Assembly: GCF_025665335.1 (NCBI RefSeq)
Contig: NZ_CP106869.1
Location: forward strand, 2,506,501 to 2,570,500
Reading direction: 5' to 3'
Length of the DNA: 64,000 nt
From: Xanthomonas sp. AM6
GTDB lineage: Bacteria; Pseudomonadota; Gammaproteobacteria; Xanthomonadales; Xanthomonadaceae
The position numbers and the translations under genes are program-made. The notes under the pieces were generated by a model. The model saw nothing but the letters and a program-made list of their open reading frames with translations, was not told where the DNA came from and made no database searches. Position 1 is the first letter of the stretch, and each line of letters starts with the position of its first letter. Shown here one piece after another: positions 1 through 64,000 of this stretch.

Positions 1-82
1 CACCATCGGCTCGGACGGCATCTACCTCGACCTGACCGGGCTGGGCACCGCCCCGCTCGCCAACGTGCTCCGCGTCAGCTGA
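1..82 (+). CDS. flgD: FlgD hook-cap/scaffold protein, C-terminal end only
   Basis: Only the last 26 codons are inside the window, ending with TGA at 80-82. The readable tail (IGSDGIYLDLTGLGTAPLAN followed by VLRVS) fits the C-terminal end of FlgD, the scaffold that guides FlgE subunits during hook assembly. Its position directly before flgE, with a 25-base gap, is the normal order. The identification rests mainly on this context because the fragment is short. Confidence 0.75.
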   Translation, partial: TIGSDGIYLDLTGLGTAPLANVLRVS

Positions 83-107
83 GCCGGCCAATCCACAGGA
101 GTCCATC

Positions 108-1331
108 ATGGGTTTCAACACTTCGCTGTCCGGCATCAAAGCGGCCAATTCCGACCTCAACGTCACCGCCAACAACATCGCCAACGTCAACACCACCGGC
201 TTCAAGGAGTCGCGCGCCGAGTTCGCCGACCTGTTCTCGGCCACCGGCTACGGCATCGCGCGCAACGCGATCGGCGCCGGCGTGCGGGTCAGCAACGTCG
301 CCCAGCAGTTCTCGCAGGGCAACGTCGACCCGACCGGGCGCAACCTGGACCTGGCGATCTCCGGCGACGGCTTCTTCACCATGACCAGCAACGGCGCCAA
401 GGTGTATTCGCGCGCCGGCAACTTCCAGACCGACGAGAACGGCTACGTGGTCAATCCGCAGGGCGCCAAGCTGCAGGTGTTCCCGCCGGCGGCCAACGGC
501 AACGGCTTCGCGGTCGGCACGCTGACCGACCTGCAGCTGCTGACCACCGACAGCTCGCCCAAGCAGAGCGACAAGGTGAACCTGATGTTCACCCTGCCCG
601 GCAACGCCAACGTGCCGACCGTGGCGACCTTCTCGCCGACCGACGCCAACAGCTACAACCACTCCACCGGCGGCATCACCGTCTACGATTCGCTGGGCGT
701 CAGCCACACCCAGACCTCGTACTTCGTCAAGACCGGCGTCGCCAACCAGTGGCAGGTGCACAACTACGTCGACGGCGTGGCGGTCGGCACCCCGAGCACG
801 CTGCAGTTCGACGGCAACGGCAAGCTCACCACGCCCGCCGACGGCCGCATCACGCTGAGCACGTTCACCCCGAGCACCGGCGCCGGCACCCTCAACCTGA
901 CCCTGGACGTGAGCGGCTCGACCCAGTACGGCGAGACCTTCGCCCTGCGCGACGCGCGCCAGGACGGCTATGCCAGCGGCAAGCTCAACTCGATCAGCAT
1001 CGACGCCAATGGCGTGGTCTACGCGCGCTACTCCAACAACGCCGACAAGGCGCTGGGCCAGGTCGCGATGACCAACTTCGTCAACCCGCAGGGGCTGAGC
1101 TCGCTGGGCGACAACGTGTGGGCGGAAAGCTCGGCCTCGGGCAACGCCCGCACCGGCGCGCCGTCGACCTCCGACTTCGGCGACATCCAGTCCGGCGCGC
1201 TGGAAGCCTCGACCGTGGACCTCACCGAACAGCTGGTCAACATGATCGTCGCGCAGCGCAACTTCCAGGCCAACTCGCAGATGATCTCCACCCAGGACCA
1301 GGTCACGCAGACCATCATCAACATCCGTTGA
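108..1331 (+). CDS. flgE: Flagellar hook protein FlgE
   Basis: This 407-residue protein forms the flexible hook that joins the rod to the filament. Its N-terminus has the rod/hook family signature (SDLNVTANNIANVNTTGFKE, about residues 16-35). Its C-terminus has the matching amphipathic helix around VNMIVAQRNFQANSQMISTQ, which packs against the N-terminal helix in the D0 core. The length fits FlgE. An AGGAG Shine-Dalgarno sequence at 97-101, six bases before the ATG, supports the start. It follows flgD and precedes flgF, separated from flgF by about 150 bases that contain a repeat element instead of a terminator. Confidence 0.97.
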   Translation: MGFNTSLSGIKAANSDLNVTANNIANVNTTGFKESRAEFADLFSATGYGIARNAIGAGVRVSNVAQQFSQGNVDPTGRNLDLAISGDGFFTMTSNGAKVYSRAGNFQTDENGYVVNPQGAKLQVFPPAANGNGFAVGTLTDLQLLTTDSSPKQSDKVNLMFTLPGNANVPTVATFSPTDANSYNHSTGGITVYDSLGVSHTQTSYFVKTGVANQWQVHNYVDGVAVGTPSTLQFDGNGKLTTPADGRITLSTFTPSTGAGTLNLTLDVSGSTQYGETFALRDARQDGYASGKLNSISIDANGVVYARYSNNADKALGQVAMTNFVNPQGLSSLGDNVWAESSASGNARTGAPSTSDFGDIQSGALEASTVDLTEQLVNMIVAQRNFQANSQMISTQDQVTQTIINIR

Positions 1332-1334
1332 GGC

Positions 1335-1469
1335 CGGGATTGGTGATTCGGGATTGGTGATTCGCAACGGCTGGCATTCCGTCGATCGGACGCCAGCCTT
1401 GCACGCCACCCCTGATCGTTTGCGGCACACCCGCTTCTTCGAATCCCGAATCCCCTCATCCCCCATCAC
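1335..1469. repeat. Intergenic element with GGGATTC-type inverted arms (copy A)
   Basis: The gap between flgE and flgF opens with GGGATTGGTGATTCGGGATT-type sequence (about 1335-1367). It closes with the near-complementary CGAATCCCGAATCCCC type (about 1440-1469). The left arm begins a few bases after the flgE stop codon and the right arm ends about 11 bases before the flgF ATG. The roughly 70-base centre shows nothing recognisable. Two similar elements occur at 55373-55533 and 61554-61838. Confidence 0.7.
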
Positions 1470-1480
1470 GGCTCACACCC

Positions 1481-2236
1481 ATGGACAAAGCACTCTACGT
1501 CGCCATGACCGGCGCCCGCGCCTCGCTGCAGGCGCAGGGCACGGTCTCGCACAATCTGGCCAACGTCGATACCGCCGGTTTCAAGGCGGCACTGGCCAAT
1601 ACCGAGGCGTTCCGCATCCAGGGTGCCGGCCATCCGTCGCGGATCGATGCGCTGCACATCGACCAGGGCTTCAATCGCGACGTCGGCGCGCAGCAGGTGA
1701 CCGGCAACGCGCTGGACGTCTCGCTCAGCGCCGACCGCTGGCTGGCGGTGCAGGCCGCCGACGGCAGCGAGGCGTATACGCGCGGCGGCGAACTGGCGCT
1801 GACCGCCAACGGCCAGCTGGTCACCTCCAGCGGCCGTGCGGTGCTCGACGACCAGGGCAATCCGATGGCGATCCCGCCGCACCAGGCGCTGGAGATCGGC
1901 AGCGACGGCACGGTCTCGATCGTGCCGCTGGGCGAAGGCCCGCAGGCGATGACCGCGATCGGCACGATGAAGGTGGTGGAGGCGCCGGCCGAGCGCCTGG
2001 AACGCCGCCCCGACGGGCTGATGCGCAACGTCAGCACCGACCCCGCCCAGGCCTTCGTCCAGGCCACCGGCAAGTCGGTCAACAGCGGCGCGCTGGAAGG
2101 CAGCAACGTCGATGCCGCCGGTGCGCTGGTGCAGATGATCCAGCTGCAGCGCCAGTTCGAGATGCAGGTGAAGGTGATCAAGCACGGCGACGAGAACGCG
2201 CAGTCGGCCAACACCATGCTGCGCCTGAACGGCTAA
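1481..2236 (+). CDS. flgF: Flagellar proximal-rod protein FlgF
   Basis: FlgF is one of the proximal rod subunits of the basal body. The 251-residue product has the family N-terminus (MDKALYVAMTGARASLQAQG, then SHNLANVDTAGFKAAL). It also has the C-terminal rod helix near residues 205-240 (NVDAAGALVQMIQLQRQFEM). No clear Shine-Dalgarno sequence precedes the ATG, because the right arm of the GGGATTC-type repeat occupies that position. Translation may therefore depend on readthrough transcription and local structure. The gene sits between flgE and flgG as expected. Confidence 0.96.
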   Translation: MDKALYVAMTGARASLQAQGTVSHNLANVDTAGFKAALANTEAFRIQGAGHPSRIDALHIDQGFNRDVGAQQVTGNALDVSLSADRWLAVQAADGSEAYTRGGELALTANGQLVTSSGRAVLDDQGNPMAIPPHQALEIGSDGTVSIVPLGEGPQAMTAIGTMKVVEAPAERLERRPDGLMRNVSTDPAQAFVQATGKSVNSGALEGSNVDAAGALVQMIQLQRQFEMQVKVIKHGDENAQSANTMLRLNG

Positions 2237-2273
2237 GCCCGCGGCCGGCGCAGACGGAAAGCCGGCGCAGTTG

Positions 2274-2289
2274 TGGCACGGCACATGCA
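2274..2289 (+). promoter_or_regulatory. Candidate sigma-54 promoter for flgG
   Basis: TGGCACG (2274-2280), four bases, then ATGCA (2285-2289) gives GG-N10-GC spacing and differs from TGGCACG-N4-TTGCA at one base. It lies 55 bases upstream of the flgG ATG in a 108-base gap. RpoN2 encoded at 14801 would be the matching sigma factor. Confidence 0.6.
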
Positions 2290-2344
2290 TCAGTCTCCCT
2301 GCCCCTCGCGGATCGCGCGGGCCATCATCTAGAGGAATCGGGTC

Positions 2345-3130
2345 ATGAATCAGGCTTTGTGGGTCGCCAAGACCGGACTGGATGCGCAGCAGACGCGCAT
2401 GTCGGTCGTCTCCAACAACCTGGCCAACACCAATACCACCGGCTTCAAGCGCGATCGCGCCAGCTTCGAGGACCTGCTGTACCAGCAGGTGCGCCAGCCT
2501 GGCGGCGCCAGCTCGGCGCAGACCCAGCTGCCGTCGGGCCTGCAGCTGGGCACCGGCGTGCGCGTGGTCTCCACCTCCAAGGACTTCGAGCAGGGCAACC
2601 CGCAGCAGACCGGGCGCGCGCTGGACGTGATGGTCAACGGCCGCGGCTTCTTCGAAGTGCAGATGCCCGACGGCACCTCGGCCTACACCCGCGACGGCAG
2701 CTTCCAGATCAATTCGCAGGGCGAGCTGGTCACCAACAGCGGCTATGCGGTGCAGCCCGGCATCCAGATCCCGGAAGGCGCGCAGTCGCTGACCATCGGC
2801 ACCGACGGCACGGTCAGCGTGCAGGTCGCCGGCAGCGCCGCGGCGCTGGAGATCGGATCGTTGACGCTGAGCGACTTCATCAATCCCTCGGGCCTGCAGG
2901 CCAAGGGCGAGAACCTCTACGCGGAAACCGCGGCCTCCGGCCCGGCGCAGAACGGCACCCCCGGCCTCAACGGGCTCGGCACCACCGTGCAGGCCTCGCT
3001 GGAAGGCAGCAACGTCAACGTGGTCGAGGAGCTGGTCAGCATGATCGAGACCCAGCGCGCCTACGAGATGAACGCCAAGGCGATCTCCACCACCGATTCG
3101 ATGCTCGGCTATCTGAACAACAACGTCTGA
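2345..3130 (+). CDS. flgG: Flagellar distal-rod protein FlgG
   Basis: This 261-residue protein is the major distal-rod subunit crossing the periplasm. The N-terminal signature ([20 protein letters not shown], then [20 protein letters not shown]) and C-terminal signature ([20 protein letters not shown], ending LGYLNNNV) are characteristic of FlgG. The start is an ATG preceded by AGAGGAATCGGGTC, which contains an AGAGGA ribosome site. A likely sigma-54 promoter lies upstream, so flgG and the ring genes after it may form their own transcription unit besides being read from flgE-F. Confidence 0.97.
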
Positions 3131-3153
3131 TCCCGACTCTCCTGGAAACCGCC

Positions 3154-3855
3154 ATGTCGCGTCCGTCCTCCCTCTCTCTCCTCGCCGCCGCGCTCCTGCC
3201 GGCGCTGCTCGGCGGCTGCGCCGGCCTGGGCATCGCCGCCGGCGACGTGCGCCCGTACGCGCCGATGGCGCCGATCGTGCCGGTGGCGGCGCCGCCGGCG
3301 CAGGCCAGCGCCGGGGCGATCTACGCCGCCGGCCCGGGCCTGTCGCTGTACTCGGACCGGCGCGCCCGCGACGTCGGCGACCTGCTGACCATCACCCTGG
3401 TCGAAAGTACCAACGCCAGCAGCACCGCCAACACCAGCATCACCAAGAAGGACGCGGTGACGATGGCCACGCCGACCCTGCTCGGCGCGCCGCTGACGGT
3501 CAACGGCGTGAACGTGCTGAACAACTCCACCAGCGGCGACCGCAGCTTCGCCGGCAAGGGCAACACCGCGCAGAGCAACACCATGCAGGGCAGCATCACC
3601 GTGACCGTGATGCAGCGCCTGCCCAACGGCAACCTGGTGATCCAGGGGCAGAAGAACCTGCGCCTGAACCAGGGCGACGAACTGGTGCAGGTGCAAGGCA
3701 TCGTGCGCGCCGCCGACATCGCGCCGGACAACACCGTTCCCTCCAGCAAGGTCGCCGACGCCCGCATCGCCTACGGCGGCCGCGGCGCCGTGGCCCAGTC
3801 CAACGCGATGGGCTGGCTGAGCCGCTTCTTCAATTCGCGCTTCTCGCCGTACTGA
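3154..3855 (+). CDS. flgH: Flagellar L-ring lipoprotein FlgH
   Basis: FlgH forms the outer-membrane L ring around the rod. The chosen ATG gives 233 residues beginning with a lipoprotein signal peptide. A hydrophobic stretch from about residue 7 leads to the lipobox LLGGC, with Cys22 as the lipidated residue. The body has family features such as [38 protein letters not shown] and the C-terminal [12 protein letters not shown] region ending in [10 protein letters not shown]. The frame is open far upstream, but the signal peptide fixes this start. It follows flgG by 23 bases and precedes flgI by 8 bases. Confidence 0.97.
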
Positions 3856-3863
3856 GGCCTGTC

Positions 3864-4982
3864 ATGAACCTTCCGTCCCTGTCCTGCCGCCTGCTCGCCG
3901 CGTTCGCGCTGTGCGTGGGCCTGGCCGCCCCGGCCGCCGCCGAACGCATCAAGGACCTGGCCCAGGTCGGCGGCGTGCGCGGCAACGCGCTGGTCGGCTA
4001 CGGCCTGGTGGTGGGCCTGGACGGCAGCGGCGACCGCACCAGCCAGGCGCCCTTCACCGTGCAGAGCCTGAAGAACATGCTCGGCGAGCTGGGCGTCAAT
4101 GTTCCGTCGAACGTCAATCCGCAGCTGAAGAACGTCGCCGCGGTGGCGATCCATGCCGAACTGCCGCCGTTCGCCAAGCCCGGTCAGCCGATCGACATCA
4201 CCGTGTCCTCGATCGGCAACGCGGTCTCGCTGCGCGGCGGCTCGCTGCTGATGGCGCCGCTGAAGGGTGCCGACGGCCAGGTCTACGCGATCGCCCAGGG
4301 CAGCCTGATCGTCGGCGGCTTCGGCGCGCAGGGCAAGGACGGCTCGCGGATCTCGGTCAACGTGCCCAGCGTCGGCCGCATCCCCAACGGCGCCACGGTG
4401 GAACGCGCGCTGCCGGACGTGTTCGGCGCCAGCAACGAGATCACCCTGAACCTGCACCAGAACGATTTCACCACGGTGTCGCGGATGGTCGCGGCGCTGG
4501 AGAACGCGTTCGGCCCCGGCAGCGCGCATGCGGTCGACGGCGCCACCGTCGCGGTGCGCTCGCCGACCGATCCCGGCGCCCGCGTCGGCCTGCTGGCGCG
4601 GATCGAGAACATCGAATTGTCGCCGGGCGCGGCGCCGGCCAAGGTCGTGGTCAACGCGCGTACCGGCACCGTGGTGATCGGCGCGCAGGTGCGGGTCAGC
4701 CCGGCGGCGATCTCGCACGGCTCGCTGACCGTCACCATCAGCGAAGGCAGCCAGGTCAGCCAGCCCAACGCGCTGAGCAACGGCCAGACCGTGGTCGCGC
4801 CGAAATCGACCATCACCGCCACCAACGAGGGCAGCCGCATGTTCAAGTTCGAGGGCGGCACCTCGCTGGACCAGATCGTACGCGCGGTCAACGAAGTCGG
4901 CGCCGCGCCGGGCGACCTGATCGCGATCCTGGAAGCACTGAAGCAGGCCGGCGCGCTGAGCGCGGAGCTGGAGGTGATCTGA
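3864..4982 (+). CDS. flgI: Flagellar P-ring protein FlgI
   Basis: FlgI is secreted to the periplasm and polymerises as the P ring in the peptidoglycan layer. The 372-residue product starts with a Sec signal peptide (hydrophobic residues 10-25, likely cleavage after Ala26 in PAAAERI). It continues with the highly conserved [20 protein letters not shown] and [11 protein letters not shown] blocks and ends in [20 protein letters not shown]. The length is normal. It lies 8 bases after flgH and one base before flgJ, so these genes are tightly co-transcribed and probably translationally coupled. Confidence 0.98.
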
Positions 4983-4983
4983 C

Positions 4984-6207
4984 ATGCGTATCTCGGCCTC
5001 TCCCATCGAACTGAACCCGACCACCCAGACCGATCCGGCCCGGATCGACAAGGTGTCGCGGCAGTTGGAAGGACAGTTCGCGAACCTGCTGGTCAAGAGC
5101 ATGCGCGACGCCAGCTTCGGCGATTCCCTGTTCCCGGGCGAGAACCAGACCTTCCGCGACATGTACGACCAGCAGATGGCCAAGGCGCTGACCGACGGCA
5201 AGGGGCTTGGCCTGGCGGCGATGATCGCCAAGCAGCTGGGCGGCGGCAAGAGCGCCGAGGCGCCGCCGGTCAACACCGCGATCGGGGCCGCGCAGGCGGC
5301 CAAGGCGTATTCGCTGGTGTCCGGCCAGGGTGGCGGCGCTGCCGGCAACACCGCGGCCGCCGGCGCTTCCGCGCTGCCCGGGAGCGGCGCAGCGGCGGGC
5401 GCCCGCGCCTGGAACGGCACCGATGCGGCCGATGCGTCGCAGCAGCAGGTCGCGCGCGTGCTCGACATGATCGCCGGCCGCGAGACCAGCGCGATGCACG
5501 AGGCGATCGGCAGCAATCCCGCCGACGGCAGCGCCGCTGTGGCATGGACCGGCGGCGACGACCGCTGGCCGGACCTGGCCACTGCCGCGGCCGACGACGA
5601 CAACGGCATCGACGCCAGCGCCGCCGCCGCGGCCAATGCCGCCGCGGCCAGCCTCGGCACGCGCACCCCGGAAGGCTTCGTCGCGCAGATCTGGACCCAT
5701 GCGCAGAAGGCCGCCAAGGAACTGGGCGTGGACGCGCGCGCGCTGGTCGCGCAGGCCGCGCTGGAAACCGGCTGGGGCCGCCGCGGTATTTCCCGCGGCG
5801 ACGGCGCCAGTTCCAACAACCTGTTCGGGATCAAGGCCACCGGCTGGAGCGGCGAGCGCGTCACCACCGGCACCCACGAGTACGTGGGCGGGGTCAAGCA
5901 GTCGCAGACCGCCGATTTCCGCGCCTACGCCTCGCCGGCCGAAAGCTTCGCCGACTACGTGCGCCTGCTGAAGACCAATCCGCGCTACCAGCAGGCGCTG
6001 AAGGCCGGCACCGACATCCGCGGCTTCGCGCAGGGCCTGCAGCGCGCCGGCTACGCCACCGATCCGTCCTACGCGGCCAAGATCGCCGCGATCGCCGGCG
6101 GCCCGACCATCGGCCGCGCCGTCGCCGCGATCGGCACCGCCGCCGCCAGCGGCATCGAGCGCGCGTTCGCCAGCACCTCCGATCCATCCAGCAGCGCCCT
6201 GCGCTGA
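4984..6207 (+). CDS. flgJ: FlgJ: rod cap with C-terminal peptidoglycan hydrolase domain
   Basis: The 407-residue protein is a two-domain FlgJ. Residues 1 to about 85 form the rod-capping domain (QLEGQFANLLVKSMRDASFG, then FRDMYDQQMAKAL). After an Ala/Gly-rich linker, residues from about 225 form a glucosaminidase-type lytic domain (TPEGFVAQIWTHAQKAAKEL, then QAALETGWGRRG). Glu261 in ALETGWG is the probable catalytic acid. The hydrolase opens the peptidoglycan so that the rod can pass. The linker is longer than in enteric FlgJ, and a basic C-terminal tail follows the lytic domain. Confidence 0.95.
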   Translation: MRISASPIELNPTTQTDPARIDKVSRQLEGQFANLLVKSMRDASFGDSLFPGENQTFRDMYDQQMAKALTDGKGLGLAAMIAKQLGGGKSAEAPPVNTAIGAAQAAKAYSLVSGQGGGAAGNTAAAGASALPGSGAAAGARAWNGTDAADASQQQVARVLDMIAGRETSAMHEAIGSNPADGSAAVAWTGGDDRWPDLATAAADDDNGIDASAAAAANAAAASLGTRTPEGFVAQIWTHAQKAAKELGVDARALVAQAALETGWGRRGISRGDGASSNNLFGIKATGWSGERVTTGTHEYVGGVKQSQTADFRAYASPAESFADYVRLLKTNPRYQQALKAGTDIRGFAQGLQRAGYATDPSYAAKIAAIAGGPTIGRAVAAIGTAAASGIERAFASTSDPSSSALR

Positions 6208-6218
6208 GGTAGCCGTCC

Positions 6219-8093
6219 ATGTCCGTCCTCTCCACCGGCACCAGCGCCCTCATCGCCTTCCAGCGCGCCCTGGCGACGGTCAGCCACAACGTCGCCAACA
6301 TCAACACCGACGGCTACACCCGCCAGCGGGTGGCGTTCGCGACGACCACGCCGACCCGGTTCGGCTCGGACTACGTCGGCAACGGCACCAAGATCACCGA
6401 CATCTCCCGCGTCGCCGACCAGCTGGCGATCTCGCGGCTGCTCGACAGCGGCGGCGAACTGGCGCGGCTGAAGCAGCTGTCGGCCCTGTCCGACCGCGTC
6501 GACGGGCTGTTCTCCGACACCGCCACCAACATCTCCGGCCAGTGGTCGAAGTTCTTCGACGCCAGCACCGGGCTGTCCGCCAACGCCTCGGCCACCGCCA
6601 GCCGGCAGAACCTGCTGGACAACGCCAACTCGCTGGTCACCCGCTTCAAGCAGCTCAACGGGCAGATGGACGCGCTCGGCAACGAGGTCAACAACGGCCT
6701 GCTGTCCGGCACCACCGAAGCCAACCGCCTGGCCGCCGAAGTGGCCAAGATCAACGGCCAGATCGGCAGCAACGCCGCCGCGGCCGCCCCGGACCTGCTC
6801 GACCGCCGCGACCAGCTGATCACCCAGCTGGTGGGCTACACCGGCGGCAGCGCGATCCAGCAGGACGGCGGCGCGATCAACGTCTATACCGCCGGCGGCC
6901 AGGCGCTGGTGGTCGGCACCACCGCCTCCACCCTGACCACGGTCACCGATCCCTACCAGCCCGGGCGCCTGCAGGTCGCGCTGCAGGCGCAAGGCAACAC
7001 CATCACCCTGAGCAACGGCGCGCTGGGCGGCCAGATCGGCGGCCTGCTCGAGTTCCGCAACGACGTGCTGGATCCGACCAAGGCCGAACTGGGCCGCCTG
7101 GCCACCGGCCTGGCGGTCACCTACAACCAGCAGCACAAGGCCGGCGTCGACCTGTACGGCAACCTGGGCGGCGATTTCTTCTCGCTGTCGGCCCCCAGCG
7201 TCAACTCCAACGCCGCCAACACCGGCAGCGCCAGCTTCACCGCCGGCGTCGGCGACCTGAGCAAGCTCGACGGGCAGAACCTGCTGCTGAAGTTCGACGG
7301 CACCACCTGGACCGCCCGGCGCGCCGACACCGGCGCCAGCGTGGCGATGACCGGCAGCGGCAGCGGTGCCGATCCGTTCGTGGTCAACGGGGTGACCTTG
7401 CAGGTGTCCGGCACCGCGGCCGCCGGCGACAGCTTCCTGCTGCAGCCCACCGCCAACGCGGTCACCAACCTCGGCGTGGCGATCACCGACCCGTCGCGCA
7501 TCGCCGCGGCCACGCCGATCACCGCCAAGACCGACCTGGACAACCTGGGCACCGGCAAGGTCAGCAACGTGCGCGCGACCGACGCCGCCAACCCCAACCT
7601 GCTGACGCCCTCCAGCATCGCCTTCATCGACGCCAACCAGTACACCATCGACGGCGCCGGCCCGTTCGCCTACACCGCCGGGCAGACCATCAGCGCCAAC
7701 GGCTGGAGCCTGACCCTGGACGGCGCGCCGGTGGCCGGCGACACCTTCGCGGTCGGCCCCACCGGCGCCGGCTCCAGCAACAACGGCAACGCGCTGACCC
7801 TGTCCAACCTGGACGACGCCAAGGCGTTCAACGGCGGCACCATCACCCTCAACGGCGCGGTGTCCGGGCTGACCACCACGATCGGCTCGGCGGCGCGCCA
7901 GGCCAAGTACGCGGCCGACGCGCAGGACGTGATCCACACCAACGCGCAGGACGCGCGCGATTCGGTGTCCGGCGTCAACCTGGACGAGGAAGCCTCGGAC
8001 ATGTTGCGCCTGCAGCAGGCCTACCAGGCCGCCTCGCAGCTGATCTCCACCGCCGACACCATGTTCCAGTCCATCCTGGGTGCCATCCGATGA
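6219..8093 (+). CDS. flgK: Flagellar hook-filament junction protein FlgK (HAP1)
   Basis: FlgK is the first junction protein between hook and filament. The 624-residue product has the typical N-terminus (MSVLSTGTSALIAFQRALAT, then SHNVANINTDGYTRQRVAFA). The conserved C-terminal helix reads SGVNLDEEASDMLRLQQAYQ followed by AASQLISTADTMFQSILGAI. The central region, rich in Gly, Thr, Asn and Ala, is the variable exposed part. The stop codon overlaps the flgL start (ATGA), which suggests coupled translation. Confidence 0.97.
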   Translation: MSVLSTGTSALIAFQRALATVSHNVANINTDGYTRQRVAFATTTPTRFGSDYVGNGTKITDISRVADQLAISRLLDSGGELARLKQLSALSDRVDGLFSDTATNISGQWSKFFDASTGLSANASATASRQNLLDNANSLVTRFKQLNGQMDALGNEVNNGLLSGTTEANRLAAEVAKINGQIGSNAAAAAPDLLDRRDQLITQLVGYTGGSAIQQDGGAINVYTAGGQALVVGTTASTLTTVTDPYQPGRLQVALQAQGNTITLSNGALGGQIGGLLEFRNDVLDPTKAELGRLATGLAVTYNQQHKAGVDLYGNLGGDFFSLSAPSVNSNAANTGSASFTAGVGDLSKLDGQNLLLKFDGTTWTARRADTGASVAMTGSGSGADPFVVNGVTLQVSGTAAAGDSFLLQPTANAVTNLGVAITDPSRIAAATPITAKTDLDNLGTGKVSNVRATDAANPNLLTPSSIAFIDANQYTIDGAGPFAYTAGQTISANGWSLTLDGAPVAGDTFAVGPTGAGSSNNGNALTLSNLDDAKAFNGGTITLNGAVSGLTTTIGSAARQAKYAADAQDVIHTNAQDARDSVSGVNLDEEASDMLRLQQAYQAASQLISTADTMFQSILGAIR

Positions 8094-9295
8094 GCAACCG
8101 CATTTCCACCGGCATGATGTTCAGCCAGTCGGTCAACACCATGCTGGGCAAGCAGGCCAAGATCTCGCACCTGGAGGCGCAGCTGGCCAGCGGCAAGCGC
8201 CTGGTCACCGCCGCCGACGATCCGGTCGCCTCCGGCACCGCGGTCAACCTGGACCGCGCGGTGGACGAACTGAAGCGCTTCGGCGAGAACGCCAACAACG
8301 TGCAGAACCGCCTGGGCCTGCAGGAGAACGCGCTGTCCCAGGCCGGCGAGCTGATGGCGCGGGTCAGCGACCTGACCGTGCAGGCGAACAGTTCGGCGCT
8401 GACCACCGACAACCGCAAGGCGATCGCCTCCGAACTCAAGTCGCTGCACGCCAGCCTGCTCAGCCTGTCCAACAGCACCGACGGCAGCGGCCGCTACCTG
8501 TTCGCCGGCGCCGCCGACAGCACGGCGCCGTTCGCGGTGGTCAACGGCCAGGTGGTCTACAACGGCGACCAGACCCAGCGCAGCGTGGAGGTGGCGGCCG
8601 ACACCCTGGTCGCCGACGCCCTGCCCGGCAGCGAGATCTTCATGCGCATCCGCACCGGCGACGGCACCGTCGACGCGCACGCGGCCGCCGCCAACACCGG
8701 CACCGGGCTGCTGCTGGACTTCAGCCGCGACGCGGCCTCCGGCACCTGGAACGGCGGCAGCTACAGCGTTGCCTTCACCGCCACCGACACCTATGAAGTG
8801 CGCGACGGCAGCGGCACCGTGGTCAAGACCGGCACCTACGCCGCCGGCGAGGACATCAGCTTCGACGGCCTGAAGATGCGCCTGGACGGCGCGCCGGCGG
8901 TCGGCGACAGCTTCCAGATCGGCGCGGCGACCAACAAGGACGTGTTCTCCACCATCAGCGCCCTGGCCGATGCGCTGAGCACCGACCCGATCACCGCCAC
9001 CGACAAGGCCGCGTTGCAGAACACCCTGCAGTCGTCGATGCGCGACATCAGCCAGGCCTCGGCGAAGATGATCGACGCGCGCGCGTCCGGCGGCGCGCAA
9101 CTGTCGGCGATCGACAACGCCGCCGAGTTGCGCGCCTCCAACGAAGTGACGCTGAAGACCACGCTGTCCTCGCTGCGCGACCTGGACTACGCCGATGCGA
9201 TCGGCCAATACCAGCTGGAACAATCCGCGCTCAAGGCGGCACAGACCATCTTCACCCAGATGCAGTCGATGTCGCTGTTCAACATGATCCGCTGA
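8090..9295 (+). CDS. flgL: Flagellar hook-filament junction protein FlgL (HAP3)
   Basis: FlgL is the second junction protein, placed between FlgK and flagellin. The 401-residue product begins MSNRISTGMMFSQSVNTMLG and carries the flagellin-like N-terminal block with ASGKRLVTAADDPVASGTAV. The C-terminal block reads SSLRDLDYADAIGQYQLEQS and ends in QTIFTQMQSMSLFNMIR. The ATG overlaps the flgK stop by the ATGA arrangement. The frame is open upstream, but no conserved sequence precedes this start. A terminator follows 24 bases after the stop, which ends the flg operon. Confidence 0.96.
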   Translation: MSNRISTGMMFSQSVNTMLGKQAKISHLEAQLASGKRLVTAADDPVASGTAVNLDRAVDELKRFGENANNVQNRLGLQENALSQAGELMARVSDLTVQANSSALTTDNRKAIASELKSLHASLLSLSNSTDGSGRYLFAGAADSTAPFAVVNGQVVYNGDQTQRSVEVAADTLVADALPGSEIFMRIRTGDGTVDAHAAAANTGTGLLLDFSRDAASGTWNGGSYSVAFTATDTYEVRDGSGTVVKTGTYAAGEDISFDGLKMRLDGAPAVGDSFQIGAATNKDVFSTISALADALSTDPITATDKAALQNTLQSSMRDISQASAKMIDARASGGAQLSAIDNAAELRASNEVTLKTTLSSLRDLDYADAIGQYQLEQSALKAAQTIFTQMQSMSLFNMIR

Positions 9296-9319
9296 TCCCG
9301 ATCAACGCTTATATAAGGT

Positions 9320-9360
9320 AAGGCCCGGAACGCGGCGGCGCTTCCGGGCCTTCGCCTTTT
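9320..9360 (+). terminator. Rho-independent-type terminator after flgL
   Basis: A perfect 11-base-pair stem (AAGGCCCGGAA at 9320-9330 with TTCCGGGCCTT at 9342-9352) encloses an 11-base loop and is followed by CGCCTTTT. It separates the flg operon from the separately promoted fliC. Confidence 0.8.
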
Positions 9361-9411
9361 ATACTGAGTTCGTCATCGCCGCCGGTCGCGCGCCGCGTCT
9401 GCGCCAATCCC

Positions 9412-9438
9412 TAAAGTTTGGCAAACCGCGGCCGAAAC
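9412..9438 (+). promoter_or_regulatory. FliA (sigma-28) promoter 1 of fliC
   Basis: TAAAGTTT (9412-9419), an 11-base spacer, then GCCGAAAC (9431-9438). The -35 part is a perfect match to the TAAAGTTT-N11-GCCGATAA consensus; the -10 part matches 6 of 8. It lies about 190 bases before the fliC ATG. Confidence 0.75.
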
Positions 9439-9505
9439 AACCTCTTCGCCGCGGGCGCCACAGGCTTGCGGTTCGCGCAATCGCGATAATTCTGCAGCGA
9501 ATCGC

Positions 9506-9532
9506 TAAAGGTTGCTGGCCTCTCGCCGTTAT
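9506..9532 (+). promoter_or_regulatory. FliA (sigma-28) promoter 2 of fliC
   Basis: TAAAGGTT (9506-9513), an 11-base spacer, then GCCGTTAT (9525-9532). It matches 7 of 8 and 6 of 8 positions with the exact consensus spacing. It is the promoter nearer to fliC, giving a leader of about 90 bases. The two sites are 94 bases apart. Confidence 0.7.
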
Positions 9533-9628
9533 TTATCTCAGCAGCGGCAACGGCCAATTGATGGCCCCCCTGCGGAGGCTCCAGGCACCGATGGGTTGCC
9601 GGATAAATCGCTTAGAGGAGATATCAAA

Positions 9629-10813
9629 ATGGCACAGGTAATCAACACCAACGTAATGTCGCTGAACGCTCAGCGTAACCTCAACAGCACCAGCTCGAGC
9701 ATGGCGACGACGATCCAGCGCCTGTCTTCGGGCCTGCGCATCAACAGCGCGAAGGACGACGCCGCCGGTCTGGCGATCTCCGAGCGCTTCACCACCCAGA
9801 TCCGCGGCCTGGACGTCGCCTCGCGCAACGCCAACGACGGCATCTCGCTGGCCCAGACCGCCGAAGGCGCGATGGTCGAAATCGGCAACAACCTGCAGCG
9901 TATCCGCGAGCTGTCGGTGCAGTCGGCCAACGCCACCAACTCCGACACCGACCGCGAGGCGCTGAACTCGGAAGTCAAGCAGCTGACCTCGGAAATCGAC
10001 CGCGTCGCCAACCAGACCAGCTTCAACGGCACCAAGCTGCTGGACGGCTCGTTCTCCGGCGCGCTGTTCCAGGTCGGCGCCGACGCCGGCCAGACCATCG
10101 GCATCAGCACCATCGTCGACGCCAACGTCGATTCGCTGGGCAAGGCCGGCTTCGCCGCCACGCAGACCGGTTCGGCCGCCCTGGCGTCCGGCACCGCGAC
10201 CGCCAGCGGCAGCTTCTCCGGCATGTCGGTCAATGGCGTCAGCGTCGCTTCGGTCTCCGTGGCCATCGGCGACACCGGCACCGACATCTCCAAGAAGCTC
10301 GCTGCCGCGATCAACGACAAGCTGGACCAGACCGGCGTCTACGCCTCGGTCGACAAGACCACCGGCGCGCTGAAGCTGGAATCGCTGAAGGCCGGCAAGG
10401 ACTTCTCGTTCACCGCAGGCTCGGCCACCGGCGCCACCGGCGTCACCTTCAGCAGCGCGGGCATCGCCACCTCGGCGGCCGTCACTGCCGGCACCACCAG
10501 CACCCTGACCAACCTGGACATCTCCACCTTCTCCGGGGCGCAGCGGGCGCTGGAAATCGTTGACAAGGCGCTGACCTCGGTCAACTCCTCGCGCGCCGAC
10601 ATGGGTGCGGTGCAGAACCGCTTCACCTCCACCATCGCCAACCTGAGCTCCACCTCGGAGAACCTGTCGGCCTCGCGTAGCCGCATCCGCGACACCGACT
10701 ACGCCAAGGAAACCGCCGAACTGACCCGCACGCAGATCCTGCAGCAGGCCGGTACCGCGATGCTGGCGCAGGCCAAGTCGGTCCCGCAGAACGTGCTGAG
10801 CCTGCTGCAGTAA
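9629..10813 (+). CDS. fliC: Flagellin FliC
   Basis: FliC is the filament subunit. The 394-residue protein has the conserved N-terminal D0/D1 domain ([20 protein letters not shown]) with an flg22-type segment at residues 30-51 ([20 protein letters not shown] and onward). The conserved C-terminus has [20 protein letters not shown] and ends in [10 protein letters not shown]. The centre (about residues 170-300) is variable and rich in Ser, Thr, Gly and Ala, so it offers glycosylation acceptors. AGAGGAG at 9614-9620, eight bases before the ATG, fixes the start. Two FliA promoters precede it and a strong terminator follows. Residue 43 is Asp. Confidence 0.98.
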
Positions 10814-10844
10814 CAGCCAGCTCGACACCAGCAACACCAAGAAG

Positions 10845-10870
10845 GCCCCTCCGCAAGGAGGGGCTTTTTT
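10845..10870 (+). terminator. Rho-independent terminator after fliC
   Basis: The stem GCCCCTCC (10845-10852) and GGAGGGGC (10857-10864) has a GCAA tetraloop and is followed by six T residues. It is a strong intrinsic terminator 31 bases after the fliC stop codon. Confidence 0.92.
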
Positions 10871-10937
10871 GCTTGGTCGCCGCGCCGGCACGGGATTTGC
10901 ATCGGCGTCGGGACATTCCCGACGCGCGCAGCCGGCC

Positions 10938-10964
10938 TCAAGAACCGCCCTGCACCGCCGATAC
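10938..10964 (+). promoter_or_regulatory. FliA (sigma-28) promoter of fliD
   Basis: TCAAGAAC (10938-10945), an 11-base spacer, then GCCGATAC (10957-10964). The -10 part matches 7 of 8 bases. The predicted leader before the fliD ATG is about 45 bases. Confidence 0.75.
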
Positions 10965-11016
10965 CCGTATCAACCGCTGGCCCTCTTCGTGCCCGCTACC
11001 GTAAGGACGCCCTTCC

Positions 11017-12348
11017 ATGGCTACTTCATCGCTGTCTGCTGTCGGTTCCGGTATGGACGTGGCCGCAGTCGTCAAATCGTTGGTCGCCGCCCAGCGCGCG
11101 CCGCAGGAAAACCGGATCAACGCCGACGGCACCGCGTCCAGCGCCAAACTTTCGGCGCTCAGCACGATCAAGGGCGCACTGTCCAACCTGCAGACGGCGA
11201 TGAACGCGATCGCCAAGAGCGCCGACAAGAGCGCGGTCAAGGCCACCGTCGCCGACGGCGCCGGCTACACCGCCAGCGTCACCGAGAGCGCCACCGCCGG
11301 CAACTACAGCGTCGAAGTGGTGAAACTGGCCGAACGGCAGAAGCTGACCTCGGCTGCCTATGCCGACAAGGCCGTGGTCGGCGACGGCACGCTGACGATC
11401 GGCTACGGCAGCAAGTCGCTGAACGTCACCGTGGCCGAAGGCAGCACGCTGAGCGACGTCGCCGCGGCGATCAACAAGGCCGCCGGCGGCAACGGCGTGA
11501 CCGCCAGCGTGGTCAGCGCCGACGACGGCGATCACCTGGTGCTCAACGCGGTCGATTCCGGGACCAAGGGCGCGCTGACCATCACCAGTTCCGGCGGCAA
11601 CGGCGGACTGAGTGCACTGACCTACGGCAGCGGCAACAGCGGCGGACTGACCCAGACCGTCGCCGCGGCCGACGCGATCGTGCGCGTGGACGGGTTCGAG
11701 CGCACCTCCAGCAGCAACGCGATCGCCGACCTCGTGCCCGGCGTCACCCTGAACCTGACCAAGGCGGCCGAAGGCACCAAGTACAGCCTGACCATCGCCA
11801 ACGACAACACCAGCCTGAAGGCGAACATCACCGCGTTCGTGACCGCCTACAACACCACCAATACCCTGCTGAAGTCCTCCAGCGCCTACGACGCCGCCAA
11901 CAACAAGGCTTCCGCCCTGACCGGCGACTCGATGGTGCGCGGGCTGCAGCAATCGCTGCGCAAGCAGGTCAGCGACAACGTCTACGATCTCAAGGCGCTC
12001 GGCGTCACCATCGACAAGAACGGGACGATGAGCTTCGACAGCGCCAAGTTCGACAGCGCCGCGGCCAGCGACCCGGCGGCGGCCAAGGCGATGTTCGGCA
12101 CCGACGGCGCGTTCACCTCGGGCATGAGCACGCTGCTGAACAGCAACCTGGACGCCACCAGCGGCACCCTCACCCAGCGCACCGCGACGATCAACAAGCA
12201 CATCACCGACTTGACCGACCAGCTCAGCGACCTGGACAAGCGGATGGAGACGTTGACCACCCAGTACACCGCCAGGTTCACCGCGATGGACACGATCGTG
12301 GCGAAGATGCAGTCGATCAGCGAAAGCCTCGCCAAGCAGTTCACCTAG
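11017..12348 (+). CDS. fliD: Flagellar filament cap protein FliD (HAP2)
   Basis: FliD caps the growing filament and guides flagellin insertion. The 443-residue product shows the family N-terminus (SSLSAVGSGMDVAAVVKSLV, then AAQRAPQENRINA). It has an N-terminal helical pair, two beta-rich central domains and a C-terminal helical region (QRTATINKHITDLTDQLSDL, then MQSISESLAKQF). The ATG start directly precedes these conserved residues. It has its own FliA promoter. The 168-base gap to fliS begins with a GC hairpin (12348-12355 pairing with 12371-12378) but has no T-tract, so some readthrough is possible. Confidence 0.96.
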   Translation: MATSSLSAVGSGMDVAAVVKSLVAAQRAPQENRINADGTASSAKLSALSTIKGALSNLQTAMNAIAKSADKSAVKATVADGAGYTASVTESATAGNYSVEVVKLAERQKLTSAAYADKAVVGDGTLTIGYGSKSLNVTVAEGSTLSDVAAAINKAAGGNGVTASVVSADDGDHLVLNAVDSGTKGALTITSSGGNGGLSALTYGSGNSGGLTQTVAAADAIVRVDGFERTSSSNAIADLVPGVTLNLTKAAEGTKYSLTIANDNTSLKANITAFVTAYNTTNTLLKSSSAYDAANNKASALTGDSMVRGLQQSLRKQVSDNVYDLKALGVTIDKNGTMSFDSAKFDSAAASDPAAAKAMFGTDGAFTSGMSTLLNSNLDATSGTLTQRTATINKHITDLTDQLSDLDKRMETLTTQYTARFTAMDTIVAKMQSISESLAKQFT

Positions 12349-12383
12349 CGGCGCCGGCAGCGGAATGAAAGGCGCCGCCGCGC

Positions 12384-12411
12384 TCAAGTCCGACCGGGCA
12401 GCGGCCGATAT
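12384..12411 (+). promoter_or_regulatory. Candidate FliA (sigma-28) promoter of fliS
   Basis: TCAAG (12384-12388), 15 bases, then GCCGATAT (12404-12411). The -10 part matches 7 of 8 bases. The spacer is one base longer than at fliC, fliD and motC, the same as at the second cyclase gene. It lies about 105 bases before the fliS ATG. Confidence 0.6.
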
Positions 12412-12516
12412 CTTCACCATCGACAGTCATTCCGGACTGGCAGCACGTCCCGCCGCCGCGGCGCCTTCGCCGATCGGCGCGGCGACGCGGCACCAGGCCA
12501 CCCGAGGGAGTTTTCC

Positions 12517-12936
12517 ATGCACGGTTCCAGCCGCCAATACGCCGAGCAATACCGCAAGATGAGCGTATCCACCAGCATCACCGATGCCGATCCGCACAAG
12601 CTGGTGGCCTTGCTGTTCGCCGGCGCGTGCCAGCGCATCCGCCAGGCCCAGGCCTGCCTGGCGCAGGGCGACCAGGCGCGCAAGGGCAAGGCGATCGGCG
12701 AGGCCTGCGCCATCGTCGGCCACCTCAACGGCTCGCTGGACCACGAGGCCGGCGGCGAGATCGCCAACAACCTCTCGGCGCTGTACGACTACGTGATGCA
12801 CCGCCTCACCGAAGCCAACCTGCACAACGACGAAAGCGCGCTGGTCGAGTCGCTGGAACTGCTCAGCGAGATCGATGCGGCCTGGAACGCCATTCCCCTG
12901 CAGCAGCGCGAACTGGCCCCGGTCGCCGCGCTATGA
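12517..12936 (+). CDS. fliS: Flagellin export chaperone FliS
   Basis: FliS binds the C-terminal helix of flagellin in the cytoplasm and keeps it monomeric for export. The 139-residue protein has the family pattern of an N-terminal QYAEQYRKMSVSTSITDADP block, then HKLVALLFAGACQRIRQAQA, and a four-helix body (SLDHEAGGEIANNLSALYDY, then VMHRLTEANLHND). GAGGGAG lies 7 bases before the ATG. The stop overlaps the next start (ATGA), as expected for a chaperone operon with the FliT-like gene. Confidence 0.95.
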   Translation: MHGSSRQYAEQYRKMSVSTSITDADPHKLVALLFAGACQRIRQAQACLAQGDQARKGKAIGEACAIVGHLNGSLDHEAGGEIANNLSALYDYVMHRLTEANLHNDESALVESLELLSEIDAAWNAIPLQQRELAPVAAL

Positions 12937-13232
12937 CCGTCAGCCTCGAATCGCTGCACGCCGAGCTGCGCCAGCTGCAGCAGGTGCTGGACACCGACGA
13001 GCACGCGCTGGCCGAACGCATGGTCGCCGAGCACGAGGAGCATCTGCGCGCCTACCTGCAGCAGGCCGGTGCCGACGCCGCGCGCGATGGCCTGGGCGCG
13101 CTGCTGCAACTGCAACAGGCGGTGATCGCGCAGATGCTCCAGGCGCGCGACGAAGCCGGCAACTGGCTGCGCGCCAACCGCCAATCCAACAATGCCGCCC
13201 GCGCCTATTCGCAGGCCGGATCGCTGAGATGA
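12933..13232 (+). CDS. Small helical FliT-like protein (FliTX type)
   Basis: This 99-residue protein starts at an ATG overlapping the fliS stop. It is entirely helical and rich in Leu, Gln, Glu and Ala (LQQVLDTDEHALAERMVAEH, then LQLQQAVIAQMLQARDEAG). Its size and position match FliT, the chaperone of FliD and related export partners. Work on Xanthomonas oryzae describes a FliA/RpoN2-regulated gene called fliTX at this position. Sequence similarity to enteric FliT is not obvious by eye, so the call rests on position, size and helical character. Confidence 0.6.
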   Translation: MTVSLESLHAELRQLQQVLDTDEHALAERMVAEHEEHLRAYLQQAGADAARDGLGALLQLQQAVIAQMLQARDEAGNWLRANRQSNNAARAYSQAGSLR

Positions 13233-13828
13233 ACGGCGCGCCCGACGGCACCGCGCACCATCCGGCCGACACCGAGCTGTTCCACGACACGCTCAGCTGC
13301 GAACTGGCGCTGCCGGCCGACTTCAAGCTCGGCAACGGCGTCGGCCGCTTCGGCGCCGGCGAGGCGTTGCTGCGCGGCCTGGCCCAGATCGAGGACCTGC
13401 GCAGCGACGACGGCAGCGAGGAACGCGGCGACCTGCCGCTGCAGCTGCAGCGCATGGACGCCAAGCTCGACCTGATGCTGGTGCTGCTCGGCCGCCTGGC
13501 CCGGCAGCACGAGGACAGCCTGCCGCTGCGCCCGCTGCGCTGGTCGCGACGCGGCCTGAGACTGGAACTGGGCTCGCGCTCCGGCGCCACTCCCGGCGCG
13601 GCCGGCCTGCTCCGCCTGCAACCCTCCGACTGGCTGCCCGACTACCTGGAACTGCCGGTCCAGGTGCTGGCCGAAGCCGCCGGCGGCGGCGGTTTCCACC
13701 TTTGGCTACGATTCGAGACACAGCCGGCAGGCATGGAAGAAGCCCTGGAACGGCACCTGTTCCGCCTGCACCGGCGCCAGATCGCCGACAACCGGCGCGC
13801 GGCCGAGCGGGCGCCGCCCGCGCCCTGA
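13229..13828 (+). CDS. PilZ-like domain protein, possible c-di-GMP effector
   Basis: The 199-residue protein overlaps the preceding stop codon (ATGA). A long amphipathic helix with leucine heptads lies at about residues 69-93 (LPLQLQRMDAKLDLMLVLLG). It is followed by a beta-rich part with LPLRPLRWSRRGLRLEL, where WSRRG resembles the SxxG element of PilZ domains. A xanthomonad PilZ protein that tetramerises through a heptad-repeat helix has been described, and this architecture fits that type. Whether the arginine motif is complete enough to bind c-di-GMP is uncertain. It is co-encoded with fliS and the FliT-like gene. Confidence 0.55.
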   Translation: MNGAPDGTAHHPADTELFHDTLSCELALPADFKLGNGVGRFGAGEALLRGLAQIEDLRSDDGSEERGDLPLQLQRMDAKLDLMLVLLGRLARQHEDSLPLRPLRWSRRGLRLELGSRSGATPGAAGLLRLQPSDWLPDYLELPVQVLAEAAGGGGFHLWLRFETQPAGMEEALERHLFRLHRRQIADNRRAAERAPPAP

Positions 13829-13897
13829 GCCGCGGCGAGGTTGGCGGCAGCGGCGCGCTCGGCTAAGGTGCGGGACTAGTAGAGAGGGACTTCCACC

Positions 13898-14530
13898 GTG
13901 CGAGTCATCATCGTCGACGATCACACCCTGGTTCGCGCGGGCCTGAGCCGGCTGTTGCAGGCGTTCGCCGACGTCGACGTGGTCGCCGAGGCCAGCAACG
14001 CGCAGCAGGCGGTGGACCTGACCACCCTGCACCGCCCCGACCTGGTGCTGATGGACCTGTCGCTGCCCGGGCGCAGCGGCCTGGACGCGCTGAGCGACGT
14101 GCTGCAGACCTCGCCCAAGACCCGCGTGGTGATGATGTCGATGCACGACGACCCGGTGCACGTGCGCGATGCACTGGACCGCGGCGCCACCGGCTTCGTG
14201 GTCAAGGACGCAGCGCCCCTGGAACTGGAACTGGCGCTGCGCGCGGCCAGCGCCAACCAGGTGTTCCTGAGCCCGCAGATCTCCTCGAAGATGATCGCGC
14301 CGATGCTCGGCCGCGAACGCCCGGTCGGCATCGCCGCGCTGTCGCCGCGGCAGCGCGAGATCCTGCGCCAGATCGGCCGTGGCCAGAGCAACAAGGAAAT
14401 CGCCTCGGACCTGGGGATCAGCGTCAAGACCGTCGAGACCCACCGCGCGCGGATGATGGAGTCGCTGGGCTGCCGGCGCGCCAACGACCTGGTCCTGCTG
14501 GCCGCGCGCCACCAGAACGAACTGACCTGA
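13898..14530 (+). CDS. NarL/LuxR-family response regulator
   Basis: The 210-residue protein has an N-terminal receiver domain with the acidic pair Asp7-Asp8 and the phosphoacceptor Asp53 (VLMDLSLPG). A C-terminal LuxR helix-turn-helix lies at about residues 146-195 (LSPRQREILRQIGRGQSNKE, then ISVKTVETHRARMMESLG). It begins at GTG, preceded by a GAGAGGGA ribosome site. No histidine kinase is adjacent. Its location between the FliA-dependent chaperone genes and rpoN2 suggests a role in flagellar control, but the partner kinase and the targets cannot be read from the sequence. Confidence 0.9.
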   Translation: MRVIIVDDHTLVRAGLSRLLQAFADVDVVAEASNAQQAVDLTTLHRPDLVLMDLSLPGRSGLDALSDVLQTSPKTRVVMMSMHDDPVHVRDALDRGATGFVVKDAAPLELELALRAASANQVFLSPQISSKMIAPMLGRERPVGIAALSPRQREILRQIGRGQSNKEIASDLGISVKTVETHRARMMESLGCRRANDLVLLAARHQNELT

Positions 14531-14562
14531 GACGCGCGCAACGGAGACCCGACGCGCCGTGC

Positions 14563-14578
14563 TGGCATGGCGCTTGCC
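14563..14578 (+). promoter_or_regulatory. Candidate sigma-54 promoter (distal) upstream of rpoN2
   Basis: TGGCATG, GCGC, TTGCC has GG-N10-GC spacing and complete TGGCA and TTGC cores. It lies 33 bases after the response-regulator stop codon and about 220 bases before the rpoN2 ATG. Confidence 0.6.
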
Positions 14579-14652
14579 TTAACCGGTCAGCTGGCGCCGT
14601 GAACCCGTCGAGGCCCGCCAGCATTGACGCTGCGGCGTCGGCCTACCGGCAC

Positions 14653-14695
14653 TCCCTACACGCATGTAGGGATTTTCCCGACAGACTGTCGGGAA
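14653..14695. promoter_or_regulatory. Two adjacent perfect dyads upstream of rpoN2
   Basis: TCCCTACA (14653-14660) pairs with TGTAGGGA (14665-14672). TTCCCGACA (14675-14683) pairs with TGTCGGGAA (14687-14695). They lie two bases apart between the two candidate sigma-54 sites. They may be operators for a dimeric regulator or hairpins in the leader RNA; neither is followed by a T-tract. Confidence 0.5.
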
Positions 14696-14740
14696 TTTGA
14701 CTACCCCGCTCAGGAACCTCCCGATTCTGTTACCGTCGGA

Positions 14741-14756
14741 TGGCAAGCACTATGCA
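14741..14756 (+). promoter_or_regulatory. Candidate sigma-54 promoter (proximal) upstream of rpoN2
   Basis: TGGCAAG, CACT, ATGCA has GG-N10-GC spacing and two departures from consensus. The ATGCA half matches the flgG site. It would start transcription about 35 bases before the rpoN2 ATG. Confidence 0.45.
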
Positions 14757-14800
14757 TTCCACGGGCGCCAGAGGCTTGGCGCCAAACCGAGGAAGTTCGC

Positions 14801-16204
14801 ATGAAGCCGACCGTCTCCGCCCAGCTAGGCCAGCACCTCCACCTGACCCCGCAGTTGCTGCAGTCGATCCGGTTGCTGCAACTGGACGGGATGCAACTGG
14901 AACTGGAAATCCGCCGCGCGCTGGAAACCAATCCGCTGCTGGAACTGGAAGAGCCCGAAGGCGTGCTCGAGCCGGTGGTCGATCACGGCGACGCGAACGC
15001 GCTGGAAACCGCCGCGTTCGACGAGCTGCCTGAATCCTCGATGTGGGACATCCCCGCCGCCGGCTGGAGCGAGGGCGAGGACGACCGCATGCAGCGCATC
15101 GCCGCCGGCGAATCCACCGATCCGCAGGTGCGGGTGCTGCAGCGGCTGGCGCTGGAACTGGACGAGCGCGACCTGGAAGTGGCCGCGTTCTGGCTGGAGC
15201 ACAGCGACGATGCCGGCTACCTCGACGGCGCGCTGGACACGCTGACCCTGCTCGCCTGCGCGCGGTTCGACCGGACCGCCGCGCAGGTGGAGGCGGTACG
15301 CCAGCGGCTGCTGCACGGCGATCCCACCGGCCTGGCCGCCTGCGACCTGCGCGAATGCCTGAGCGTGCAGCTGGCCGCCCTGCCCGGCCGCGTCGCCGGC
15401 CGCCACCTGGCCGCGCGCATCCTCGCCGGCGACCTGAACCTGCTCGCCAGCCACGACTACCCGCTGCTGGCGCGCCAGCTCGACGCCGAGGCCGACGACG
15501 TGCGCGAGGCGGTGCGGCTGATCCTGTCGCTGCAGCCGCGTCCCGGCGACAGCCTGCTGCCGGAGAACCTGGGCCACGTGATCCCCGACGTGGTCGCCTG
15601 GCACAGCGACGGCACCTGGCGGGTGGCGCTGAACCCGGCCACCACCCACCGCGTCACCGTCAACCCGATGCACGAGCGCGCCCTGGCCGAGGCCGGCGAG
15701 GCGGCCGCGCCGCTGCGCGAGATGCTGCAGGAAGCGCGCTGGCTGACCCGCGGCCTGTCGATGCGCTACGAGACCCTGCTGCGCACCACCCGCGCCATCG
15801 TCGAGCGCCAGGCTGCGTTCCTGGTCAAGGGCGAGGAAGCGATGGCGCCGCTGACCCTGAAGGAAGTGGCCGACGCGATCGGCATGCACGAATCCACCAT
15901 CTCGCGCATCACCACCGGCAAATACCTGCAGACGCCGCGCGGCACCTTCGAACTGAAGCATTTCTTCGCCGTGCGCCTGGAAGGCGCCGCGGTCTCGGGC
16001 CAGGCGGTGCGCGCGATGGTGCGGCGCCTGATCGAATCGGAACCCGCCGGGCGGCCGCTGGCCGACGAGGCGATCGCCGGGCTGCTGTCGCGACAGGGCG
16101 TGAACGTGGCCAGGCGCACCGTGGCCAAGTATCGTGAACAACTGGATATCGCCCCCGCCCGCGAACGCCGTCGCGCCAAACCGCTGCTGGCCCGCGCAGG
16201 CTAA
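14801..16204 (+). CDS. rpoN2: RNA polymerase sigma-54 factor, second paralogue RpoN2
   Basis: The 467-residue protein is a full sigma-54. It has the Gln/Leu-rich activator-interacting region I (LGQHLHLTPQLLQSIRLLQL, then RALETNPLLELEE), an acidic region II, the core-binding and HTH domain (TLKEVADAIGMHESTISRIT), and the RpoN box ARRTVAKYRE at residues 437-446. The ATG chosen directly precedes the conserved region I; the frame is open upstream without conserved sequence. It lies beside fleQ in the flagellar locus, which is the hallmark of the flagellum-dedicated RpoN2 of xanthomonads. Upstream DNA has two sigma-54-like sites, hinting at autoregulation. Confidence 0.96.
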   Translation: MKPTVSAQLGQHLHLTPQLLQSIRLLQLDGMQLELEIRRALETNPLLELEEPEGVLEPVVDHGDANALETAAFDELPESSMWDIPAAGWSEGEDDRMQRIAAGESTDPQVRVLQRLALELDERDLEVAAFWLEHSDDAGYLDGALDTLTLLACARFDRTAAQVEAVRQRLLHGDPTGLAACDLRECLSVQLAALPGRVAGRHLAARILAGDLNLLASHDYPLLARQLDAEADDVREAVRLILSLQPRPGDSLLPENLGHVIPDVVAWHSDGTWRVALNPATTHRVTVNPMHERALAEAGEAAAPLREMLQEARWLTRGLSMRYETLLRTTRAIVERQAAFLVKGEEAMAPLTLKEVADAIGMHESTISRITTGKYLQTPRGTFELKHFFAVRLEGAAVSGQAVRAMVRRLIESEPAGRPLADEAIAGLLSRQGVNVARRTVAKYREQLDIAPARERRRAKPLLARAG

Positions 16205-16217
16205 GGAAACCACGCAA

Positions 16218-16600
16218 ATGAACAATAAATTGTCCGTGCTTCTGGTCGACGACCACGAAGGCTTCATCAATGCCGCGATGCGCCACTTCCGCAAGCTCGA
16301 CTGGATGGAGGTGATCGGCAGCGCCGCCAACGGCCTGGAGGCGATCGAGCGCTCCGAGTCGCTGCGCCCGCAGGTGGTGCTGATGGACCTGGCCATGCCC
16401 GAAATGGGCGGCCTGCAGGCCACGCGCCTGATCAAGACCCAGGACCAGGCCCCGTACATCGTGATCGCCAGCCACTTCGACGATGCCGAGCACCGCGAGC
16501 ACGCCATGCGCGCCGGCGCCGACAACTTCGTCAGCAAGCTGTCCTACATCCAGGAAGTGATGCCGATCCTGGAGGGCTTACGCACAGAGGGAGTACCGGC

Positions 16601-16604
<4 letters not shown>
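16218..16604 (+). CDS. Single-domain CheY-like response regulator
   Basis: The 128-residue protein consists only of a receiver domain. Asp11-Asp12, phosphoacceptor Asp57 (VLMDLAMPEMGG), a Ser in IVIASHF and the conserved Lys in NFVSKLSY complete the active site. No output domain is present. AAGGAAA precedes the ATG, and the stop overlaps the fleQ start (ATGA). It lies between rpoN2 and fleQ. FleQ lacks a phosphorylatable receiver, so a separate phospho-receiver encoded in the same operon could act on it or on the sigma-54 machinery, but that is only inference. Confidence 0.9.
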
Positions 16605-18091
<1,487 letters not shown>

Positions 18092-18281
18092 GCGCGGTCG
18101 CCGCCTGCGCCGCAGCGCCTTCGCGTGCTGCGCTACGGAACGACCGCGGTCGGAAACTGAAGTACCCTCCTCTTGCATCGCTGGGCTTGCTGGACGCGCG
18201 TCCGGTCGGCCGGATGCGGCTGCGTCGCGCGCGTTGGGGACGTGCGCTCGCGTTCACTCGCGACGCAGTGGACACCTCTGT

Positions 18282-18297
18282 TGGCATATGGCTTGCT
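18282..18297 (+). promoter_or_regulatory. Candidate sigma-54 promoter of the glycan island
   Basis: TGGCATA, TGGC, TTGCT has full TGGCA and TTGCW cores with GG-N10-GC spacing. It lies in the 273-base gap between fleQ and the aminotransferase, about 70 bases before the chosen ATG. It would put the whole acyl-sugar operon under RpoN2 and an enhancer-binding protein such as FleQ. Confidence 0.6.
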
Positions 18298-18364
18298 TTC
18301 AGAAATCCGAACCGCCGCAACGCTCCGCGTCGCGGACTCTTCACAGGCATCCACGCAGGCCACC

Positions 18365-19543
18365 ATGCCCATTCCCGTCACCAGTCCGCTGCTGCCTCCC
18401 CTGGATGAGTTCGTGCCGTACCTGGAGAAGATCTGGAGCAGCCGCATCCTGACCAATGGCGGCGACATGCACCGGGCGCTGGAAAAGGCGCTGGCCGAGT
18501 ATCTGGGCGTGGGCCATCTCGCGCTGCTGACCAACGGCACGCTCGCCCTGCTGACCGCGCTGCAGGCGCTGCGCATCACCGGCGAAGTGATCACCACGCC
18601 CTATTCGTTCGTCGCCACCGCGCATTCGCTACTGTGGAAAGGGATCAAGCCGGTGTTCGTCGACATCGACCCGGTCACGCTGAACCTGGATCCGCACAAG
18701 ATCGAGGCGGCGATCACCCCGCAGACCACCGCGATCATGCCGGTGCACTGCTACGGTACGCCCTGCGACACCGCCGCGATCGAGCGCATCGCCGACACCT
18801 ACAACCTCAAGGTCATCTACGACGCCGCGCATGCGTTCGGGGTCAAGGACGAAGGCGGCTCGATCCTGCGCCACGGCGACCTCAGCGTGCTGAGCTTCCA
18901 CGCCACCAAGGTGTTCAACACCTTCGAGGGCGGCGCCATCGTCTGCCCGGACGAGAAGACCTACCAGCGCATCAGCCGGCTGAAGAACTTCGGCTTCGTC
19001 GACGAGACCACGGTGGTGGCCACCGGCATCAACGGCAAGATGAGCGAGGTGAACGCGGCATTCGGGCTGCTGCAGCTGCAGCACATCGATCGCGCCCTGG
19101 CGCAGCGGCAGGAGATCGACGCCGACTACCGGCGGCGCCTGGCGCACGTACCCGGCGTGCGCTGCCTGGCGCCGCGGCCGCCGGCGCTGGCCAACTACGC
19201 CTCGTTCCCGATCCTGATCGAGGACGGGTTCGCGCTGAGCCGCGACGGCCTGCACCAGCTGCTGCGCGAGCACGGCATCCTGGTGCGCCGCTACTTCTAT
19301 CCGCTGATCAGCGACTTCCCGATGTACCGCGGCCTGCCCTCGGCGGCGCCGGCCGGCCTGCCGGTGGCGCGGCAGGCGTCCGAGCGGGTGCTATGCCTGC
19401 CGATCTATCCGGGCCTGGACGCCGGCGACGTGGCGCGCATCGCCGACCTGATCGCCGGCGCCGCCAACGCATCGGCGCCCGCTCCCGACCAAAGCCGCAC
19501 TGCGGCGCTCCCCTCCTCCGCCCATCCCGTGGAACAAGAATGA
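18365..19543 (+). CDS. DegT/DnrJ/EryC1-family sugar aminotransferase (VioA-like)
   Basis: The 392-residue protein is a PLP-dependent nucleotide-sugar aminotransferase. Typical features are the SRILTNGGDM substrate region, the GTLALLTALQAL phosphate-binding helix, DAAHAFGV, and the Schiff-base lysine Lys182 in SFHATKVFNTFEGGA. The family makes amino-dideoxy sugars. The neighbouring acyl-ACP genes point to a 4-amino-4,6-dideoxyglucose (viosamine-like) product, as in the Pseudomonas syringae flagellin glycan. The frame stays open to about 18173, but conserved sequence and the sigma-54 site favour this ATG. The stop overlaps the ACP start. Confidence 0.85.
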   Translation: MPIPVTSPLLPPLDEFVPYLEKIWSSRILTNGGDMHRALEKALAEYLGVGHLALLTNGTLALLTALQALRITGEVITTPYSFVATAHSLLWKGIKPVFVDIDPVTLNLDPHKIEAAITPQTTAIMPVHCYGTPCDTAAIERIADTYNLKVIYDAAHAFGVKDEGGSILRHGDLSVLSFHATKVFNTFEGGAIVCPDEKTYQRISRLKNFGFVDETTVVATGINGKMSEVNAAFGLLQLQHIDRALAQRQEIDADYRRRLAHVPGVRCLAPRPPALANYASFPILIEDGFALSRDGLHQLLREHGILVRRYFYPLISDFPMYRGLPSAAPAGLPVARQASERVLCLPIYPGLDAGDVARIADLIAGAANASAPAPDQSRTAALPSSAHPVEQE

Positions 19544-19764
19544 GCCAAGACACGTTTATCGAGAACTTCCTGTCGGCGACCGACTTCCAGAATCCGGTCG
19601 AGGTGACCGCGGAGACCGTGCTGCGCGAGCTGCCCGAATGGGATTCGCTGGCCGCGCTCGGCGTCATCGTGATGTTCGACATGGAGTACGGCAAGACCAT
19701 CACCGGCGAACACCTGGCCGCCGCCGTCACCGTCGGCGACCTCTACAAGCTGACCGAGGCGTAG
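19540..19764 (+). CDS. Dedicated acyl carrier protein
   Basis: This 74-residue acidic protein has the phosphopantetheine attachment motif EWDSLAAL with Ser36 as the modified residue. A following helix (VIVMFDMEYGKTITGEHL) is typical of ACPs. It would hold the growing acyl chain for the synthase and reductases encoded next to it. The ATG overlaps the aminotransferase stop (ATGA), and the next gene follows one base after its stop, so the genes are tightly coupled. It is not the housekeeping AcpP, whose motif and surroundings differ. Confidence 0.9.
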   Translation: MSQDTFIENFLSATDFQNPVEVTAETVLRELPEWDSLAALGVIVMFDMEYGKTITGEHLAAAVTVGDLYKLTEA

Positions 19765-19765
19765 C

Positions 19766-20806
19766 ATGCCGACCTCCACGCTGCACAACGTGCGCTTTGC
19801 CGGCATGGCGACCTGCGTGCCCAAGCGCGTCGTCTCCAACCTGACCGATTGCCGGCCGCAGATCCGTTCCGAGCGCGAGCGGCTGGTGCGCAACATCGGC
19901 ATCGAGACCCGACGCATGGCGCCCGAATGGCAGTGCTTTTCCGACCTGGCGTTCGATGCCACGCAGGTGCTGCTGGAACGGCTGCAATGGCAGCGCGAGG
20001 AGATCGACGCGCTGATCGTGGTCACCCAGTCGCCGGACTATCCGATCCCGGCCACCGCGATCATCCTGCAGGACCGCCTGGGCCTGTCGCACGCCACCGT
20101 CGCCTTCGACGTCAACCTGGGCTGCTCGGCCTACCCGTTCGGCATCAACCTGCTCGGCTCGATGATCGCCGCCGGCGGAGTCAAGAAGGGCCTGCTGCTG
20201 GTCGGCGACCGCAGTGCCACCCTGGACGACCCGATCTTCTCCGATTCCGGCACCGCCACCGCGCTGGAATTCAGCGCCGATGCGCCGCCGATGTATTTCG
20301 ACCTCAACAGCGACGGCAGCGGCTACAAGGCGATCATCCTGCCGGTGGGCGGGCACCGCGAGCCGGTCGGCATCCAGCATCTGGTACCGTTCCGTGCCGA
20401 CGAGAACGATTACTGGCACCGCGGCGTGGATCTGCAGCTGGACGGCGTGGCGGTACTGAGCTTCTCCACCCAGCGGGTACCGCCGGCGGTGCAGAAGCTG
20501 CTCGACTACACCGGTGTGCCCAAGGACCAGATCGACTACTTCGTGTTCCACCAGGCCAACCGGATGATCAACGAGACCATACGCAAGAAGCTCGGCCTGC
20601 CGGCGGAGAAAGTGCCCTCGACCCTGTCCGACTTCGGCAACACCAGCGGCGCCTCGCTGCCGGTGACCATGACCGCGCGCATCAACAAGGAACTGGAGTC
20701 GGGACGCAAGCGCGTGCTGCTGTGCGGCTTCGGCATCGGCCTGTCGTGGGGCAGCTGCCTGGTGGATATCGAGGGTGCGGTGTTTCCCGATCTGATCGAA
20801 TCGTGA
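19766..20806 (+). CDS. 3-oxoacyl-ACP synthase III-like condensing enzyme
   Basis: The 346-residue protein is a KAS III/FabH-type thiolase-fold enzyme. It has the catalytic triad Cys120 (NLGCSAYPFGI), His262 (FVFHQANRMI) and Asn292 (FGNTSGASLP), plus the terminal glycine-rich LLCGFGIGLSWGS. Such enzymes condense a short acyl-CoA with malonyl-ACP. With the adjacent ACP and two SDR reductases it would make a short 3-oxo and then 3-hydroxyacyl chain. That chain could form the N-acyl group of an amino sugar, as with the 3-hydroxybutanoyl group on modified viosamine in P. syringae flagellin. Confidence 0.88.
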   Translation: MPTSTLHNVRFAGMATCVPKRVVSNLTDCRPQIRSERERLVRNIGIETRRMAPEWQCFSDLAFDATQVLLERLQWQREEIDALIVVTQSPDYPIPATAIILQDRLGLSHATVAFDVNLGCSAYPFGINLLGSMIAAGGVKKGLLLVGDRSATLDDPIFSDSGTATALEFSADAPPMYFDLNSDGSGYKAIILPVGGHREPVGIQHLVPFRADENDYWHRGVDLQLDGVAVLSFSTQRVPPAVQKLLDYTGVPKDQIDYFVFHQANRMINETIRKKLGLPAEKVPSTLSDFGNTSGASLPVTMTARINKELESGRKRVLLCGFGIGLSWGSCLVDIEGAVFPDLIES

Positions 20807-20808
20807 CG

Positions 20809-21564
20809 ATGGCGGCTTCCACCGAGGCATTCAGTCTGACGGACAAAGTCGTGCTGGTGACCGGCGCCTCCTCGGGCATCGGCGCCGCCACTGCCAGACT
20901 GTGCGCGCGCCTAGGTGCCAGACTGGTCATCACCGGTCGCGATGCCACGCGCCTGGCGGCCGTGGCCGACTCACTCGAAGGCGCCGGCCATGGCAGCGTG
21001 GTCGGGGATCTGACCGACGCGCAGACCCGGCAGCAGTTGCTCGATGCCGCCGACGGCTACCATGGCATGGTGTCCTGCGCCGGGGTCGCCGCACTGGTGC
21101 CGTTCCGCATGGCCGCTGAAGAGCATCTGCAGCAAATGCTGGCGGTCAACTACCTGGCGCCGATCACCTTGACCCAGCAGCTGCTGTTCAAGCGCCGCCT
21201 GCGCGACAACGCCTCGCTGGTGTTCGTGTCCGCGTTGTCGGCACGCGCCGCGCCGCAGGCGGCGGCGGGCTATGCGGCGTCCAAGGCCGCGCTGGAAGCG
21301 GCAGTGCGCACACTGGCGCTGGAGCAGGCAAAAAATGGCATCCGCGCCAACTGCATCGCGCCGGGCTATGTCGCTACGCCCATGCTGGAAAAACTCGGAA
21401 CCGCGGCGGACATGGACGACAAGATCGGCCTGACCCCGTTGGGCCGCATCGATCCGGACGACATCGCCAAGGGGGCCGTGTATCTGCTTTCCGCCGCGAG
21501 CCGCTGGATCACCCGCAGCACCTTGACCATTGATGGCGGGATCTCCCTGCCGATCCGCCTATGA
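20809..21564 (+). CDS. SDR-family oxidoreductase, probable 3-oxoacyl-ACP reductase (first)
   Basis: The 251-residue protein is a classical short-chain dehydrogenase. The NAD(P)-binding motif TGASSGIG lies at residues 18-25 and the catalytic Tyr155-x3-Lys159 is in GYAASKAAL. The FVSALSA segment supplies the serine, and the end reads LTIDGGISLPIRL. The ITGRDATRL segment after beta-2 suggests NADPH preference. The ATG lies two bases after the synthase stop; a GTG at 20803 overlapping that stop is an alternative start. The gene context indicates reduction of the ACP-bound 3-oxo group. Confidence 0.85.
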   Translation: MAASTEAFSLTDKVVLVTGASSGIGAATARLCARLGARLVITGRDATRLAAVADSLEGAGHGSVVGDLTDAQTRQQLLDAADGYHGMVSCAGVAALVPFRMAAEEHLQQMLAVNYLAPITLTQQLLFKRRLRDNASLVFVSALSARAAPQAAAGYAASKAALEAAVRTLALEQAKNGIRANCIAPGYVATPMLEKLGTAADMDDKIGLTPLGRIDPDDIAKGAVYLLSAASRWITRSTLTIDGGISLPIRL

Positions 21565-22340
21565 CAGACCAAGCCTCTATGCCTTCCTTCGATGCCGCCT
21601 CCGCGCTCTTGCGCGGCATGTATGGCCTGCAGGGCAAGACGGTGCTGGTGACCGGCGCGTCCAAGGGCATCGGCCAGGCGGTCGCGCGCAGTTGCGCCGC
21701 CGCCGGCGCCAGCGTGCTGCTGGCTGGGCGCGATATGGCGCGCCTGGAAGCGGTGCTGGCGTCGCTGGACGGCAGCGGCCACCGGCTGTTCGCCGGCGAC
21801 CTGAGCGATGCCGCCACGCTGCAGCGGCTGGCCGCGGAGAGCGGCAAGCTCGACGGCCTGGTGCACAGCGCCGGCATCCGCGGCCTGGCGCCGATGAAGC
21901 TGGTCGGCGAAGGTTTCCTCAAGGAAGTGCTGGACATCAACTACGTCGCGCCGATGATGTTGACCCGGCATCTGCTCGCGCGCCAGTCCATTCGCGCCGG
22001 CGGCTCCATCGTCTTCATCTCCTCCATTGCCGCGTTGACCGGAACCGTCGGCGTCGGTCCCTACGCCGGCTCGAAGGCGGCGCTGGTCGGCACGCTGCGG
22101 CCGCTGGCGCTGGAGCTGGCACGGCGCAACATCCGCGCCAACGCGCTGTGCCCGGGGCTGGTGGAGACCACGCTGATCACCGAGGACAAGAGCTGGTTCG
22201 AGGAAAGCCGCAAACGCTATCCGCTCGGCATCGGACAGCCGGATGACGTGGCCCTGGCCTGCCTGTACTTCCTGTCCGATGCCAGCCACAAGGTCACCGG
22301 ACAGGCGTTCAGCATGGACGGGGGCGTGGAATTCGCGTGA
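21561..22340 (+). CDS. SDR-family oxidoreductase, probable 3-oxoacyl-ACP reductase (second)
   Basis: This 259-residue paralogue of the preceding SDR has TGASKGIG at residues 31-38, a catalytic Ser in VFISSIAALTG and Tyr168-x3-Lys172 in PYAGSKAAL. The C-terminal LSDASHKVTGQAFSMDGGV is typical of FabG-like reductases. Its ATG overlaps the previous stop. Two adjacent reductases are more than one simple 3-oxo reduction needs. One may instead act on the sugar or on a product of the Rieske oxygenase encoded downstream. Confidence 0.85.
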   Translation: MTDQASMPSFDAASALLRGMYGLQGKTVLVTGASKGIGQAVARSCAAAGASVLLAGRDMARLEAVLASLDGSGHRLFAGDLSDAATLQRLAAESGKLDGLVHSAGIRGLAPMKLVGEGFLKEVLDINYVAPMMLTRHLLARQSIRAGGSIVFISSIAALTGTVGVGPYAGSKAALVGTLRPLALELARRNIRANALCPGLVETTLITEDKSWFEESRKRYPLGIGQPDDVALACLYFLSDASHKVTGQAFSMDGGVEFA

Positions 22341-22987
22341 ACAGACCATCCTCGTTTGGCCATGTCTTGATCGTGGGCGCCGGTGGCTTCGGCAAGGGCG
22401 TTGCGGCCATAGCTTTTCACGACGATCCGGCGTTCGGCCGGGATTGGGACATCAAGGGTTTTCTGGACGATCGCGCCGAACTGGAGCAAACGACGCGATG
22501 GCCGATCATCGGTAGTCCGCACACCTATCAACCGGTAGAAGGCGACATTTTTGTTTGCGCGCTAGGCGACCCCGCAGTGCGCCGTCGCTACACCCAGGCC
22601 TTGCTTGAAAAAGGTGCGTACTTCATGGTGCTGCGTCCAGGCCTGCGCGAGGCATCAGCGACCCGGATCGGGCGCGGCAGCCTGTTCGAGCCAGGCGTGT
22701 CGATCGGCGCGGACAGCCAACTCGGCGAATTCGTCACCGTGCTCTCAACCACCATCATCGGCCACGACGTGACGATCGGCGACTACGTGCAGATCGGCAA
22801 TTTCGTGTTCATCGGCGGGGGCGTCCGCATCGGCAGCGATGTGGTCATCCATCCGCATTCCACCCTGATCCCGGGGATCACGGTCGGCGACGGCGCGGTG
22901 ATCGGTGCCGGCAGTGTGGTAGTCAGGGACGTTCCGCCCAACGTCACCGTGGCCGGCAATCCCGCGCGCACCATCTTCAGCAAATAG
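22337..22987 (+). CDS. NeuD/PglD-type hexapeptide-repeat acyltransferase
   Basis: The 216-residue protein starts at a GTG that overlaps the preceding stop. Residues 9-30 form a Rossmann-like sugar-nucleotide-binding start (VLIVGAGGFGKGVAAIAF). From about residue 110 it has left-handed beta-helix hexapeptide repeats (VSIGADSQLGEFVTVLSTTI, then VTIGDYVQIGNFVFIGGGVR, then GITVGDGAVIGAGSVV). His in IIGHDVTIG is a likely catalytic base. Family members acetylate the amino group of UDP/dTDP-4-amino-dideoxy sugars. Here it may transfer the ACP-bound acyl group to the aminotransferase product. Confidence 0.85.
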   Translation: MNRPSSFGHVLIVGAGGFGKGVAAIAFHDDPAFGRDWDIKGFLDDRAELEQTTRWPIIGSPHTYQPVEGDIFVCALGDPAVRRRYTQALLEKGAYFMVLRPGLREASATRIGRGSLFEPGVSIGADSQLGEFVTVLSTTIIGHDVTIGDYVQIGNFVFIGGGVRIGSDVVIHPHSTLIPGITVGDGAVIGAGSVVVRDVPPNVTVAGNPARTIFSK

Positions 22988-23000
22988 CAGGCCCCGCACC

Positions 23001-24140
23001 ATGCCCCGCCATGCACTCGATGCCGAGCACTACATCAGCGAGCACAGCCTGCGGCTGGAACAGCAGAGGCTGTTCGGCAAGCTGTGGAACTTCGTCGGCT
23101 TTTCCTCGATGGTGCGCGAACGCAACCAGTTTTTCTCGCGCCAGGTGGGCGGCGTGCCGGTGTTGGTCCAGCGCACCGATGCGGGCATCCGCGCTTTCCT
23201 CAACCAATGCCCGCATCGCCAGTCGGCGATCCAGATCGAAGCGCAGGGCAAGCGCCCGCTGGTCTGCCCCTATCACGCTTGGTCGTTCGGCCCCGAGGGC
23301 GAGTTGCGCGGGATACCCAACTCCGGCCTGTACCAGTTCAGTGCCGAAGAGAAAGCCGGCATCTGCCTGACCCGATTTCACTTGGAACAGGTCGGCCAGT
23401 TGCTGTTCGTGAATTTTTCCGACGACCCGCTGCCGCTGGAGGAACAATTCGCGCCGGACTATCTGGAGAACCTGCGCAACGCGGCCTCGCACCTGGATAC
23501 GCAGATCATCTACAGCTGCCACCGCGTGCGCTACAACTGGAAGTTGAACATGGAGAACGTCAAGGACTACAACCATGTCCCGTTCGTTCATCCCAAGACG
23601 TTCAGCCCACTGATGATGGAGGCGAGCAAGCCCTCCGCCGGCGTCGAGCGCGCCGCGGACGTGCCCTCCGCAGTGGTGCAGCTCCTACAGGCGTCTGCGT
23701 GCCCGGCGTTGAGCGAACTGAGCTTTCCGGTCAAGGCGCCAATCACGCCGCAGGACAACTGGTTCCGCGCGCTGTGCGACGTCTACGGCGAGGAATCGGC
23801 CTACTACAACTGGTTCGTCTATCCCAACGTGAACTTCTGCAGCGTGCGCGGCGAGTACTTCCTGCTGCAACAGTACGACCCGGTGTCGGCGCACGAAACC
23901 GACTACCACCTGTGGGTAATGACCGCGCGCCGAAAGAGCGAGCACACTGATTTCACCGCGCTGTTGAGCAACTTGATCCGCGGCGAGCGCACCGTCATCG
24001 CCGAGGACACGGTGCTGCTGGAACGCATGCAGGCCGGCTTCGGCGCGCATTCGCCGCGCTTCATGCACGGCGACTACGAAACGCAGCTGGTGCGGCAGCA
24101 CCTGTGGTATCGCGCCAACGTGCTGGGAGAGCCGGCATGA
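23001..24140 (+). CDS. Rieske non-heme iron oxygenase, catalytic subunit
   Basis: The 379-residue protein has a Rieske [2Fe-2S] domain (Cys70-x-His72 in CPHR, and Cys89-x2-His92 in CPYHAWSF). Its catalytic domain holds the mononuclear iron motif NVKDYNHVPFVH (Asp, His, His) and a late AEDTVLLERMQAG segment like those of ring-hydroxylating oxygenase alpha subunits. Such enzymes hydroxylate, demethylate or desaturate, taking electrons from a separate reductase that is not encoded here. In this operon the substrate is probably the sugar or its acyl group. It lies 13 bases after the acyltransferase and overlaps the next gene. Confidence 0.9.
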   Translation: MPRHALDAEHYISEHSLRLEQQRLFGKLWNFVGFSSMVRERNQFFSRQVGGVPVLVQRTDAGIRAFLNQCPHRQSAIQIEAQGKRPLVCPYHAWSFGPEGELRGIPNSGLYQFSAEEKAGICLTRFHLEQVGQLLFVNFSDDPLPLEEQFAPDYLENLRNAASHLDTQIIYSCHRVRYNWKLNMENVKDYNHVPFVHPKTFSPLMMEASKPSAGVERAADVPSAVVQLLQASACPALSELSFPVKAPITPQDNWFRALCDVYGEESAYYNWFVYPNVNFCSVRGEYFLLQQYDPVSAHETDYHLWVMTARRKSEHTDFTALLSNLIRGERTVIAEDTVLLERMQAGFGAHSPRFMHGDYETQLVRQHLWYRANVLGEPA

Positions 24141-24754
24141 AGTCGCTCGTGTTGCTGGGCGAAGGCGCCGCGTTGGAAGAGGCGCAGCGTACCGCGCACG
24201 ACTGCGGACTGGCCCATGCGTGTCTGCAGCTGACCGCAGCCGACCACTACAACTTCGATCTCGGCGAATTGCTGGCGGGCTACGCCGCCGACGCCACCGA
24301 GGTATTCGTCGCGCTCGACGAACGCGCGGTCAACCATGCGCGCCACAAGTTACTGGCCGACGTACGCCTGGCCGGCTACCGCGTGATCGATCTGGTCTCG
24401 CCGCATGCCCACGTCGATGCCGGCGTGCGGCTGATGGGCAACGTGCATGTCGGGCCGGGCTGCAACCTGGCGTCCGGCACCCGCATCGGCCCCGGCAGCT
24501 GGCTGGAGCGGCAGGTGATCGTCGAACGGGACGTGCGCCTGGCTGCGTGCGTGACGCTGCATGCCGGCGTTCACCTCGGGCACGGCGTGGAGGTTGGCCA
24601 AGGCAGCACGCTAGGCCGCGGCAGCATCGCGCGGGATAAGGCGAAAGTGGGCCGGCACTGCGAATGGCTATTGCCTGGCGAGCTGCCAGACCTGTTGCCA
24701 GACCGCTGTTTCTACGACGCCCTGATGCCGCAGGGCGCGCAGATCCTGACTTGA
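24137..24754 (+). CDS. Second NeuD-like hexapeptide-repeat transferase
   Basis: The 205-residue protein has a degenerate N-terminal sugar-binding domain (MKSLVLLGEGAALEEAQRTA). It continues into hexapeptide repeats from about residue 95 (VSPHAHVDAGVRLMGNVHVG, then SGTRIGPGSWLERQVIVERD, then VTLHAGVHLGHGVEVGQGST). Its start overlaps the Rieske gene stop. The glycine-rich Rossmann motif is weaker than in the first copy, and the catalytic His of that copy is not obvious. It may acylate a second position or be a divergent structural partner. Confidence 0.75.
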   Translation: MKSLVLLGEGAALEEAQRTAHDCGLAHACLQLTAADHYNFDLGELLAGYAADATEVFVALDERAVNHARHKLLADVRLAGYRVIDLVSPHAHVDAGVRLMGNVHVGPGCNLASGTRIGPGSWLERQVIVERDVRLAACVTLHAGVHLGHGVEVGQGSTLGRGSIARDKAKVGRHCEWLLPGELPDLLPDRCFYDALMPQGAQILT

Positions 24755-24761
24755 GGACACC

Positions 24762-25892
24762 ATGAATATCCTGACCCACCGTTGTAGCGAACCGGACCTG
24801 CTCGATGCCTGCACCAAGGCCGACGGCGTCTTGTTCCTGGCGCCCAGCTCCCATCTGGGCCGGATCTATGCCACGCGCGTGGCCACCGCGCTCGCCAGGT
24901 TGTCGCCGGGTACCAGGATGATCGCGCTGGACGACACGTTGCATGCGCAAGGCGCGGCGGCCGCAGGCTTCGACGAGGTGCTGCCGACGCAGGCCTACCG
25001 GACCGAGGCAAGGTTCGCGGACCTGCCAACGGTGAACTGCGCAAACTCACTTTCGGTCTGGCTGCACTTCGACGAGTTGTCGAGCGGCGGCAACGGCCGC
25101 CAAATCGACCTACCTGAACTGCTGTATGCGCTGGATATCACGCTTGTCTATCAGACCGGCCGGGTGACGCGCGAGCAGACGCTGGCGCATGCAATACAGT
25201 TCGCCGCCTTGCGCGGACGTTTTGCCGATGCGCTGAGCGCGCAGACGCTGGACGCATTGCTGCAGCTGCGGACGAACGGCGATCGACGTGCCTTGCTCGA
25301 CGTCATCTGTCCGCTGGAGCAGGAATACTTCTCGGTATTCCGGGCCGACGCGCATCCGATCCGGCTCGGCGTCGACGAACACTATGTGGATATCGGCGCT
25401 TACGACGGCGATACGGTGAAAAAATTCAGGATCGCCAGCCGCCACGCCTACGCCTCCATCCATGCGTTCGAGCCCGACCCGGCCAATTTCGTCGCCATGC
25501 AGCGCAATCTGGTTGCCGATGGCGGCCGCACCGTCCTGCACAACCTCGCCGCGTCCGACTCCGGGCACCCGCTGGCGTTCTCGGCTAGCGGCAACATGGG
25601 CAGCCGCGTCGAAGCCGGCGGCAGCGTCCAGGTCCCAGGCGCGCGCCTGGACGATGTGCTCGACCAGGTCACTCTGCTGAAAATGGACGTGGAGGGCTTC
25701 GAGCCGCAGGTACTACGCGGTGCGGCGGAGTTGATCGGCAAATGCCGTCCGCGTATGGCCATCACCTGCTATCACCATGCCCTGGACCTGCTGGACATCG
25801 TCGCCGTGCTCGACCAGATCTATCCGAACGCGCGCCTACGGCTGCGCCACTACTCGATGTTCTTCTACGACACCATCCTCTACGTGGAGTGA
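24762..25892 (+). CDS. FkbM-family SAM-dependent methyltransferase
   Basis: Residues from about 205 to 375 form an FkbM-type methyltransferase. The SAM-binding loop is VDIGAYDGDTVKKF (from residue 209), followed by the acidic HAFEPDPANFVAM strand end and the family signature LKMDVEGFEPQVLRGA. The N-terminal 200 residues are a separate domain of unknown fold. FkbM enzymes O-methylate sugars and related compounds; flagellar viosamine in P. syringae is 2-O-methylated, so a similar role is plausible. GAGGACACC precedes the ATG, 7 bases after the previous stop. It is the last gene of the first block. Confidence 0.85.
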   Translation: MNILTHRCSEPDLLDACTKADGVLFLAPSSHLGRIYATRVATALARLSPGTRMIALDDTLHAQGAAAAGFDEVLPTQAYRTEARFADLPTVNCANSLSVWLHFDELSSGGNGRQIDLPELLYALDITLVYQTGRVTREQTLAHAIQFAALRGRFADALSAQTLDALLQLRTNGDRRALLDVICPLEQEYFSVFRADAHPIRLGVDEHYVDIGAYDGDTVKKFRIASRHAYASIHAFEPDPANFVAMQRNLVADGGRTVLHNLAASDSGHPLAFSASGNMGSRVEAGGSVQVPGARLDDVLDQVTLLKMDVEGFEPQVLRGAAELIGKCRPRMAITCYHHALDLLDIVAVLDQIYPNARLRLRHYSMFFYDTILYVE

Positions 25893-26193
25893 GCCACCGT
25901 ACAAGCCGACAGGTCTGGGGCCACCGGGCTGGAATGACCATCAGCAAGCTTGCGGTCGCATCGACTGCAACGCGGTGAACAGGCGGCCTCCCTAGGTGGA
26001 TGCATTTGCCCTGAGCCGACACAGGCGGCGTCGCGCGGCGCACCATCTGCGGCATCCCAACAAACCATCGACAGGCATGAATCCTGCATCAGGGTTGCAG
26101 GCCCGCCCTCCATACCTTGCCCTGCGCCATTCCTTGAGCTTTCGGCAACATCGCAACACACTGCGGTGCGCCATCCACAATGGACCACCACGG
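25893..26193. other. Gap between FkbM methyltransferase and the next gene; nothing recognised
   Basis: About 300 bases without a convincing gene. The downstream frame stays open from 25996, but its predicted sequence is arginine-rich and unlike a protein start. I see no sigma-54, FliA or terminator motif. It may mark the join of two modules of the island. Confidence 0.4.
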
Positions 26194-28071
26194 ATGACAT
26201 TGAAAATTGTCCTGCTGCCAGATCTGATCAGGGAAACGCGCGCGTTCCCCGACGCATTCTTTGATCTAATCCGGGAGCCGATCCGCCAGGGCTGCGGCGT
26301 CGATATCGGCGCCCCCCCTGGCGTTGCGACGTCGGGCGGGCTGGGGCATGGGTTCGACGTCACCCGGTTCCGGCAGCTGGCACTGGAAGGCGGCGGCAAC
26401 TGGCCCACGCGCTATCACCAGATCACCGTGCAGGCGCGCGACTACTTGTTGCAACACTTGCACGGCAGCGACCTGGTGCTTTCCTTCGAAATGCCGCCGT
26501 GGCTGGCCGACCTGTGCACGCAACAGCGGATCGCCTTCCTCGATATCCGCATCTCCCCGCTGCGCTTCGGGCGCGATCTGTACATCGCGCTGCGTGGCGC
26601 CGATCCGGCTCTGTCCCGACGTATCGCCGAGCATGTGGTGCTAGCAGAGGAGCTGCGCATGGAGGCCGCCGTGCTGTCCGCCAACGTGCGTATGCATCAG
26701 CGCAGGATGCGGGAACAACGCGGCTATGCCTTCCCCGAACTGGACGGGGCCATGCTGTTCGTCGGCCAGGTCCCTTACGACGCGTCGCTACTCACCACGG
26801 ACGGCCGCTCGCTGCGTTGCGAGGATTTTGCCGAGCAGCTGAAACAGCTGTGCGCATCGCGGCGCTTGCTATACAAGCCGCACCCCTTCGCGGGTGAATT
26901 CGCCCAGCAAGAACGTACCGCGCTTGAGCGTATCACCGGCAAGGCCGCGAGCGTTTGCCTGCAGAATGCCTACCAGGTGCTGAGCACGCAGGACGATCTC
27001 GAACTGGTCGGCATCTCGTCCGGACTGCTCCAGGAAGCGGTTTGGTTCGACAAGAAGGCACATACCTTGTTCGAGCCGTTCGTGGCGCTTGCGCCAGCCG
27101 ACGCAACCAGTACGCAGGACTACCAACAGATCCACTTCAAGTCGTTCTTGTCGCCTGGTTTTTGGCACCAAATCCTGGCCCCCGAGCGCGCGCCGCCGCG
27201 ATTGAGCGAGCTGCCGGCGCTGATGCACCATCACGCGCGCGAAACCTTGGACCATTGGTGGGATTACTCCAAGGTCCTGACCTGGGAGCGTAGCTTTCCC
27301 TACGAGTCGTTCACTCGATCGGGCGGCGGACTGGTCCAACAGCGCGTCGAGCAGATCGAACAGGCGCTGGAAGGCGGCGCGATCGGCAATCAAACAAGCT
27401 TCAGGAAAGGCGCACAGCAGGAAGTAGAACTGCACAAGAAGCTGTCGATCGCACTCTATTCGCGCCTCGCCTCGACGTATCCATCCATCGACCAGGCGTT
27501 GCTCGAGAACAGTGCTCCCGCCGAATACATCGACAAAGTCCTGGATGCGGCGTATTACCAGAGCCTGCACGAGAACAACGCGCTGTTCCAGCGCAACAAC
27601 TGGCTGATGCCGTATGCGAGCCTGCTCGCCGAACGCCGCTTCGCGCACGTGCGTGAGGTTGGTTGTGGTAACGGAGCCTTCGTTGCGGAGATCGCCAAGT
27701 CGGTGCCCCGCGTCATCGGCTTGGACTGGGCCAGGTCGCCGGATTTTCCGCAAGGTCACAACATCGAGTTCTGCCAACAGGATCTCACCAGTTCCTCCTT
27801 GGAACACGTCGACCTGAATTGCTCGGCAGACGTGCTGGAGCATATCCAGACTCGCGAGCTACCCACGTTGATACGTTCGTTGCACGACACCGCCCGTTTC
27901 AACTTCCACGTGATCGCGTGCTACGACGATGGTCACAGCCATGTCTCGATATTTCCGCCTGACGTGTGGCTCTACCTCTTCAGGCAACAATCGCCCGACT
28001 ACCGGATCCTGGATCTTTCGATCCGGCACGGAAACGTCAGCCATGTCGTCTGTGCGATCACCAACCTATGA
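26194..28071 (+). CDS. Fusion of a glycosyltransferase-like domain and a SAM methyltransferase
   Basis: The chosen ATG gives 625 residues. Residues 1 to about 360 include YKPHPFAGEF and VGISSGLLQEAVWFDKKAHT, a pattern seen in GT-B-fold transferases of surface polysaccharide synthesis (phosphate-site KPHP followed by a Gly/Ser-Ser-containing motif). Residues from about 470 form a class I methyltransferase with VREVGCGNGAFVAEIAKSVP, then GLDWARSPDFP and SADVLEHIQTRELPTL. The exact reaction of the first domain is not recognised. The frame is open upstream; this start was chosen because the conserved-looking sequence (MTLKIVLLPDLIRET) begins here. Confidence 0.6.
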   Translation: MTLKIVLLPDLIRETRAFPDAFFDLIREPIRQGCGVDIGAPPGVATSGGLGHGFDVTRFRQLALEGGGNWPTRYHQITVQARDYLLQHLHGSDLVLSFEMPPWLADLCTQQRIAFLDIRISPLRFGRDLYIALRGADPALSRRIAEHVVLAEELRMEAAVLSANVRMHQRRMREQRGYAFPELDGAMLFVGQVPYDASLLTTDGRSLRCEDFAEQLKQLCASRRLLYKPHPFAGEFAQQERTALERITGKAASVCLQNAYQVLSTQDDLELVGISSGLLQEAVWFDKKAHTLFEPFVALAPADATSTQDYQQIHFKSFLSPGFWHQILAPERAPPRLSELPALMHHHARETLDHWWDYSKVLTWERSFPYESFTRSGGGLVQQRVEQIEQALEGGAIGNQTSFRKGAQQEVELHKKLSIALYSRLASTYPSIDQALLENSAPAEYIDKVLDAAYYQSLHENNALFQRNNWLMPYASLLAERRFAHVREVGCGNGAFVAEIAKSVPRVIGLDWARSPDFPQGHNIEFCQQDLTSSSLEHVDLNCSADVLEHIQTRELPTLIRSLHDTARFNFHVIACYDDGHSHVSIFPPDVWLYLFRQQSPDYRILDLSIRHGNVSHVVCAITNL

Positions 28072-28622
28072 ACGCGCCAAAGCTGCATATCGGCTGTGCC
28101 TCGATACGACTCGACGGCTACATCAACATCGACTCCCGGCAGACGCAGGCAACCGATCATGTCTGCCATGCCGGGGCTATCGCGATCGTCGCCCCCGGCA
28201 GCGTCGCCGAGATCTATTCGCGGCATATGCTGGAACACCTCGACCCGAACGAAGCGCGAGAAACACTGCGGCACTGGCACCAACTGCTTGCGCCGGCAGG
28301 CGTGCTTCACGTGGTGGTCCCTGACATCCTGTTCCACGCTCGCCAGTTGCTTGGCCTGGAGCGCAGCACCCTGGCAGACCAGAACTTGCATGCCTTCGCT
28401 GGTTTCTGGGGATGGCGCGACGAGGCGCGCGGCGGCGACCGGGAGGATGCGCATCGTTGGGGCTACAGCGAGCAATCCTTGACTGCCGTCCTCACTGACG
28501 TCGGCTTTGCCTCGGTGCGCAGGCTGCTGGACGGCCCGGACAGCGATCCCTGGCACCTGAACTTGATTGCGCGAAAGGACGCTGATCCTGGCGTTCGGGA
28601 AGCCGACGTTCCGGAAGCGTGA
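28068..28622 (+). CDS. Small SAM-dependent methyltransferase
   Basis: The 184-residue protein starts at an ATG overlapping the preceding stop. It has features of the type 11 methyltransferase group often found in glycan clusters: LHIGCASIRLDGYINIDSRQ (SAM-binding start), IYSRHMLEHLDPNEARETLR, then HQLLAPAGVLHVVVPD. The C-terminal part (EDAHRWGYSEQSLTAVLTDV) also fits predicted SAM-dependent methyltransferases of polysaccharide loci. It may methylate a sugar of the flagellin glycan. It is the last intact plus-strand gene before the damaged glycosyltransferase copy. Confidence 0.75.
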   Translation: MNAPKLHIGCASIRLDGYINIDSRQTQATDHVCHAGAIAIVAPGSVAEIYSRHMLEHLDPNEARETLRHWHQLLAPAGVLHVVVPDILFHARQLLGLERSTLADQNLHAFAGFWGWRDEARGGDREDAHRWGYSEQSLTAVLTDVGFASVRRLLDGPDSDPWHLNLIARKDADPGVREADVPEA

Positions 28623-28735
28623 TGGCGCGAGCGACCACTCGTGATCGTCGTCACGAGAGCGGCACTGACCGGTGGCGATGCCGCAACCTCGCAAGCGCTT
28701 GAGCTCGACCTGACACCTCCTCCGCTGCTGCACCG

Positions 28736-29265
28736 ATGACACCGATGCCCGACGACGCCCCCTCTCTTCCAACGCCCTGGCCAGCATCGTCATGCTGACT
28801 ACAAATTCCGCTACTTCAAGCGGACGCTGGACAGCGTGCTCGGGCAAACCTATCCGGCGCTGGAACTGGTGATCTGCGACGACAATCCCCATGGCACGAT
28901 CGTCGCGGCGGTGGAGCACCGGCGCGGCGACGCGCGCTTCCCGATCCGCTACACGAAGAACCCGGTCCGCCTGGTGAGCTCGGCAGGACCATCAAGGGCA
29001 TCGCCCTGGCCGAGGGCGAGTACGTCAAGTTCCTGCCCGATGATGACGTGCTGGGGCCGGCCTCCTCGCGCCGGCAGTACATCGACGGCGACGATGCGCC
29101 GCTGGCGGACATCCATGCCCCCCAGTTTTCCGTTCGCCGGCGATGTGCTCCTCGACGGCCCCGAACTGCCGTCCTTCCTCGCCGACCACACCATCAACTT
29201 CATCGGCGAGCCCAACTGCGTGCTGCGCCGGCGCCAGGCGTGCTGGACCTGGGCGATTCAAGTCT
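28736..29265 (+). pseudogene. Decayed partial duplicate of the glycosyltransferase at 30656
   Basis: This stretch aligns base for base with about 30656-31230, the N-terminal GT2 domain of the downstream glycosyltransferase. Long identical runs include GCTGGACAGCGTGCTCGGGC and CTGGAACTGGTGATCTGCGA. It is broken by several one-base deletions (near 28790, near 28800 and near 28975), a missing block of about 55 bases near 29055 (corresponding to roughly 30956-31010), and a changed end after about 29245. No reading frame survives. The similarity stops shortly before the minus-strand gene at 29301. Confidence 0.85.
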
Positions 29266-29300
29266 TTATGAGACCGAATAGCCACCGCGAGGTATGAATA

Positions 29301-30218
29301 TCAGGAATAACTCCCGCCAGTATTAACGTTCCCGGCCACGCTTCCTGGAAATACATTTTGGCCTTTCCCGTTAACCCAAATCACCCCATTCGTATTGACT
29401 CCATACCGCTGGCCCGTGGCCGCTCCGGAGAACGTAAATACGAAGTCACCGCCATTTATGCTACCCAAACGACCAACGCTAGCGAAAGAACCAGTAAAAG
29501 CCGGCGTACCTATCAAGGTAACGTTAATGCCAAAATTAATTAGTTGACCGCCATCGACTACCAAATAATGGAAAGAACCACCTCCAGTGATACTGTAGTT
29601 GCCTGATACGATGCAAACACCATTGCGCGAGACGAGGATTTGGTTGCGGGTCATTGCTGCAAACACGTGACCGCCCTGGAAAGTACACAACGCTCTATTG
29701 GTGACCGAGATGCCGTTTACTGTGTCCCCTCCACCTAAAGTGAAACCAGAAACCTGAACCGTGTTACCGTCACCCAGCGTAAGGAGGTATCCCGCGGTAT
29801 TACGCCAAATAGCAGATGTGCTACCTACAAACCGCACGACGCCACCTGTCACGCTACCCATCACAACATTTTCCACGTAGGTTCCGTCTGCGACATTGAT
29901 AATTACCGTATATCCGCATAACAAATAACGTGTCCGCAGCACAGTCACAGCATGCTGTATCGTTTGGAATGCCGTCGCAGCGCTTAGCCCATCATTGGAA
30001 TCACTGCCCGTGTTGGAGACGTACAAAGACAAATCCTGAGTCAAGGCAATGGCGTAAGTAATGTAGCTATTCGCGCTAGTACCCATCGCGAACCGACCTT
30101 CATCACTGATGAAATATGGCTCGCTGGCAGCGAGTTCACCAGCCGCCGCAGCAGCATCAAACTGCGCGCGCGTACCGCTTTTTACATAAATATTGGCGCC
30201 CGAGATTGCATCCGGCAT
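29301..30218 (-). CDS. Phage tail-fibre/spike-like beta-helix protein
   Basis: This is the only minus-strand gene in the window. The 305-residue protein has an N-terminus typical of phage tail fibres (ASEPYFISDEGRFAMGTSAN). A right-handed beta-helix start with SNTGSDSNDGLSAATAFQTI follows, then repeated beta strands (residues 100-280). It ends in a tail-fibre-like YGVNTNGVIWVNGKGQNVFP followed by AGNVNTGG. GAGGGG lies 9 bases before the ATG. Its base composition is clearly more AT-rich than the neighbours. No other phage gene is nearby. It may be a cargo gene or a remnant of a mobile element, perhaps binding or cleaving a surface glycan. Confidence 0.7.
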   Translation of the reverse strand: MPDAISGANIYVKSGTRAQFDAAAAAGELAASEPYFISDEGRFAMGTSANSYITYAIALTQDLSLYVSNTGSDSNDGLSAATAFQTIQHAVTVLRTRYLLCGYTVIINVADGTYVENVVMGSVTGGVVRFVGSTSAIWRNTAGYLLTLGDGNTVQVSGFTLGGGDTVNGISVTNRALCTFQGGHVFAAMTRNQILVSRNGVCIVSGNYSITGGGSFHYLVVDGGQLINFGINVTLIGTPAFTGSFASVGRLGSINGGDFVFTFSGAATGQRYGVNTNGVIWVNGKGQNVFPGSVAGNVNTGGSYS

Positions 30219-30655
30219 GATATTAAACCCCTCAAATATTTAATTGCGAAGTGTATTATCCTAAAACTTACCTGCCACCATGACGATGATTGTAAAAACA
30301 AAAATTCTTCGGAAATTCATGAATCCTCCAATAGCGGAGAGTATCTTGGCCATGAATATTTAATAATGTCGGGATGTCGTCATTCTCCAGTGGCGATTTG
30401 CGGCCCAACTTACCATTGGCATTGATCGATTACTGAGAACCAACCCCCATTTGATGGTCGGCATCGGCGCAGCCGTTCGCGCCTCTGCGCATTTCAGGCT
30501 TGGCTGAACTCAGCAGCCTCGCGCCGAGCAATCAAAGTACGCATATTTCAAGTGACGGATCACGCTCCCGCCGATGCCTGTATGCGTGTGGCTGCCGAAT
30601 CCTCGACAATGCCATGAGTCCCAGCTGTCCAACCCTCGAACACGGTCCGCCCTGC
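30219..30655. other. AT-rich gap before the large glycosyltransferase
   Basis: The first 200 bases are AT-rich like the adjacent minus-strand gene; from about 30440 the composition returns to normal. The plus-strand frame is open from 30500, but the conserved sequence begins at 30656. I recognise no RNA gene, terminator or direct repeat that would define the end of an insertion. Confidence 0.4.
30255..30260 (-). promoter_or_regulatory. Possible -10 element of the minus-strand beta-helix gene
   Basis: Read on the minus strand this is GATAAT in the context TTAGGATAATACAC, about 36 bases before the ATG. No good -35 element is seen, so this is a weak call. The ribosome site GAGGGG is at 30228-30233. 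Confidence 0.3.
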
Positions 30656-33600
30656 ATGACTCCCACCCCCCTGGTCAGCATCGTCATGCCGGCCTACAAG
30701 TTCCGGTACTTCGAGCGAGCGCTGGACAGCGTGCTCGGGCAGACCTACGCGGCGCTGGAACTGGTGATCTGCGACGACAACCCCGATGGCACGATCGCCG
30801 CGGCGGTGGAGCGCAAGCGTGCCGCGGCGCGCTTCCCGATCCGCTACCAGCGCAACCCCAGCCGCCTGGGCGAGCTAGGCAGCACCATCAAGGGCATCGG
30901 CCTGGCCCAGGGTGAGTACATCAAGTTCCTGCACGACGACGATGTGCTGGAGCCGGACTGCGTCGCCGCGCTGGTCCACGCCATGCAGGCGGGCCCGAAT
31001 GTGGTGCTGGCCTCGTCGCGCCGGCAGCGCATCGGCAGCGACGATGCGCCGCTGCCCGACATCCACGCCACCAGCTTCCCGTTCGCCGGCGACGTGGTGC
31101 TCGACGGCCCCGAACTGCTGTCCTTCCTCGCCGACCACACCATCAACTTCATCGGCGAGCCCAGCTGCGTGCTGTGCCGGCGCCAGGACCTGGTGGAGAT
31201 CGGCGACCAGTTGATGATGCTCGATGGCCGCACGATCCACTGGGTCGGCGACCTGGCCCTGTACGCCAAGCTCCTGCACCGCGGCAACCTGGCGCTGCTG
31301 GCCAGGCCGCTGACCCGCTTCCGCGTGTCGCAGGAGCAATTCAGCCAGGCCGGCCGCGACCGGCCGGGGATCGGCGACCAGGGCCACGAGGATTTCCGCC
31401 GCGGCGTGCGTGCGATGGGCTGGTACCGCGGCGACGGCGACGCGCGCCTGGTCCGCGTCGCCGCGCTGGACGGCGGCGAGGCGCAGCCGGTCGACCTGCT
31501 GCAGGCGATCCAGGCCGCGTATGCGCGCGGCCGCGCGCAGCTGGCGTTGCTGGACTGGCAGGCGCGGCGGCAGCTGCCGCCGGCCAAGCAGGCGCTGCTG
31601 GAGGCGCGCCTGGCGGAACTGGGCGGCGGCGCGACGATCGCGGTGTTGCTCGATGCGCGCGGCGCGGACGCGGCCGCGCTGGAGGCGAGCCTGCGCAGCC
31701 TGCTGCTGGACGGTGTGGCCTTCGCCACGCTGCGCGTGGCCGTGCTCGGCGACCCGGCGGCCACGCCGTGGCCGGATGCGCGGGTCCGGCACCTGCCGCT
31801 GGCGCCCGGCCAGGACGCGGCGGGCCGCAACGCCGCGCTGGCCGGACTCGGCGACGCCGAGTGGTTCCTGCGCGCCAGCGCCGGCACCCGCTTCTGCGCC
31901 GGCGGCCTGCTGCGGCTGGTGCTGGAACTGGCGCAGCATCCGCAGTGCAGCGCGCTGTACGCCGACGAGTGGCTGGCGCTGGACGGGCAGACGCTGGCGC
32001 CGGTGCTGCGCCCGGATCCGGATCTGGACCTGCTGCTGGGCAATCCGCTGGCCACCGCCGGCCATTGGGTCTTCCGCCGCGCGCTGGTGCAGGAGCTGGG
32101 CGGATTCGATCCCGCCCACGACGGCGCCAGCGAACTGGAGCTGATCCTGCGCCTGTTCCTGCGCGACGCCGGCGCCGGCATCGCGCACCTGCCCGAGCCG
32201 CTGCTGATCGCGCCGCCGGCCGATGCCGCCGCCGGCGCCGAGGCACGCCGGCATGCGGTCGCCAGCCACCTGCAGGCACGCGGCTACGCCGACGCCAGGG
32301 TCGAGGTTCTGCCCGGCGGCCTGCATCGCATCGACTACGCCCACGCCCAGCAGGCGCCGGTCTCGATCGTGAGCATCGCCCAGGACAATCTGCCGGCACT
32401 GCAACGCCTCGTGGTCGGCCTGCTCGAGCACACCGCCTACCCCGCCTACGAACTGCTGCTGGTCGACAACGCCAGCACCTCGCCGGCGGTCGGCCAGTGG
32501 CTGCAGGCGGTGGCCGAGCTGGGCAACGGCCGCATCCGCGTGTTCGCGCTGGAGCAGCGGGTCGCGCCGGCCGAGGCGCGCAATCTCGCCGCGACCCAGG
32601 CGCAGGGCGACTACCTGCTGTTCCTGGATGCCGACAGCGCCGTGGTCCAGGGCCGCTGGTTGCACGAGCTGATGAACCACGCGCAGCGCCCGGAGGTCGG
32701 CATCGTCGGCGCCAAGGGCGTGTCCGCGGACGCCACCATCAGCCACGCCGGGCTGCTGCCGGGGCTGCTGCCCGGCGCCGGCCATGCCTTCGCCGGCGAG
32801 CCGATGGCGCAGGCCGGCTACCTGGGGCGGCTGCAGGTGGCGCACCGCTACAGCGCGGTGTCCGAGCGCTGCATGCTGGTGCGGCGCGAACTGTTCCAAC
32901 GCCTGTCCGGGTTCGACGCGGCCGGCTTCGCCGACGGCGGCGCCGACGTGGACCTGTGCCTGCGCGCGGCGGCGCTGGGCGAATGGACGGTCTGGACGCC
33001 CGAGGCGCTGCTGCTGCAACCGCCGGCGCCGCCACGGCCGGAAAGCGCCGACGACGCCCTGCTGCAGCGCTGGCTGCCGGCGCTGGCGCACGACCCGGCG
33101 TACTCGCCGAGCCTGGGCCTGGAGCAGGCGGGCGGCTTCAAGCTGGGCGAATCGGAGTTCTCCTGGCAGCCGCTGTCGTGGAAGCCGTTGCCGCGGATCC
33201 TGGCGCACCCGGGCGACGCCTTCGGCAGCGGCCACTACCGGGTGATCCAGCCGTTCCAGGCGCTGGCCGAGGCCGGCCGGATCGACGGCGTCTACTACGC
33301 GCGGCTGCTCGATCCGGTGGAGATGGCGCGCGTCGCTCCCGATGCGGTGGTCGTGCAGCGCCGGGTCGGCGACGCGGAACTGGCGAAGATGGAACGCATG
33401 GGCCGCTTCTCCAGCGCGTTCAAGGTCTACGAACTGGACGACTACCTGCCCAACCTGCCGCTGAAGAGCGTGCACCGCGAGCAGATGCCCAAGGACGTGC
33501 TGCGCTCGCTGCGCCGCGCCGCCACGCTGGTGGACCGGGTGGTGGTGTCCACCCCGGCCCTGGCCGATGCCCTCGCCGGCCTGCATGCGGACATCCGCGT

Positions 33601-34177
33601 GGTCCTCAACCGGCTGGATCCGCGCATGTGGGGCGAGCTGCCCTTGACGGCCAGAACTGCCACCGGCGGCAAGCCGCGGGTCGGCTGGGCCGGCGGCGCC
33701 AGCCACACCGGCGACCTGGAACTGATCGCCGACGTGGTGCAGGCGCTGGCCGGCGAGGTGCACTGGGTGTTCATGGGCATGTGCCCGGAGCGGCTGCGCC
33801 CGCACGTGGCCGAGGTGCACCCGGGCGTGGACTTCGAACGCTACCCGCAGGCCCTGGCCGCGCTGCGCCTGGACCTGGCGCTGGCGCCGCTGGAAGACAA
33901 CCTGTTCAACCGCTGCAAGAGCAACCTGCGCCTGCTCGAATACGGCGCCTGCGGCTACCCGGTGGTGGCCAGCGACCTGGCGCCGTACCAGGGCGCGCTG
34001 CCGGCGACCCTGGTCAAGAACCGCTTCCGCGACTGGGTCAACGCGATCCGCATGCACCTGGCCGATGCCCAGGCGCGTGCCGCGGCTGGCGCGGCGCTGC
34101 ACGCGGCGGTGCGCCGCGACTGGATGCTGGACGGCGCCAACCTGCAGGCCTGGCGCGCGGCCTGGCTGCCGGACTGA
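30656..34177 (+). CDS. Large multi-domain glycosyltransferase of the flagellar island
   Basis: The 1173-residue protein appears to carry four glycosyltransferase-like domains. Residues 5-290 form a GT2 domain (VSIVMPAYKFRYFERALDSV, acidic metal-binding Asp94-96 in HDDDVLEP). Residues about 330-570 form a degenerate GT2-like part. Residues about 590-830 form a second complete GT2 domain (PVSIVSIAQDNLPALQRLVV, Asp658-x-Asp660 in LFLDADSA). Residues about 840-1170 form a GT-B-type domain (YELDDYLPNLPLKSVH, then RVGWAGGASHTGDLELI). It probably builds the flagellin glycan. An in-frame ATG at 30614 is an alternative start. A damaged copy of its first domain lies at 28736. Confidence 0.85.
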   Translation: MTPTPLVSIVMPAYKFRYFERALDSVLGQTYAALELVICDDNPDGTIAAAVERKRAAARFPIRYQRNPSRLGELGSTIKGIGLAQGEYIKFLHDDDVLEPDCVAALVHAMQAGPNVVLASSRRQRIGSDDAPLPDIHATSFPFAGDVVLDGPELLSFLADHTINFIGEPSCVLCRRQDLVEIGDQLMMLDGRTIHWVGDLALYAKLLHRGNLALLARPLTRFRVSQEQFSQAGRDRPGIGDQGHEDFRRGVRAMGWYRGDGDARLVRVAALDGGEAQPVDLLQAIQAAYARGRAQLALLDWQARRQLPPAKQALLEARLAELGGGATIAVLLDARGADAAALEASLRSLLLDGVAFATLRVAVLGDPAATPWPDARVRHLPLAPGQDAAGRNAALAGLGDAEWFLRASAGTRFCAGGLLRLVLELAQHPQCSALYADEWLALDGQTLAPVLRPDPDLDLLLGNPLATAGHWVFRRALVQELGGFDPAHDGASELELILRLFLRDAGAGIAHLPEPLLIAPPADAAAGAEARRHAVASHLQARGYADARVEVLPGGLHRIDYAHAQQAPVSIVSIAQDNLPALQRLVVGLLEHTAYPAYELLLVDNASTSPAVGQWLQAVAELGNGRIRVFALEQRVAPAEARNLAATQAQGDYLLFLDADSAVVQGRWLHELMNHAQRPEVGIVGAKGVSADATISHAGLLPGLLPGAGHAFAGEPMAQAGYLGRLQVAHRYSAVSERCMLVRRELFQRLSGFDAAGFADGGADVDLCLRAAALGEWTVWTPEALLLQPPAPPRPESADDALLQRWLPALAHDPAYSPSLGLEQAGGFKLGESEFSWQPLSWKPLPRILAHPGDAFGSGHYRVIQPFQALAEAGRIDGVYYARLLDPVEMARVAPDAVVVQRRVGDAELAKMERMGRFSSAFKVYELDDYLPNLPLKSVHREQMPKDVLRSLRRAATLVDRVVVSTPALADALAGLHADIRVVLNRLDPRMWGELPLTARTATGGKPRVGWAGGASHTGDLELIADVVQALAGEVHWVFMGMCPERLRPHVAEVHPGVDFERYPQALAALRLDLALAPLEDNLFNRCKSNLRLLEYGACGYPVVASDLAPYQGALPATLVKNRFRDWVNAIRMHLADAQARAAAGAALHAAVRRDWMLDGANLQAWRAAWLPD

Positions 34178-34390
34178 GCACAGCCGCCGCCGGGAACGGC
34201 ACCCGCATTGCATCGGCATCCTCGCCGGGCCCGCGCCGCATCGGCGCGTCAATCGGCCGGCACCGGCGGGTTCGGCGCCGCAGCCGCGCCGCGTCGGGAA
34301 GCCGACGCCGGCCGTTTCCGTCCGTCGCACGGCACGATGCGCCGCGCATTCGCCAATCCATGCAGGCCGCCGCCGGCGGCCTTGCAGTTT

Positions 34391-34406
34391 AGGCACACCG
34401 CTTGCA
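34391..34406 (+). promoter_or_regulatory. Sigma-54 promoter of fliE operon
   Basis: AGGCACA, CCGC, TTGCA has GG-N10-GC spacing and a perfect TTGCA. It lies 38 bases before the fliE ATG in a 267-base gap. It is among the best-placed sigma-54 sites in the window. Confidence 0.75.
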
Positions 34407-34444
34407 TCCATCCCGGGTAGCCGCCCTGGCATGGACATCCCCGT

Positions 34445-34807
34445 ATGAGCGACTCCATCAGTTCCATCCTCTCGCAGATCCGCAGCTACCAGAGCCAGGT
34501 CGGCCAGGCCGCGCCTGCGCAGGTGGCCGATGCCGGGCGCAGCAATGCGATCGAGGGCCTGACCGGGACCCAGGGCACGCAGGGCCCGAGCTTCAGCGAA
34601 ACCCTGCGCAGCGCGATCAGCGGCGTCAACGAGACCCAGCAGAAGGCCGGCGATCTGGCCAAGGCCTTCGAAATGGGCGACCCCAACGCCGGCCTGGCCA
34701 AGGTGATGATGGCCGCGCAACAGTCCCAGGTGGCGTTCCGCGCCACCGTGGAAGTCCGCAACCGACTCGTCCAGGCGTACCAGGACGTGATGAACATGCC
34801 GCTGTAA
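34445..34807 (+). CDS. fliE: Flagellar hook-basal body protein FliE
   Basis: FliE is the small adaptor between the MS ring and the rod. The 120-residue product has the family C-terminus (FEMGDPNAGLAKVMMAAQQS, then QVAFRATVEVRNRLVQAYQD, ending VMNMPL) and an internal FSETLRSAISGVNETQQKAG block. It opens the basal-body operon behind a sigma-54 promoter and is followed by fliF after 11 bases. Confidence 0.96.
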   Translation: MSDSISSILSQIRSYQSQVGQAAPAQVADAGRSNAIEGLTGTQGTQGPSFSETLRSAISGVNETQQKAGDLAKAFEMGDPNAGLAKVMMAAQQSQVAFRATVEVRNRLVQAYQDVMNMPL

Positions 34808-34818
34808 GGTAGACGACG

Positions 34819-36531
34819 ATGGCCCTTGCGCTCAGCAAAGAAACCCTCAACGGCGAAAAGGCAGGCGCCTGGTTCGATCGCCTGCAGAGCCTGCAGATCA
34901 CCCGCCGCATCGGCCTGATGGCGATGATCGCGGTGGCGGTGGCCGCCGGCCTGTTCGTGTTCTTCTGGTCGCAGAAGCCGGCCTACACCCCGCTGTACAC
35001 CGGCCTGGACGAAAAGGGCACGGCCGAGGCCACCGACCTGCTGCGCACCGCGCAGATCCCGTTCAAGCTCGACCCGGCCACCGGCGCGATCACCGTGCCG
35101 GAGGACAAGCTCTACGATGCGCGCCTGAAGCTGGCCGGCTCCGGCCTGACCGACACCGGCAACATGGGCTTCGAGGTGATGGAGAAGGACCCGGGCTTCG
35201 GCGTCAGCCAGTTCGTCGAGAACGCGCGCTACCAGCACGCGCTGGAGACCGAACTGGCGCGCACCATCGCCAGCCTGCGCCCGGTGCGCGAGGCGCGGGT
35301 GCACCTGGCCATTCCCAAGCCCAGCGCGTTCACCCGCCAGCGCGAGGTGGCCAGCGCCTCGGTGGTGCTGGAACTGCGCGGCGGCACCACCCTGGAACGC
35401 AACCAGGTCGATGCGATCGTCAACATGGTCGCCTCCAGCATCCCCGACCTGTCGCCGGAACGGGTCACCGTGGTCGACCAGAGCGGGCGCATGCTGACCA
35501 TCGCCGACCCGAACAGCGACGCGGCCCTGAACGCGGCCCAGTTCGAGCAGGTGCGGCGCCAGGAAGCTTCTTATAACCAACGCATCCGCGAACTGCTGGA
35601 GCCGATGACCGGCCCCGGCCGGGTCAACCCGGAAGTCAGCGTGGACATGGACTTCTCGGTCACCGAGGAAGCGCGCGAGCTGTACAACGGCGAGCCGCCG
35701 AAGCTGCGCAGCGAGCAGGTCAGCGACAGCAGCACCGCCGCGGCCGGCCCGCAGGGCGTGCCCGGCGCGACCAGCAATTCCCCGCCCGGCGCGGCCGTGC
35801 CCGGCCAGCCGGCGCCTGCCGCAGGTGCCGCCGGCGCCGCCCCCGGCGCGACCCAGCAGGCCGCCGCCGCGACCCCGACCGAAAGTTCCAAGAGCGCGAC
35901 CCGCAACTACGAGCTGGACCGCACCCTGCAGCACACCCGACAGCCGCCGGGCCGGATCAAGCGCGTGTCGGTGGCGGTGCTGGTCGACCACGTGCCGCGG
36001 CCGGGTGCCAAGGGCAAGACGGTCGAGCAGGCGCTCAGCGCCGCCGAACTGACCCGGATCGAAGGCCTGGTCAAGCAGGCGGTCGGCTTCGACGCCGAGC
36101 GCGGCGACACCGTGTCGGTGATGAACGCCCCGTTCGTGCGCGAAGCGCCGGAAGCGGCGGACAAGCCCGGTTGGTGGGAAGATCCGCGGGTGATGAACGC
36201 GTTGCGCCTGCTGCTCGGCGCGGCGGTGGTGCTGGCCCTGCTGTTCGGCGTGCTGCGCCCGGCGCTGCGCCAGATCGCCGGCCCGGCGCCGGCCAAGGGC
36301 AAGGACAAGTCCGAACCGCAGAACGCCGACGTGTCGATGCTGGACGATGAGGACCCGCTGCTGCCGTCGCTGGCCGAGGACACCGCGCGCATCGCCGGCG
36401 GCGCCCGTCCCGCGGCGATCGCCCTGCCCGACGCCTACGAGGAGCGTCTGCGCCTGGCGCGCGAAGCGGTCAAGCAGGATTCCAAGCGTGTTGCGCAAGT
36501 CGTGAAGGGATGGGTCGCCAATGAAGCCTGA
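34819..36531 (+). CDS. fliF: MS-ring protein FliF
   Basis: FliF forms the inner-membrane MS ring, the base of the motor and housing of the export gate. The 570-residue protein has a first membrane helix at about residues 34-52 (IGLMAMIAVAVAAGLFVFFW) followed by the YscJ/FliF periplasmic ring domains (ALETELARTIASLRPVREAR, then VHLAIPKPSAF). A Pro/Ala/Gly-rich insertion lies at about residues 315-350, and a second membrane helix near 460-480 (LRLLLGAAVVLALLFGVL). The cytoplasmic tail (EERLRLAREAVKQDSKRVAQ, VVKGW) binds FliG. The end overlaps fliG by 11 bases. Confidence 0.97.
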   Translation: MALALSKETLNGEKAGAWFDRLQSLQITRRIGLMAMIAVAVAAGLFVFFWSQKPAYTPLYTGLDEKGTAEATDLLRTAQIPFKLDPATGAITVPEDKLYDARLKLAGSGLTDTGNMGFEVMEKDPGFGVSQFVENARYQHALETELARTIASLRPVREARVHLAIPKPSAFTRQREVASASVVLELRGGTTLERNQVDAIVNMVASSIPDLSPERVTVVDQSGRMLTIADPNSDAALNAAQFEQVRRQEASYNQRIRELLEPMTGPGRVNPEVSVDMDFSVTEEARELYNGEPPKLRSEQVSDSSTAAAGPQGVPGATSNSPPGAAVPGQPAPAAGAAGAAPGATQQAAAATPTESSKSATRNYELDRTLQHTRQPPGRIKRVSVAVLVDHVPRPGAKGKTVEQALSAAELTRIEGLVKQAVGFDAERGDTVSVMNAPFVREAPEAADKPGWWEDPRVMNALRLLLGAAVVLALLFGVLRPALRQIAGPAPAKGKDKSEPQNADVSMLDDEDPLLPSLAEDTARIAGGARPAAIALPDAYEERLRLAREAVKQDSKRVAQVVKGWVANEA

Positions 36532-37534
36532 TGCGAACGCCGCGATGAACGGCACCCAGCGCGCCGCGGTGCTGCTGCTGTCGCTCGGCGAAGCCGACGC
36601 GGCCGAGGTGCTCAAGCACATGGACCCCAAGGAGGTGCAGAAGATCGGCATCGCCATGGCGACCCTGAGCGGCATCTCGCGCGACCAGGTCGAGAAGGTC
36701 ATGGACGAGTTCAATTCCGAACTCGGCAGCAAGACCTCGCTGGGCGTGGGCGCCGACGACTACATCCGCAACGTGCTGGTGCAGGCGCTGGGCGCGGACA
36801 AGGCCGGCGGGCTGATCGACCGCATCCTGCTCGGCCGCAACACCACCGGCCTGGACACGCTCAAGTGGATGGACCCGCGCGCGGTCGCCGACCTGGTGCG
36901 CAACGAACATCCGCAAATCATCGCCATCGTCATGGCCCACCTGGACAGCGACCAGGCCGCCGAGGCGCTGAAGCTGCTGCCCGAGCGCACCCGCGCCGAC
37001 GTGCTGATGCGCATCGCCACCCTGGACGGCATCCCGCCGAACGCGCTGAACGAGCTGAACGAGATCATGGAGCGGCAGTTCTCCGGCAACCAGAACCTGA
37101 AGTCGTCCAACGTCGGCGGGGTCAAGGTCGCCGCCAACATCCTCAACTTCATGGACAGCGGCCAGGACCAGGGCGTGCTGGCGGCGATCGGCAAGATCGA
37201 CGCCGAGCTCAGCACCCGCATCCAGGACCTGATGTTCGTTTTCGACAACCTGGTCGAGCTGGAGGACCGCGCGCTGCAGACCCTGCTGCGCGAGGTCAGC
37301 GGCGACCGCCTCGGCCTGGCCCTGCGCGGCGCCGACATCAAGGTGCGCGAGAAGATCACCAAGAACATGTCCCAGCGCGCCGCCGAGATCCTGCTCGAGG
37401 ACATGGAAGCGCGCGGCCCGGTGCGCCTGGCCGACGTGGAAGGCGCGCAGAAGGAAATCCTGGCGATCGTGCGCCGGCTGGCCGATGAAGGCGTGATCAG
37501 CCTCGGCGGCGCCGGTGCGGAGGCGATGGTATGA
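36521..37534 (+). CDS. fliG: Motor switch protein FliG
   Basis: FliG is the rotor protein that contacts the stator and links the MS ring to the C ring. The 337-residue product has the N-terminal FliF-binding domain (GTQRAAVLLLSLGEADAAEV), middle domain (DPRAVADLVRNEHPQIIAIV) and the C-terminal torque helix with charged residues (DDRALQTLLREVSGDRLG-type segment, then ADIKVREKITKNMSQRAAEI). The ATG overlaps fliF by 11 bases; a second in-frame ATG at 36545 (MNGTQRAAV) is also possible. The stop overlaps the fliH start. Confidence 0.97.
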   Translation: MKPDANAAMNGTQRAAVLLLSLGEADAAEVLKHMDPKEVQKIGIAMATLSGISRDQVEKVMDEFNSELGSKTSLGVGADDYIRNVLVQALGADKAGGLIDRILLGRNTTGLDTLKWMDPRAVADLVRNEHPQIIAIVMAHLDSDQAAEALKLLPERTRADVLMRIATLDGIPPNALNELNEIMERQFSGNQNLKSSNVGGVKVAANILNFMDSGQDQGVLAAIGKIDAELSTRIQDLMFVFDNLVELEDRALQTLLREVSGDRLGLALRGADIKVREKITKNMSQRAAEILLEDMEARGPVRLADVEGAQKEILAIVRRLADEGVISLGGAGAEAMV

Positions 37535-38154
37535 GCGGCAACGTGGTGCGCTGGCTGGCCCCGGAGCTCAACGTGGCGCCGCTGCCGGAGCCGCAGTTCG
37601 AGGAGCAGGCGCTGCCCGAGGAGCCGGTGCTGCGCCCGCCGAGCCTGGAGGACATCCAGGCGATCGAGGCCGCCGCGCAGCACGAGGGCTTCGAGCGCGG
37701 CCACGCCGAGGGCCTGGCCCAGGGCCAGGCCGAGATCCGCCGCCTGACCGCGCAGATCGAAGGCATCCTGGACAATTTCTCGCGGCCGCTGGCGCGGCTG
37801 GAGAACGAAGTGGTCGGCGCGCTCGGCGAACTGGCCGTGCGCATCGCCGGCAGCCTGGTCGGGCGCGCCTACGAGGCCGATCCGGCGCTGCTGTCGGACC
37901 TGGTCGGCGAGGCGCTGGACGCGGTCGGCGGCGCGCGCCGCGAGGTCGAGGTGCGGCTGCACCCGGACGACATCGCCGCGCTGACCCCGCTGCTGGCGCT
38001 GATGGCCGACGGCACCCGGCTGGTGCCGGACCTGACCCTGAGCCGCGGCGACCTGCGCGTGCACGCCGAAGCGGTGCGCATCGACGGCACCCTGGACGCG
38101 CGCCTGCGCGCGGCGCTGGAGACGGTGATGCGCAAGTCCGGAGCGGGCCTGTGA
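37531..38154 (+). CDS. fliH: Flagellar export ATPase regulator FliH
   Basis: FliH binds and regulates the ATPase FliI and tethers it to the C ring. The 207-residue protein has the central GxxxG-type repeat region (HEGFERGHAEGLAQGQAEI, a coiled coil) and the C-terminal FliH/V-ATPase E-like domain (AVRIAGSLVGRAYEADPALL, then VEVRLHPDDIAAL). The N-terminus has WLAPELN-type residues likely to anchor on FliN or FlhA. Its ATG overlaps the fliG stop and its stop overlaps the fliI GTG, which indicates coupled translation. Confidence 0.95.
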   Translation: MSGNVVRWLAPELNVAPLPEPQFEEQALPEEPVLRPPSLEDIQAIEAAAQHEGFERGHAEGLAQGQAEIRRLTAQIEGILDNFSRPLARLENEVVGALGELAVRIAGSLVGRAYEADPALLSDLVGEALDAVGGARREVEVRLHPDDIAALTPLLALMADGTRLVPDLTLSRGDLRVHAEAVRIDGTLDARLRAALETVMRKSGAGL

Positions 38155-39527
38155 GCGCGCTGTCCGGCACCCATCCGGCCGACTGGCTGGACGCGCGCAA
38201 CCTGCGCCTGGCCTCGCGCCTGGGCCAGCTCGATCTGGACGCGGCCGCCGGCCGCGGCCTGATCCGCGAAGGCATCCTGCGCCGCGCGGTCGGGCTGACC
38301 CTGGAAGCGGTCGGCTGCGAGGCGCCGATGGGCGCCACCTGCAAGGTCGAGGTCGACGGCGGCTGGGTCGACGCCGAAGTGGTCGGCTTCTCCGGCGACC
38401 GCACCTCGCTGATGCCCAGCGCCGAGACCTACGGCCTGCTGCCCAACGCGCGGGTGGTGCCGGTGCGCCGCCGCGGCGGCGTGGAAGTGGGCGAAGGCCT
38501 GCTCGGCCGGGTCATCGATTCGGACGGCGTGCCGCTGGACGGCAAGGGCCCGATCCGCGCCGAAGGTTCGGTGGGCATGGCCGGCGTGTCGATCAACCCG
38601 CTGGCGCGCGAGCCGATCACCACCCCGCTGGACGTGGGCGTGCGCGCGATCAACGCGCTGCTGCCGATCGGCCGTGGCCAGCGCGTGGGCCTGTTCGCCG
38701 GCTCCGGCGTCGGCAAGTCGACCCTGCTGGGGATGATGACCCGCTACACCGCCGCCGACGTGATCGTGGTCGGGCTGATCGGCGAACGCGGCCGCGAAGT
38801 GCGCGATTTCGTCGAGACCACGCTGGGCGAGGAAGGCCTGCGCCGCGCGGTGGTCGTCGCCGCCCCGGCCGATCGCCCGCCGCTGGCGCGCCTGCACGGC
38901 GCCTACCGCGCCACGGCGATCGCCGAATGGTTCCGCGACCAGGGCCTGAACGTGCTGCTGCTGATGGACTCGCTGACCCGCTTCGCCCAGGCGCAGCGCG
39001 AGATCGGCCTGTCGGTCGGCGAGCCGCCGACCACCCGCGGCTACCCGCCGTCGGTGTTCGCCAAGCTGCCGGCGCTGGTCGAGCGCGCCGGCAACGGCGC
39101 CAAGGGCCGCGGCTCGATCACCGCCTTCTACACCGTGCTGACCGAAGGCGACGATCCGCAGGATCCGATCGCCGACGCCGCGCGCGCCATTCTCGACGGC
39201 CACATCCTGCTGTCGCGCCGGGTCGCCGACAGCGGCCTGTACCCGGCCATCGACGTGGAATCCTCGGTCAGCCGCGTGGTCCAGGACATCGCCGACGAGC
39301 CGTGGCGGCTGCGCATCCGCGCGCTGAAGCGGCTGGTCTCGGCGTACTCGTCCAACCGCGACCTGATCACCATCGGCGCCTACCAGCGCGGCAACGATCC
39401 GGCGGTGGACGAGGCGCTGGAGCGGTGGCCGGAGATCATGGAATTCCTCGGACAGGACGTCGCCAAGGCCGCAGATCTGCCCCACAGCCAGGCCGCGCTG
39501 AAGCGGCTGGTCGAACGTGAGAACTAA
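38151..39527 (+). CDS. fliI: Flagellar type III export ATPase FliI
   Basis: FliI is the F1-beta-like hexameric ATPase of the export apparatus. The 458-residue protein carries Walker A GSGVGKS with Lys189, the IGERGREVRDFVE segment, Walker B VLLLMDSLTRFAQAQREIGL and the conserved GEPPTTRGYPPSVFAKLPAL block. The start is GTG at 38151, overlapping the fliH stop; the frame is open far upstream inside fliH, but conserved sequence begins here. The length is normal for FliI. Confidence 0.97.
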   Translation: MSALSGTHPADWLDARNLRLASRLGQLDLDAAAGRGLIREGILRRAVGLTLEAVGCEAPMGATCKVEVDGGWVDAEVVGFSGDRTSLMPSAETYGLLPNARVVPVRRRGGVEVGEGLLGRVIDSDGVPLDGKGPIRAEGSVGMAGVSINPLAREPITTPLDVGVRAINALLPIGRGQRVGLFAGSGVGKSTLLGMMTRYTAADVIVVGLIGERGREVRDFVETTLGEEGLRRAVVVAAPADRPPLARLHGAYRATAIAEWFRDQGLNVLLLMDSLTRFAQAQREIGLSVGEPPTTRGYPPSVFAKLPALVERAGNGAKGRGSITAFYTVLTEGDDPQDPIADAARAILDGHILLSRRVADSGLYPAIDVESSVSRVVQDIADEPWRLRIRALKRLVSAYSSNRDLITIGAYQRGNDPAVDEALERWPEIMEFLGQDVAKAADLPHSQAALKRLVEREN

Positions 39528-39530
39528 GCC

Positions 39531-39998
39531 ATGATGCAATCACAGCGTATCGATCCCCTGCTCCGCCGCGCCCAGCAGCACGAGGACGAGGTCGCCCGCG
39601 ACCTGGCCGAGCGCCAGCGCGCGCTGGAGACCCACGAGTCGCGGCTGGAGGAACTGCGCCGCTACGCCGAGGAATACGCCAACAGCCAGATGGCCGCGAC
39701 CAGCCTGGCGCAGCTGGCCAACCGCCGCGCGTTCCTGGACCGCCTGGAGAGCGCGGTGCAGCAGCAGTGCCAGACCGTGGACCGCAACCGCGAGAAGGTG
39801 GAGATGGAACGCAGCCGGCTGCTGCTGGCCAGCCGCGACAAGCAGGTGCTGGAGCAACTGGCGGCCAGCTACCGCGCCCAGGAACGCAAGGTCGACGACC
39901 GCCGCAGCCAGCGCGAGATGGACGACCTCGGCGCGCGCCGGGTGCGCCTGGCGGTGGCCGCGGCCGACAGCGACACCGAACACGGAGACAACCGATGA
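39531..39998 (+). CDS. fliJ: Flagellar export protein FliJ
   Basis: FliJ is the coiled-coil stalk that fits into the FliI hexamer and contacts FlhA. The 155-residue protein is almost entirely predicted helix with heptad character and many charged residues (RRAQQHEDEVARDLAERQRA, then QQCQTVDRNREKVEMERSRL). Its size and place between fliI and fliK agree with FliJ. Its stop overlaps the fliK start (ATGA). Confidence 0.93.
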   Translation: MMQSQRIDPLLRRAQQHEDEVARDLAERQRALETHESRLEELRRYAEEYANSQMAATSLAQLANRRAFLDRLESAVQQQCQTVDRNREKVEMERSRLLLASRDKQVLEQLAASYRAQERKVDDRRSQREMDDLGARRVRLAVAAADSDTEHGDNR

Positions 39999-41287
39999 AC
40001 AACGCGCTTTCCGCCCTGGGCGGCAACGGCCGCGCCAGCCTGCCCGGCGGCGGTGCCGACGCGCAGGGCCAGGACCGCAGCGGCGGCCAGGACTTCGCCA
40101 GGCTGCTCGGCAACGATGGCCCCGCGGCCGCGCCCAAGCCGGCGCCGAAGCCGGCCGCCAAGTCGCCGCAGGCCGCCGCCGACAAGGATGCCGCCGACAA
40201 GCGTCCCGAGGCGGCGGACGACAAGGCCAGCGAGCCGGCGCGCAGCGCGCAGGCCGGCACCCAGGCCGCGCGCGACAACGCCAAGGGCAGCGAGGAAACC
40301 AAGGCGCCGGCCAAGGACGCCAAGACCACCGACGCCAAGCAGGACGAGGACACCGAGGAAGACGCCGGCTGGCCGCCGGCCGGCCTGGCCGGCATCGGCC
40401 TGGGCCTGTTGCCGGCGCTGGGCGCGGCGCTGCCGGCGGCGAGCGCCGGCCCGCTGGGCGCGGCCGCCGGGCTGGCGATCGGCGTCGCCGGCGCCGCGGC
40501 CAAGGGCGTGGCCGCGCTGCTCGGCGGCGACGCGCCGGCCCTGCCCGGTACCGCTCCGGCGGGTGCTGCGGGCGCCGCCGCGGCCACGCCGGGCGCGGCC
40601 GGGGCCAGCGCCGCGGTCGCCGCCGGCAGCTTCGGCGGCATGCTGGCGCAGGTCGCCGGGGCCGCCGCGCAGGCGGTCGGCGGCGGCGACGCCGCGGCGC
40701 CGGTCGCCGCGCTGGCGGCGCTGGCCAGCGCCGTCGCGGACAAGGCCGGCGACAACGGCGGCGCTGCCGCCGGCACCGGCACCGATCCGATCAACCTCGT
40801 GGCGTCGCCGGGGATCCAGGCCCCGACGCGCACCGCCGACAGCGCCGCGCCGTTCACCGGCTCGCCGACCCCCACCCCGCAACTGCACGGCGACAACTTC
40901 GACGATGCGATGGGCGCGCGCGTGAGCTGGCTGGCCGACCAGAAGATCGGCCACGCCCACATCAAGCTCAGCCCCGCCGAGCTGGGCCCGGTCGAGGTGC
41001 GCCTGCACCTGAGCGGCGACCAGGTCAACGCCAGCTTCAGCAGCGCCCAGGCCGACGTGCGCCAGGCGCTGGAGAACAGCCTGCCGCGGCTGCGCGAGAT
41101 GCTCGGCCAGCATGGCTTCCAGCTCGGCCAGGCCGACGTCGGCCAGCAGCACCAGCAGCCCGCGCAGAACGCCCCGCAGGGCGCCGTGGCGGGCGGCAGC
41201 GATGCCGCCGGCGATGACGTGCTGGGCAGCGTCGGGATTCCGTCGGTGGTGCTGCGCCAGCGCGGCCTGCTCGACGCCTACGCCTAG
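39995..41287 (+). CDS. fliK: Flagellar hook-length control protein FliK
   Basis: FliK measures hook length and switches export specificity by contacting FlhB. The 430-residue protein has an Ala/Pro/Lys-rich N-terminal half and the conserved C-terminal hook-length domain (KIGHAHIKLSPAELGPVEVR, then LHLSGDQVNASFSSAQADVR). A Gln-rich end follows. Unusually, residues about 126-178 form a long hydrophobic Gly/Ala/Leu stretch (AGIGLGLLPALGAALPAASA, then GLAIGVAGAAAKGVAALL). The ATG overlaps the fliJ stop. It ends the fliE operon; the next gene has its own sigma-54 promoter. Confidence 0.93.
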   Translation: MNNALSALGGNGRASLPGGGADAQGQDRSGGQDFARLLGNDGPAAAPKPAPKPAAKSPQAAADKDAADKRPEAADDKASEPARSAQAGTQAARDNAKGSEETKAPAKDAKTTDAKQDEDTEEDAGWPPAGLAGIGLGLLPALGAALPAASAGPLGAAAGLAIGVAGAAAKGVAALLGGDAPALPGTAPAGAAGAAAATPGAAGASAAVAAGSFGGMLAQVAGAAAQAVGGGDAAAPVAALAALASAVADKAGDNGGAAAGTGTDPINLVASPGIQAPTRTADSAAPFTGSPTPTPQLHGDNFDDAMGARVSWLADQKIGHAHIKLSPAELGPVEVRLHLSGDQVNASFSSAQADVRQALENSLPRLREMLGQHGFQLGQADVGQQHQQPAQNAPQGAVAGGSDAAGDDVLGSVGIPSVVLRQRGLLDAYA

Positions 41288-41415
41288 GCCGCTTCCTGCA
41301 GGAGGGGGTCGGCCCCTGTCGGGCCGCCCCGGGTCGGGGTCGAAACCCTTTCGGCACGGCCTTCGAAGGCCGCTGCGGCCGCCGTCAAATATCCGGCAAG
41401 CCCACCCCGCCGTTT

Positions 41416-41431
41416 CGGCACGCCGATTGCA
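41416..41431 (+). promoter_or_regulatory. Sigma-54 promoter of fliL operon
   Basis: CGGCACG, CCGA, TTGCA has GG-N10-GC spacing and only the first base off consensus. It lies 34 bases before the fliL GTG. A GC-rich dyad (GGCCTTCGAAGGCC, about 41359-41372) precedes it. Confidence 0.75.
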
Positions 41432-41465
41432 TCCCTAGGGGCAGAGACCCCCTAAGGAGCCATCC

Positions 41466-41993
41466 GTGGCCGCTGCCGCCGACAAATCGAAGAAACCCGC
41501 CGACGCCAAGGACGCCCCGGAGGGCGGCAAGTCGAAGAAGAAGCTGCTGATCATCGTCGTGGCCGCGGTGCTGGTGCTCGGCGGCGGCGGCGCCGGCGCG
41601 TGGTTCTTCCTGAAGAAGCCCGATGCCGCCCATGCCAAAGCCGCGGCCAAGACCGCCGAGCTGCCCAAGCCGGCGCAGTACTTCGCGATGGACCCGGCAT
41701 TCGTGGTCAACCTCAACGGCAGCGCCGAGGACGGCCCGCACTACCTGCAGATGGAAGTGCAGCTGATGACCCGCGACCCGGAAGAACTGAAGCTGATCAC
41801 CGAGAACGCCCCGGCGATCCGCGCGCACCTGCTGATGCTGTTCTCGCAGGTGCAGGCGCAGGACATCGCCGACATCGCCGGGCGCAAGAAGCTGCAGGCC
41901 GCGGCGCTGGCCGACGCGCAGAAGCTGATGACCGCCGAGACCGGCAAGAAGTGCATCGAAGAACTGCTGTTCACCAGCTTCGTGACCCAGTAA
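41466..41993 (+). CDS. fliL: Flagellar basal body-associated protein FliL
   Basis: FliL is a single-pass inner-membrane protein that surrounds and supports the stators. The 175-residue product has a basic N-terminus, one membrane helix at about residues 27-45 (LLIIVVAAVLVLGGGGAGAW) and a periplasmic domain (YFAMDPAFVVNLNGSAEDGP, then HYLQMEVQLMTRDPEELKLI). The end reads CIEELLFTSFVTQ. The start is GTG, preceded by AAGGAG six bases upstream. It opens the fliLMNOPQR operon behind a sigma-54 promoter. Confidence 0.95.
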   Translation: MAAAADKSKKPADAKDAPEGGKSKKKLLIIVVAAVLVLGGGGAGAWFFLKKPDAAHAKAAAKTAELPKPAQYFAMDPAFVVNLNGSAEDGPHYLQMEVQLMTRDPEELKLITENAPAIRAHLLMLFSQVQAQDIADIAGRKKLQAAALADAQKLMTAETGKKCIEELLFTSFVTQ

Positions 41994-42005
41994 GGCGCCG
42001 CCCCG

Positions 42006-43013
42006 ATGACCGACCTGCTTTCCCAAGACGAGATCGATGCGCTGTTGCACGGCGTCGACGTCGGCGTGGTGGACACCGAGCCGCCGCCGCCGGCGCCGGG
42101 CGAAGCGCGCCAGTACGATTTCTCCAGCCAGGACCGGATCATCCGCGGGCGCATGCCGACCCTGGAGATGGTCAACGAGCGCTTCGCGCGGCTGTGCCGC
42201 ATCGGCCTGTTCAACCTGATCCGGCGCTCGGCCGACCTGTCGGTGCGCGGCATCGACCTGATCAAGTTCAACGACTACATGCACTCGCTGTACGTGCCGA
42301 GCAACCTCAACCTGATCAAGTTCAAGCCGCTGCGCGGCACCGGCCTGATCGTGTTCGAGCCGACCCTGGTGTTCACCGTGGTCGACAATTTCTTCGGCGG
42401 CGACGGCCGCTACCCCACCCGCATCGAAGGCCGCGAATTCACCCCGACCGAGATGCGCGTGATCCAGCTGATGCTCAAGCAGACCTTCGCCGACCTGCAC
42501 GAGGCCTGGGCGCCGGTGATGGACGTGGAGTTCGAATACATCAACTCCGAGGTCAACCCGCACTTCGCCAACATCGTCACCCCGCGCGAGTACGTGGTGG
42601 TCAGCCGCTTCCATGTGGAACTGGAAGGCGGCGGCGGCGAGATCCACGTGACCCTGCCGTACTCGATGCTGGAACCGATCCGCGAACTGCTCGACGCCGG
42701 CATCCAGAGCGACCGCGTGGACCGCGACGAGAGCTGGAACATCATGCTGCGCGAACAGCTCAACACCGCCGAGGTCACCATCTCCAGCGTGCTGGCGCAA
42801 AAGCAGATGACCCTGCGCGAGCTGACCAAGCTGAAGATCGGCGACGTGCTGCCGATCGAGCTGCCCAAGCAGGTGCCGCTGTGCGTGGAGAACATCCCGC
42901 TGTTCACCGGCGAATTCGGCATCTCGCGCGGCCAGAACGCCGTGAAGATCACCTCCAACCAACCCCCCGGCGCGCTGCGCCGCCGCCCCGCCTTCCAGGA
43001 AGACGCGTCATGA
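42006..43013 (+). CDS. fliM: Flagellar motor switch protein FliM
   Basis: FliM is the C-ring protein that binds phospho-CheY. The 335-residue protein has the N-terminal CheY-binding peptide (LLSQDEIDALLHGVD), the middle CheC-like domain (GRMPTLEMVNERFARLCRIG, then DNFFGGDGRYPTRIEGREFT) and the C-terminal surface-presentation domain (LTKLKIGDVLPIELPKQVPL). The ATG is 12 bases after fliL and the stop overlaps fliN. Confidence 0.97.
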   Translation: MTDLLSQDEIDALLHGVDVGVVDTEPPPPAPGEARQYDFSSQDRIIRGRMPTLEMVNERFARLCRIGLFNLIRRSADLSVRGIDLIKFNDYMHSLYVPSNLNLIKFKPLRGTGLIVFEPTLVFTVVDNFFGGDGRYPTRIEGREFTPTEMRVIQLMLKQTFADLHEAWAPVMDVEFEYINSEVNPHFANIVTPREYVVVSRFHVELEGGGGEIHVTLPYSMLEPIRELLDAGIQSDRVDRDESWNIMLREQLNTAEVTISSVLAQKQMTLRELTKLKIGDVLPIELPKQVPLCVENIPLFTGEFGISRGQNAVKITSNQPPGALRRRPAFQEDAS

Positions 43014-43354
43014 GCCAGAACGAAATCCCCGAGGCCGTCCCGGCCCAGTTCGACAGCCTGCAGCCGGAGACCGAAGGCGGCGGCATCGGCAACGACCTGA
43101 ACCTGGACATGATCCTGGACGTGCCGGTGACGCTGTCGCTGGAAGTGGGCCGCAACCGCATCCCGATCCGCAACCTGCTGCAGCTCAACCAGGGCTCGGT
43201 GGTGGAGCTGGAGCGCGGCGCCGGCGAGCCGCTGGACGTGTACGTCAACGGCACCCTGATCGCGCACGGCGAGGTGGTGACGATCAACGACCGCTTCGGC
43301 GTGCGCCTGACCGACGTGGTCAGCCCCACCGAACGCATCCGGAGACTGCGGTGA
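43010..43354 (+). CDS. fliN: Flagellar motor switch protein FliN
   Basis: FliN completes the C ring and assists export docking. The 114-residue protein has the SpoA-type domain (LDMILDVPVTLSLEVGRNRI, then LLQLNQGSVVELERGAGEPL, then INDRFGVRLTDVVSPTERIR). The length and C-terminus are normal. The ATG overlaps the fliM stop and the stop overlaps the fliO GTG. Confidence 0.97.
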   Translation: MSQNEIPEAVPAQFDSLQPETEGGGIGNDLNLDMILDVPVTLSLEVGRNRIPIRNLLQLNQGSVVELERGAGEPLDVYVNGTLIAHGEVVTINDRFGVRLTDVVSPTERIRRLR

Positions 43355-43767
43355 ACCCATTGCTCGCCGCCGCCACCCAGGCGGCCAAGGCCGCCTCGGG
43401 GGTCGGCAGCGCCGCGCCGTCGCCGCCCAGCCTGTTCGGTGCGGTGCTGGCCCTGCTGCTGGTGCTGGGGCTGATCCTGGGCATGGCCTGGGTGCTCAAG
43501 CGCCTGCCCGGCAGCGGCTTCCGCCCGGCCGACGGCCTGCGCGTGGTGGCCAGCCTGGCGGTCGGCGCCAAGGAGCGCGTGGTGGTGGTCGACGTCAACG
43601 GCGAGCAGCTGCTGCTCGGCGTGTCGGCCGGCGGGGTACGCACCTTGCATCGCCTGCCCGAGCCGCTGCCGCAGGCGCCGGCGCCGTCGCTGCCGAACCT
43701 CAAGCAGCTCAAGAACCTCCCCGATTTCGCCCAGCTGCTGGCGCAGAAGCTGCGCAAGGACAAATGA
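43351..43767 (+). CDS. fliO: Flagellar biosynthesis protein FliO
   Basis: FliO is a small membrane protein that assists assembly of the FliP export gate. The 138-residue product has one membrane helix at about residues 29-50 (LFGAVLALLLVLGLILGMAW). A FliO-like cytoplasmic domain follows (LRVVASLAVGAKERVVVVDV, then QLLLGVSAGGVRTLHRLPEP). The start is GTG overlapping the fliN stop. Sequence is weakly conserved in this family, but size, topology and position leave little doubt. Confidence 0.92.
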   Translation: MNPLLAAATQAAKAASGVGSAAPSPPSLFGAVLALLLVLGLILGMAWVLKRLPGSGFRPADGLRVVASLAVGAKERVVVVDVNGEQLLLGVSAGGVRTLHRLPEPLPQAPAPSLPNLKQLKNLPDFAQLLAQKLRKDK

Positions 43768-44597
43768 CCATGTTGCTTCGTTGGAACCGTTACGCGCGCG
43801 GTCTGCGCCTGGTGCTGATCCTGCTGACGCTGAGCCTGCTGCCGGCCCTGGGCTGGGCCCAGGCCGCGCCCGCCGCGCCGGCCGCGCCGGCGCCGGCCGC
43901 GCAGAACGCCGCCCCGACCCTGCCCTCGCTGCCGCAGGTCAACGTCGGCAAGGTCGGCGCGCAGCCGGTGAGCCTGCCGCTGCAGACCCTGCTGCTGATG
44001 ACCGCGATCACGCTGCTGCCGTCGATGCTGCTGGTGCTGACCGCCTTCACCCGCATCACCATCGTGCTCGGCCTGCTGCGCCAGGCGATGGGCACCGGGC
44101 AGACCCCGTCCAACCAGGTGCTGATGGGCCTGGCGCTGTTCCTGACCGCGCTGGTGATGATGCCGGTGTGGGAAAAGGCCTGGGGCCAGGGCATGAGCCC
44201 CTACCTCAACGGCCAGATCGACTTCCAGACCGCCTGGACCCTGACCACCCAGCCGCTGCGCGCGTTCATGCTGGCGCAGGTGCGCGAGGCCGACCTGATG
44301 ACCTTCGCTGGCATGGCCGGCAACGGCACCTACAGCGGCCCGGACGCGATCCCGTTCCCGGTGCTGGTGGCCTCGTTCGTCACCAGCGAACTGAAGACCG
44401 CGTTCGAGATCGGCTTCCTGATCTTCATCCCGTTCGTGATCATCGACCTGGTGGTGGCCAGCGTGCTGATGTCGATGGGCATGATGATGATGTCGCCGAT
44501 GCTGATCTCCGCGCCGTTCAAGATCCTGTTGTTCGTGCTGGTCGACGGCTGGGTGCTGACCGTCGGCACCCTCGCCGCCAGCTTCAACGGAGTCTGA
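43764..44597 (+). CDS. fliP: Flagellar type III export gate protein FliP
   Basis: FliP is a core subunit of the export channel. The 277-residue protein has a cleavable signal peptide (LRLVLILLTLSLLPALGWAQ). Conserved blocks follow: LQTLLLMTAITLLPSMLLVL, FTRITIVLGLLRQAMGTGQT, then PSNQVLMGLALFLT, and the C-terminal VASVLMSMGMMMMSPMLISA and PFKILLFVLVDGW. Its ATG overlaps the fliO stop. Confidence 0.97.
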   Translation: MTMLLRWNRYARGLRLVLILLTLSLLPALGWAQAAPAAPAAPAPAAQNAAPTLPSLPQVNVGKVGAQPVSLPLQTLLLMTAITLLPSMLLVLTAFTRITIVLGLLRQAMGTGQTPSNQVLMGLALFLTALVMMPVWEKAWGQGMSPYLNGQIDFQTAWTLTTQPLRAFMLAQVREADLMTFAGMAGNGTYSGPDAIPFPVLVASFVTSELKTAFEIGFLIFIPFVIIDLVVASVLMSMGMMMMSPMLISAPFKILLFVLVDGWVLTVGTLAASFNGV

Positions 44598-44601
44598 GCC
44601 G

Positions 44602-44871
44602 ATGAGTCCCGAACTGGCGTTGACCGAACTGCGCGGCGGCCTGATCACCGTGCTGTGGGTAGCCGGCCCGCTGCTGCTGGCGATGCTGGTGGTGGGCGTG
44701 GTGATCGGCGTGTTCCAGGCCGCCACCCAGCTCAACGAGCCGACCATCGCCTTCGTCGCCAAGGTGGTCACCCTGACCGCGATGCTGTTCGCCACCGGCA
44801 GCATGCTGCTGGCGCACCTGGTCGAGTACACCACGATGCTGTTCCAGCGCATCCCGCATCTGATCGGCTAG
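44602..44871 (+). CDS. fliQ: Flagellar export gate protein FliQ
   Basis: FliQ is a two-helix membrane subunit of the export gate. The 89-residue product has both helices (VLWVAGPLLLAMLVVGVVIG and FVAKVVTLTAMLFATGSMLL) and the conserved link FQAATQLNEPTIAF. It follows fliP by four bases. About 150 bases separate it from fliR, longer than other gaps in this operon. Confidence 0.97.
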   Translation: MSPELALTELRGGLITVLWVAGPLLLAMLVVGVVIGVFQAATQLNEPTIAFVAKVVTLTAMLFATGSMLLAHLVEYTTMLFQRIPHLIG

Positions 44872-45020
44872 CGCCGCTCGGCGCGACCGCCCGCCGCGCA
44901 ACCCCACGGAACCCTCATGTCGACAAGCAAGCCCGCGATGACGCAGCGCGCTGTGCGCCCGGCCACGGCCGGGCGGCTTGCCGCGTGCGTTCCCTGCCGC
45001 GCCGACCGGAACTGACGGCG

Positions 45021-45812
45021 ATGGATTCGGCCACGCAAATGGTCATCGATGGCCAGCAGGCCTTCGCGATGGTCGGCGCGATCCTGTGGACCATGCTGCG
45101 CATCGGCGCGATGCTGATGGTGATGCCGCTGGTTGGCACCCGCGCGGTGCCGGCGCGGATCCGGGTGATGCTGGCGGCGACGCTGGCGATGGCGCTGGCG
45201 CCGCTGCTGCCGCCGGTGCCGGACTGGGACGGCTTCGATGCCGGGGTGGTGCTGAGCGTGGCGCGCGAACTGGCGGTCGGAGCGAGCATGGGCTTCATGC
45301 TGCGGCTGATCTTCGAGGCCGGCGCGCTGGCCGGCGAACTGGTCTCGCAGAGCACCGGCCTGGGCTTCGCGCAGATGGCCGATCCGCTGCGCGGGGTCAC
45401 CTCCGGGGTGATCGGGCAATGGTTCTACCTGGCCTTCGGCCTGCTGTTCTTCACCGCCAACGGCCACCTGGCGGTGGTGGCGCTGCTGGTGGACAGCTAC
45501 AAGGCTTTGCCGATCGGCAACGCGCTGCCGGACGCGCAGGCGATGGCCTCGGTGGCGCCGGATTTCTTCATGAGCATGATGCGCGGCGCGGTGACCCTGG
45601 CGCTGCCGGTGATGGTGGCGATGCTGGCGGTGAACCTGGCGTTCGGCGCGCTGGCCAAGGCCGCGCCGGCGCTGAACCCGATCCAGCTCGGCCTGCCGGT
45701 GGCGGTGGTGCTGGGCCTGGCACTGCTGGCGGTGCTGGTCGGCGAGATGGGGCCGCCGGTGCAGCGCCTGTTCGATGCCGCCTTCGACGCCGCCCGGCAG
45801 GTGACCGCCTAG
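45021..45812 (+). CDS. fliR: Flagellar export gate protein FliR
   Basis: FliR completes the FliPQR export channel. The 263-residue protein has about six membrane segments and family features (LWTMLRIGAMLMVMPLVGTR, then GASMGFMLRLIFEAGALAGE, then STGLGFAQMADPLRG). The ATG at 45021 has no strong ribosome site. The gap before it contains only a 32-codon open frame (44917-45015) with no recognisable product, which might couple translation from fliQ to fliR. It ends the fliL operon. Confidence 0.96.
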   Translation: MDSATQMVIDGQQAFAMVGAILWTMLRIGAMLMVMPLVGTRAVPARIRVMLAATLAMALAPLLPPVPDWDGFDAGVVLSVARELAVGASMGFMLRLIFEAGALAGELVSQSTGLGFAQMADPLRGVTSGVIGQWFYLAFGLLFFTANGHLAVVALLVDSYKALPIGNALPDAQAMASVAPDFFMSMMRGAVTLALPVMVAMLAVNLAFGALAKAAPALNPIQLGLPVAVVLGLALLAVLVGEMGPPVQRLFDAAFDAARQVTA

Positions 45813-45840
45813 GCGCGGACGCGCCCGCCATCGCAGCGAT

Positions 45841-45867
45841 TCAAGCCCTGCATCGCTGTGCCGATAC
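45841..45867 (+). promoter_or_regulatory. FliA (sigma-28) promoter of the first cyclase gene
   Basis: TCAAGCCC (45841-45848), an 11-base spacer, GCCGATAC (45860-45867). It has the same form as the fliD site. Because the -10 element overlaps the first GTG of the open frame at 45858, translation must begin further downstream. Confidence 0.75.
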
Positions 45868-45938
45868 ACCTTTTCCAGGGTGTTGCAGGTGCAGCGCCCC
45901 CCGCCGCGCAGCGCCTTCCGGGGACGCCAGTCATCGCC

Positions 45939-48884
45939 GTGCCGATCAGCCACCCGCTGCCCTCGCCCTCACCGCCGCGCGGCATCGCGTGGCGGCTGCT
46001 GGCCGTGTTCGCGCTGTGCGCGTGGTTCGGCGCCGCGCTGGCGCAGGAGTACAGCTTCCGCGACTACGCGCAGTCCGACGGCCTGCAGGGCCTGAGCGTC
46101 AACTGCCTGTACGCCGACCGCCACGGCGTGGTCTGGGCCTGCACCGAGCTGGGCCTGCACCGCTACGAGCGCGAACGCTTCGAGCAGGTCGGCGCCGAGG
46201 CCGGCCTCGGCAGCCCGCTGGTCTTCGCGATCGCCGAGGACCGCCGCCAGCGCATGTGGGTCGGCGCCTCCAATGCGCTGTATGTCGGCGACGGGCGGCG
46301 CTTCGTCGCGGTCTCCGGCGCCGATGGACGGCGCCTGCCGATCGACCAGGGGCACTCCCTGACCGCGTACGGCGACGACCTCATCGCGCTCAGCGACAAG
46401 CGTCCGCTGCGGATCGCCGCAGGCGCCGACGGCGGCTGGCAGGTCACGCCGCTGCGCACCGCCGATGGCGCCACGCTGGCCGAGATCACCGCCGTCGCCG
46501 CGATCGACGGGGCGCTGTGGCTGGGTTGCGGCCGGCAGCTGTGCCGGCTGGATGCGCAGGGCCGCTTGCGCCGGCTCGGCCGCGCCGACGGCGTTCCCGA
46601 CGACATCTGGCTGGCCCTGCTGCGCGGCCGCGACGGCACGCTGTGGGCGCGCGGCATCCACCATGTGCTGGCGTGGCCGGCCGGTGCAACGGGCTTCGTC
46701 GAACGCGTGCCGCCGCCGGGCAGCGGGCTGTCCACGCTGGCGGTGGGCATCAACCTGGTCGAGGACGCCGCCGGCCGCGTGCTGACCCGCAGCGATACCG
46801 GCCTGCTGCGCTGGGAACACGGCCAGTGGCGCGCGTTCGAACGCGCCCAGGGCCTGGGGGCGCTGGCGCCCAACATCTGCGCGCTGCTCAGCGACGGCCA
46901 GGGCCGCCTGTGGATGGGTACCCGCGGCCGCGGCGTGCAGCGCTGGCTCGGCTATGGGGTGATCCAGCACTGGGAGGAGCCGCAGGGGCTGGCCACCGGG
47001 CCGACCTGGTCGATCCTGCGCAGCCGCGGCGACGGCCGCCTGTACGTCGGCAGCGAAATGGGCGCCAACGTGCTCGACGCCGGCGGCCGCATGCGCCCGC
47101 TGACCGACCGCGACGGGCAGGCGCTGCGACAGGCGGTGCAACTGGTCGACGCGGCCGACGGCACCCTGTGGATGGGGCTGTCGTCGGGCCGGATACTGCG
47201 TCTGGACCGCGGCAGCGGCCGCATGCACGAGATGGCCAAGGTGCCGTCCTCGCTGAAGTGGATGTTCTTCGACGACGCCGGCACGCTGTGGCTGCTGACC
47301 ACCCGCGGCACGTTCCGGCTGGCGCCGGGCGAACGCAGCGCGCAGCCGGCGCGCGACCTGCCGCGCGACCGCTTCACCGGCGGCGGCTACGACGCGCGAC
47401 GCCGCCTGTGGCTGGTCGGCGACCATGGCCTGTACCTGCGCCAGGCGCAGGGCTGGCAACCGGTCCGCCTGCACGGCGCGGTGCCGGACGCGGAACTGGA
47501 CAAGTTCACCATCGACGCCAACGACGAGGCCTGGCTGTCGTTCGGCGACGTCGGGGTGTGGCGCGGGCGCTTCGACCCGCGCGCGGCCGCCTTGTCCCTG
47601 CGCAAGGTCGACGATCCGCTGCTGGCGCGGATCGTGCCCTACGTGCTGCGCCAGGATCGGCACAAACGCGTGTGGGTCGGCAGCAGCCAGGGCCTGGACA
47701 TGTGGGCGGGCGGGCGCTGGATCCGCGTGACCCAGGCCGAAGGCCTGCTGTGGGACGACACCTCCGAAGGCGCGTTCTTCGAAGATCGCGACGGCTCGGT
47801 GTGGATCGGCAACAGCAAGGGCGTCAGCCAGGTACTGGACCCGGCGCGGCTGTTCGCGGCGCGGCCGCTGCGCCTGCAGTTGCTGCGTGCCACCCGCGGC
47901 GGGCGCCCGGTCGTCCCCGGCGCGCAGCTGCCGTGGTCGCAGCAGCCGATCGAGATCGCCTTCGCGGTGCCCGGCGCGGTCGGCGGCAACGACACCCTCA
48001 GCTTCCGCTACCGGCTCGAGGGCCTGCAGGAACAATGGGCCGAGACCGGACAGGGACATCTCACCTACACCCTGCTCTCGCCCGGCCGCTACGCGCTGGA
48101 GGTGCAGGCGCTGGACGAACGCCAGCGCGCGCGCAGCGAGGTGGCGCGGCTGGAGTTCGAGATCCTGCCGCCGTGGTGGCGCAGCCCGCTGGCGTGGATG
48201 GCGTACGCGCTGGCCGCCGCGCTGCTGGTGACCGCGGTGTGGCGCTGGCGGGTGAAGCAGTTGCTGTCGCGCGAGCGCACCCTGGCGCGGCTGGTCGCCG
48301 AGCGCACCCGCGAACTGGAGCACGACAAGCGCGAACTGGAGATCGCCCGCGCCGCGCTGGCGCTGAAGGCGGTGCGCGACGACCTGACCGGCCTGCTCAA
48401 CCGCGTCGGCATCCTCGATGCCCTGGCCGCGCAGATGCAGCACGGCCGCGGCGACGGCAGCCCGCTGGCGGTGGCGATGATCGACCTGGACCACTTCAAG
48501 CACATCAACGACCTGCACGGCCACCTGGTCGGCGATGCGGTGCTGGCGCGGGTCGGCCGGCGCATGAACGCGAACCTGCGCGGCGCCGACCTGATCGGCC
48601 GCTACGGCGGCGAGGAGCTGCTGGCGGTGCTGCCGGGCCTGGTGCCGCCGGCGCGGACCCGGCTGCACGCCCTGCACCAGGTGATCGGCGCCACGCCGTT
48701 CCTCACCGACGCCGGCATGCTCGAGGTCACCGCCTCGATCGGCGTGGCCTGGTACCGCCCGGGCGAGACCCTGCAGCAGTTGCTCAGCCGCGCCGACGAC
48801 GCGCTGTACCGGGCCAAGCACGGCGGCCGCAACCGGGTCGAGCTGCACCTGGACGCGGTGCCGGGAGCGACCTTGCCGCGGTGA
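45939..48884 (+). CDS. Membrane diguanylate cyclase with periplasmic propeller sensor (first copy)
   Basis: The GTG at 45939 gives 981 residues, starting with a signal peptide (AWRLLAVFALCAWFGAALAQ). Residues about 30-640 are two-component-regulator propeller repeats (recurring LWMG and VWVG/VWIG strands). A Y_Y_Y domain (about 650-735, FRYRLEGLQEQWAETG) follows, then a membrane helix near 750, a coiled coil (ELEHDKRELEIARAALALKA) and a GGDEF domain. Its active site is GGEEL at 890-894 with the inhibitory I-site RGAD at 881-884. It should make c-di-GMP in response to a periplasmic signal. FliA promoter upstream. Confidence 0.88.
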   Translation: MPISHPLPSPSPPRGIAWRLLAVFALCAWFGAALAQEYSFRDYAQSDGLQGLSVNCLYADRHGVVWACTELGLHRYERERFEQVGAEAGLGSPLVFAIAEDRRQRMWVGASNALYVGDGRRFVAVSGADGRRLPIDQGHSLTAYGDDLIALSDKRPLRIAAGADGGWQVTPLRTADGATLAEITAVAAIDGALWLGCGRQLCRLDAQGRLRRLGRADGVPDDIWLALLRGRDGTLWARGIHHVLAWPAGATGFVERVPPPGSGLSTLAVGINLVEDAAGRVLTRSDTGLLRWEHGQWRAFERAQGLGALAPNICALLSDGQGRLWMGTRGRGVQRWLGYGVIQHWEEPQGLATGPTWSILRSRGDGRLYVGSEMGANVLDAGGRMRPLTDRDGQALRQAVQLVDAADGTLWMGLSSGRILRLDRGSGRMHEMAKVPSSLKWMFFDDAGTLWLLTTRGTFRLAPGERSAQPARDLPRDRFTGGGYDARRRLWLVGDHGLYLRQAQGWQPVRLHGAVPDAELDKFTIDANDEAWLSFGDVGVWRGRFDPRAAALSLRKVDDPLLARIVPYVLRQDRHKRVWVGSSQGLDMWAGGRWIRVTQAEGLLWDDTSEGAFFEDRDGSVWIGNSKGVSQVLDPARLFAARPLRLQLLRATRGGRPVVPGAQLPWSQQPIEIAFAVPGAVGGNDTLSFRYRLEGLQEQWAETGQGHLTYTLLSPGRYALEVQALDERQRARSEVARLEFEILPPWWRSPLAWMAYALAAALLVTAVWRWRVKQLLSRERTLARLVAERTRELEHDKRELEIARAALALKAVRDDLTGLLNRVGILDALAAQMQHGRGDGSPLAVAMIDLDHFKHINDLHGHLVGDAVLARVGRRMNANLRGADLIGRYGGEELLAVLPGLVPPARTRLHALHQVIGATPFLTDAGMLEVTASIGVAWYRPGETLQQLLSRADDALYRAKHGGRNRVELHLDAVPGATLPR

Positions 48885-48904
48885 GCGGCATGAGCGGCAG
48901 CGAC

Positions 48905-48932
48905 TCAAGCGCGGGCGCAGCGCGGCCGATAC
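48905..48932 (+). promoter_or_regulatory. Candidate FliA (sigma-28) promoter of the second cyclase gene
   Basis: TCAAG (48905-48909), 15 bases, GCCGATAC (48925-48932). The spacer is one base longer than at fliC, fliD and motC, the same as at fliS. It lies about 30 bases before the GTG at 48962. Confidence 0.55.
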
Positions 48933-48961
48933 AGGCAGGGTGGCGCCCGGCTTGAACCATC

Positions 48962-51900
48962 GTGCGCCGTCCGCGATTGCGCCTGCCGCCCCTTCCCTTC
49001 CTCCTCGCCACGTGCCGCACGCCATGTCCGACTCCCCGCCAGTCCCCGCTCGTGACCGTCGCGGCATTCGCGGCGGCTGAGGGTCGGCGCCTGCGCGCTC
49101 GCCTGCGCCGCTGGCCGGCGCGCGGGGTCCTGCTGCTGTGGCTCGGCCTGGGCCTGGCCGGACTGGCACCGGGCGACCCCGCCCGCGCCCAGTCGATCCC
49201 GTTGCGCCGCTATGCGCACGACCAGGGCCTGCTCGGCCTGGCCGACACCTGCCTGCTGCAGACCGGCAACGGCAGCCTGTGGGTCTGCACCGAAAGCGGC
49301 CTGTATCGCTTCAACGGGCACCGCTTCGAACAGGTGCCGCTGCAGGGCCAGCGCGGGCATTTCATCAGCGCCGCGAGCGAGGACGCCGCGCACCGGCTGT
49401 GGGTGGCGAGCTTCGATGCGGTGTTCGTCGGCGACGGCAACCGGATGCGGCAACTGAGCGCCGAGGAAACCGGGCCGCTGCGCAAGAACGTGCTGCGCCT
49501 GGCCAGCCCGCGCTGGGGCACGGTGCTGCTCAACGGCCCGCAGGCGCTGCGTGCCGTGCCCCGCGGCGACGGACGCTGGCGGCTGCAGCCGCTGTTCGAC
49601 GCGGCGACGCTGGCGCGGCTGCCGCAGCTCGGGCGGATCGGCGCGGCCCAGGCCGATGCGGACACGCTCTGGCTCGGCTGCGGCCAGGAGCTGTGCCGGG
49701 TCGCCGCCGATGGCGCGGTGACGGTCTACGGCCAGGCGCAAGGCCTGCCGCCGGACCGCTGGCGCGGCGTCGTGCGCGCCCGCGACGGCGCGCTGTGGGT
49801 GCGCGGCGACCAGCGCCTGATGCGCCTGCCGGCCGCGGCCGAACGCTTCGTCGAACAGCCCTGGCCCGATGCCGGCCCGCACAAGGTGAACGCGCACGCG
49901 CAGCTCCTGCTCGATCCGCAAGGGCGCGTGCTGATGCCCACCGGCCAGGGCCTGGCGCGCTGGGAACACGGCCGTTGGCGACGCTTCGGCCGCGGCAACG
50001 GCCTGCCCGACGGCGGCATCGTCGCGCTGCTGTTCGACCATGCCGGCGACCTGTGGATGAGCGTGGACGGCGAAGGCGTGGTGCGCTGGAACGGCTACGG
50101 CTGGATCGAGAACTGGGACGTGACCCAGGGCATGAGCAGCGCGCCGACCTGGACCGTCCAGCGCCACGGCGACGGCGCACTGCTGCTCGGCAACGAAGGC
50201 GGCGTCAACCGCCAGCGCGGCGCCGGCCAGCCGTTCCAGCCATGGCTGGCCGATGCCGGCGTGCAGACCGTGGGCATGCAGACCGCCGCGGACGGCTCGC
50301 TGTGGAGCATCGGCTCGCTGGGCGAACTGCACCACCACGACCGCGACGGCCGGCTGCTGCGCCGCTACCCGCGCCTGGGCAGCACGGCCAAGCGGCTGTA
50401 TCTGGACGCGGCGGGCCGGATCTGGCTGCTGACCATGGAGGGCGTGTACCTGCTGGCGCGGCCGCAGTCGGGCGAGGTCCCGCAACGGGTGCAGGCGCTG
50501 CCGGCCAGCGACTACTCCGACATCCAGCAGCGCCGCGACGGCAGCCTGTGGCTGGCCGGCGCGTCCGGGGTGTTCCGGCTGCGCGGCGACACCTGGACCC
50601 CGATCCGGCTGCTGCTCGACGGCACGCCGGCGCAGCCCTGGGTCAGCAAGCTGCTGATCGAGGAGGATGGCCAGGTCTGGGCCGCGCTGTACCACCCGGG
50701 CGTGTGGCAGGGCCGGCTCGACGGCGACACCCTGCGCCTGCAGCGCGCCGCCCAGCCGCAGCTGCAGGAGCTGCAGATCTACCTGCTGCGGCGCACCGGC
50801 AACGGCTGGATCTGGATCGGCCACAACCAGGGCGTGGACATCCACGACGGGCGCCGCTGGTCGCGCCTGACCCAGTCGCAGGGGCTGCTGTGGGACGACA
50901 TCTCCGAAGCGGCGTTCTTCGAGGACGCCGACGCGTCGGTGTGGATCGGCAACAGCAAGGGCGTCAGCCACGTGCTGGCGCCGCAGCGCCTGTTCCAGGA
51001 GCGCGCGCCGGTGCTGACGCTGGACCAGTTCACCCGCGGCGGCCATCCGATCGCCGCCGGCGCGCGCCTGTCCTGGAACCAGGAACCGCTGCACATCGAG
51101 GTCGGCGCGCCGGACCTGTACGACGACCGCAACCGGGTCTCGTTCCGCTATCGCTTCGCGGGCGTGCACACGCGCTGGATCGCCACGCCCAACTTCGAGA
51201 TCGACCATCCGCCGCTGCCGCCCGGCGACTACGTGTTCGAGATCCAGTTGCTCGACGCCTACCGGCGCAGCGCCTCGGCGCCGGTGCGGGTGGCGTTCTC
51301 GGTGGCGCCGGTGTGGTGGCGCAGCCCGCCGATGCTGGCGCTGTACGCCCTGCTCGGCGGCGGCCTGGCGATCGCCGCGCTGCACTGGCGCGAGCGCCGC
51401 CTGCGCCAGCGCCAGCGCGAACTGGCCGCCCTGGTCGCGCTGCGCACCCAGGAGCTGGAACACGACAAGCGCGAACTGGAGATCGCCCGCGCCGCGCTGG
51501 CGGTGAAGGCCTCGCACGACGCCCTGACCGGCCTGCTCAACCGCGCCGGCATCCTCGATGCGCTGGCCGCGCAGATGCAGCGCAGCCAGGCCGAGCGGCA
51601 GCCGCTGGCGGTGGCGATGATCGACCTGGACCACTTCAAGCGCATCAACGACGCGCACGGCCACCTGACCGGCGACGCGGTGCTGGTCAAGGTCGCGCGG
51701 CGCCTCAACGCCAACCTGCGCGGCTCGGACCTGATCGGCCGCTACGGCGGCGAGGAACTGCTCGGCGTGCTGCCCGGCCTGCCGGTCCCCTCGCACGAGC
51801 GGCTGCAGCACCTGCGCGCGGCAATTGGCGACCAGCCGCTGCAGATCGGCACGCAGCGGCTGGCGGTCACCGCCTCGATCGGCGTGGCCTGGTACCGGCC

Positions 51901-51994
51901 GGGCGAGAGCCTGCAGCAACTGCTGGCCCGCGCCGACGAGGCCCTGTACCGGGCCAAGCACCTGGGCCGCAACCGGGTCGAACTGCACGCCTAG
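48962..51994 (+). CDS. Membrane diguanylate cyclase with periplasmic propeller sensor (second copy)
   Basis: This is a paralogue of the preceding gene, with up to 1010 residues. An N-terminal membrane segment (RGVLLLWLGLGLAGLAPGDP) is followed by propeller repeats, a Y_Y_Y domain (FRYRFAGVHTRWIATP), a membrane helix near 800, the same coiled coil (ELEHDKRELEIARAALAVKA) and a GGDEF domain. Its active site is GGEEL at 929-933 and its I-site RGSD at 920-923. The start is uncertain: GTG 48962 gives a long basic leader, and GTG 49052 would place the membrane segment nearer the N-terminus. The two copies arose by tandem duplication. Confidence 0.87.
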   Translation: MRRPRLRLPPLPFLLATCRTPCPTPRQSPLVTVAAFAAAEGRRLRARLRRWPARGVLLLWLGLGLAGLAPGDPARAQSIPLRRYAHDQGLLGLADTCLLQTGNGSLWVCTESGLYRFNGHRFEQVPLQGQRGHFISAASEDAAHRLWVASFDAVFVGDGNRMRQLSAEETGPLRKNVLRLASPRWGTVLLNGPQALRAVPRGDGRWRLQPLFDAATLARLPQLGRIGAAQADADTLWLGCGQELCRVAADGAVTVYGQAQGLPPDRWRGVVRARDGALWVRGDQRLMRLPAAAERFVEQPWPDAGPHKVNAHAQLLLDPQGRVLMPTGQGLARWEHGRWRRFGRGNGLPDGGIVALLFDHAGDLWMSVDGEGVVRWNGYGWIENWDVTQGMSSAPTWTVQRHGDGALLLGNEGGVNRQRGAGQPFQPWLADAGVQTVGMQTAADGSLWSIGSLGELHHHDRDGRLLRRYPRLGSTAKRLYLDAAGRIWLLTMEGVYLLARPQSGEVPQRVQALPASDYSDIQQRRDGSLWLAGASGVFRLRGDTWTPIRLLLDGTPAQPWVSKLLIEEDGQVWAALYHPGVWQGRLDGDTLRLQRAAQPQLQELQIYLLRRTGNGWIWIGHNQGVDIHDGRRWSRLTQSQGLLWDDISEAAFFEDADASVWIGNSKGVSHVLAPQRLFQERAPVLTLDQFTRGGHPIAAGARLSWNQEPLHIEVGAPDLYDDRNRVSFRYRFAGVHTRWIATPNFEIDHPPLPPGDYVFEIQLLDAYRRSASAPVRVAFSVAPVWWRSPPMLALYALLGGGLAIAALHWRERRLRQRQRELAALVALRTQELEHDKRELEIARAALAVKASHDALTGLLNRAGILDALAAQMQRSQAERQPLAVAMIDLDHFKRINDAHGHLTGDAVLVKVARRLNANLRGSDLIGRYGGEELLGVLPGLPVPSHERLQHLRAAIGDQPLQIGTQRLAVTASIGVAWYRPGESLQQLLARADEALYRAKHLGRNRVELHA

Positions 51995-52099
51995 CGCTGC
52001 CCTGCCGGCCGCTCGGCCGGCGGTGCTCGGCACCGGCGCCGCCATGCCGCAGGCCCGCGCGGGCCGTCGTAACGCCGCACAGGCGGCCGCCGATGGAAC

Positions 52100-52115
52100 G
52101 GAACGGTCCTTGCAG
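52100..52115 (+). promoter_or_regulatory. Sigma-54 promoter of flhB
   Basis: CGGAACG, GTCC, TTGCA has GG-N10-GC spacing and a full TTGCA. It lies 40 bases before the flhB ATG, after the end of the second cyclase gene. Confidence 0.65.
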
Positions 52116-52155
52116 GACGCTGGATCGAATCCCCCTGCCCGGCTCGTCCCACGCC

Positions 52156-53286
52156 ATGTCCGAAAACGAAGAAGGCACCGAAAAAACCGAACAACCTACC
52201 GAAAAACGCCTGCGCGAGGCCCGCGAGCAGGGCAACATCCCGCGCTCGCGCGAACTGGCGACGGCGGCGGTGTTCAGCGCCGGCATCTTCGCGCTGATGG
52301 GCATGTCCGGTTCGCTGACGGCCGGCGCGGTGACCTGGATGAAGGGCGCGCTGCGCCCGGACCCGAGCCTGTACGGCCACCCCGACGCCCTGTTCGGCCA
52401 CTTCGGCGAACTGCTGCTGGGCCTGCTGTGGGTGGCGCTGCCGCTGGTCGGCATCTGCCTGGCGGCCGGGTTCGTCGCGCCGCTGGCGATGGGCAGCCTG
52501 CGCTTCTCCGGCAACGCGCTGGTGCCCAAGCTGGACCGGCTCAACCCGATGGCCGGGCTGACCCGGCTGTACGGCATGGAAAGCCTGGCCGAACTGTTCA
52601 AGTCGATCCTGCGCATGGCCTTCGTCGGCGGCGCCGCCGGCCTGTGCATCTGGAACAACATCGACGGCCTGCGCAGCCTGATGCGGCACCCGCTGGAACA
52701 GGCCATCGGCGACGGCCTGGGCTTCACCCTGCGCCTGCTGCTGTACACCGCCGGCGCGCTGGCGCTGCTGGCGGCGATCGACGCGCCGTACCAGAAGTGG
52801 AACCACATCCGCAAACTGATGATGACCCGCGACGAAGTGCGCCGGGAGATGAAGGAGAGCGAGGGCAGCCCGGAGGTCAAGGGCCGCATCCGGCAGATGC
52901 AGATGCAGCTGTCACAGCGGCGGATGATGGAGGCGGTGCCCAGCGCCGACGTGGTGGTGGTCAACCCCACCCACTACGCGGTGGCGCTGAAGTACGAGGG
53001 CGGGCGCATGCGCGCGCCGACCGTGGTGGCCAAGGGCGTGGACGAACTGGCCTTCCGCATCCGCGAACTCGGCGAGCAGCACCGCGTCGCAGTGGTGTCT
53101 GCGCCGCCTTTGGCACGCGCCTTGTATCGGGAAGGCGAACTCGGCAAGGAAATTCCCGTGAGACTGTATTCGGCGGTGGCGCAGATCCTCTCCTACGTGT
53201 ACCAGCTGCGCGCCTGGCGCACTGGCCCGATGCCGCCGCTGCCGCCGCTGGACGTCGATGAATTCGCCCCGGGGAGCACGCCATGA
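52156..53286 (+). CDS. flhB: Flagellar export switch protein FlhB
   Basis: FlhB controls the substrate switch of flagellar export. The 376-residue protein has the N-terminal motif EKTEQPTEKRLREAREQGNI, four membrane segments, and the cytoplasmic domain with the autocleavage motif Asn270-Pro-Thr-His273 (VVVVNPTHYAVALKY). A Pro-rich tail follows (MPPLPPLDVDEFAP). The frame is open far upstream through the cyclase gene, but conserved sequence begins at this ATG. The stop overlaps flhA. Confidence 0.97.
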   Translation: MSENEEGTEKTEQPTEKRLREAREQGNIPRSRELATAAVFSAGIFALMGMSGSLTAGAVTWMKGALRPDPSLYGHPDALFGHFGELLLGLLWVALPLVGICLAAGFVAPLAMGSLRFSGNALVPKLDRLNPMAGLTRLYGMESLAELFKSILRMAFVGGAAGLCIWNNIDGLRSLMRHPLEQAIGDGLGFTLRLLLYTAGALALLAAIDAPYQKWNHIRKLMMTRDEVRREMKESEGSPEVKGRIRQMQMQLSQRRMMEAVPSADVVVVNPTHYAVALKYEGGRMRAPTVVAKGVDELAFRIRELGEQHRVAVVSAPPLARALYREGELGKEIPVRLYSAVAQILSYVYQLRAWRTGPMPPLPPLDVDEFAPGSTP

Positions 53287-55367
53287 GCCAGCCGGCCGCG
53301 CAGATGAACACGCGCAAGATGATGGACATGATCAAGCACGGCCTCGGCGCGCCGGTGATCGTGATGGCGATGCTGGCGATGGTGGTGGTGCCGCTGGCCG
53401 CGCCGGTGCTGGACGCCCTGTTCACCTTCAACATCGCGATCTCGCTGATGGTGCTGCTGGCGGTGGTGTACGTGAAGCGGCCGCTGGAGTTCAGCATCTT
53501 CCCGATCGTGCTGCTGATGACCACGATGCTGCGCCTGGCGCTGAACGTGGCCTCCACCCGCGTGATCCTGATCAACGGCCAGGACGGCCACGGCGCCGCC
53601 GGCAAGGTCATCGAGGCCTTCGGCGAGTTCGTGATCGGCGGCAACTACGCGGTCGGCATCGTGGTGTTCGCGATCCTGACCATCATCAACTTCGTGGTCA
53701 TCACCAAGGGCGCCGGGCGCGTGTCGGAAGTGACCGCGCGCTTCATCCTCGACGCCATGCCCGGCAAGCAGATGGCGATCGACGCCGACCTCAACGCCGG
53801 CCTGCTGACCCGCGAGGAAGCCAAGGCCCGGCGCGAGGAAGTGCGCGAGGAAGCGGACTTCTACGGCTCGATGGACGGCGCCAGCAAGTTCATCCGCGGC
53901 GACGCCATCGCCGGCATCCTGATCCTGTTCATCAACCTCATCGGCGGCATGGCGGTCGGCGTCCTGCAGCACGGCATGCCGGTCGCCCAGGCTGCCTCCA
54001 CCTACACCCTGCTGTCGATCGGCGACGGCCTGGTCGCGCAGCTGCCGGCGCTGCTGGTGTCCTCGGCGGTGGCGATGCTGGTCACCCGCGCCTCGCGCTC
54101 GCAGGACATGGGCGCCTCGATGATGGGCCAGGTGTTCGGCCAGCACAAAGCGCTGGCGGTGGCCGCGGCGATCCTGGGCCTGGTCGGCCTGGTCCCGGGC
54201 ATGCCCAACGTCGCTTTCTTGACGCTGGCGCTGATCCTGGGCCTGCTGGCCTGGAAGATGTGGAAGCGCAGCCTGCTGCCGGAAGAAGCCAAGCCCGATC
54301 CGGTGCAACAGGCGGCCGCCGCCGGCGCGCAGGCCAACGCCGAGCTGGGCTGGGACGAACTGCGCCCGATCGACCCGCTGGGCCTGGAGGTCGGCTACCG
54401 GCTGATCCCGCTGGTGGACAAGGCCCAGGGCGGCGAGCTGATGGCGCGGATCAAGGGCGTGCGGCGCAAGCTGACCCAGGACATCGGCTTCCTGATCCCG
54501 CCGGTGCACATCCGCGACAACCTGGAACTGCCGGCCAACGCCTACCGCCTGCTGGTGCACGGCGTGCCGGTGGCCACCGCCGACATCCATCCGGACCGCG
54601 AACTGGCGCTGGACCCGGGCGGCGCGCTGGGCAAGATCGACGGCATCCCCGGCAAGGACCCCGCGTTCGGCCTGGACGCCATCTGGATCCAGCCGCACCA
54701 GCGCGCCCAGGCCGAGACCATGGGCTACACCGTGGTCGACCCGGCCACGGTGATCGCCACCCACCTGTCGCACCTGATCCGCGAGCACGCCCCGGAACTG
54801 CTCGGCCACGAGGAAGTGCAGCAGCTGCTGGCCACCCTGGCCAAGAGCGCGCCGAAGCTGGTCGAGGACCTCACCCCCAAGGCGCTGCCGCTGTCGGTGG
54901 TGGTGCGCGTGCTGCAGAACCTGCTGATCGAGAAGATCCCGGTGCGGCAGCTGCGCAAGATCGTCGAGGCGCTGGTCGAACAGGCCCCGCAGAGTCAGGA
55001 ACCCGGCGTGCTCACCGCCGCGGTGCGCAATGCGCTGGGCCGGTTCATCGTCCAGGAAATCGCCGGCATGTCCGCCGAACTGCCGGTGTTCACCCTGGCC
55101 CCGCAATTGGAACGTGTCTTGCAGGACTCTACCCAGGGCAACGGTGCCGCGCTGGAACCCGGCCTGGCCGAGCGGCTGCATCAGAGCCTGGCGGACTGCG
55201 TCAGCAAGCAGGAAGCGCGCAACGAACCGGCCGTGGTGCTGGTCCCGGCGCAGGTCCGCGCCGCGCTGGCCAGGCTGGTCCGCCACAGCGTCCCCTCGCT
55301 GTCGGTGCTGTCCTACAGCGAGGTACCGGAAGACAAGCGGCTGAAGTTGGTCGGGACGATCAGCTGA
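53283..55367 (+). CDS. flhA: Flagellar export gate protein FlhA
   Basis: FlhA forms the nonameric ring of the export gate and the docking platform for chaperone-substrate complexes. The 694-residue protein has about eight membrane helices with the FHIPEP-type region (MTTMLRLALNVASTRVILIN, DADLNAGLLTREEAKARREE). The large cytoplasmic domain (residues about 330-694) includes AIWIQPHQRAQAETMGYTVV and ATHLSHLIREHAPELLGHEE. The start overlaps the flhB stop. The stop is followed within 6 bases by a GGGATTC-type repeat arm. Confidence 0.97.
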   Translation: MSQPAAQMNTRKMMDMIKHGLGAPVIVMAMLAMVVVPLAAPVLDALFTFNIAISLMVLLAVVYVKRPLEFSIFPIVLLMTTMLRLALNVASTRVILINGQDGHGAAGKVIEAFGEFVIGGNYAVGIVVFAILTIINFVVITKGAGRVSEVTARFILDAMPGKQMAIDADLNAGLLTREEAKARREEVREEADFYGSMDGASKFIRGDAIAGILILFINLIGGMAVGVLQHGMPVAQAASTYTLLSIGDGLVAQLPALLVSSAVAMLVTRASRSQDMGASMMGQVFGQHKALAVAAAILGLVGLVPGMPNVAFLTLALILGLLAWKMWKRSLLPEEAKPDPVQQAAAAGAQANAELGWDELRPIDPLGLEVGYRLIPLVDKAQGGELMARIKGVRRKLTQDIGFLIPPVHIRDNLELPANAYRLLVHGVPVATADIHPDRELALDPGGALGKIDGIPGKDPAFGLDAIWIQPHQRAQAETMGYTVVDPATVIATHLSHLIREHAPELLGHEEVQQLLATLAKSAPKLVEDLTPKALPLSVVVRVLQNLLIEKIPVRQLRKIVEALVEQAPQSQEPGVLTAAVRNALGRFIVQEIAGMSAELPVFTLAPQLERVLQDSTQGNGAALEPGLAERLHQSLADCVSKQEARNEPAVVLVPAQVRAALARLVRHSVPSLSVLSYSEVPEDKRLKLVGTIS

Positions 55368-55372
55368 CAGGC

Positions 55373-55533
55373 AGGGATTGGTGATTTGGGATTCGGGATT
55401 CGCAACAGCGCACCCCGCGAGCGGAGAGAGACAGCAATGAAACGATCGAAGACAACCAGAGCAAGGCGACCGGATGCCAACCGCGCAATGGCGGCCTCCG
55501 CGACCCATCCCCACTCCCCACTCCCGAATCCCG
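55373..55533. repeat. Intergenic element with GGGATTC-type inverted arms (copy B)
   Basis: The flhA-flhF gap begins with GGGATTGGTGATTTGGGATT-type sequence (about 55373-55404). It ends with the complementary CCCCACTCCCGAATCCCGG type (about 55509-55533), ten bases before the flhF ATG. The central roughly 105 bases show no similarity to the other copies apart from a CGCAAC start. Confidence 0.65.
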
Positions 55534-55543
55534 GTTTCCACCC

Positions 55544-57172
55544 ATGAAAATCAAACGCTTCGTAGCTCCCGACATGCGCACCGCGTTCCGCATGGTGCGC
55601 GACGAGCACGGTCCGGATGCGGTGATCCTGTCCAACCGGCGCACCGACGAGGGCATCGAGATCGTCGCCGCCAGCAACTACGACGAGGCGCTGGTGCAGC
55701 AGGCGCTGGACGCGGTGCGGCCGGACGAGACGGCGCGGCTGCCGGTGTCGGCCGCCAATCCGGCGCCGCGTGCGGCCAAGGCCGGCGCCGCCGGCAACTC
55801 GGCGATGGCGATGATGGCCGCGATCAGCGATCGCCGCAGCGCCCCGGCCGCCGCGGCGACGCAGGCCGCGCCGGCGCGGCCGCTGACCCAGCCTGCCGCG
55901 ATCGCCGCCTCGGCGATGCCGGCCGGCACCGCGCCGGCGCCGAGCCGGCCCGCTGCCGCGCCGCGTGCCCCCGCTCCCGCCTCCGCGCCGGCGCCTGCCG
56001 AATTCCAGATTCCCGAGGACGTGTTCCGCAACGCGCCGATCAGCGTGCCGATGCCGAGCCCGTTCGCCGCTGCGGCCTCCGCGTCCAGCGCCGCCGCCAG
56101 CGCCGCCGCGGTGCCGGCCTGGCTCGAAGGCATCGCCGCGGTCTCGCTGACCCCGGCGGCCGCCACGGCTGCGCCGGCCGCCGAGCCGGCGCCGGTCGCG
56201 GCCAGCGCCGGGATCCCGGCGCCGCCGGCCCTGGCGCCGGTGCCGAGCTTCCCGGCCATGCAGAACGACGAACAATTGACTCAGCTGCGCGACGAACTGG
56301 CGCTGATGCGGCAGATGATCGAGCGCGAGATGAACCGGCTCACCGACGAACGCCTGCGCGGCTCGCCGGTCCGCGCCCAGGCGCTGGAGCTGATGGACGA
56401 CTACGGCTTCGACAGCGGCCTGACCCGCGACGTGGTCATGCAGATCCCGGCCGACCTGGAACTGCACCGCGGCCGCGGGATGATGCTGGGGCTGCTGTCC
56501 AAGCGCCTGCCGATCGCCGCGCTGGATCCGATCGAGGAAGGCGGCGTGATCGCCCTGATCGGCCCCACCGGCGCCGGCAAGACCACCACCATCGCCAAGC
56601 TGGCCTCGCGCTTCCTGGAACGCCACGCCGCCCGCGACGTGGCCCTGGTCACCACCGACACCATCCGCGTCGGCGGCCGCGAACAGCTGCACAGCTACGG
56701 CCGCCAGCTCGGCATCGCCGTGCACGAGGCCGACAGCGACGCCGCCCTGCAACAGCTGCTGGAGCGCCTGCGCGACTACAAGCTGGTGCTGATCGACACC
56801 GCCGGCATGGGCCAGCGCGACCGCGCGCTGGTCGGGCAGCTGCACTGGCTGCGCGCCTCCAGAGTGGTCCGGTCCTTGCTAGTACTTCCTGCCAATGCCC
56901 ATTTCTCCGACCTGGACGAGGTGGTGCGCCGGTTCGCCGGCGCCGATCCGCAGGGGGTGATCTTGACCAAGCTGGACGAAACCGGGCGGTTTGGAAGTGC
57001 ACTGTCGGTGGTCGCGGACCACCGGCTTCCCATCACCTGGGTGACCGATGGTCAGCGCGTGCCGGACGACCTGCACCGCGCCAACGCCGCCAGCCTGGTA
57101 CTGCGCCTTGAAGATTTGCGGCGCGCTGCCGATAAGCCCTGTACTCCGGAGCAGAACCATGCCGTCGCGTGA
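55544..57172 (+). CDS. flhF: Flagellar placement GTPase FlhF
   Basis: FlhF is an SRP-type GTPase that sets the polar site of flagellar assembly. The 542-residue protein has an N-terminal B domain (MKIKRFVAPDMRTAFRMVRD), a long Ala/Pro-rich linker (about residues 70-235), an NG domain with Walker A GPTGAGKT (340-347), DTIRVGGREQLHSYGRQLGI and LIDTAGMGQRDRAL, and TKLDETGRFG. No ribosome site is visible before the ATG, where the repeat arm ends. The 3' end carries a sigma-28-like site and overlaps flhG. Confidence 0.97.
   Translation: MKIKRFVAPDMRTAFRMVRDEHGPDAVILSNRRTDEGIEIVAASNYDEALVQQALDAVRPDETARLPVSAANPAPRAAKAGAAGNSAMAMMAAISDRRSAPAAAATQAAPARPLTQPAAIAASAMPAGTAPAPSRPAAAPRAPAPASAPAPAEFQIPEDVFRNAPISVPMPSPFAAAASASSAAASAAAVPAWLEGIAAVSLTPAAATAAPAAEPAPVAASAGIPAPPALAPVPSFPAMQNDEQLTQLRDELALMRQMIEREMNRLTDERLRGSPVRAQALELMDDYGFDSGLTRDVVMQIPADLELHRGRGMMLGLLSKRLPIAALDPIEEGGVIALIGPTGAGKTTTIAKLASRFLERHAARDVALVTTDTIRVGGREQLHSYGRQLGIAVHEADSDAALQQLLERLRDYKLVLIDTAGMGQRDRALVGQLHWLRASRVVRSLLVLPANAHFSDLDEVVRRFAGADPQGVILTKLDETGRFGSALSVVADHRLPITWVTDGQRVPDDLHRANAASLVLRLEDLRRAADKPCTPEQNHAVA
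57109..57135 (+). promoter_or_regulatory. Candidate FliA (sigma-28) promoter inside flhF, for flhG-fliA
   Basis: TGAAG (57109-57113), 14 bases, GCCGATAA (57128-57135). The -10 is a perfect 8 of 8 match and the spacing equals that at fliC, fliD and motC. It would start about 17 bases before flhG and allow autoregulation of fliA. Confidence 0.55.
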
Positions 57173-58043
57173 TTACGCCAATCTGACCAATGCCTTCCCC
57201 CTGTCGGCAACGCGCAGCGAACCGCTGGGCCCGGTGCGCACGATCGCCGTGACCGGCGGCAAGGGCGGCGTCGGCAAGACCAACATCTCGGTCAACCTGT
57301 CGATGGCGCTGGCCGACATGGGCAAGCGCACCCTGCTGCTGGACGCCGACCTGGGCCTGGCCAACGTCGACGTGCTGCTCGGGCTGACCCCCAAGTTCAC
57401 CCTGGCCGACCTGGTCGCCGGGCGCTGCACCCTGGAAGAAGTGCTGATCGACATGCCCAACGGGCTGATGGTGGTGCCCGCCGCCTCCGGCCGCCGGCAC
57501 ATGGCCGAGCTGCCGCCGGCCCAGCACGTGGGCCTGGTCAACGTGTTCTCCGAGCTGCAGCGCGAGCTGGACGTGATGATCATCGACACCGCCGCCGGCA
57601 TCACCGACAGCGTGCTGACCTTCTGCCAGGCCGCGCAGGACGCGGTGGTGGTGGTCTGCGACGAGCCGGCCTCGATCACCGACGCCTACGCGCTGATCAA
57701 GGTGCTGTCGCGCGAACGCGGCGTGGACCGGGTGCAGATCGTGGCCAACATGGTCCGCGACCTCAACGAAGGCCGCCTGCTGTACGACAAGCTGAGCCGG
57801 GTGTGCGAGAAGTTCCTCGGCGACGTGTCGCTGAACTACCTGGGCTGCGTGCCGCAGGACGACTGGCTGCGCCTGGCGGTGCAGCGCCAGCAGCCGGTGG
57901 TCAAGGCCTACCCGTCCAGCCCGTCGGCGCAGGCGATCGCCGAGATCGCCCGGCGCACCGCGCGCTGGCAGGCGCCGACCGTGCCGCGCGGCAACGTCGA
58001 GTTCTTCGTCGAACGGATCATCCAGCGGGGGGTCGCCGCATGA
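57159..58043 (+). CDS. flhG: Flagellar number regulator FlhG (FleN), MinD-like ATPase
   Basis: FlhG limits flagellar number by antagonising FleQ and FlhF. The 294-residue protein has the deviant Walker A TGGKGGVGKT (Lys35 and Lys40), the DADLGLANVDVLLGL segment, MIIDTAAGITDSVLTFCQAA and a C-terminal amphipathic region for membrane binding (NVEFFVERIIQRGVAA). The ATG overlaps the end of flhF by 14 bases; the frame is open slightly upstream without conserved residues. Its stop overlaps the fliA start. Confidence 0.96.
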   Translation: MPSRDYANLTNAFPLSATRSEPLGPVRTIAVTGGKGGVGKTNISVNLSMALADMGKRTLLLDADLGLANVDVLLGLTPKFTLADLVAGRCTLEEVLIDMPNGLMVVPAASGRRHMAELPPAQHVGLVNVFSELQRELDVMIIDTAAGITDSVLTFCQAAQDAVVVVCDEPASITDAYALIKVLSRERGVDRVQIVANMVRDLNEGRLLYDKLSRVCEKFLGDVSLNYLGCVPQDDWLRLAVQRQQPVVKAYPSSPSAQAIAEIARRTARWQAPTVPRGNVEFFVERIIQRGVAA

Positions 58044-58789
58044 ACGCCGCCGCCCAGTACCGCGCCGTGCAGCGCAACAGTTCCAACGACTACATCGCCC
58101 AGCATTCGGACCTGGTGCGGCGCATCGCCCACCACCTGGCGGCGCGGCTGCCGGCCAGCGTGGAGATCGACGACCTGATCCAGGCCGGCATGATCGGCCT
58201 GATCGAGGCCTCGCGCAGCTACGACGCCGACCAGGGCGCCTCGTTCGAGACCTACGCCTCGATCCGCATCCGCGGCTCGATGATCGACGAGATCCGCCGC
58301 GGCGACTGGGTGCCGCGTTCGGTGCACCGCCGCGCCCGCGACGCCGCCTCGGCGATCCGCAGGATCGAGCAGAGCACCGGCCGCGCCGCCGCCGCCAACG
58401 AAGTGGCCGCGGCGATGGACATGCCGCTTCCCGAATACCTGCGATTGATGGAAGATGCCGCGCGCGGCCAGGTGCTGAGCCTGGAATCGCGGGTCGAGGA
58501 CCACGGCGAGCTGGACACCATCGCCAAGGGCGGGCCCAATCCGCAGCAGATGCTGGAACGCAGCGAATTCGGCCGCGAGCTGGGCAAGGCCATCGCGCAA
58601 TTGCCCGAACGCGAGCAGCTGGTGCTGTCGCTGTACTACGAACAGGAATTGAACCTGAAGGAAATCGGCGCGGTGCTCGGTGTCAGCGAGTCGCGCGTCT
58701 GCCAGATCCACGGCCAGGCCACGGTACGGTTGCGCGGGCGCCTGAAAGCGTTCGAAGCGGCGGACGCCGGCCTGGAAGACGAAGAATAA
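58040..58789 (+). CDS. fliA: Flagellar sigma factor FliA (sigma-28)
   Basis: FliA directs transcription of late flagellar and chemotaxis genes. The 249-residue protein shows sigma-70 family regions: 2 (VEIDDLIQAGMIGLIEASRS, then TYASIRIRGSMIDEIRRGDW), 3 (RRIEQSTGRAAAANEVAAAM) and 4 (LPEREQLVLSLYYEQELNLK, then EIGAVLGVSESRVCQIHGQA). The start overlaps the flhG stop. Eight sigma-28-like sites in this window are likely targets. The anti-sigma factor gene flgM is not in the window. Confidence 0.97.
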   Translation: MNAAAQYRAVQRNSSNDYIAQHSDLVRRIAHHLAARLPASVEIDDLIQAGMIGLIEASRSYDADQGASFETYASIRIRGSMIDEIRRGDWVPRSVHRRARDAASAIRRIEQSTGRAAAANEVAAAMDMPLPEYLRLMEDAARGQVLSLESRVEDHGELDTIAKGGPNPQQMLERSEFGRELGKAIAQLPEREQLVLSLYYEQELNLKEIGAVLGVSESRVCQIHGQATVRLRGRLKAFEAADAGLEDEE

Positions 58790-58807
58790 GACCCAAGGGA
58801 GTTAGCG

Positions 58808-59200
58808 GTGAACAAGAACATGCGGATTTTGATCGTGGACGATTTCTCGACGATGCGGCGCATCGTCAAGAATCTGCTCGGCGATCTGGGCTTCACCAAC
58901 ACTGCAGAGGCCGAGGACGGCAACAGTGCCCTGGCTGCACTGCGCTCGGCGCCGTTCGAGTTCGTGGTCACCGACTGGAACATGCCCGGCATGACCGGCA
59001 TCGACCTGCTGCGCAACATTCGCGCCGACGACAAGCTCAAGCACCTGCCGGTGCTGATGGTGACCGCCGAGGCCAAGCGCGAGCAGATCATCGAGGCCGC
59101 GCAGTGCGGCGTGAACGGCTACATCATCAAGCCGTTCACCGCGCAGACGCTGCAGGAGAAGCTGGGCAAGATCTTCGAACGCCTGGGAGCGACCGCCTGA
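58808..59200 (+). CDS. cheY: Chemotaxis response regulator CheY
   Basis: CheY carries the chemotactic signal from CheA to FliM. The 130-residue single-receiver protein has Asp11-Asp12, phosphoacceptor Asp56 ([16 protein letters not shown]), Thr in [11 protein letters not shown] and Lys in [11 protein letters not shown]. It is closely of the enteric CheY type. It begins at GTG with AAGGGAG nine bases upstream, 18 bases after fliA. The stop shares a base with the cheZ start. Confidence 0.97.
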
Positions 59201-59808
59201 TGGAAGCCACCGCCGAACGCAGCGCCCTGATCGAACGCCTGCAAGGTGCGCTGGACGCACTGGAAAAGGGCGACGAAGCCGGCTGGCGCAGGGAAATCGA
59301 CACCCTCGCCGCCTGGCGCACGCGGCCGATGATGCAGGGCCTGAGCCGGCTGGCGCGCGACCTGGGCCAGGCGCTGGGCGAACTGCCGACCGTGCCCACC
59401 GAGGCCGGCGAGCTGGACGACGCCTGCTCGCGCCTGGACCACGTGGTGGCGATGACCGAAGAGGCCAGCCACCGCACCCTGGACCTGGCCGAGGAATGCC
59501 GCGCGCTGGCCGAACAGCTGCGCGCCGGCGGCCTCACCGGCGACCAGGGCGAGATCCTCGACAAGATCCGCCACAACCTCACCGAGATGGCCCTGGCGCA
59601 GAGCTTCCAGGACCTGACCGGGCAGATCATCCGCCGCGTCGCGGCGATCGTGCGCCGCGTGCACGAGGGCTTCGGCGCGCTGGGATTGCCGCCGAAGGAA
59701 GAGAAGAAACCCGATGGCAGCCTGGCCGGCCCCGCGCTGGCCGGACTGGACCGTCACGGCGTGTCGCAGAACGACGCCGACGACCTGCTGTCCGGACTGG
59801 GACTGTAA
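59200..59808 (+). CDS. cheZ: CheY-P phosphatase CheZ
   Basis: CheZ dephosphorylates CheY-P. The 202-residue protein has the long helical hairpin and the catalytic motif around ALAQSFQDLTGQIIRRVAAI (Asp and Gln of the QDLTGQ segment). The C-terminal CheY-binding tail reads VSQNDADDLLSGLGL. The ATG overlaps the cheY stop by one base, so the two products are made together. The C-terminal peptide is the expected anchor for CheY. Confidence 0.95.
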   Translation: MEATAERSALIERLQGALDALEKGDEAGWRREIDTLAAWRTRPMMQGLSRLARDLGQALGELPTVPTEAGELDDACSRLDHVVAMTEEASHRTLDLAEECRALAEQLRAGGLTGDQGEILDKIRHNLTEMALAQSFQDLTGQIIRRVAAIVRRVHEGFGALGLPPKEEKKPDGSLAGPALAGLDRHGVSQNDADDLLSGLGL

Positions 59809-59812
59809 TGCC

Positions 59813-61549
59813 ATGAGCGCCGTACCCGACGACATCGCTGCCGACTTCATCATCGAAGCCCAGGAGATCCTGGACCGGCTCGGCGAGCAGCTGGTGTCGC
59901 TGGAGCAGGCGCCCGAGGACAGCGACCAGCTCAACGCGGTGTTCCGCGGCTTCCACACGCTCAAGGGCGGCGCCGGCTTCCTGGCGATCAACGCCATGGT
60001 CGAGCTGTGCCACGCCGCCGAGGACACCCTGGGCCAGGCCCGCGCCGGTCAGGCCACGCTGCAGGCGCGGCACTTCGACGCCGCGCAGCAGTCGCTGGAC
60101 TACCTGCAGTCGATGCTCGACGCGTTCGGCAGCGGCAACGAGCCGCCGCGCGCGCCGCCGCAGCTGATCGCGCAGTTCGCGACCAGCGGCGAGGAGACCA
60201 GCGCCCCGATCGCCGCGCCCGTCGCTGCGGCGCCGGCCAAGGCGCCGGCCGCCGGCGGCAACGGCGAGATGATCGACGACGAGGAATTCGAAGCGCTGCT
60301 CGACCAGCTGCACGGCGCCGCCGCGCCGAGCGCGCTGCCGGTCGCGGCCGCCGCGCCGCGTCCGGCACCGGCCAAGCCGGCCGCCGCGCCGGCCAAGGCC
60401 GCCGAACCCGAACACACCGTGCGCGTGGACACCAAGCGCCTGGATGCGATCGTCAACCTGATCGGCGAACTGGTGCTGTCGCGCAACCGGCTCAAGACCC
60501 TGCGCGTGCGCCTGCGCGACGAAGAACTGGACCGCGCGGTCAGCAGCCTGGACATCGCCACCGCGCGCCTGCAGTCGGCGGTGATGCGCACCCGCATGCA
60601 GCCGGTCGGCAAGGTGTTCTCGCGCTTCCCCAAGGTGGCGCGCGACGTCGCCCGCTCCCTGAACAAGGAAGTGGACCTGGAACTGATTGGCGCCGACACC
60701 GAACTGGACCGCAACCTGGTCGAGGCGCTGGCCGATCCGCTGGTGCACCTGGTGCGCAACGCGATCGACCACGGCATCGAGACCCCGGCGCTGCGCGAGG
60801 CCACCGGCAAGCCGCGCGGCGGCCACGTGCGCCTGTCGGCGCAGCAGGAAGGCGACTACGTCAGCATCGAGGTGCAGGACGACGGCGCCGGCATCGACCC
60901 CGAGCGCCTGCGCCAGAAGGCGCGCGAGAAAGGCCTGATCGACCCGGAAGCCGCCGCGCGCCTGACCACCGAGGAGTGCCTGCACCTGGTGTTCCTGCCG
61001 GGCTTTTCGACCAAATCCGAGGTCACCGACATCTCCGGCCGCGGCGTCGGCATGGACGTGGTGCAGTCGCGCATCCGCGAACTCAGCGGGCAGATCCAGA
61101 TCCAGTCCGAACTGGGCCGCGGCAGCCGCTTCCTGATCCGCGTGCCGCTGACCCTGGCGATCCTGCCGACCCTGCTGGTGCAGGCCGGCGACACCGTCTA
61201 CGCGCTGCCGCTGGCGCGCGTGGTGGAAGTGCTGCACGCGCCGAGCCGCTCGCTGGGCTGGTTCGACGGCCGCGCCGTGCTCGACCGGCAATCGCACACG
61301 CTGCCGCTGGTGGACCTGCGCCAGTGGCTGAACATCGAAGCGCCGCAGCTGCCGCTGCTGACCGTGGTGGTGCTGCAGGCCGGCGAATCGCGCATGGGCC
61401 TGATCGTGGACCAGGTCCGCGGCCGCGAGGAAGTGGTGATCAAGCCGCTGCCGCGCGCCCTGCGCGGCCTGCCCGGCTACGCCGGCGCGACCCTGATCGG
61501 CGACGGCCGGCTGGCGCTGATCCTGGATGTGGACGGCCTGAAGAGCTGA
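59813..61549 (+). CDS. cheA: Chemotaxis histidine kinase CheA
   Basis: CheA receives input from chemoreceptors and phosphorylates CheY. The 578-residue protein has an HPt domain with His48 (RGFHTLKGGAGF), an Ala/Pro-rich linker with a short acidic motif, a dimerisation domain (VDTKRLDAIVNLIGELVLSR), an ATP-binding domain (HLVRNAIDHGIETPALREAT, then DDGAGIDPERL and GRGVGMDVVQSRI), and a CheW-like regulatory domain (VYALPLARVVEVLHAPSRSL). No clear P2 CheY-binding domain is seen, as in many polar-flagellate CheA proteins. No receptor, cheW, cheR or cheB lies in the window. Confidence 0.96.
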   Translation: MSAVPDDIAADFIIEAQEILDRLGEQLVSLEQAPEDSDQLNAVFRGFHTLKGGAGFLAINAMVELCHAAEDTLGQARAGQATLQARHFDAAQQSLDYLQSMLDAFGSGNEPPRAPPQLIAQFATSGEETSAPIAAPVAAAPAKAPAAGGNGEMIDDEEFEALLDQLHGAAAPSALPVAAAAPRPAPAKPAAAPAKAAEPEHTVRVDTKRLDAIVNLIGELVLSRNRLKTLRVRLRDEELDRAVSSLDIATARLQSAVMRTRMQPVGKVFSRFPKVARDVARSLNKEVDLELIGADTELDRNLVEALADPLVHLVRNAIDHGIETPALREATGKPRGGHVRLSAQQEGDYVSIEVQDDGAGIDPERLRQKAREKGLIDPEAAARLTTEECLHLVFLPGFSTKSEVTDISGRGVGMDVVQSRIRELSGQIQIQSELGRGSRFLIRVPLTLAILPTLLVQAGDTVYALPLARVVEVLHAPSRSLGWFDGRAVLDRQSHTLPLVDLRQWLNIEAPQLPLLTVVVLQAGESRMGLIVDQVRGREEVVIKPLPRALRGLPGYAGATLIGDGRLALILDVDGLKS

Positions 61550-61553
61550 GGGG

Positions 61554-61838
61554 CCGGGATTCGGGAGTGGGGAGCGGGGATTCGCAAGGGCGGTCCCGGT
61601 GCGGAGCGTTTGCGTGGCGATCCGATGCCCGAAGTGCCATGGACGTGGCGGCAAGTTCAGTGGCTGTCTCGGTCGCGCTTTGCTGTAGGAGCGGCTTCAG
61701 CCGCGACGCCTTATCGGCAAGGCGTCGCGGCTGAAGCCGCTCCTACAGAAGGCAGCGCATTCGCCGATCTGCGGCTCGGCAGCCGACGGCCAGCCGCCTC
61801 GAATCCCAATCCCGAATCCCCAATCCCCAATCCCGGCC
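61554..61838. repeat. Intergenic element with GGGATTC-type inverted arms (copy C)
   Basis: The cheA-motC gap starts with GGGATTCGGGAGTGGGGAGC-type sequence (about 61554-61590). It ends with GAATCCCAATCCCGAATCCC type (about 61801-61838). This copy encloses a REP-like palindrome at 61683-61748. The remaining interior (61591-61682 and 61749-61800) shows nothing recognisable. Confidence 0.65.
61683..61748. repeat. REP-like perfect palindrome
   Basis: Two perfect 30-base arms (61683-61712 and 61719-61748) surround the hexamer ATCGGC. The arms start CTGTAGGAGCGGCTTCAGCC. This GTAGGAGCGGCTTCAGCCGC type is a well-known repetitive extragenic palindrome of xanthomonads and pseudomonads, mobilised by RAYT-type proteins. 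No such gene is in the window. Confidence 0.92.
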
Positions 61839-61841
61839 CCA

Positions 61842-61868
61842 TCAAGTCCCTCCCCGCGCTGCCGATAG
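61842..61868 (+). promoter_or_regulatory. FliA (sigma-28) promoter of motC
   Basis: TCAAGTCC (61842-61849), an 11-base spacer, GCCGATAG (61861-61868). The -10 ends only seven bases before the motC ATG at 61876, so the transcript should start within a base or two of the start codon. Confidence 0.75.
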
Positions 61869-61875
61869 TTCCTGC

Positions 61876-62616
61876 ATGGACAAACTCAGTCTCATTGGCT
61901 TGCTGTTGGCGATCGCCTCGCTGGTCGGCGGCAGCATCCTCAAGGGCGCCGGCATCTCGGCGCTGTGGTCGCCGGCCGCGTTCGTGATCGTGATCGTCGG
62001 CACCGTGGCCGCGATCCTGGTGCATACGCCGCCGGCGGTGTTCAAGCGCGCGTTCCAGATCGCCAAGTGGATCCTGCATCCGCCGGCCAGCGACCGGCAG
62101 GCGCTGCTGCAGCAGATCGTGGAGTGGAGCAACATCGCCCGCCGCCAGGGCCTGCTCGGCCTGGAGAACCAGGTCCAGCACCAGAGCGACCCGTTCGTGC
62201 GCAAGGGCCTGCAGATGCTGGTGGACGGCGTGGAGCCGGAATCGATCCGGCACATGCTGGAGATCGACCTCGACGGCCAGGAGCACTGCGACCTGGCCGC
62301 GGCCAAGGTGTTCGAAGGCATGGGCATCTACGCGCCGACGCTGGGCATCATCGGCGCGGTGCTGGGCCTGATCGCGGTGATGAAGAACCTCGCCGACCCG
62401 AGCAAGCTCGGCCACGGCATCGCCGCCGCGTTCACCGCCACCATCTACGGCATCGCCTCGGCCAACCTGCTGTTCCTGCCGATGGCCAGCAAGCTCAAGA
62501 GCGTGATCAAGCACAGCAGCGGCGAGCGCGAAATGGTCATCGAAGGGCTCATCGCCATCGCCCAGGGCGAGAACCCGCGCAACATCGAATCGAAACTGGC
62601 CGGCTTCTTGCATTGA
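61876..62616 (+). CDS. motC: Flagellar stator protein MotC (MotA family)
   Basis: The 246-residue protein is a MotA-family stator subunit with four membrane segments (LSLIGLLLAIASLVGGSILK, AFVIVIVGTVAAILVHTPPA, GIYAPTLGIIGAVLGLIAVM, AAFTATIYGIASANLLFLPM). A cytoplasmic loop carries charged residues. Xanthomonads, like pseudomonads, carry a MotC/MotD pair with cheA; the adjacent motD confirms the pair. There is no ribosome site before the ATG, consistent with a leaderless transcript from the FliA promoter directly upstream. Confidence 0.94.
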   Translation: MDKLSLIGLLLAIASLVGGSILKGAGISALWSPAAFVIVIVGTVAAILVHTPPAVFKRAFQIAKWILHPPASDRQALLQQIVEWSNIARRQGLLGLENQVQHQSDPFVRKGLQMLVDGVEPESIRHMLEIDLDGQEHCDLAAAKVFEGMGIYAPTLGIIGAVLGLIAVMKNLADPSKLGHGIAAAFTATIYGIASANLLFLPMASKLKSVIKHSSGEREMVIEGLIAIAQGENPRNIESKLAGFLH

Positions 62617-62626
62617 CCCGACCACT

Positions 62627-63628
62627 ATGGCCCGCAAGCACCAGCACGAAGATCACGTCAACCACGAGGCATGGGCCATCCCCTATGCCGACCTGATGAC
62701 GTTGCTGCTCGCCTTCTTCGTGGTGATGTACGCGCTGTCCACGGTCAACGAGGCCAAGTACCGGGTCATGGCCGACGCGATGAGCACCGCCTTCGGCGGC
62801 GCGCCGCGGACCATGAGCCCGGTGCAGGTCGGCGAGCGCCTGATGCAGGGCCAGGGCGGCGCGCGCCCGACCCCGATCAAGTCCAGCCCGGCGCTGTCCC
62901 TGCCCGACCCGAACCGGCTGCCGTCGGCCTCGCCGCTGCGCGCGGCCAGCGCATTGCGCGACGAGGAACAGCTGCGGCGCGCGCAGCGCCAGCTCGACGG
63001 CATCGCCGACCGGCTCGGCGCCGCGCTGGCGCCGCTGATCGACAAGAAACTGATCAGCGTGCGCCACGCCGGGCTGTGGATCGAGGTGGAGATCAACAGC
63101 GACATCCTGTTCGGCTCCGGCTCCGCGTCGCTGGACCAGAGCGCCCGCGCCACCCTGGCGCAGCTGGCGCAGGTGCTGGTGCCGGTGCCCAACGGCGTGC
63201 GCGTGGAGGGCTATACCGACAACAGCCCGATCGCCACCTTGCAGTTCCCGTCCAACTGGGAGCTGTCGGCGGCGCGCGCGGCCAGCGTGGTGCACCTGTT
63301 CGCCGACCAGGGCCTGCAGCCGTCGCGGCTGTCGATGATCGGCTACGGCGAGTTCCGCCCGCGCGCCGACAACGACACCCAGGCCGGCCGCAACGCCAAC
63401 CGCCGCGTGGTGCTGGTGATCCTGGCCGATGCCGGCGGCGCCGAAGCCAACGGCATCGACAGCGGGCGCAGCGCGGCACCCATCACCGCGGCCGCCGCCC
63501 CGGCGCCGCAGGACCGATTCAGCAATGCCGGCACCGCGCCGGCGACCCCGACCTACCCCGCCGCGGCGGCTGCCGGCACTGCCGGCGCGCCCCGCGCCGT
63601 ACCTGCCGCAATTGAAGGAGTGAACTGA
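62627..63628 (+). CDS. motD: Flagellar stator protein MotD (MotB family)
   Basis: MotD anchors the stator to peptidoglycan. The 333-residue protein has a short N-terminus, a membrane helix with the proton-carrying segment [20 protein letters not shown] (Asp in ADLMT), a linker, and an OmpA-like domain ([20 protein letters not shown], then [18 protein letters not shown] and [11 protein letters not shown]). A Pro/Ala-rich tail of about 55 residues follows. It lies 10 bases after motC, and its stop shares a base with the next start codon. Confidence 0.94.
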
Positions 63629-64000
63629 TGCGCATCTGGGCGATTGCCAACCAGAAGGGTGGCGTGGGCAAGACCACGACCACGCTGGCGCTGGGCCGTG
63701 GCCTGGCCATGCTCGGCCACCGGGTGCTGATGCTGGATCTCGATCCGCACGCCTCGCTGACCCGCGCCTTCGACGTGCCGCAGGACCCGCCGCCGAGCGG
63801 CGTGCTCGACCTGTTCTCGACCCCGCCGGGCGAACTGGCGGCGCTGGCCCGCGACAGCGCCATCGAGCGCCTGAGCTACGTCTGCGGGCAGACCGCGCTG
63901 GCCACGCTGGAGCGGCGCAGCGCCAACCAGCCCGGGCTCGGCCTGGCGCTGCAGCAGGCCATGGCCCGCCACGTCGGCCAGCACGACTACATCCTGCTCG
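63628..64000 (+). CDS. ParA/Soj-family ATPase, N-terminal part (runs off the window)
   Basis: The visible 124 residues begin [20 protein letters not shown], a deviant Walker A with Lys10 and Lys15. They continue with [20 protein letters not shown], typical of ParA-type ATPases. In Pseudomonas and Vibrio a ParA homologue (ParC/PpfA type) encoded with the chemotaxis genes positions the polar chemosensory array; this gene occupies that place after motD. The end lies beyond the window. Confidence 0.88.

Follow-up and report, generated by a model that had tools for sequence, protein, structure and literature searches.

A modular island in the flagellar cluster of Xanthomonas sp. AM6 with a proposed route to an oxygenated N-acyl viosamine-type flagellin glycan

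Gene content between fleQ and fliE

What does the run of sugar, acyl-chain and oxygenase genes inside the flagellar cluster of Xanthomonas sp. AM6 make, and on which molecule would the product be placed? In the window that we analyzed, a stretch of 64,000 nucleotides, the island lies entirely on the + strand between fleQ (16601-18091) and fliE (34445-34807). Every reading frame is open, and ATGA/GTGA gene overlaps occur at 19540, 21561, 22337, 24137, and 28068. The first-pass annotation had described its enzymes as following in one direction in the fleQ-fliE interval, many of them overlapping, and the frames and coordinates bear this out. Its bounds for the unit, 18282 to 28622, need adjustment: what begins at position 18282 is a sigma-54-like site, with the aminotransferase following from 18365, and the end should reach the 1,173-amino-acid (aa) glycosyltransferase. 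The features are as follows.

18282..18296, +, sigma-54-type promoter site TGGCATATGGCTTGC, 68 bases upstream of the aminotransferase start
18365..19543, +, DegT-family sugar aminotransferase, VioA/DesI-like (PF01041)
19540..19764, +, acyl-carrier-protein (ACP)-like, 74 aa (weak PF00550 match, gene order)
19766..20806, +, KAS III, VioS-like (family profiles; Cys/His/Asn aligned to 4efi)
20809..21564, +, short-chain dehydrogenase (SDR) 1, FabG/VioR-like (family profiles)
21561..22340, +, short-chain dehydrogenase 2 (family profiles)
22337..22987, +, VioB-like hexapeptide N-acyltransferase (TIGR03570 above cut-off)
23001..24140, +, Rieske non-haem iron oxygenase (PF00355, PF00848)
24137..24754, +, hex2, left-handed beta-helix partner of the Rieske gene (PerB/PglD/VioB fold)
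24762..25892, +, FkbM-family methyltransferase (family profiles)
26194..28071, +, 625-aa fusion of a KrkA-like retaining Kdo-transferase domain and a C-terminal methyltransferase (fold match and profiles)
28068..28622, +, small methyltransferase-like protein, 184 aa (PF13489)
30656..34177, +, VioT-sized glycosyltransferase, 1,173 aa (two GT2 domains and a GT1-like end)

A DegT aminotransferase, a KAS III, a FabG-like reductase, and a VioB-like acyltransferase thus stand within one cluster, and RmlB is encoded elsewhere in the genome. For the aminotransferase, the best NCBIfam model was DesI, at a score under that model's cut-off, and the best PDB match was 2po3; the VioB-like enzyme had VioB (7txp) as its best PDB match. 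Alignment with 4efi confirmed that the catalytic Cys, His, and Asn of the KAS III are intact, as first annotated. For the island's own ACP, also annotated at that stage, a candidate gene stands in the expected place, but its protein scored below the Pfam cut-off (PF00550, 16.8 bits against 20.8).

Three methyltransferase domains had been counted and three were found, but they are not three plain ones. We rejected the reading of the 625-aa protein as a methyltransferase only, since it also has a KrkA-like retaining Kdo-transferase fold that includes the nucleophile Asp. Among solved structures, KrkA, WbbB, and KpsC are closest to it; it differs from KrkA and WbbB in being fused to a methyltransferase domain, and Kdo transfer is predicted from the fold. 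The protein had no match in PHROGs, and the genome carries kdsB at another location.

Relation to known islands and exchange of modules

The gene set was found again adjoining fleQ in other Xanthomonas, and 18 of 20 Xanthomonas genomes carry its KAS III gene. This recurrence shows that the set is not a chance assembly, and we rejected the idea that it is peculiar to AM6; the predicted making of the amino sugar, first read as a property of this strain, is not special to it. When the whole phylum was searched by profile (E 1e-60), at least 3 of 398 genomes matched, AM6 itself included, with up to 4 candidates scored per genome, so that the count is no proof of absence elsewhere.

The available portion of PMC3927599 lists the viosamine island of Pseudomonas syringae pv. 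tabaci 6605 (Pta 6605) as vioA, vioM, vioT, vioS, vioB, vioR, and acp and reports an altered flagellin glycan in P. syringae vioA, vioB, vioT, vioR, and vioM mutants. All seven genes have AM6 counterparts, matched by gene description and, for acp and vioM, only candidates, and VioT of Pta 6605 has the same size as the AM6 glycosyltransferase (1,173 aa). Compared with the island as described in that portion, AM6 has in addition an SDR, the Rieske oxygenase, hex2, the 625-aa fusion, and the small methyltransferase, and its island lies between fleQ and fliE, whereas that of Pta 6605 lies next to a glutamine synthetase gene. Closer in place is XCV2000-XCV2013 of X. campestris pv. vesicatoria 85-10, whose flagellar-cluster gene order is tabulated in the part of PMC3826837 at hand. 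It occupies the same fleQ-fliE interval, and its genes run, as in AM6, from an aminotransferase through an ACP (ACP-like in AM6), a KAS III, two SDRs, and an acetyltransferase to the Rieske and a hypothetical gene; XCV2012, placed as the AM6 ACP-like gene, is annotated there as an ACP, and the tailoring genes after the Rieske pair differ. That part of the paper is annotation only, and the word glycosylation is absent from it. The ten-gene gigX island of X. oryzae (gigX1-10), under RpoN2/FleQ control according to an extract of a review, likewise sits between fleQ and fliE. A literature search joining viosamine, acyl carrier protein, and flagellin gave no match. The AM6 island is a Xanthomonas version of a known acylated amino-sugar flagellar gene set.

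The island is modular, with parts swapped between strains: the Rieske module and the SDR/VioB module were exchanged separately in 9 of 48 loci. A sigma-54-type site precedes the island in 38 of 50 loci, where shuffles expect 0.6, and this conserved site ties the island to the flagellar regulon. Sigma-54-type matches across the window were no more frequent than chance (34 versus 40.6 in shuffles); we therefore rejected them as evidence on their own and counted conservation alone.

The Rieske oxygenase and its partner hex2

Among 28 sequences of the Rieske protein, C70, H72, C89, H92, H192, H197, and D336 were invariant and D189 was kept in 27; we take these residues to be the cluster ligands of the CxH and CxxH motifs and an iron site of the 2-His-1-carboxylate type. 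Their conservation makes plausible the earlier suggestion that the sugar is further changed by oxygenation. The domains found with Pfam profiles were Rieske, Ring_hydroxyl_A, and VanA_C, with no others. We found no reductase for the enzyme within the cluster; the genome has four FAD_binding_6 matches outside it, and the Rieske protein had no PHROGs match. A literature search did not link Rieske proteins with flagellin glycosylation, and a wider one returned only the annotation table in the accessible part of PMC3826837. By analogy, the AM6 enzyme might catalyze the same kind of reaction as CMAH and NamH, which the excerpts available describe as Rieske hydroxylases of nucleotide-sugar N-acyl groups with an added UlaG/lactamase-like domain. 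The AM6 protein lacks that domain and has Rieske plus Ring_hydroxyl_A instead, an architecture on which we rejected its membership in the CMAH/NamH group.

The oxygenase is nearly always accompanied by an acyltransferase-like partner in which the usual catalytic His is mostly lost. This partner, hex2, follows the oxygenase gene in 70 of the 72 cases that could be tested, the exceptions being the second Rieske copy of locus L065 and locus L104, which lack hex2 despite room downstream. Locus L095 carries an additional hex2 that has no Rieske gene to itself, and in loci L066-L069 the Rieske gene is a distant one and hex2 is missing. Over 48 loci, Rieske and hex2 identities correlated at 0.95, and their types agreed in all 48. 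When type I was taken by itself, the value for Rieske-VioB (0.82) came close to that for Rieske-hex2 (0.85), and permutation tests reached significance for all module pairs tested, weak ones included, because the genomes are related.

An N-terminal domain and a left-handed beta-helix give hex2 the whole fold of PerB, PglD, and VioB; structure searches returned acyltransferases and other beta-helices among the matches, which excludes nothing else. The protein scored 67.3 bits against TIGR03570 (cut-off, 160.8) and matched one PHROGs family, of unknown function there. At the position of PerB His141, the window's hex2 has Arg. His is kept in 10 of 71 homologues, and the other 61 have Pro, Ala, Gln, Ser, and others, compared with His in 63 of 63 sequences of the VioB-like enzyme of these islands. 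We thus rejected hex2 as simply a second VioB, and the initial count of two working hexapeptide transferases does not hold for the second. The Asn and Arg of the hex2 N-terminal motif are kept in 71 of 71.

We tentatively propose that the Rieske protein and hex2 could form a new two-component nucleotide-sugar oxygenase, hex2 being a former acyltransferase that holds the substrate. As a cassette, the pair would pass from one flagellin glycan island to another and would also occur by itself, and together with the Kdo-transferase/methyltransferase fusion it may give an oxygenated acyl-viosamine plus Kdo flagellin glycan undescribed so far. Rieske oxygenases and beta-helix acyltransferase-type proteins are usually trimers, so a symmetric Rieske-hex2 complex is possible. 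It is somewhat unlikely that hex2 is instead a true acyltransferase with another catalytic base, acylating the Rieske-made hydroxyl or a second position in two consecutive steps: besides the varied residues at the His position, 28 hex2 sequences share no conserved His at any other column. We judge it less probable still that the acyl chain, ACP-bound or free, is the target of the Rieske enzyme before transfer, or that the enzyme demethylates, so that the nucleotide sugar is not its substrate. Its sequence neighbours, among them monooxygenases of glycine betaine and of carnitine as well as the C-terminal model of vanillate O-demethylase, would suit such a role, but its constant partner has a nucleotide-sugar-enzyme fold with the invariant Asn and Arg, and the separate exchange of the Rieske and SDR/VioB modules also argues against it.

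Proposed pathway and target

From the observed gene content, intact motifs, folds, module exchange, Rieske-hex2 pair, and conserved promoter-type site, we infer the reactions, the acyl group, the oxygenation site, the step order, the Kdo donor, and the flagellin target. The island probably places an oxygenated N-acyl viosamine-type sugar and a Kdo-like residue on flagellin. The aminotransferase would convert the RmlB product to dTDP-viosamine, the KAS III with the ACP would make a short beta-ketoacyl-ACP, and the SDRs would reduce it. The VioB-like enzyme would then transfer the acyl group to the amino nitrogen, and the Rieske oxygenase would hydroxylate the acyl chain or the sugar with hex2, which probably still holds the nucleotide sugar after losing the usual acyltransferase base. 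The methyltransferases would O-methylate the product, and the VioT-like transferase would join it to the glycan on flagellin; the Kdo-like residue would be added by the KrkA-like domain.

Lipopolysaccharide (LPS) and capsule typically involve Kdo transferases and rare amino sugars, and this, with KrkA, WbbB, and KpsC as relatives of the fusion, would fit decoration of LPS or exopolysaccharide instead of flagellin; the fleQ-fliE position, the conserved sigma-54-type site, and the correspondence to islands proven, in the accounts available in part, to act on flagellin make that target very improbable. The flagellin-linked acylated viosamine-type pathway, as first annotated, is supported at the level of sequence by the counterparts of the vio set as excerpted, the VioT-sized enzyme, and that conserved site.

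Flagellin glycans influence plant perception of flagellin. The islands seem to vary the glycan by whole-module exchange, so its structures may be predictable strain by strain. If the Rieske protein and hex2 are one enzyme, they would represent a route of activated-sugar hydroxylation distinct from that of CMAH and NamH, and an acyltransferase fold would have gained a new use.

Place and layout of the island

The genome measures 4.92 Mb on one contig, of which the window comprises bases 2,506,501-2,570,500. FleQ of the window shares 98% identity with its X. bonasiae FX4 counterpart (locus L071, also L107), and the database's genus group also includes X. sp. GPE 39, which together place the strain on the albilineans-bonasiae side of Xanthomonas. 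The amino-sugar island and its surroundings contain the following features.

9629-10813, flagellin gene
16601-18091, fleQ
18282-18296, sigma-54-type site TGGCATATGGCTTGC, 68 bases upstream of the aminotransferase start
29301-30218, minus strand (opposite to the island), 305-aa ORF in a low-G+C stretch (0.55)
34445-34807, fliE

As the first-pass annotation had stated, the island genes run one way from fleQ to fliE, all on the plus strand, and many overlap: as far as 25892, adjacent genes share 4 bases or lie at most 13 bases apart. A gap of 301 bases separates 25892 from 26194, and the gene starting at 28068 overlaps the end of the preceding one (28071). The start coordinate chosen in that annotation, 18282, is the first base of the sigma-54-type site. 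Matches of this type were not enriched in the window (34 versus 40.6 in shuffles); ahead of the aminotransferase gene, a site was present in 38 of 50 loci versus 0.6 expected from base shuffles, with several spellings accepted and gene starts estimated from gene ends. According to a review, X. oryzae gigX1-10 are under RpoN2/FleQ control (PMC8657755).

Enzyme families and relation to the viosamine island

The aminotransferase belongs to the DegT family, its top NCBIfam model being DesI (dTDP-4-dehydro-6-deoxyglucose aminotransferase) with a score under the model cut-off. The ACP gave a weak family match, both short-chain dehydrogenases (SDRs) are FabG-like, and an FkbM methyltransferase was matched. 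The Cys/His/Asn of the KAS III, described earlier as intact, all align with 4efi. The first hexapeptide protein (hereafter VioB) passes the cut-off of the NeuD/PglB/VioB family and has VioB as its top PDB match. RmlB and kdsB are encoded at other places in the same genome.

In P. syringae pv. tabaci 6605, the viosamine island comprises vioA, vioM, vioT (1,173 aa), vioS (KAS III), vioB, vioR (reductase) and acp (PMC3927599). There, the sugar is 4-N-(3-hydroxybutyryl)-2-O-methyl viosamine; modified viosamine is missing from flagellin in vioA, vioB, vioT and vioR mutants and lacks the methyl group in the vioM mutant. The proposed relatedness to the P. syringae set is supported: the window contains a counterpart of every viosamine-island gene, those of acp and vioM being candidates, and including a glycosyltransferase of likewise 1173 aa. 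Beyond that set, the window carries SDR 2, the Rieske oxygenase, the beta-helix protein hex2, a 625-aa protein (KrkA-like Kdo-transferase domain plus methyltransferase) and a small methyltransferase. Our search for literature linking Rieske proteins with flagellin glycosylation, with subscription papers mostly outside its reach, gave nothing relevant; a broader search led to PMC3826837. Its annotation table for X. campestris pv. vesicatoria 85-10 already shows this gene order, including a Rieske gene followed, where hex2 would stand, by one annotated as hypothetical; the order itself is therefore no novelty. The island core is of a known kind.

Exchange of modules

Pairwise identities were compared across the 48 loci in which the six genes under study are complete; in 7 further loci at least one of them is missing. 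Identity correlations were 0.71-0.86 inside aminotransferase-ACP-KAS III and 0.95 for Rieske-hex2, lower for Rieske-VioB (0.62) and weak for Rieske-KAS III (0.22). Rieske and hex2 types agreed in 48/48 loci.

Combinations of VioB and Rieske types in the 48 loci
VioB type I, Rieske type I: 14
VioB type I, Rieske type II: 2
VioB type II, Rieske type I: 7
VioB type II, Rieske type II: 25

Within type I, Rieske-VioB (0.82) was close to Rieske-hex2 (0.85); within type II the values were 0.58 versus 0.84. In several of 13 compared loci, DNA similarity to the window ends at gene borders: at the KAS III stop (20806) in L106, L095 and L041, and where VioB finishes (22978-22979) in L043 and L070. For L041, similarity returns at the Rieske start (23001) and runs through 24747, close to the hex2 end. 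The borders are not all sharp, since the match continues across SDR 1 in L107 and L094.

Bases 28766-29256 hold a degenerate duplicate of the 5' region of the gene for the 1173-aa glycosyltransferase, broken into segments with 85-93% similarity, and L106 and L107 too have fragments ahead of the full gene; such fragments are perhaps leftovers of island exchange. The 305-aa ORF gave weak phage-tail-like matches and has homologues within the L093, L092 and L041 islands, likewise opposite to the island genes.

The Rieske-hex2 pair

KAS III was found in 18 of 20 genomes of the genus as grouped by the database, and these same 18 carry a full-score hex2 (at least 278 bits) about 4 kb from it. At E 1e-30, the Rieske protein matches 30 of 297 genomes of the family, in 2 of 54 genera; named loci outside the family include Pseudomonas, Oxalicibacterium and Azoarcus. 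Loci from other genomes of the genus (L077-L086) hold the Rieske-hex2 pair alone in a non-flagellar place, an arrangement with no match in the window's genome at E 1e-30. Clusters of Delftia/Comamonas-type bacteria (L066-L069) share KAS III and have a more distant Rieske gene (154-164 bits) inside or nearby, with which hex2 was not found; oxygenation may thus be a recurring step that is attained by more than one route.

The window's protein consists of Rieske and Ring_hydroxyl_A domains. The substrate of NamH, a Rieske enzyme, is a nucleotide sugar. Both CMAH and NamH are Rieske-domain hydroxylases acting on N-acyl groups, in CMAH those of a nucleotide sugar, and carry a UlaG/lactamase-like domain (PMC8227644, PMC10050696). 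This domain is missing in the window's protein, and the likeness is therefore one of analogy, not membership. Which atom is oxygenated, how long the acyl chain is and in what sequence the steps follow are matters of inference.

What is new and testable in this island is its modular build, together with the Rieske-hex2 pair and the Kdo-transferase fusion.
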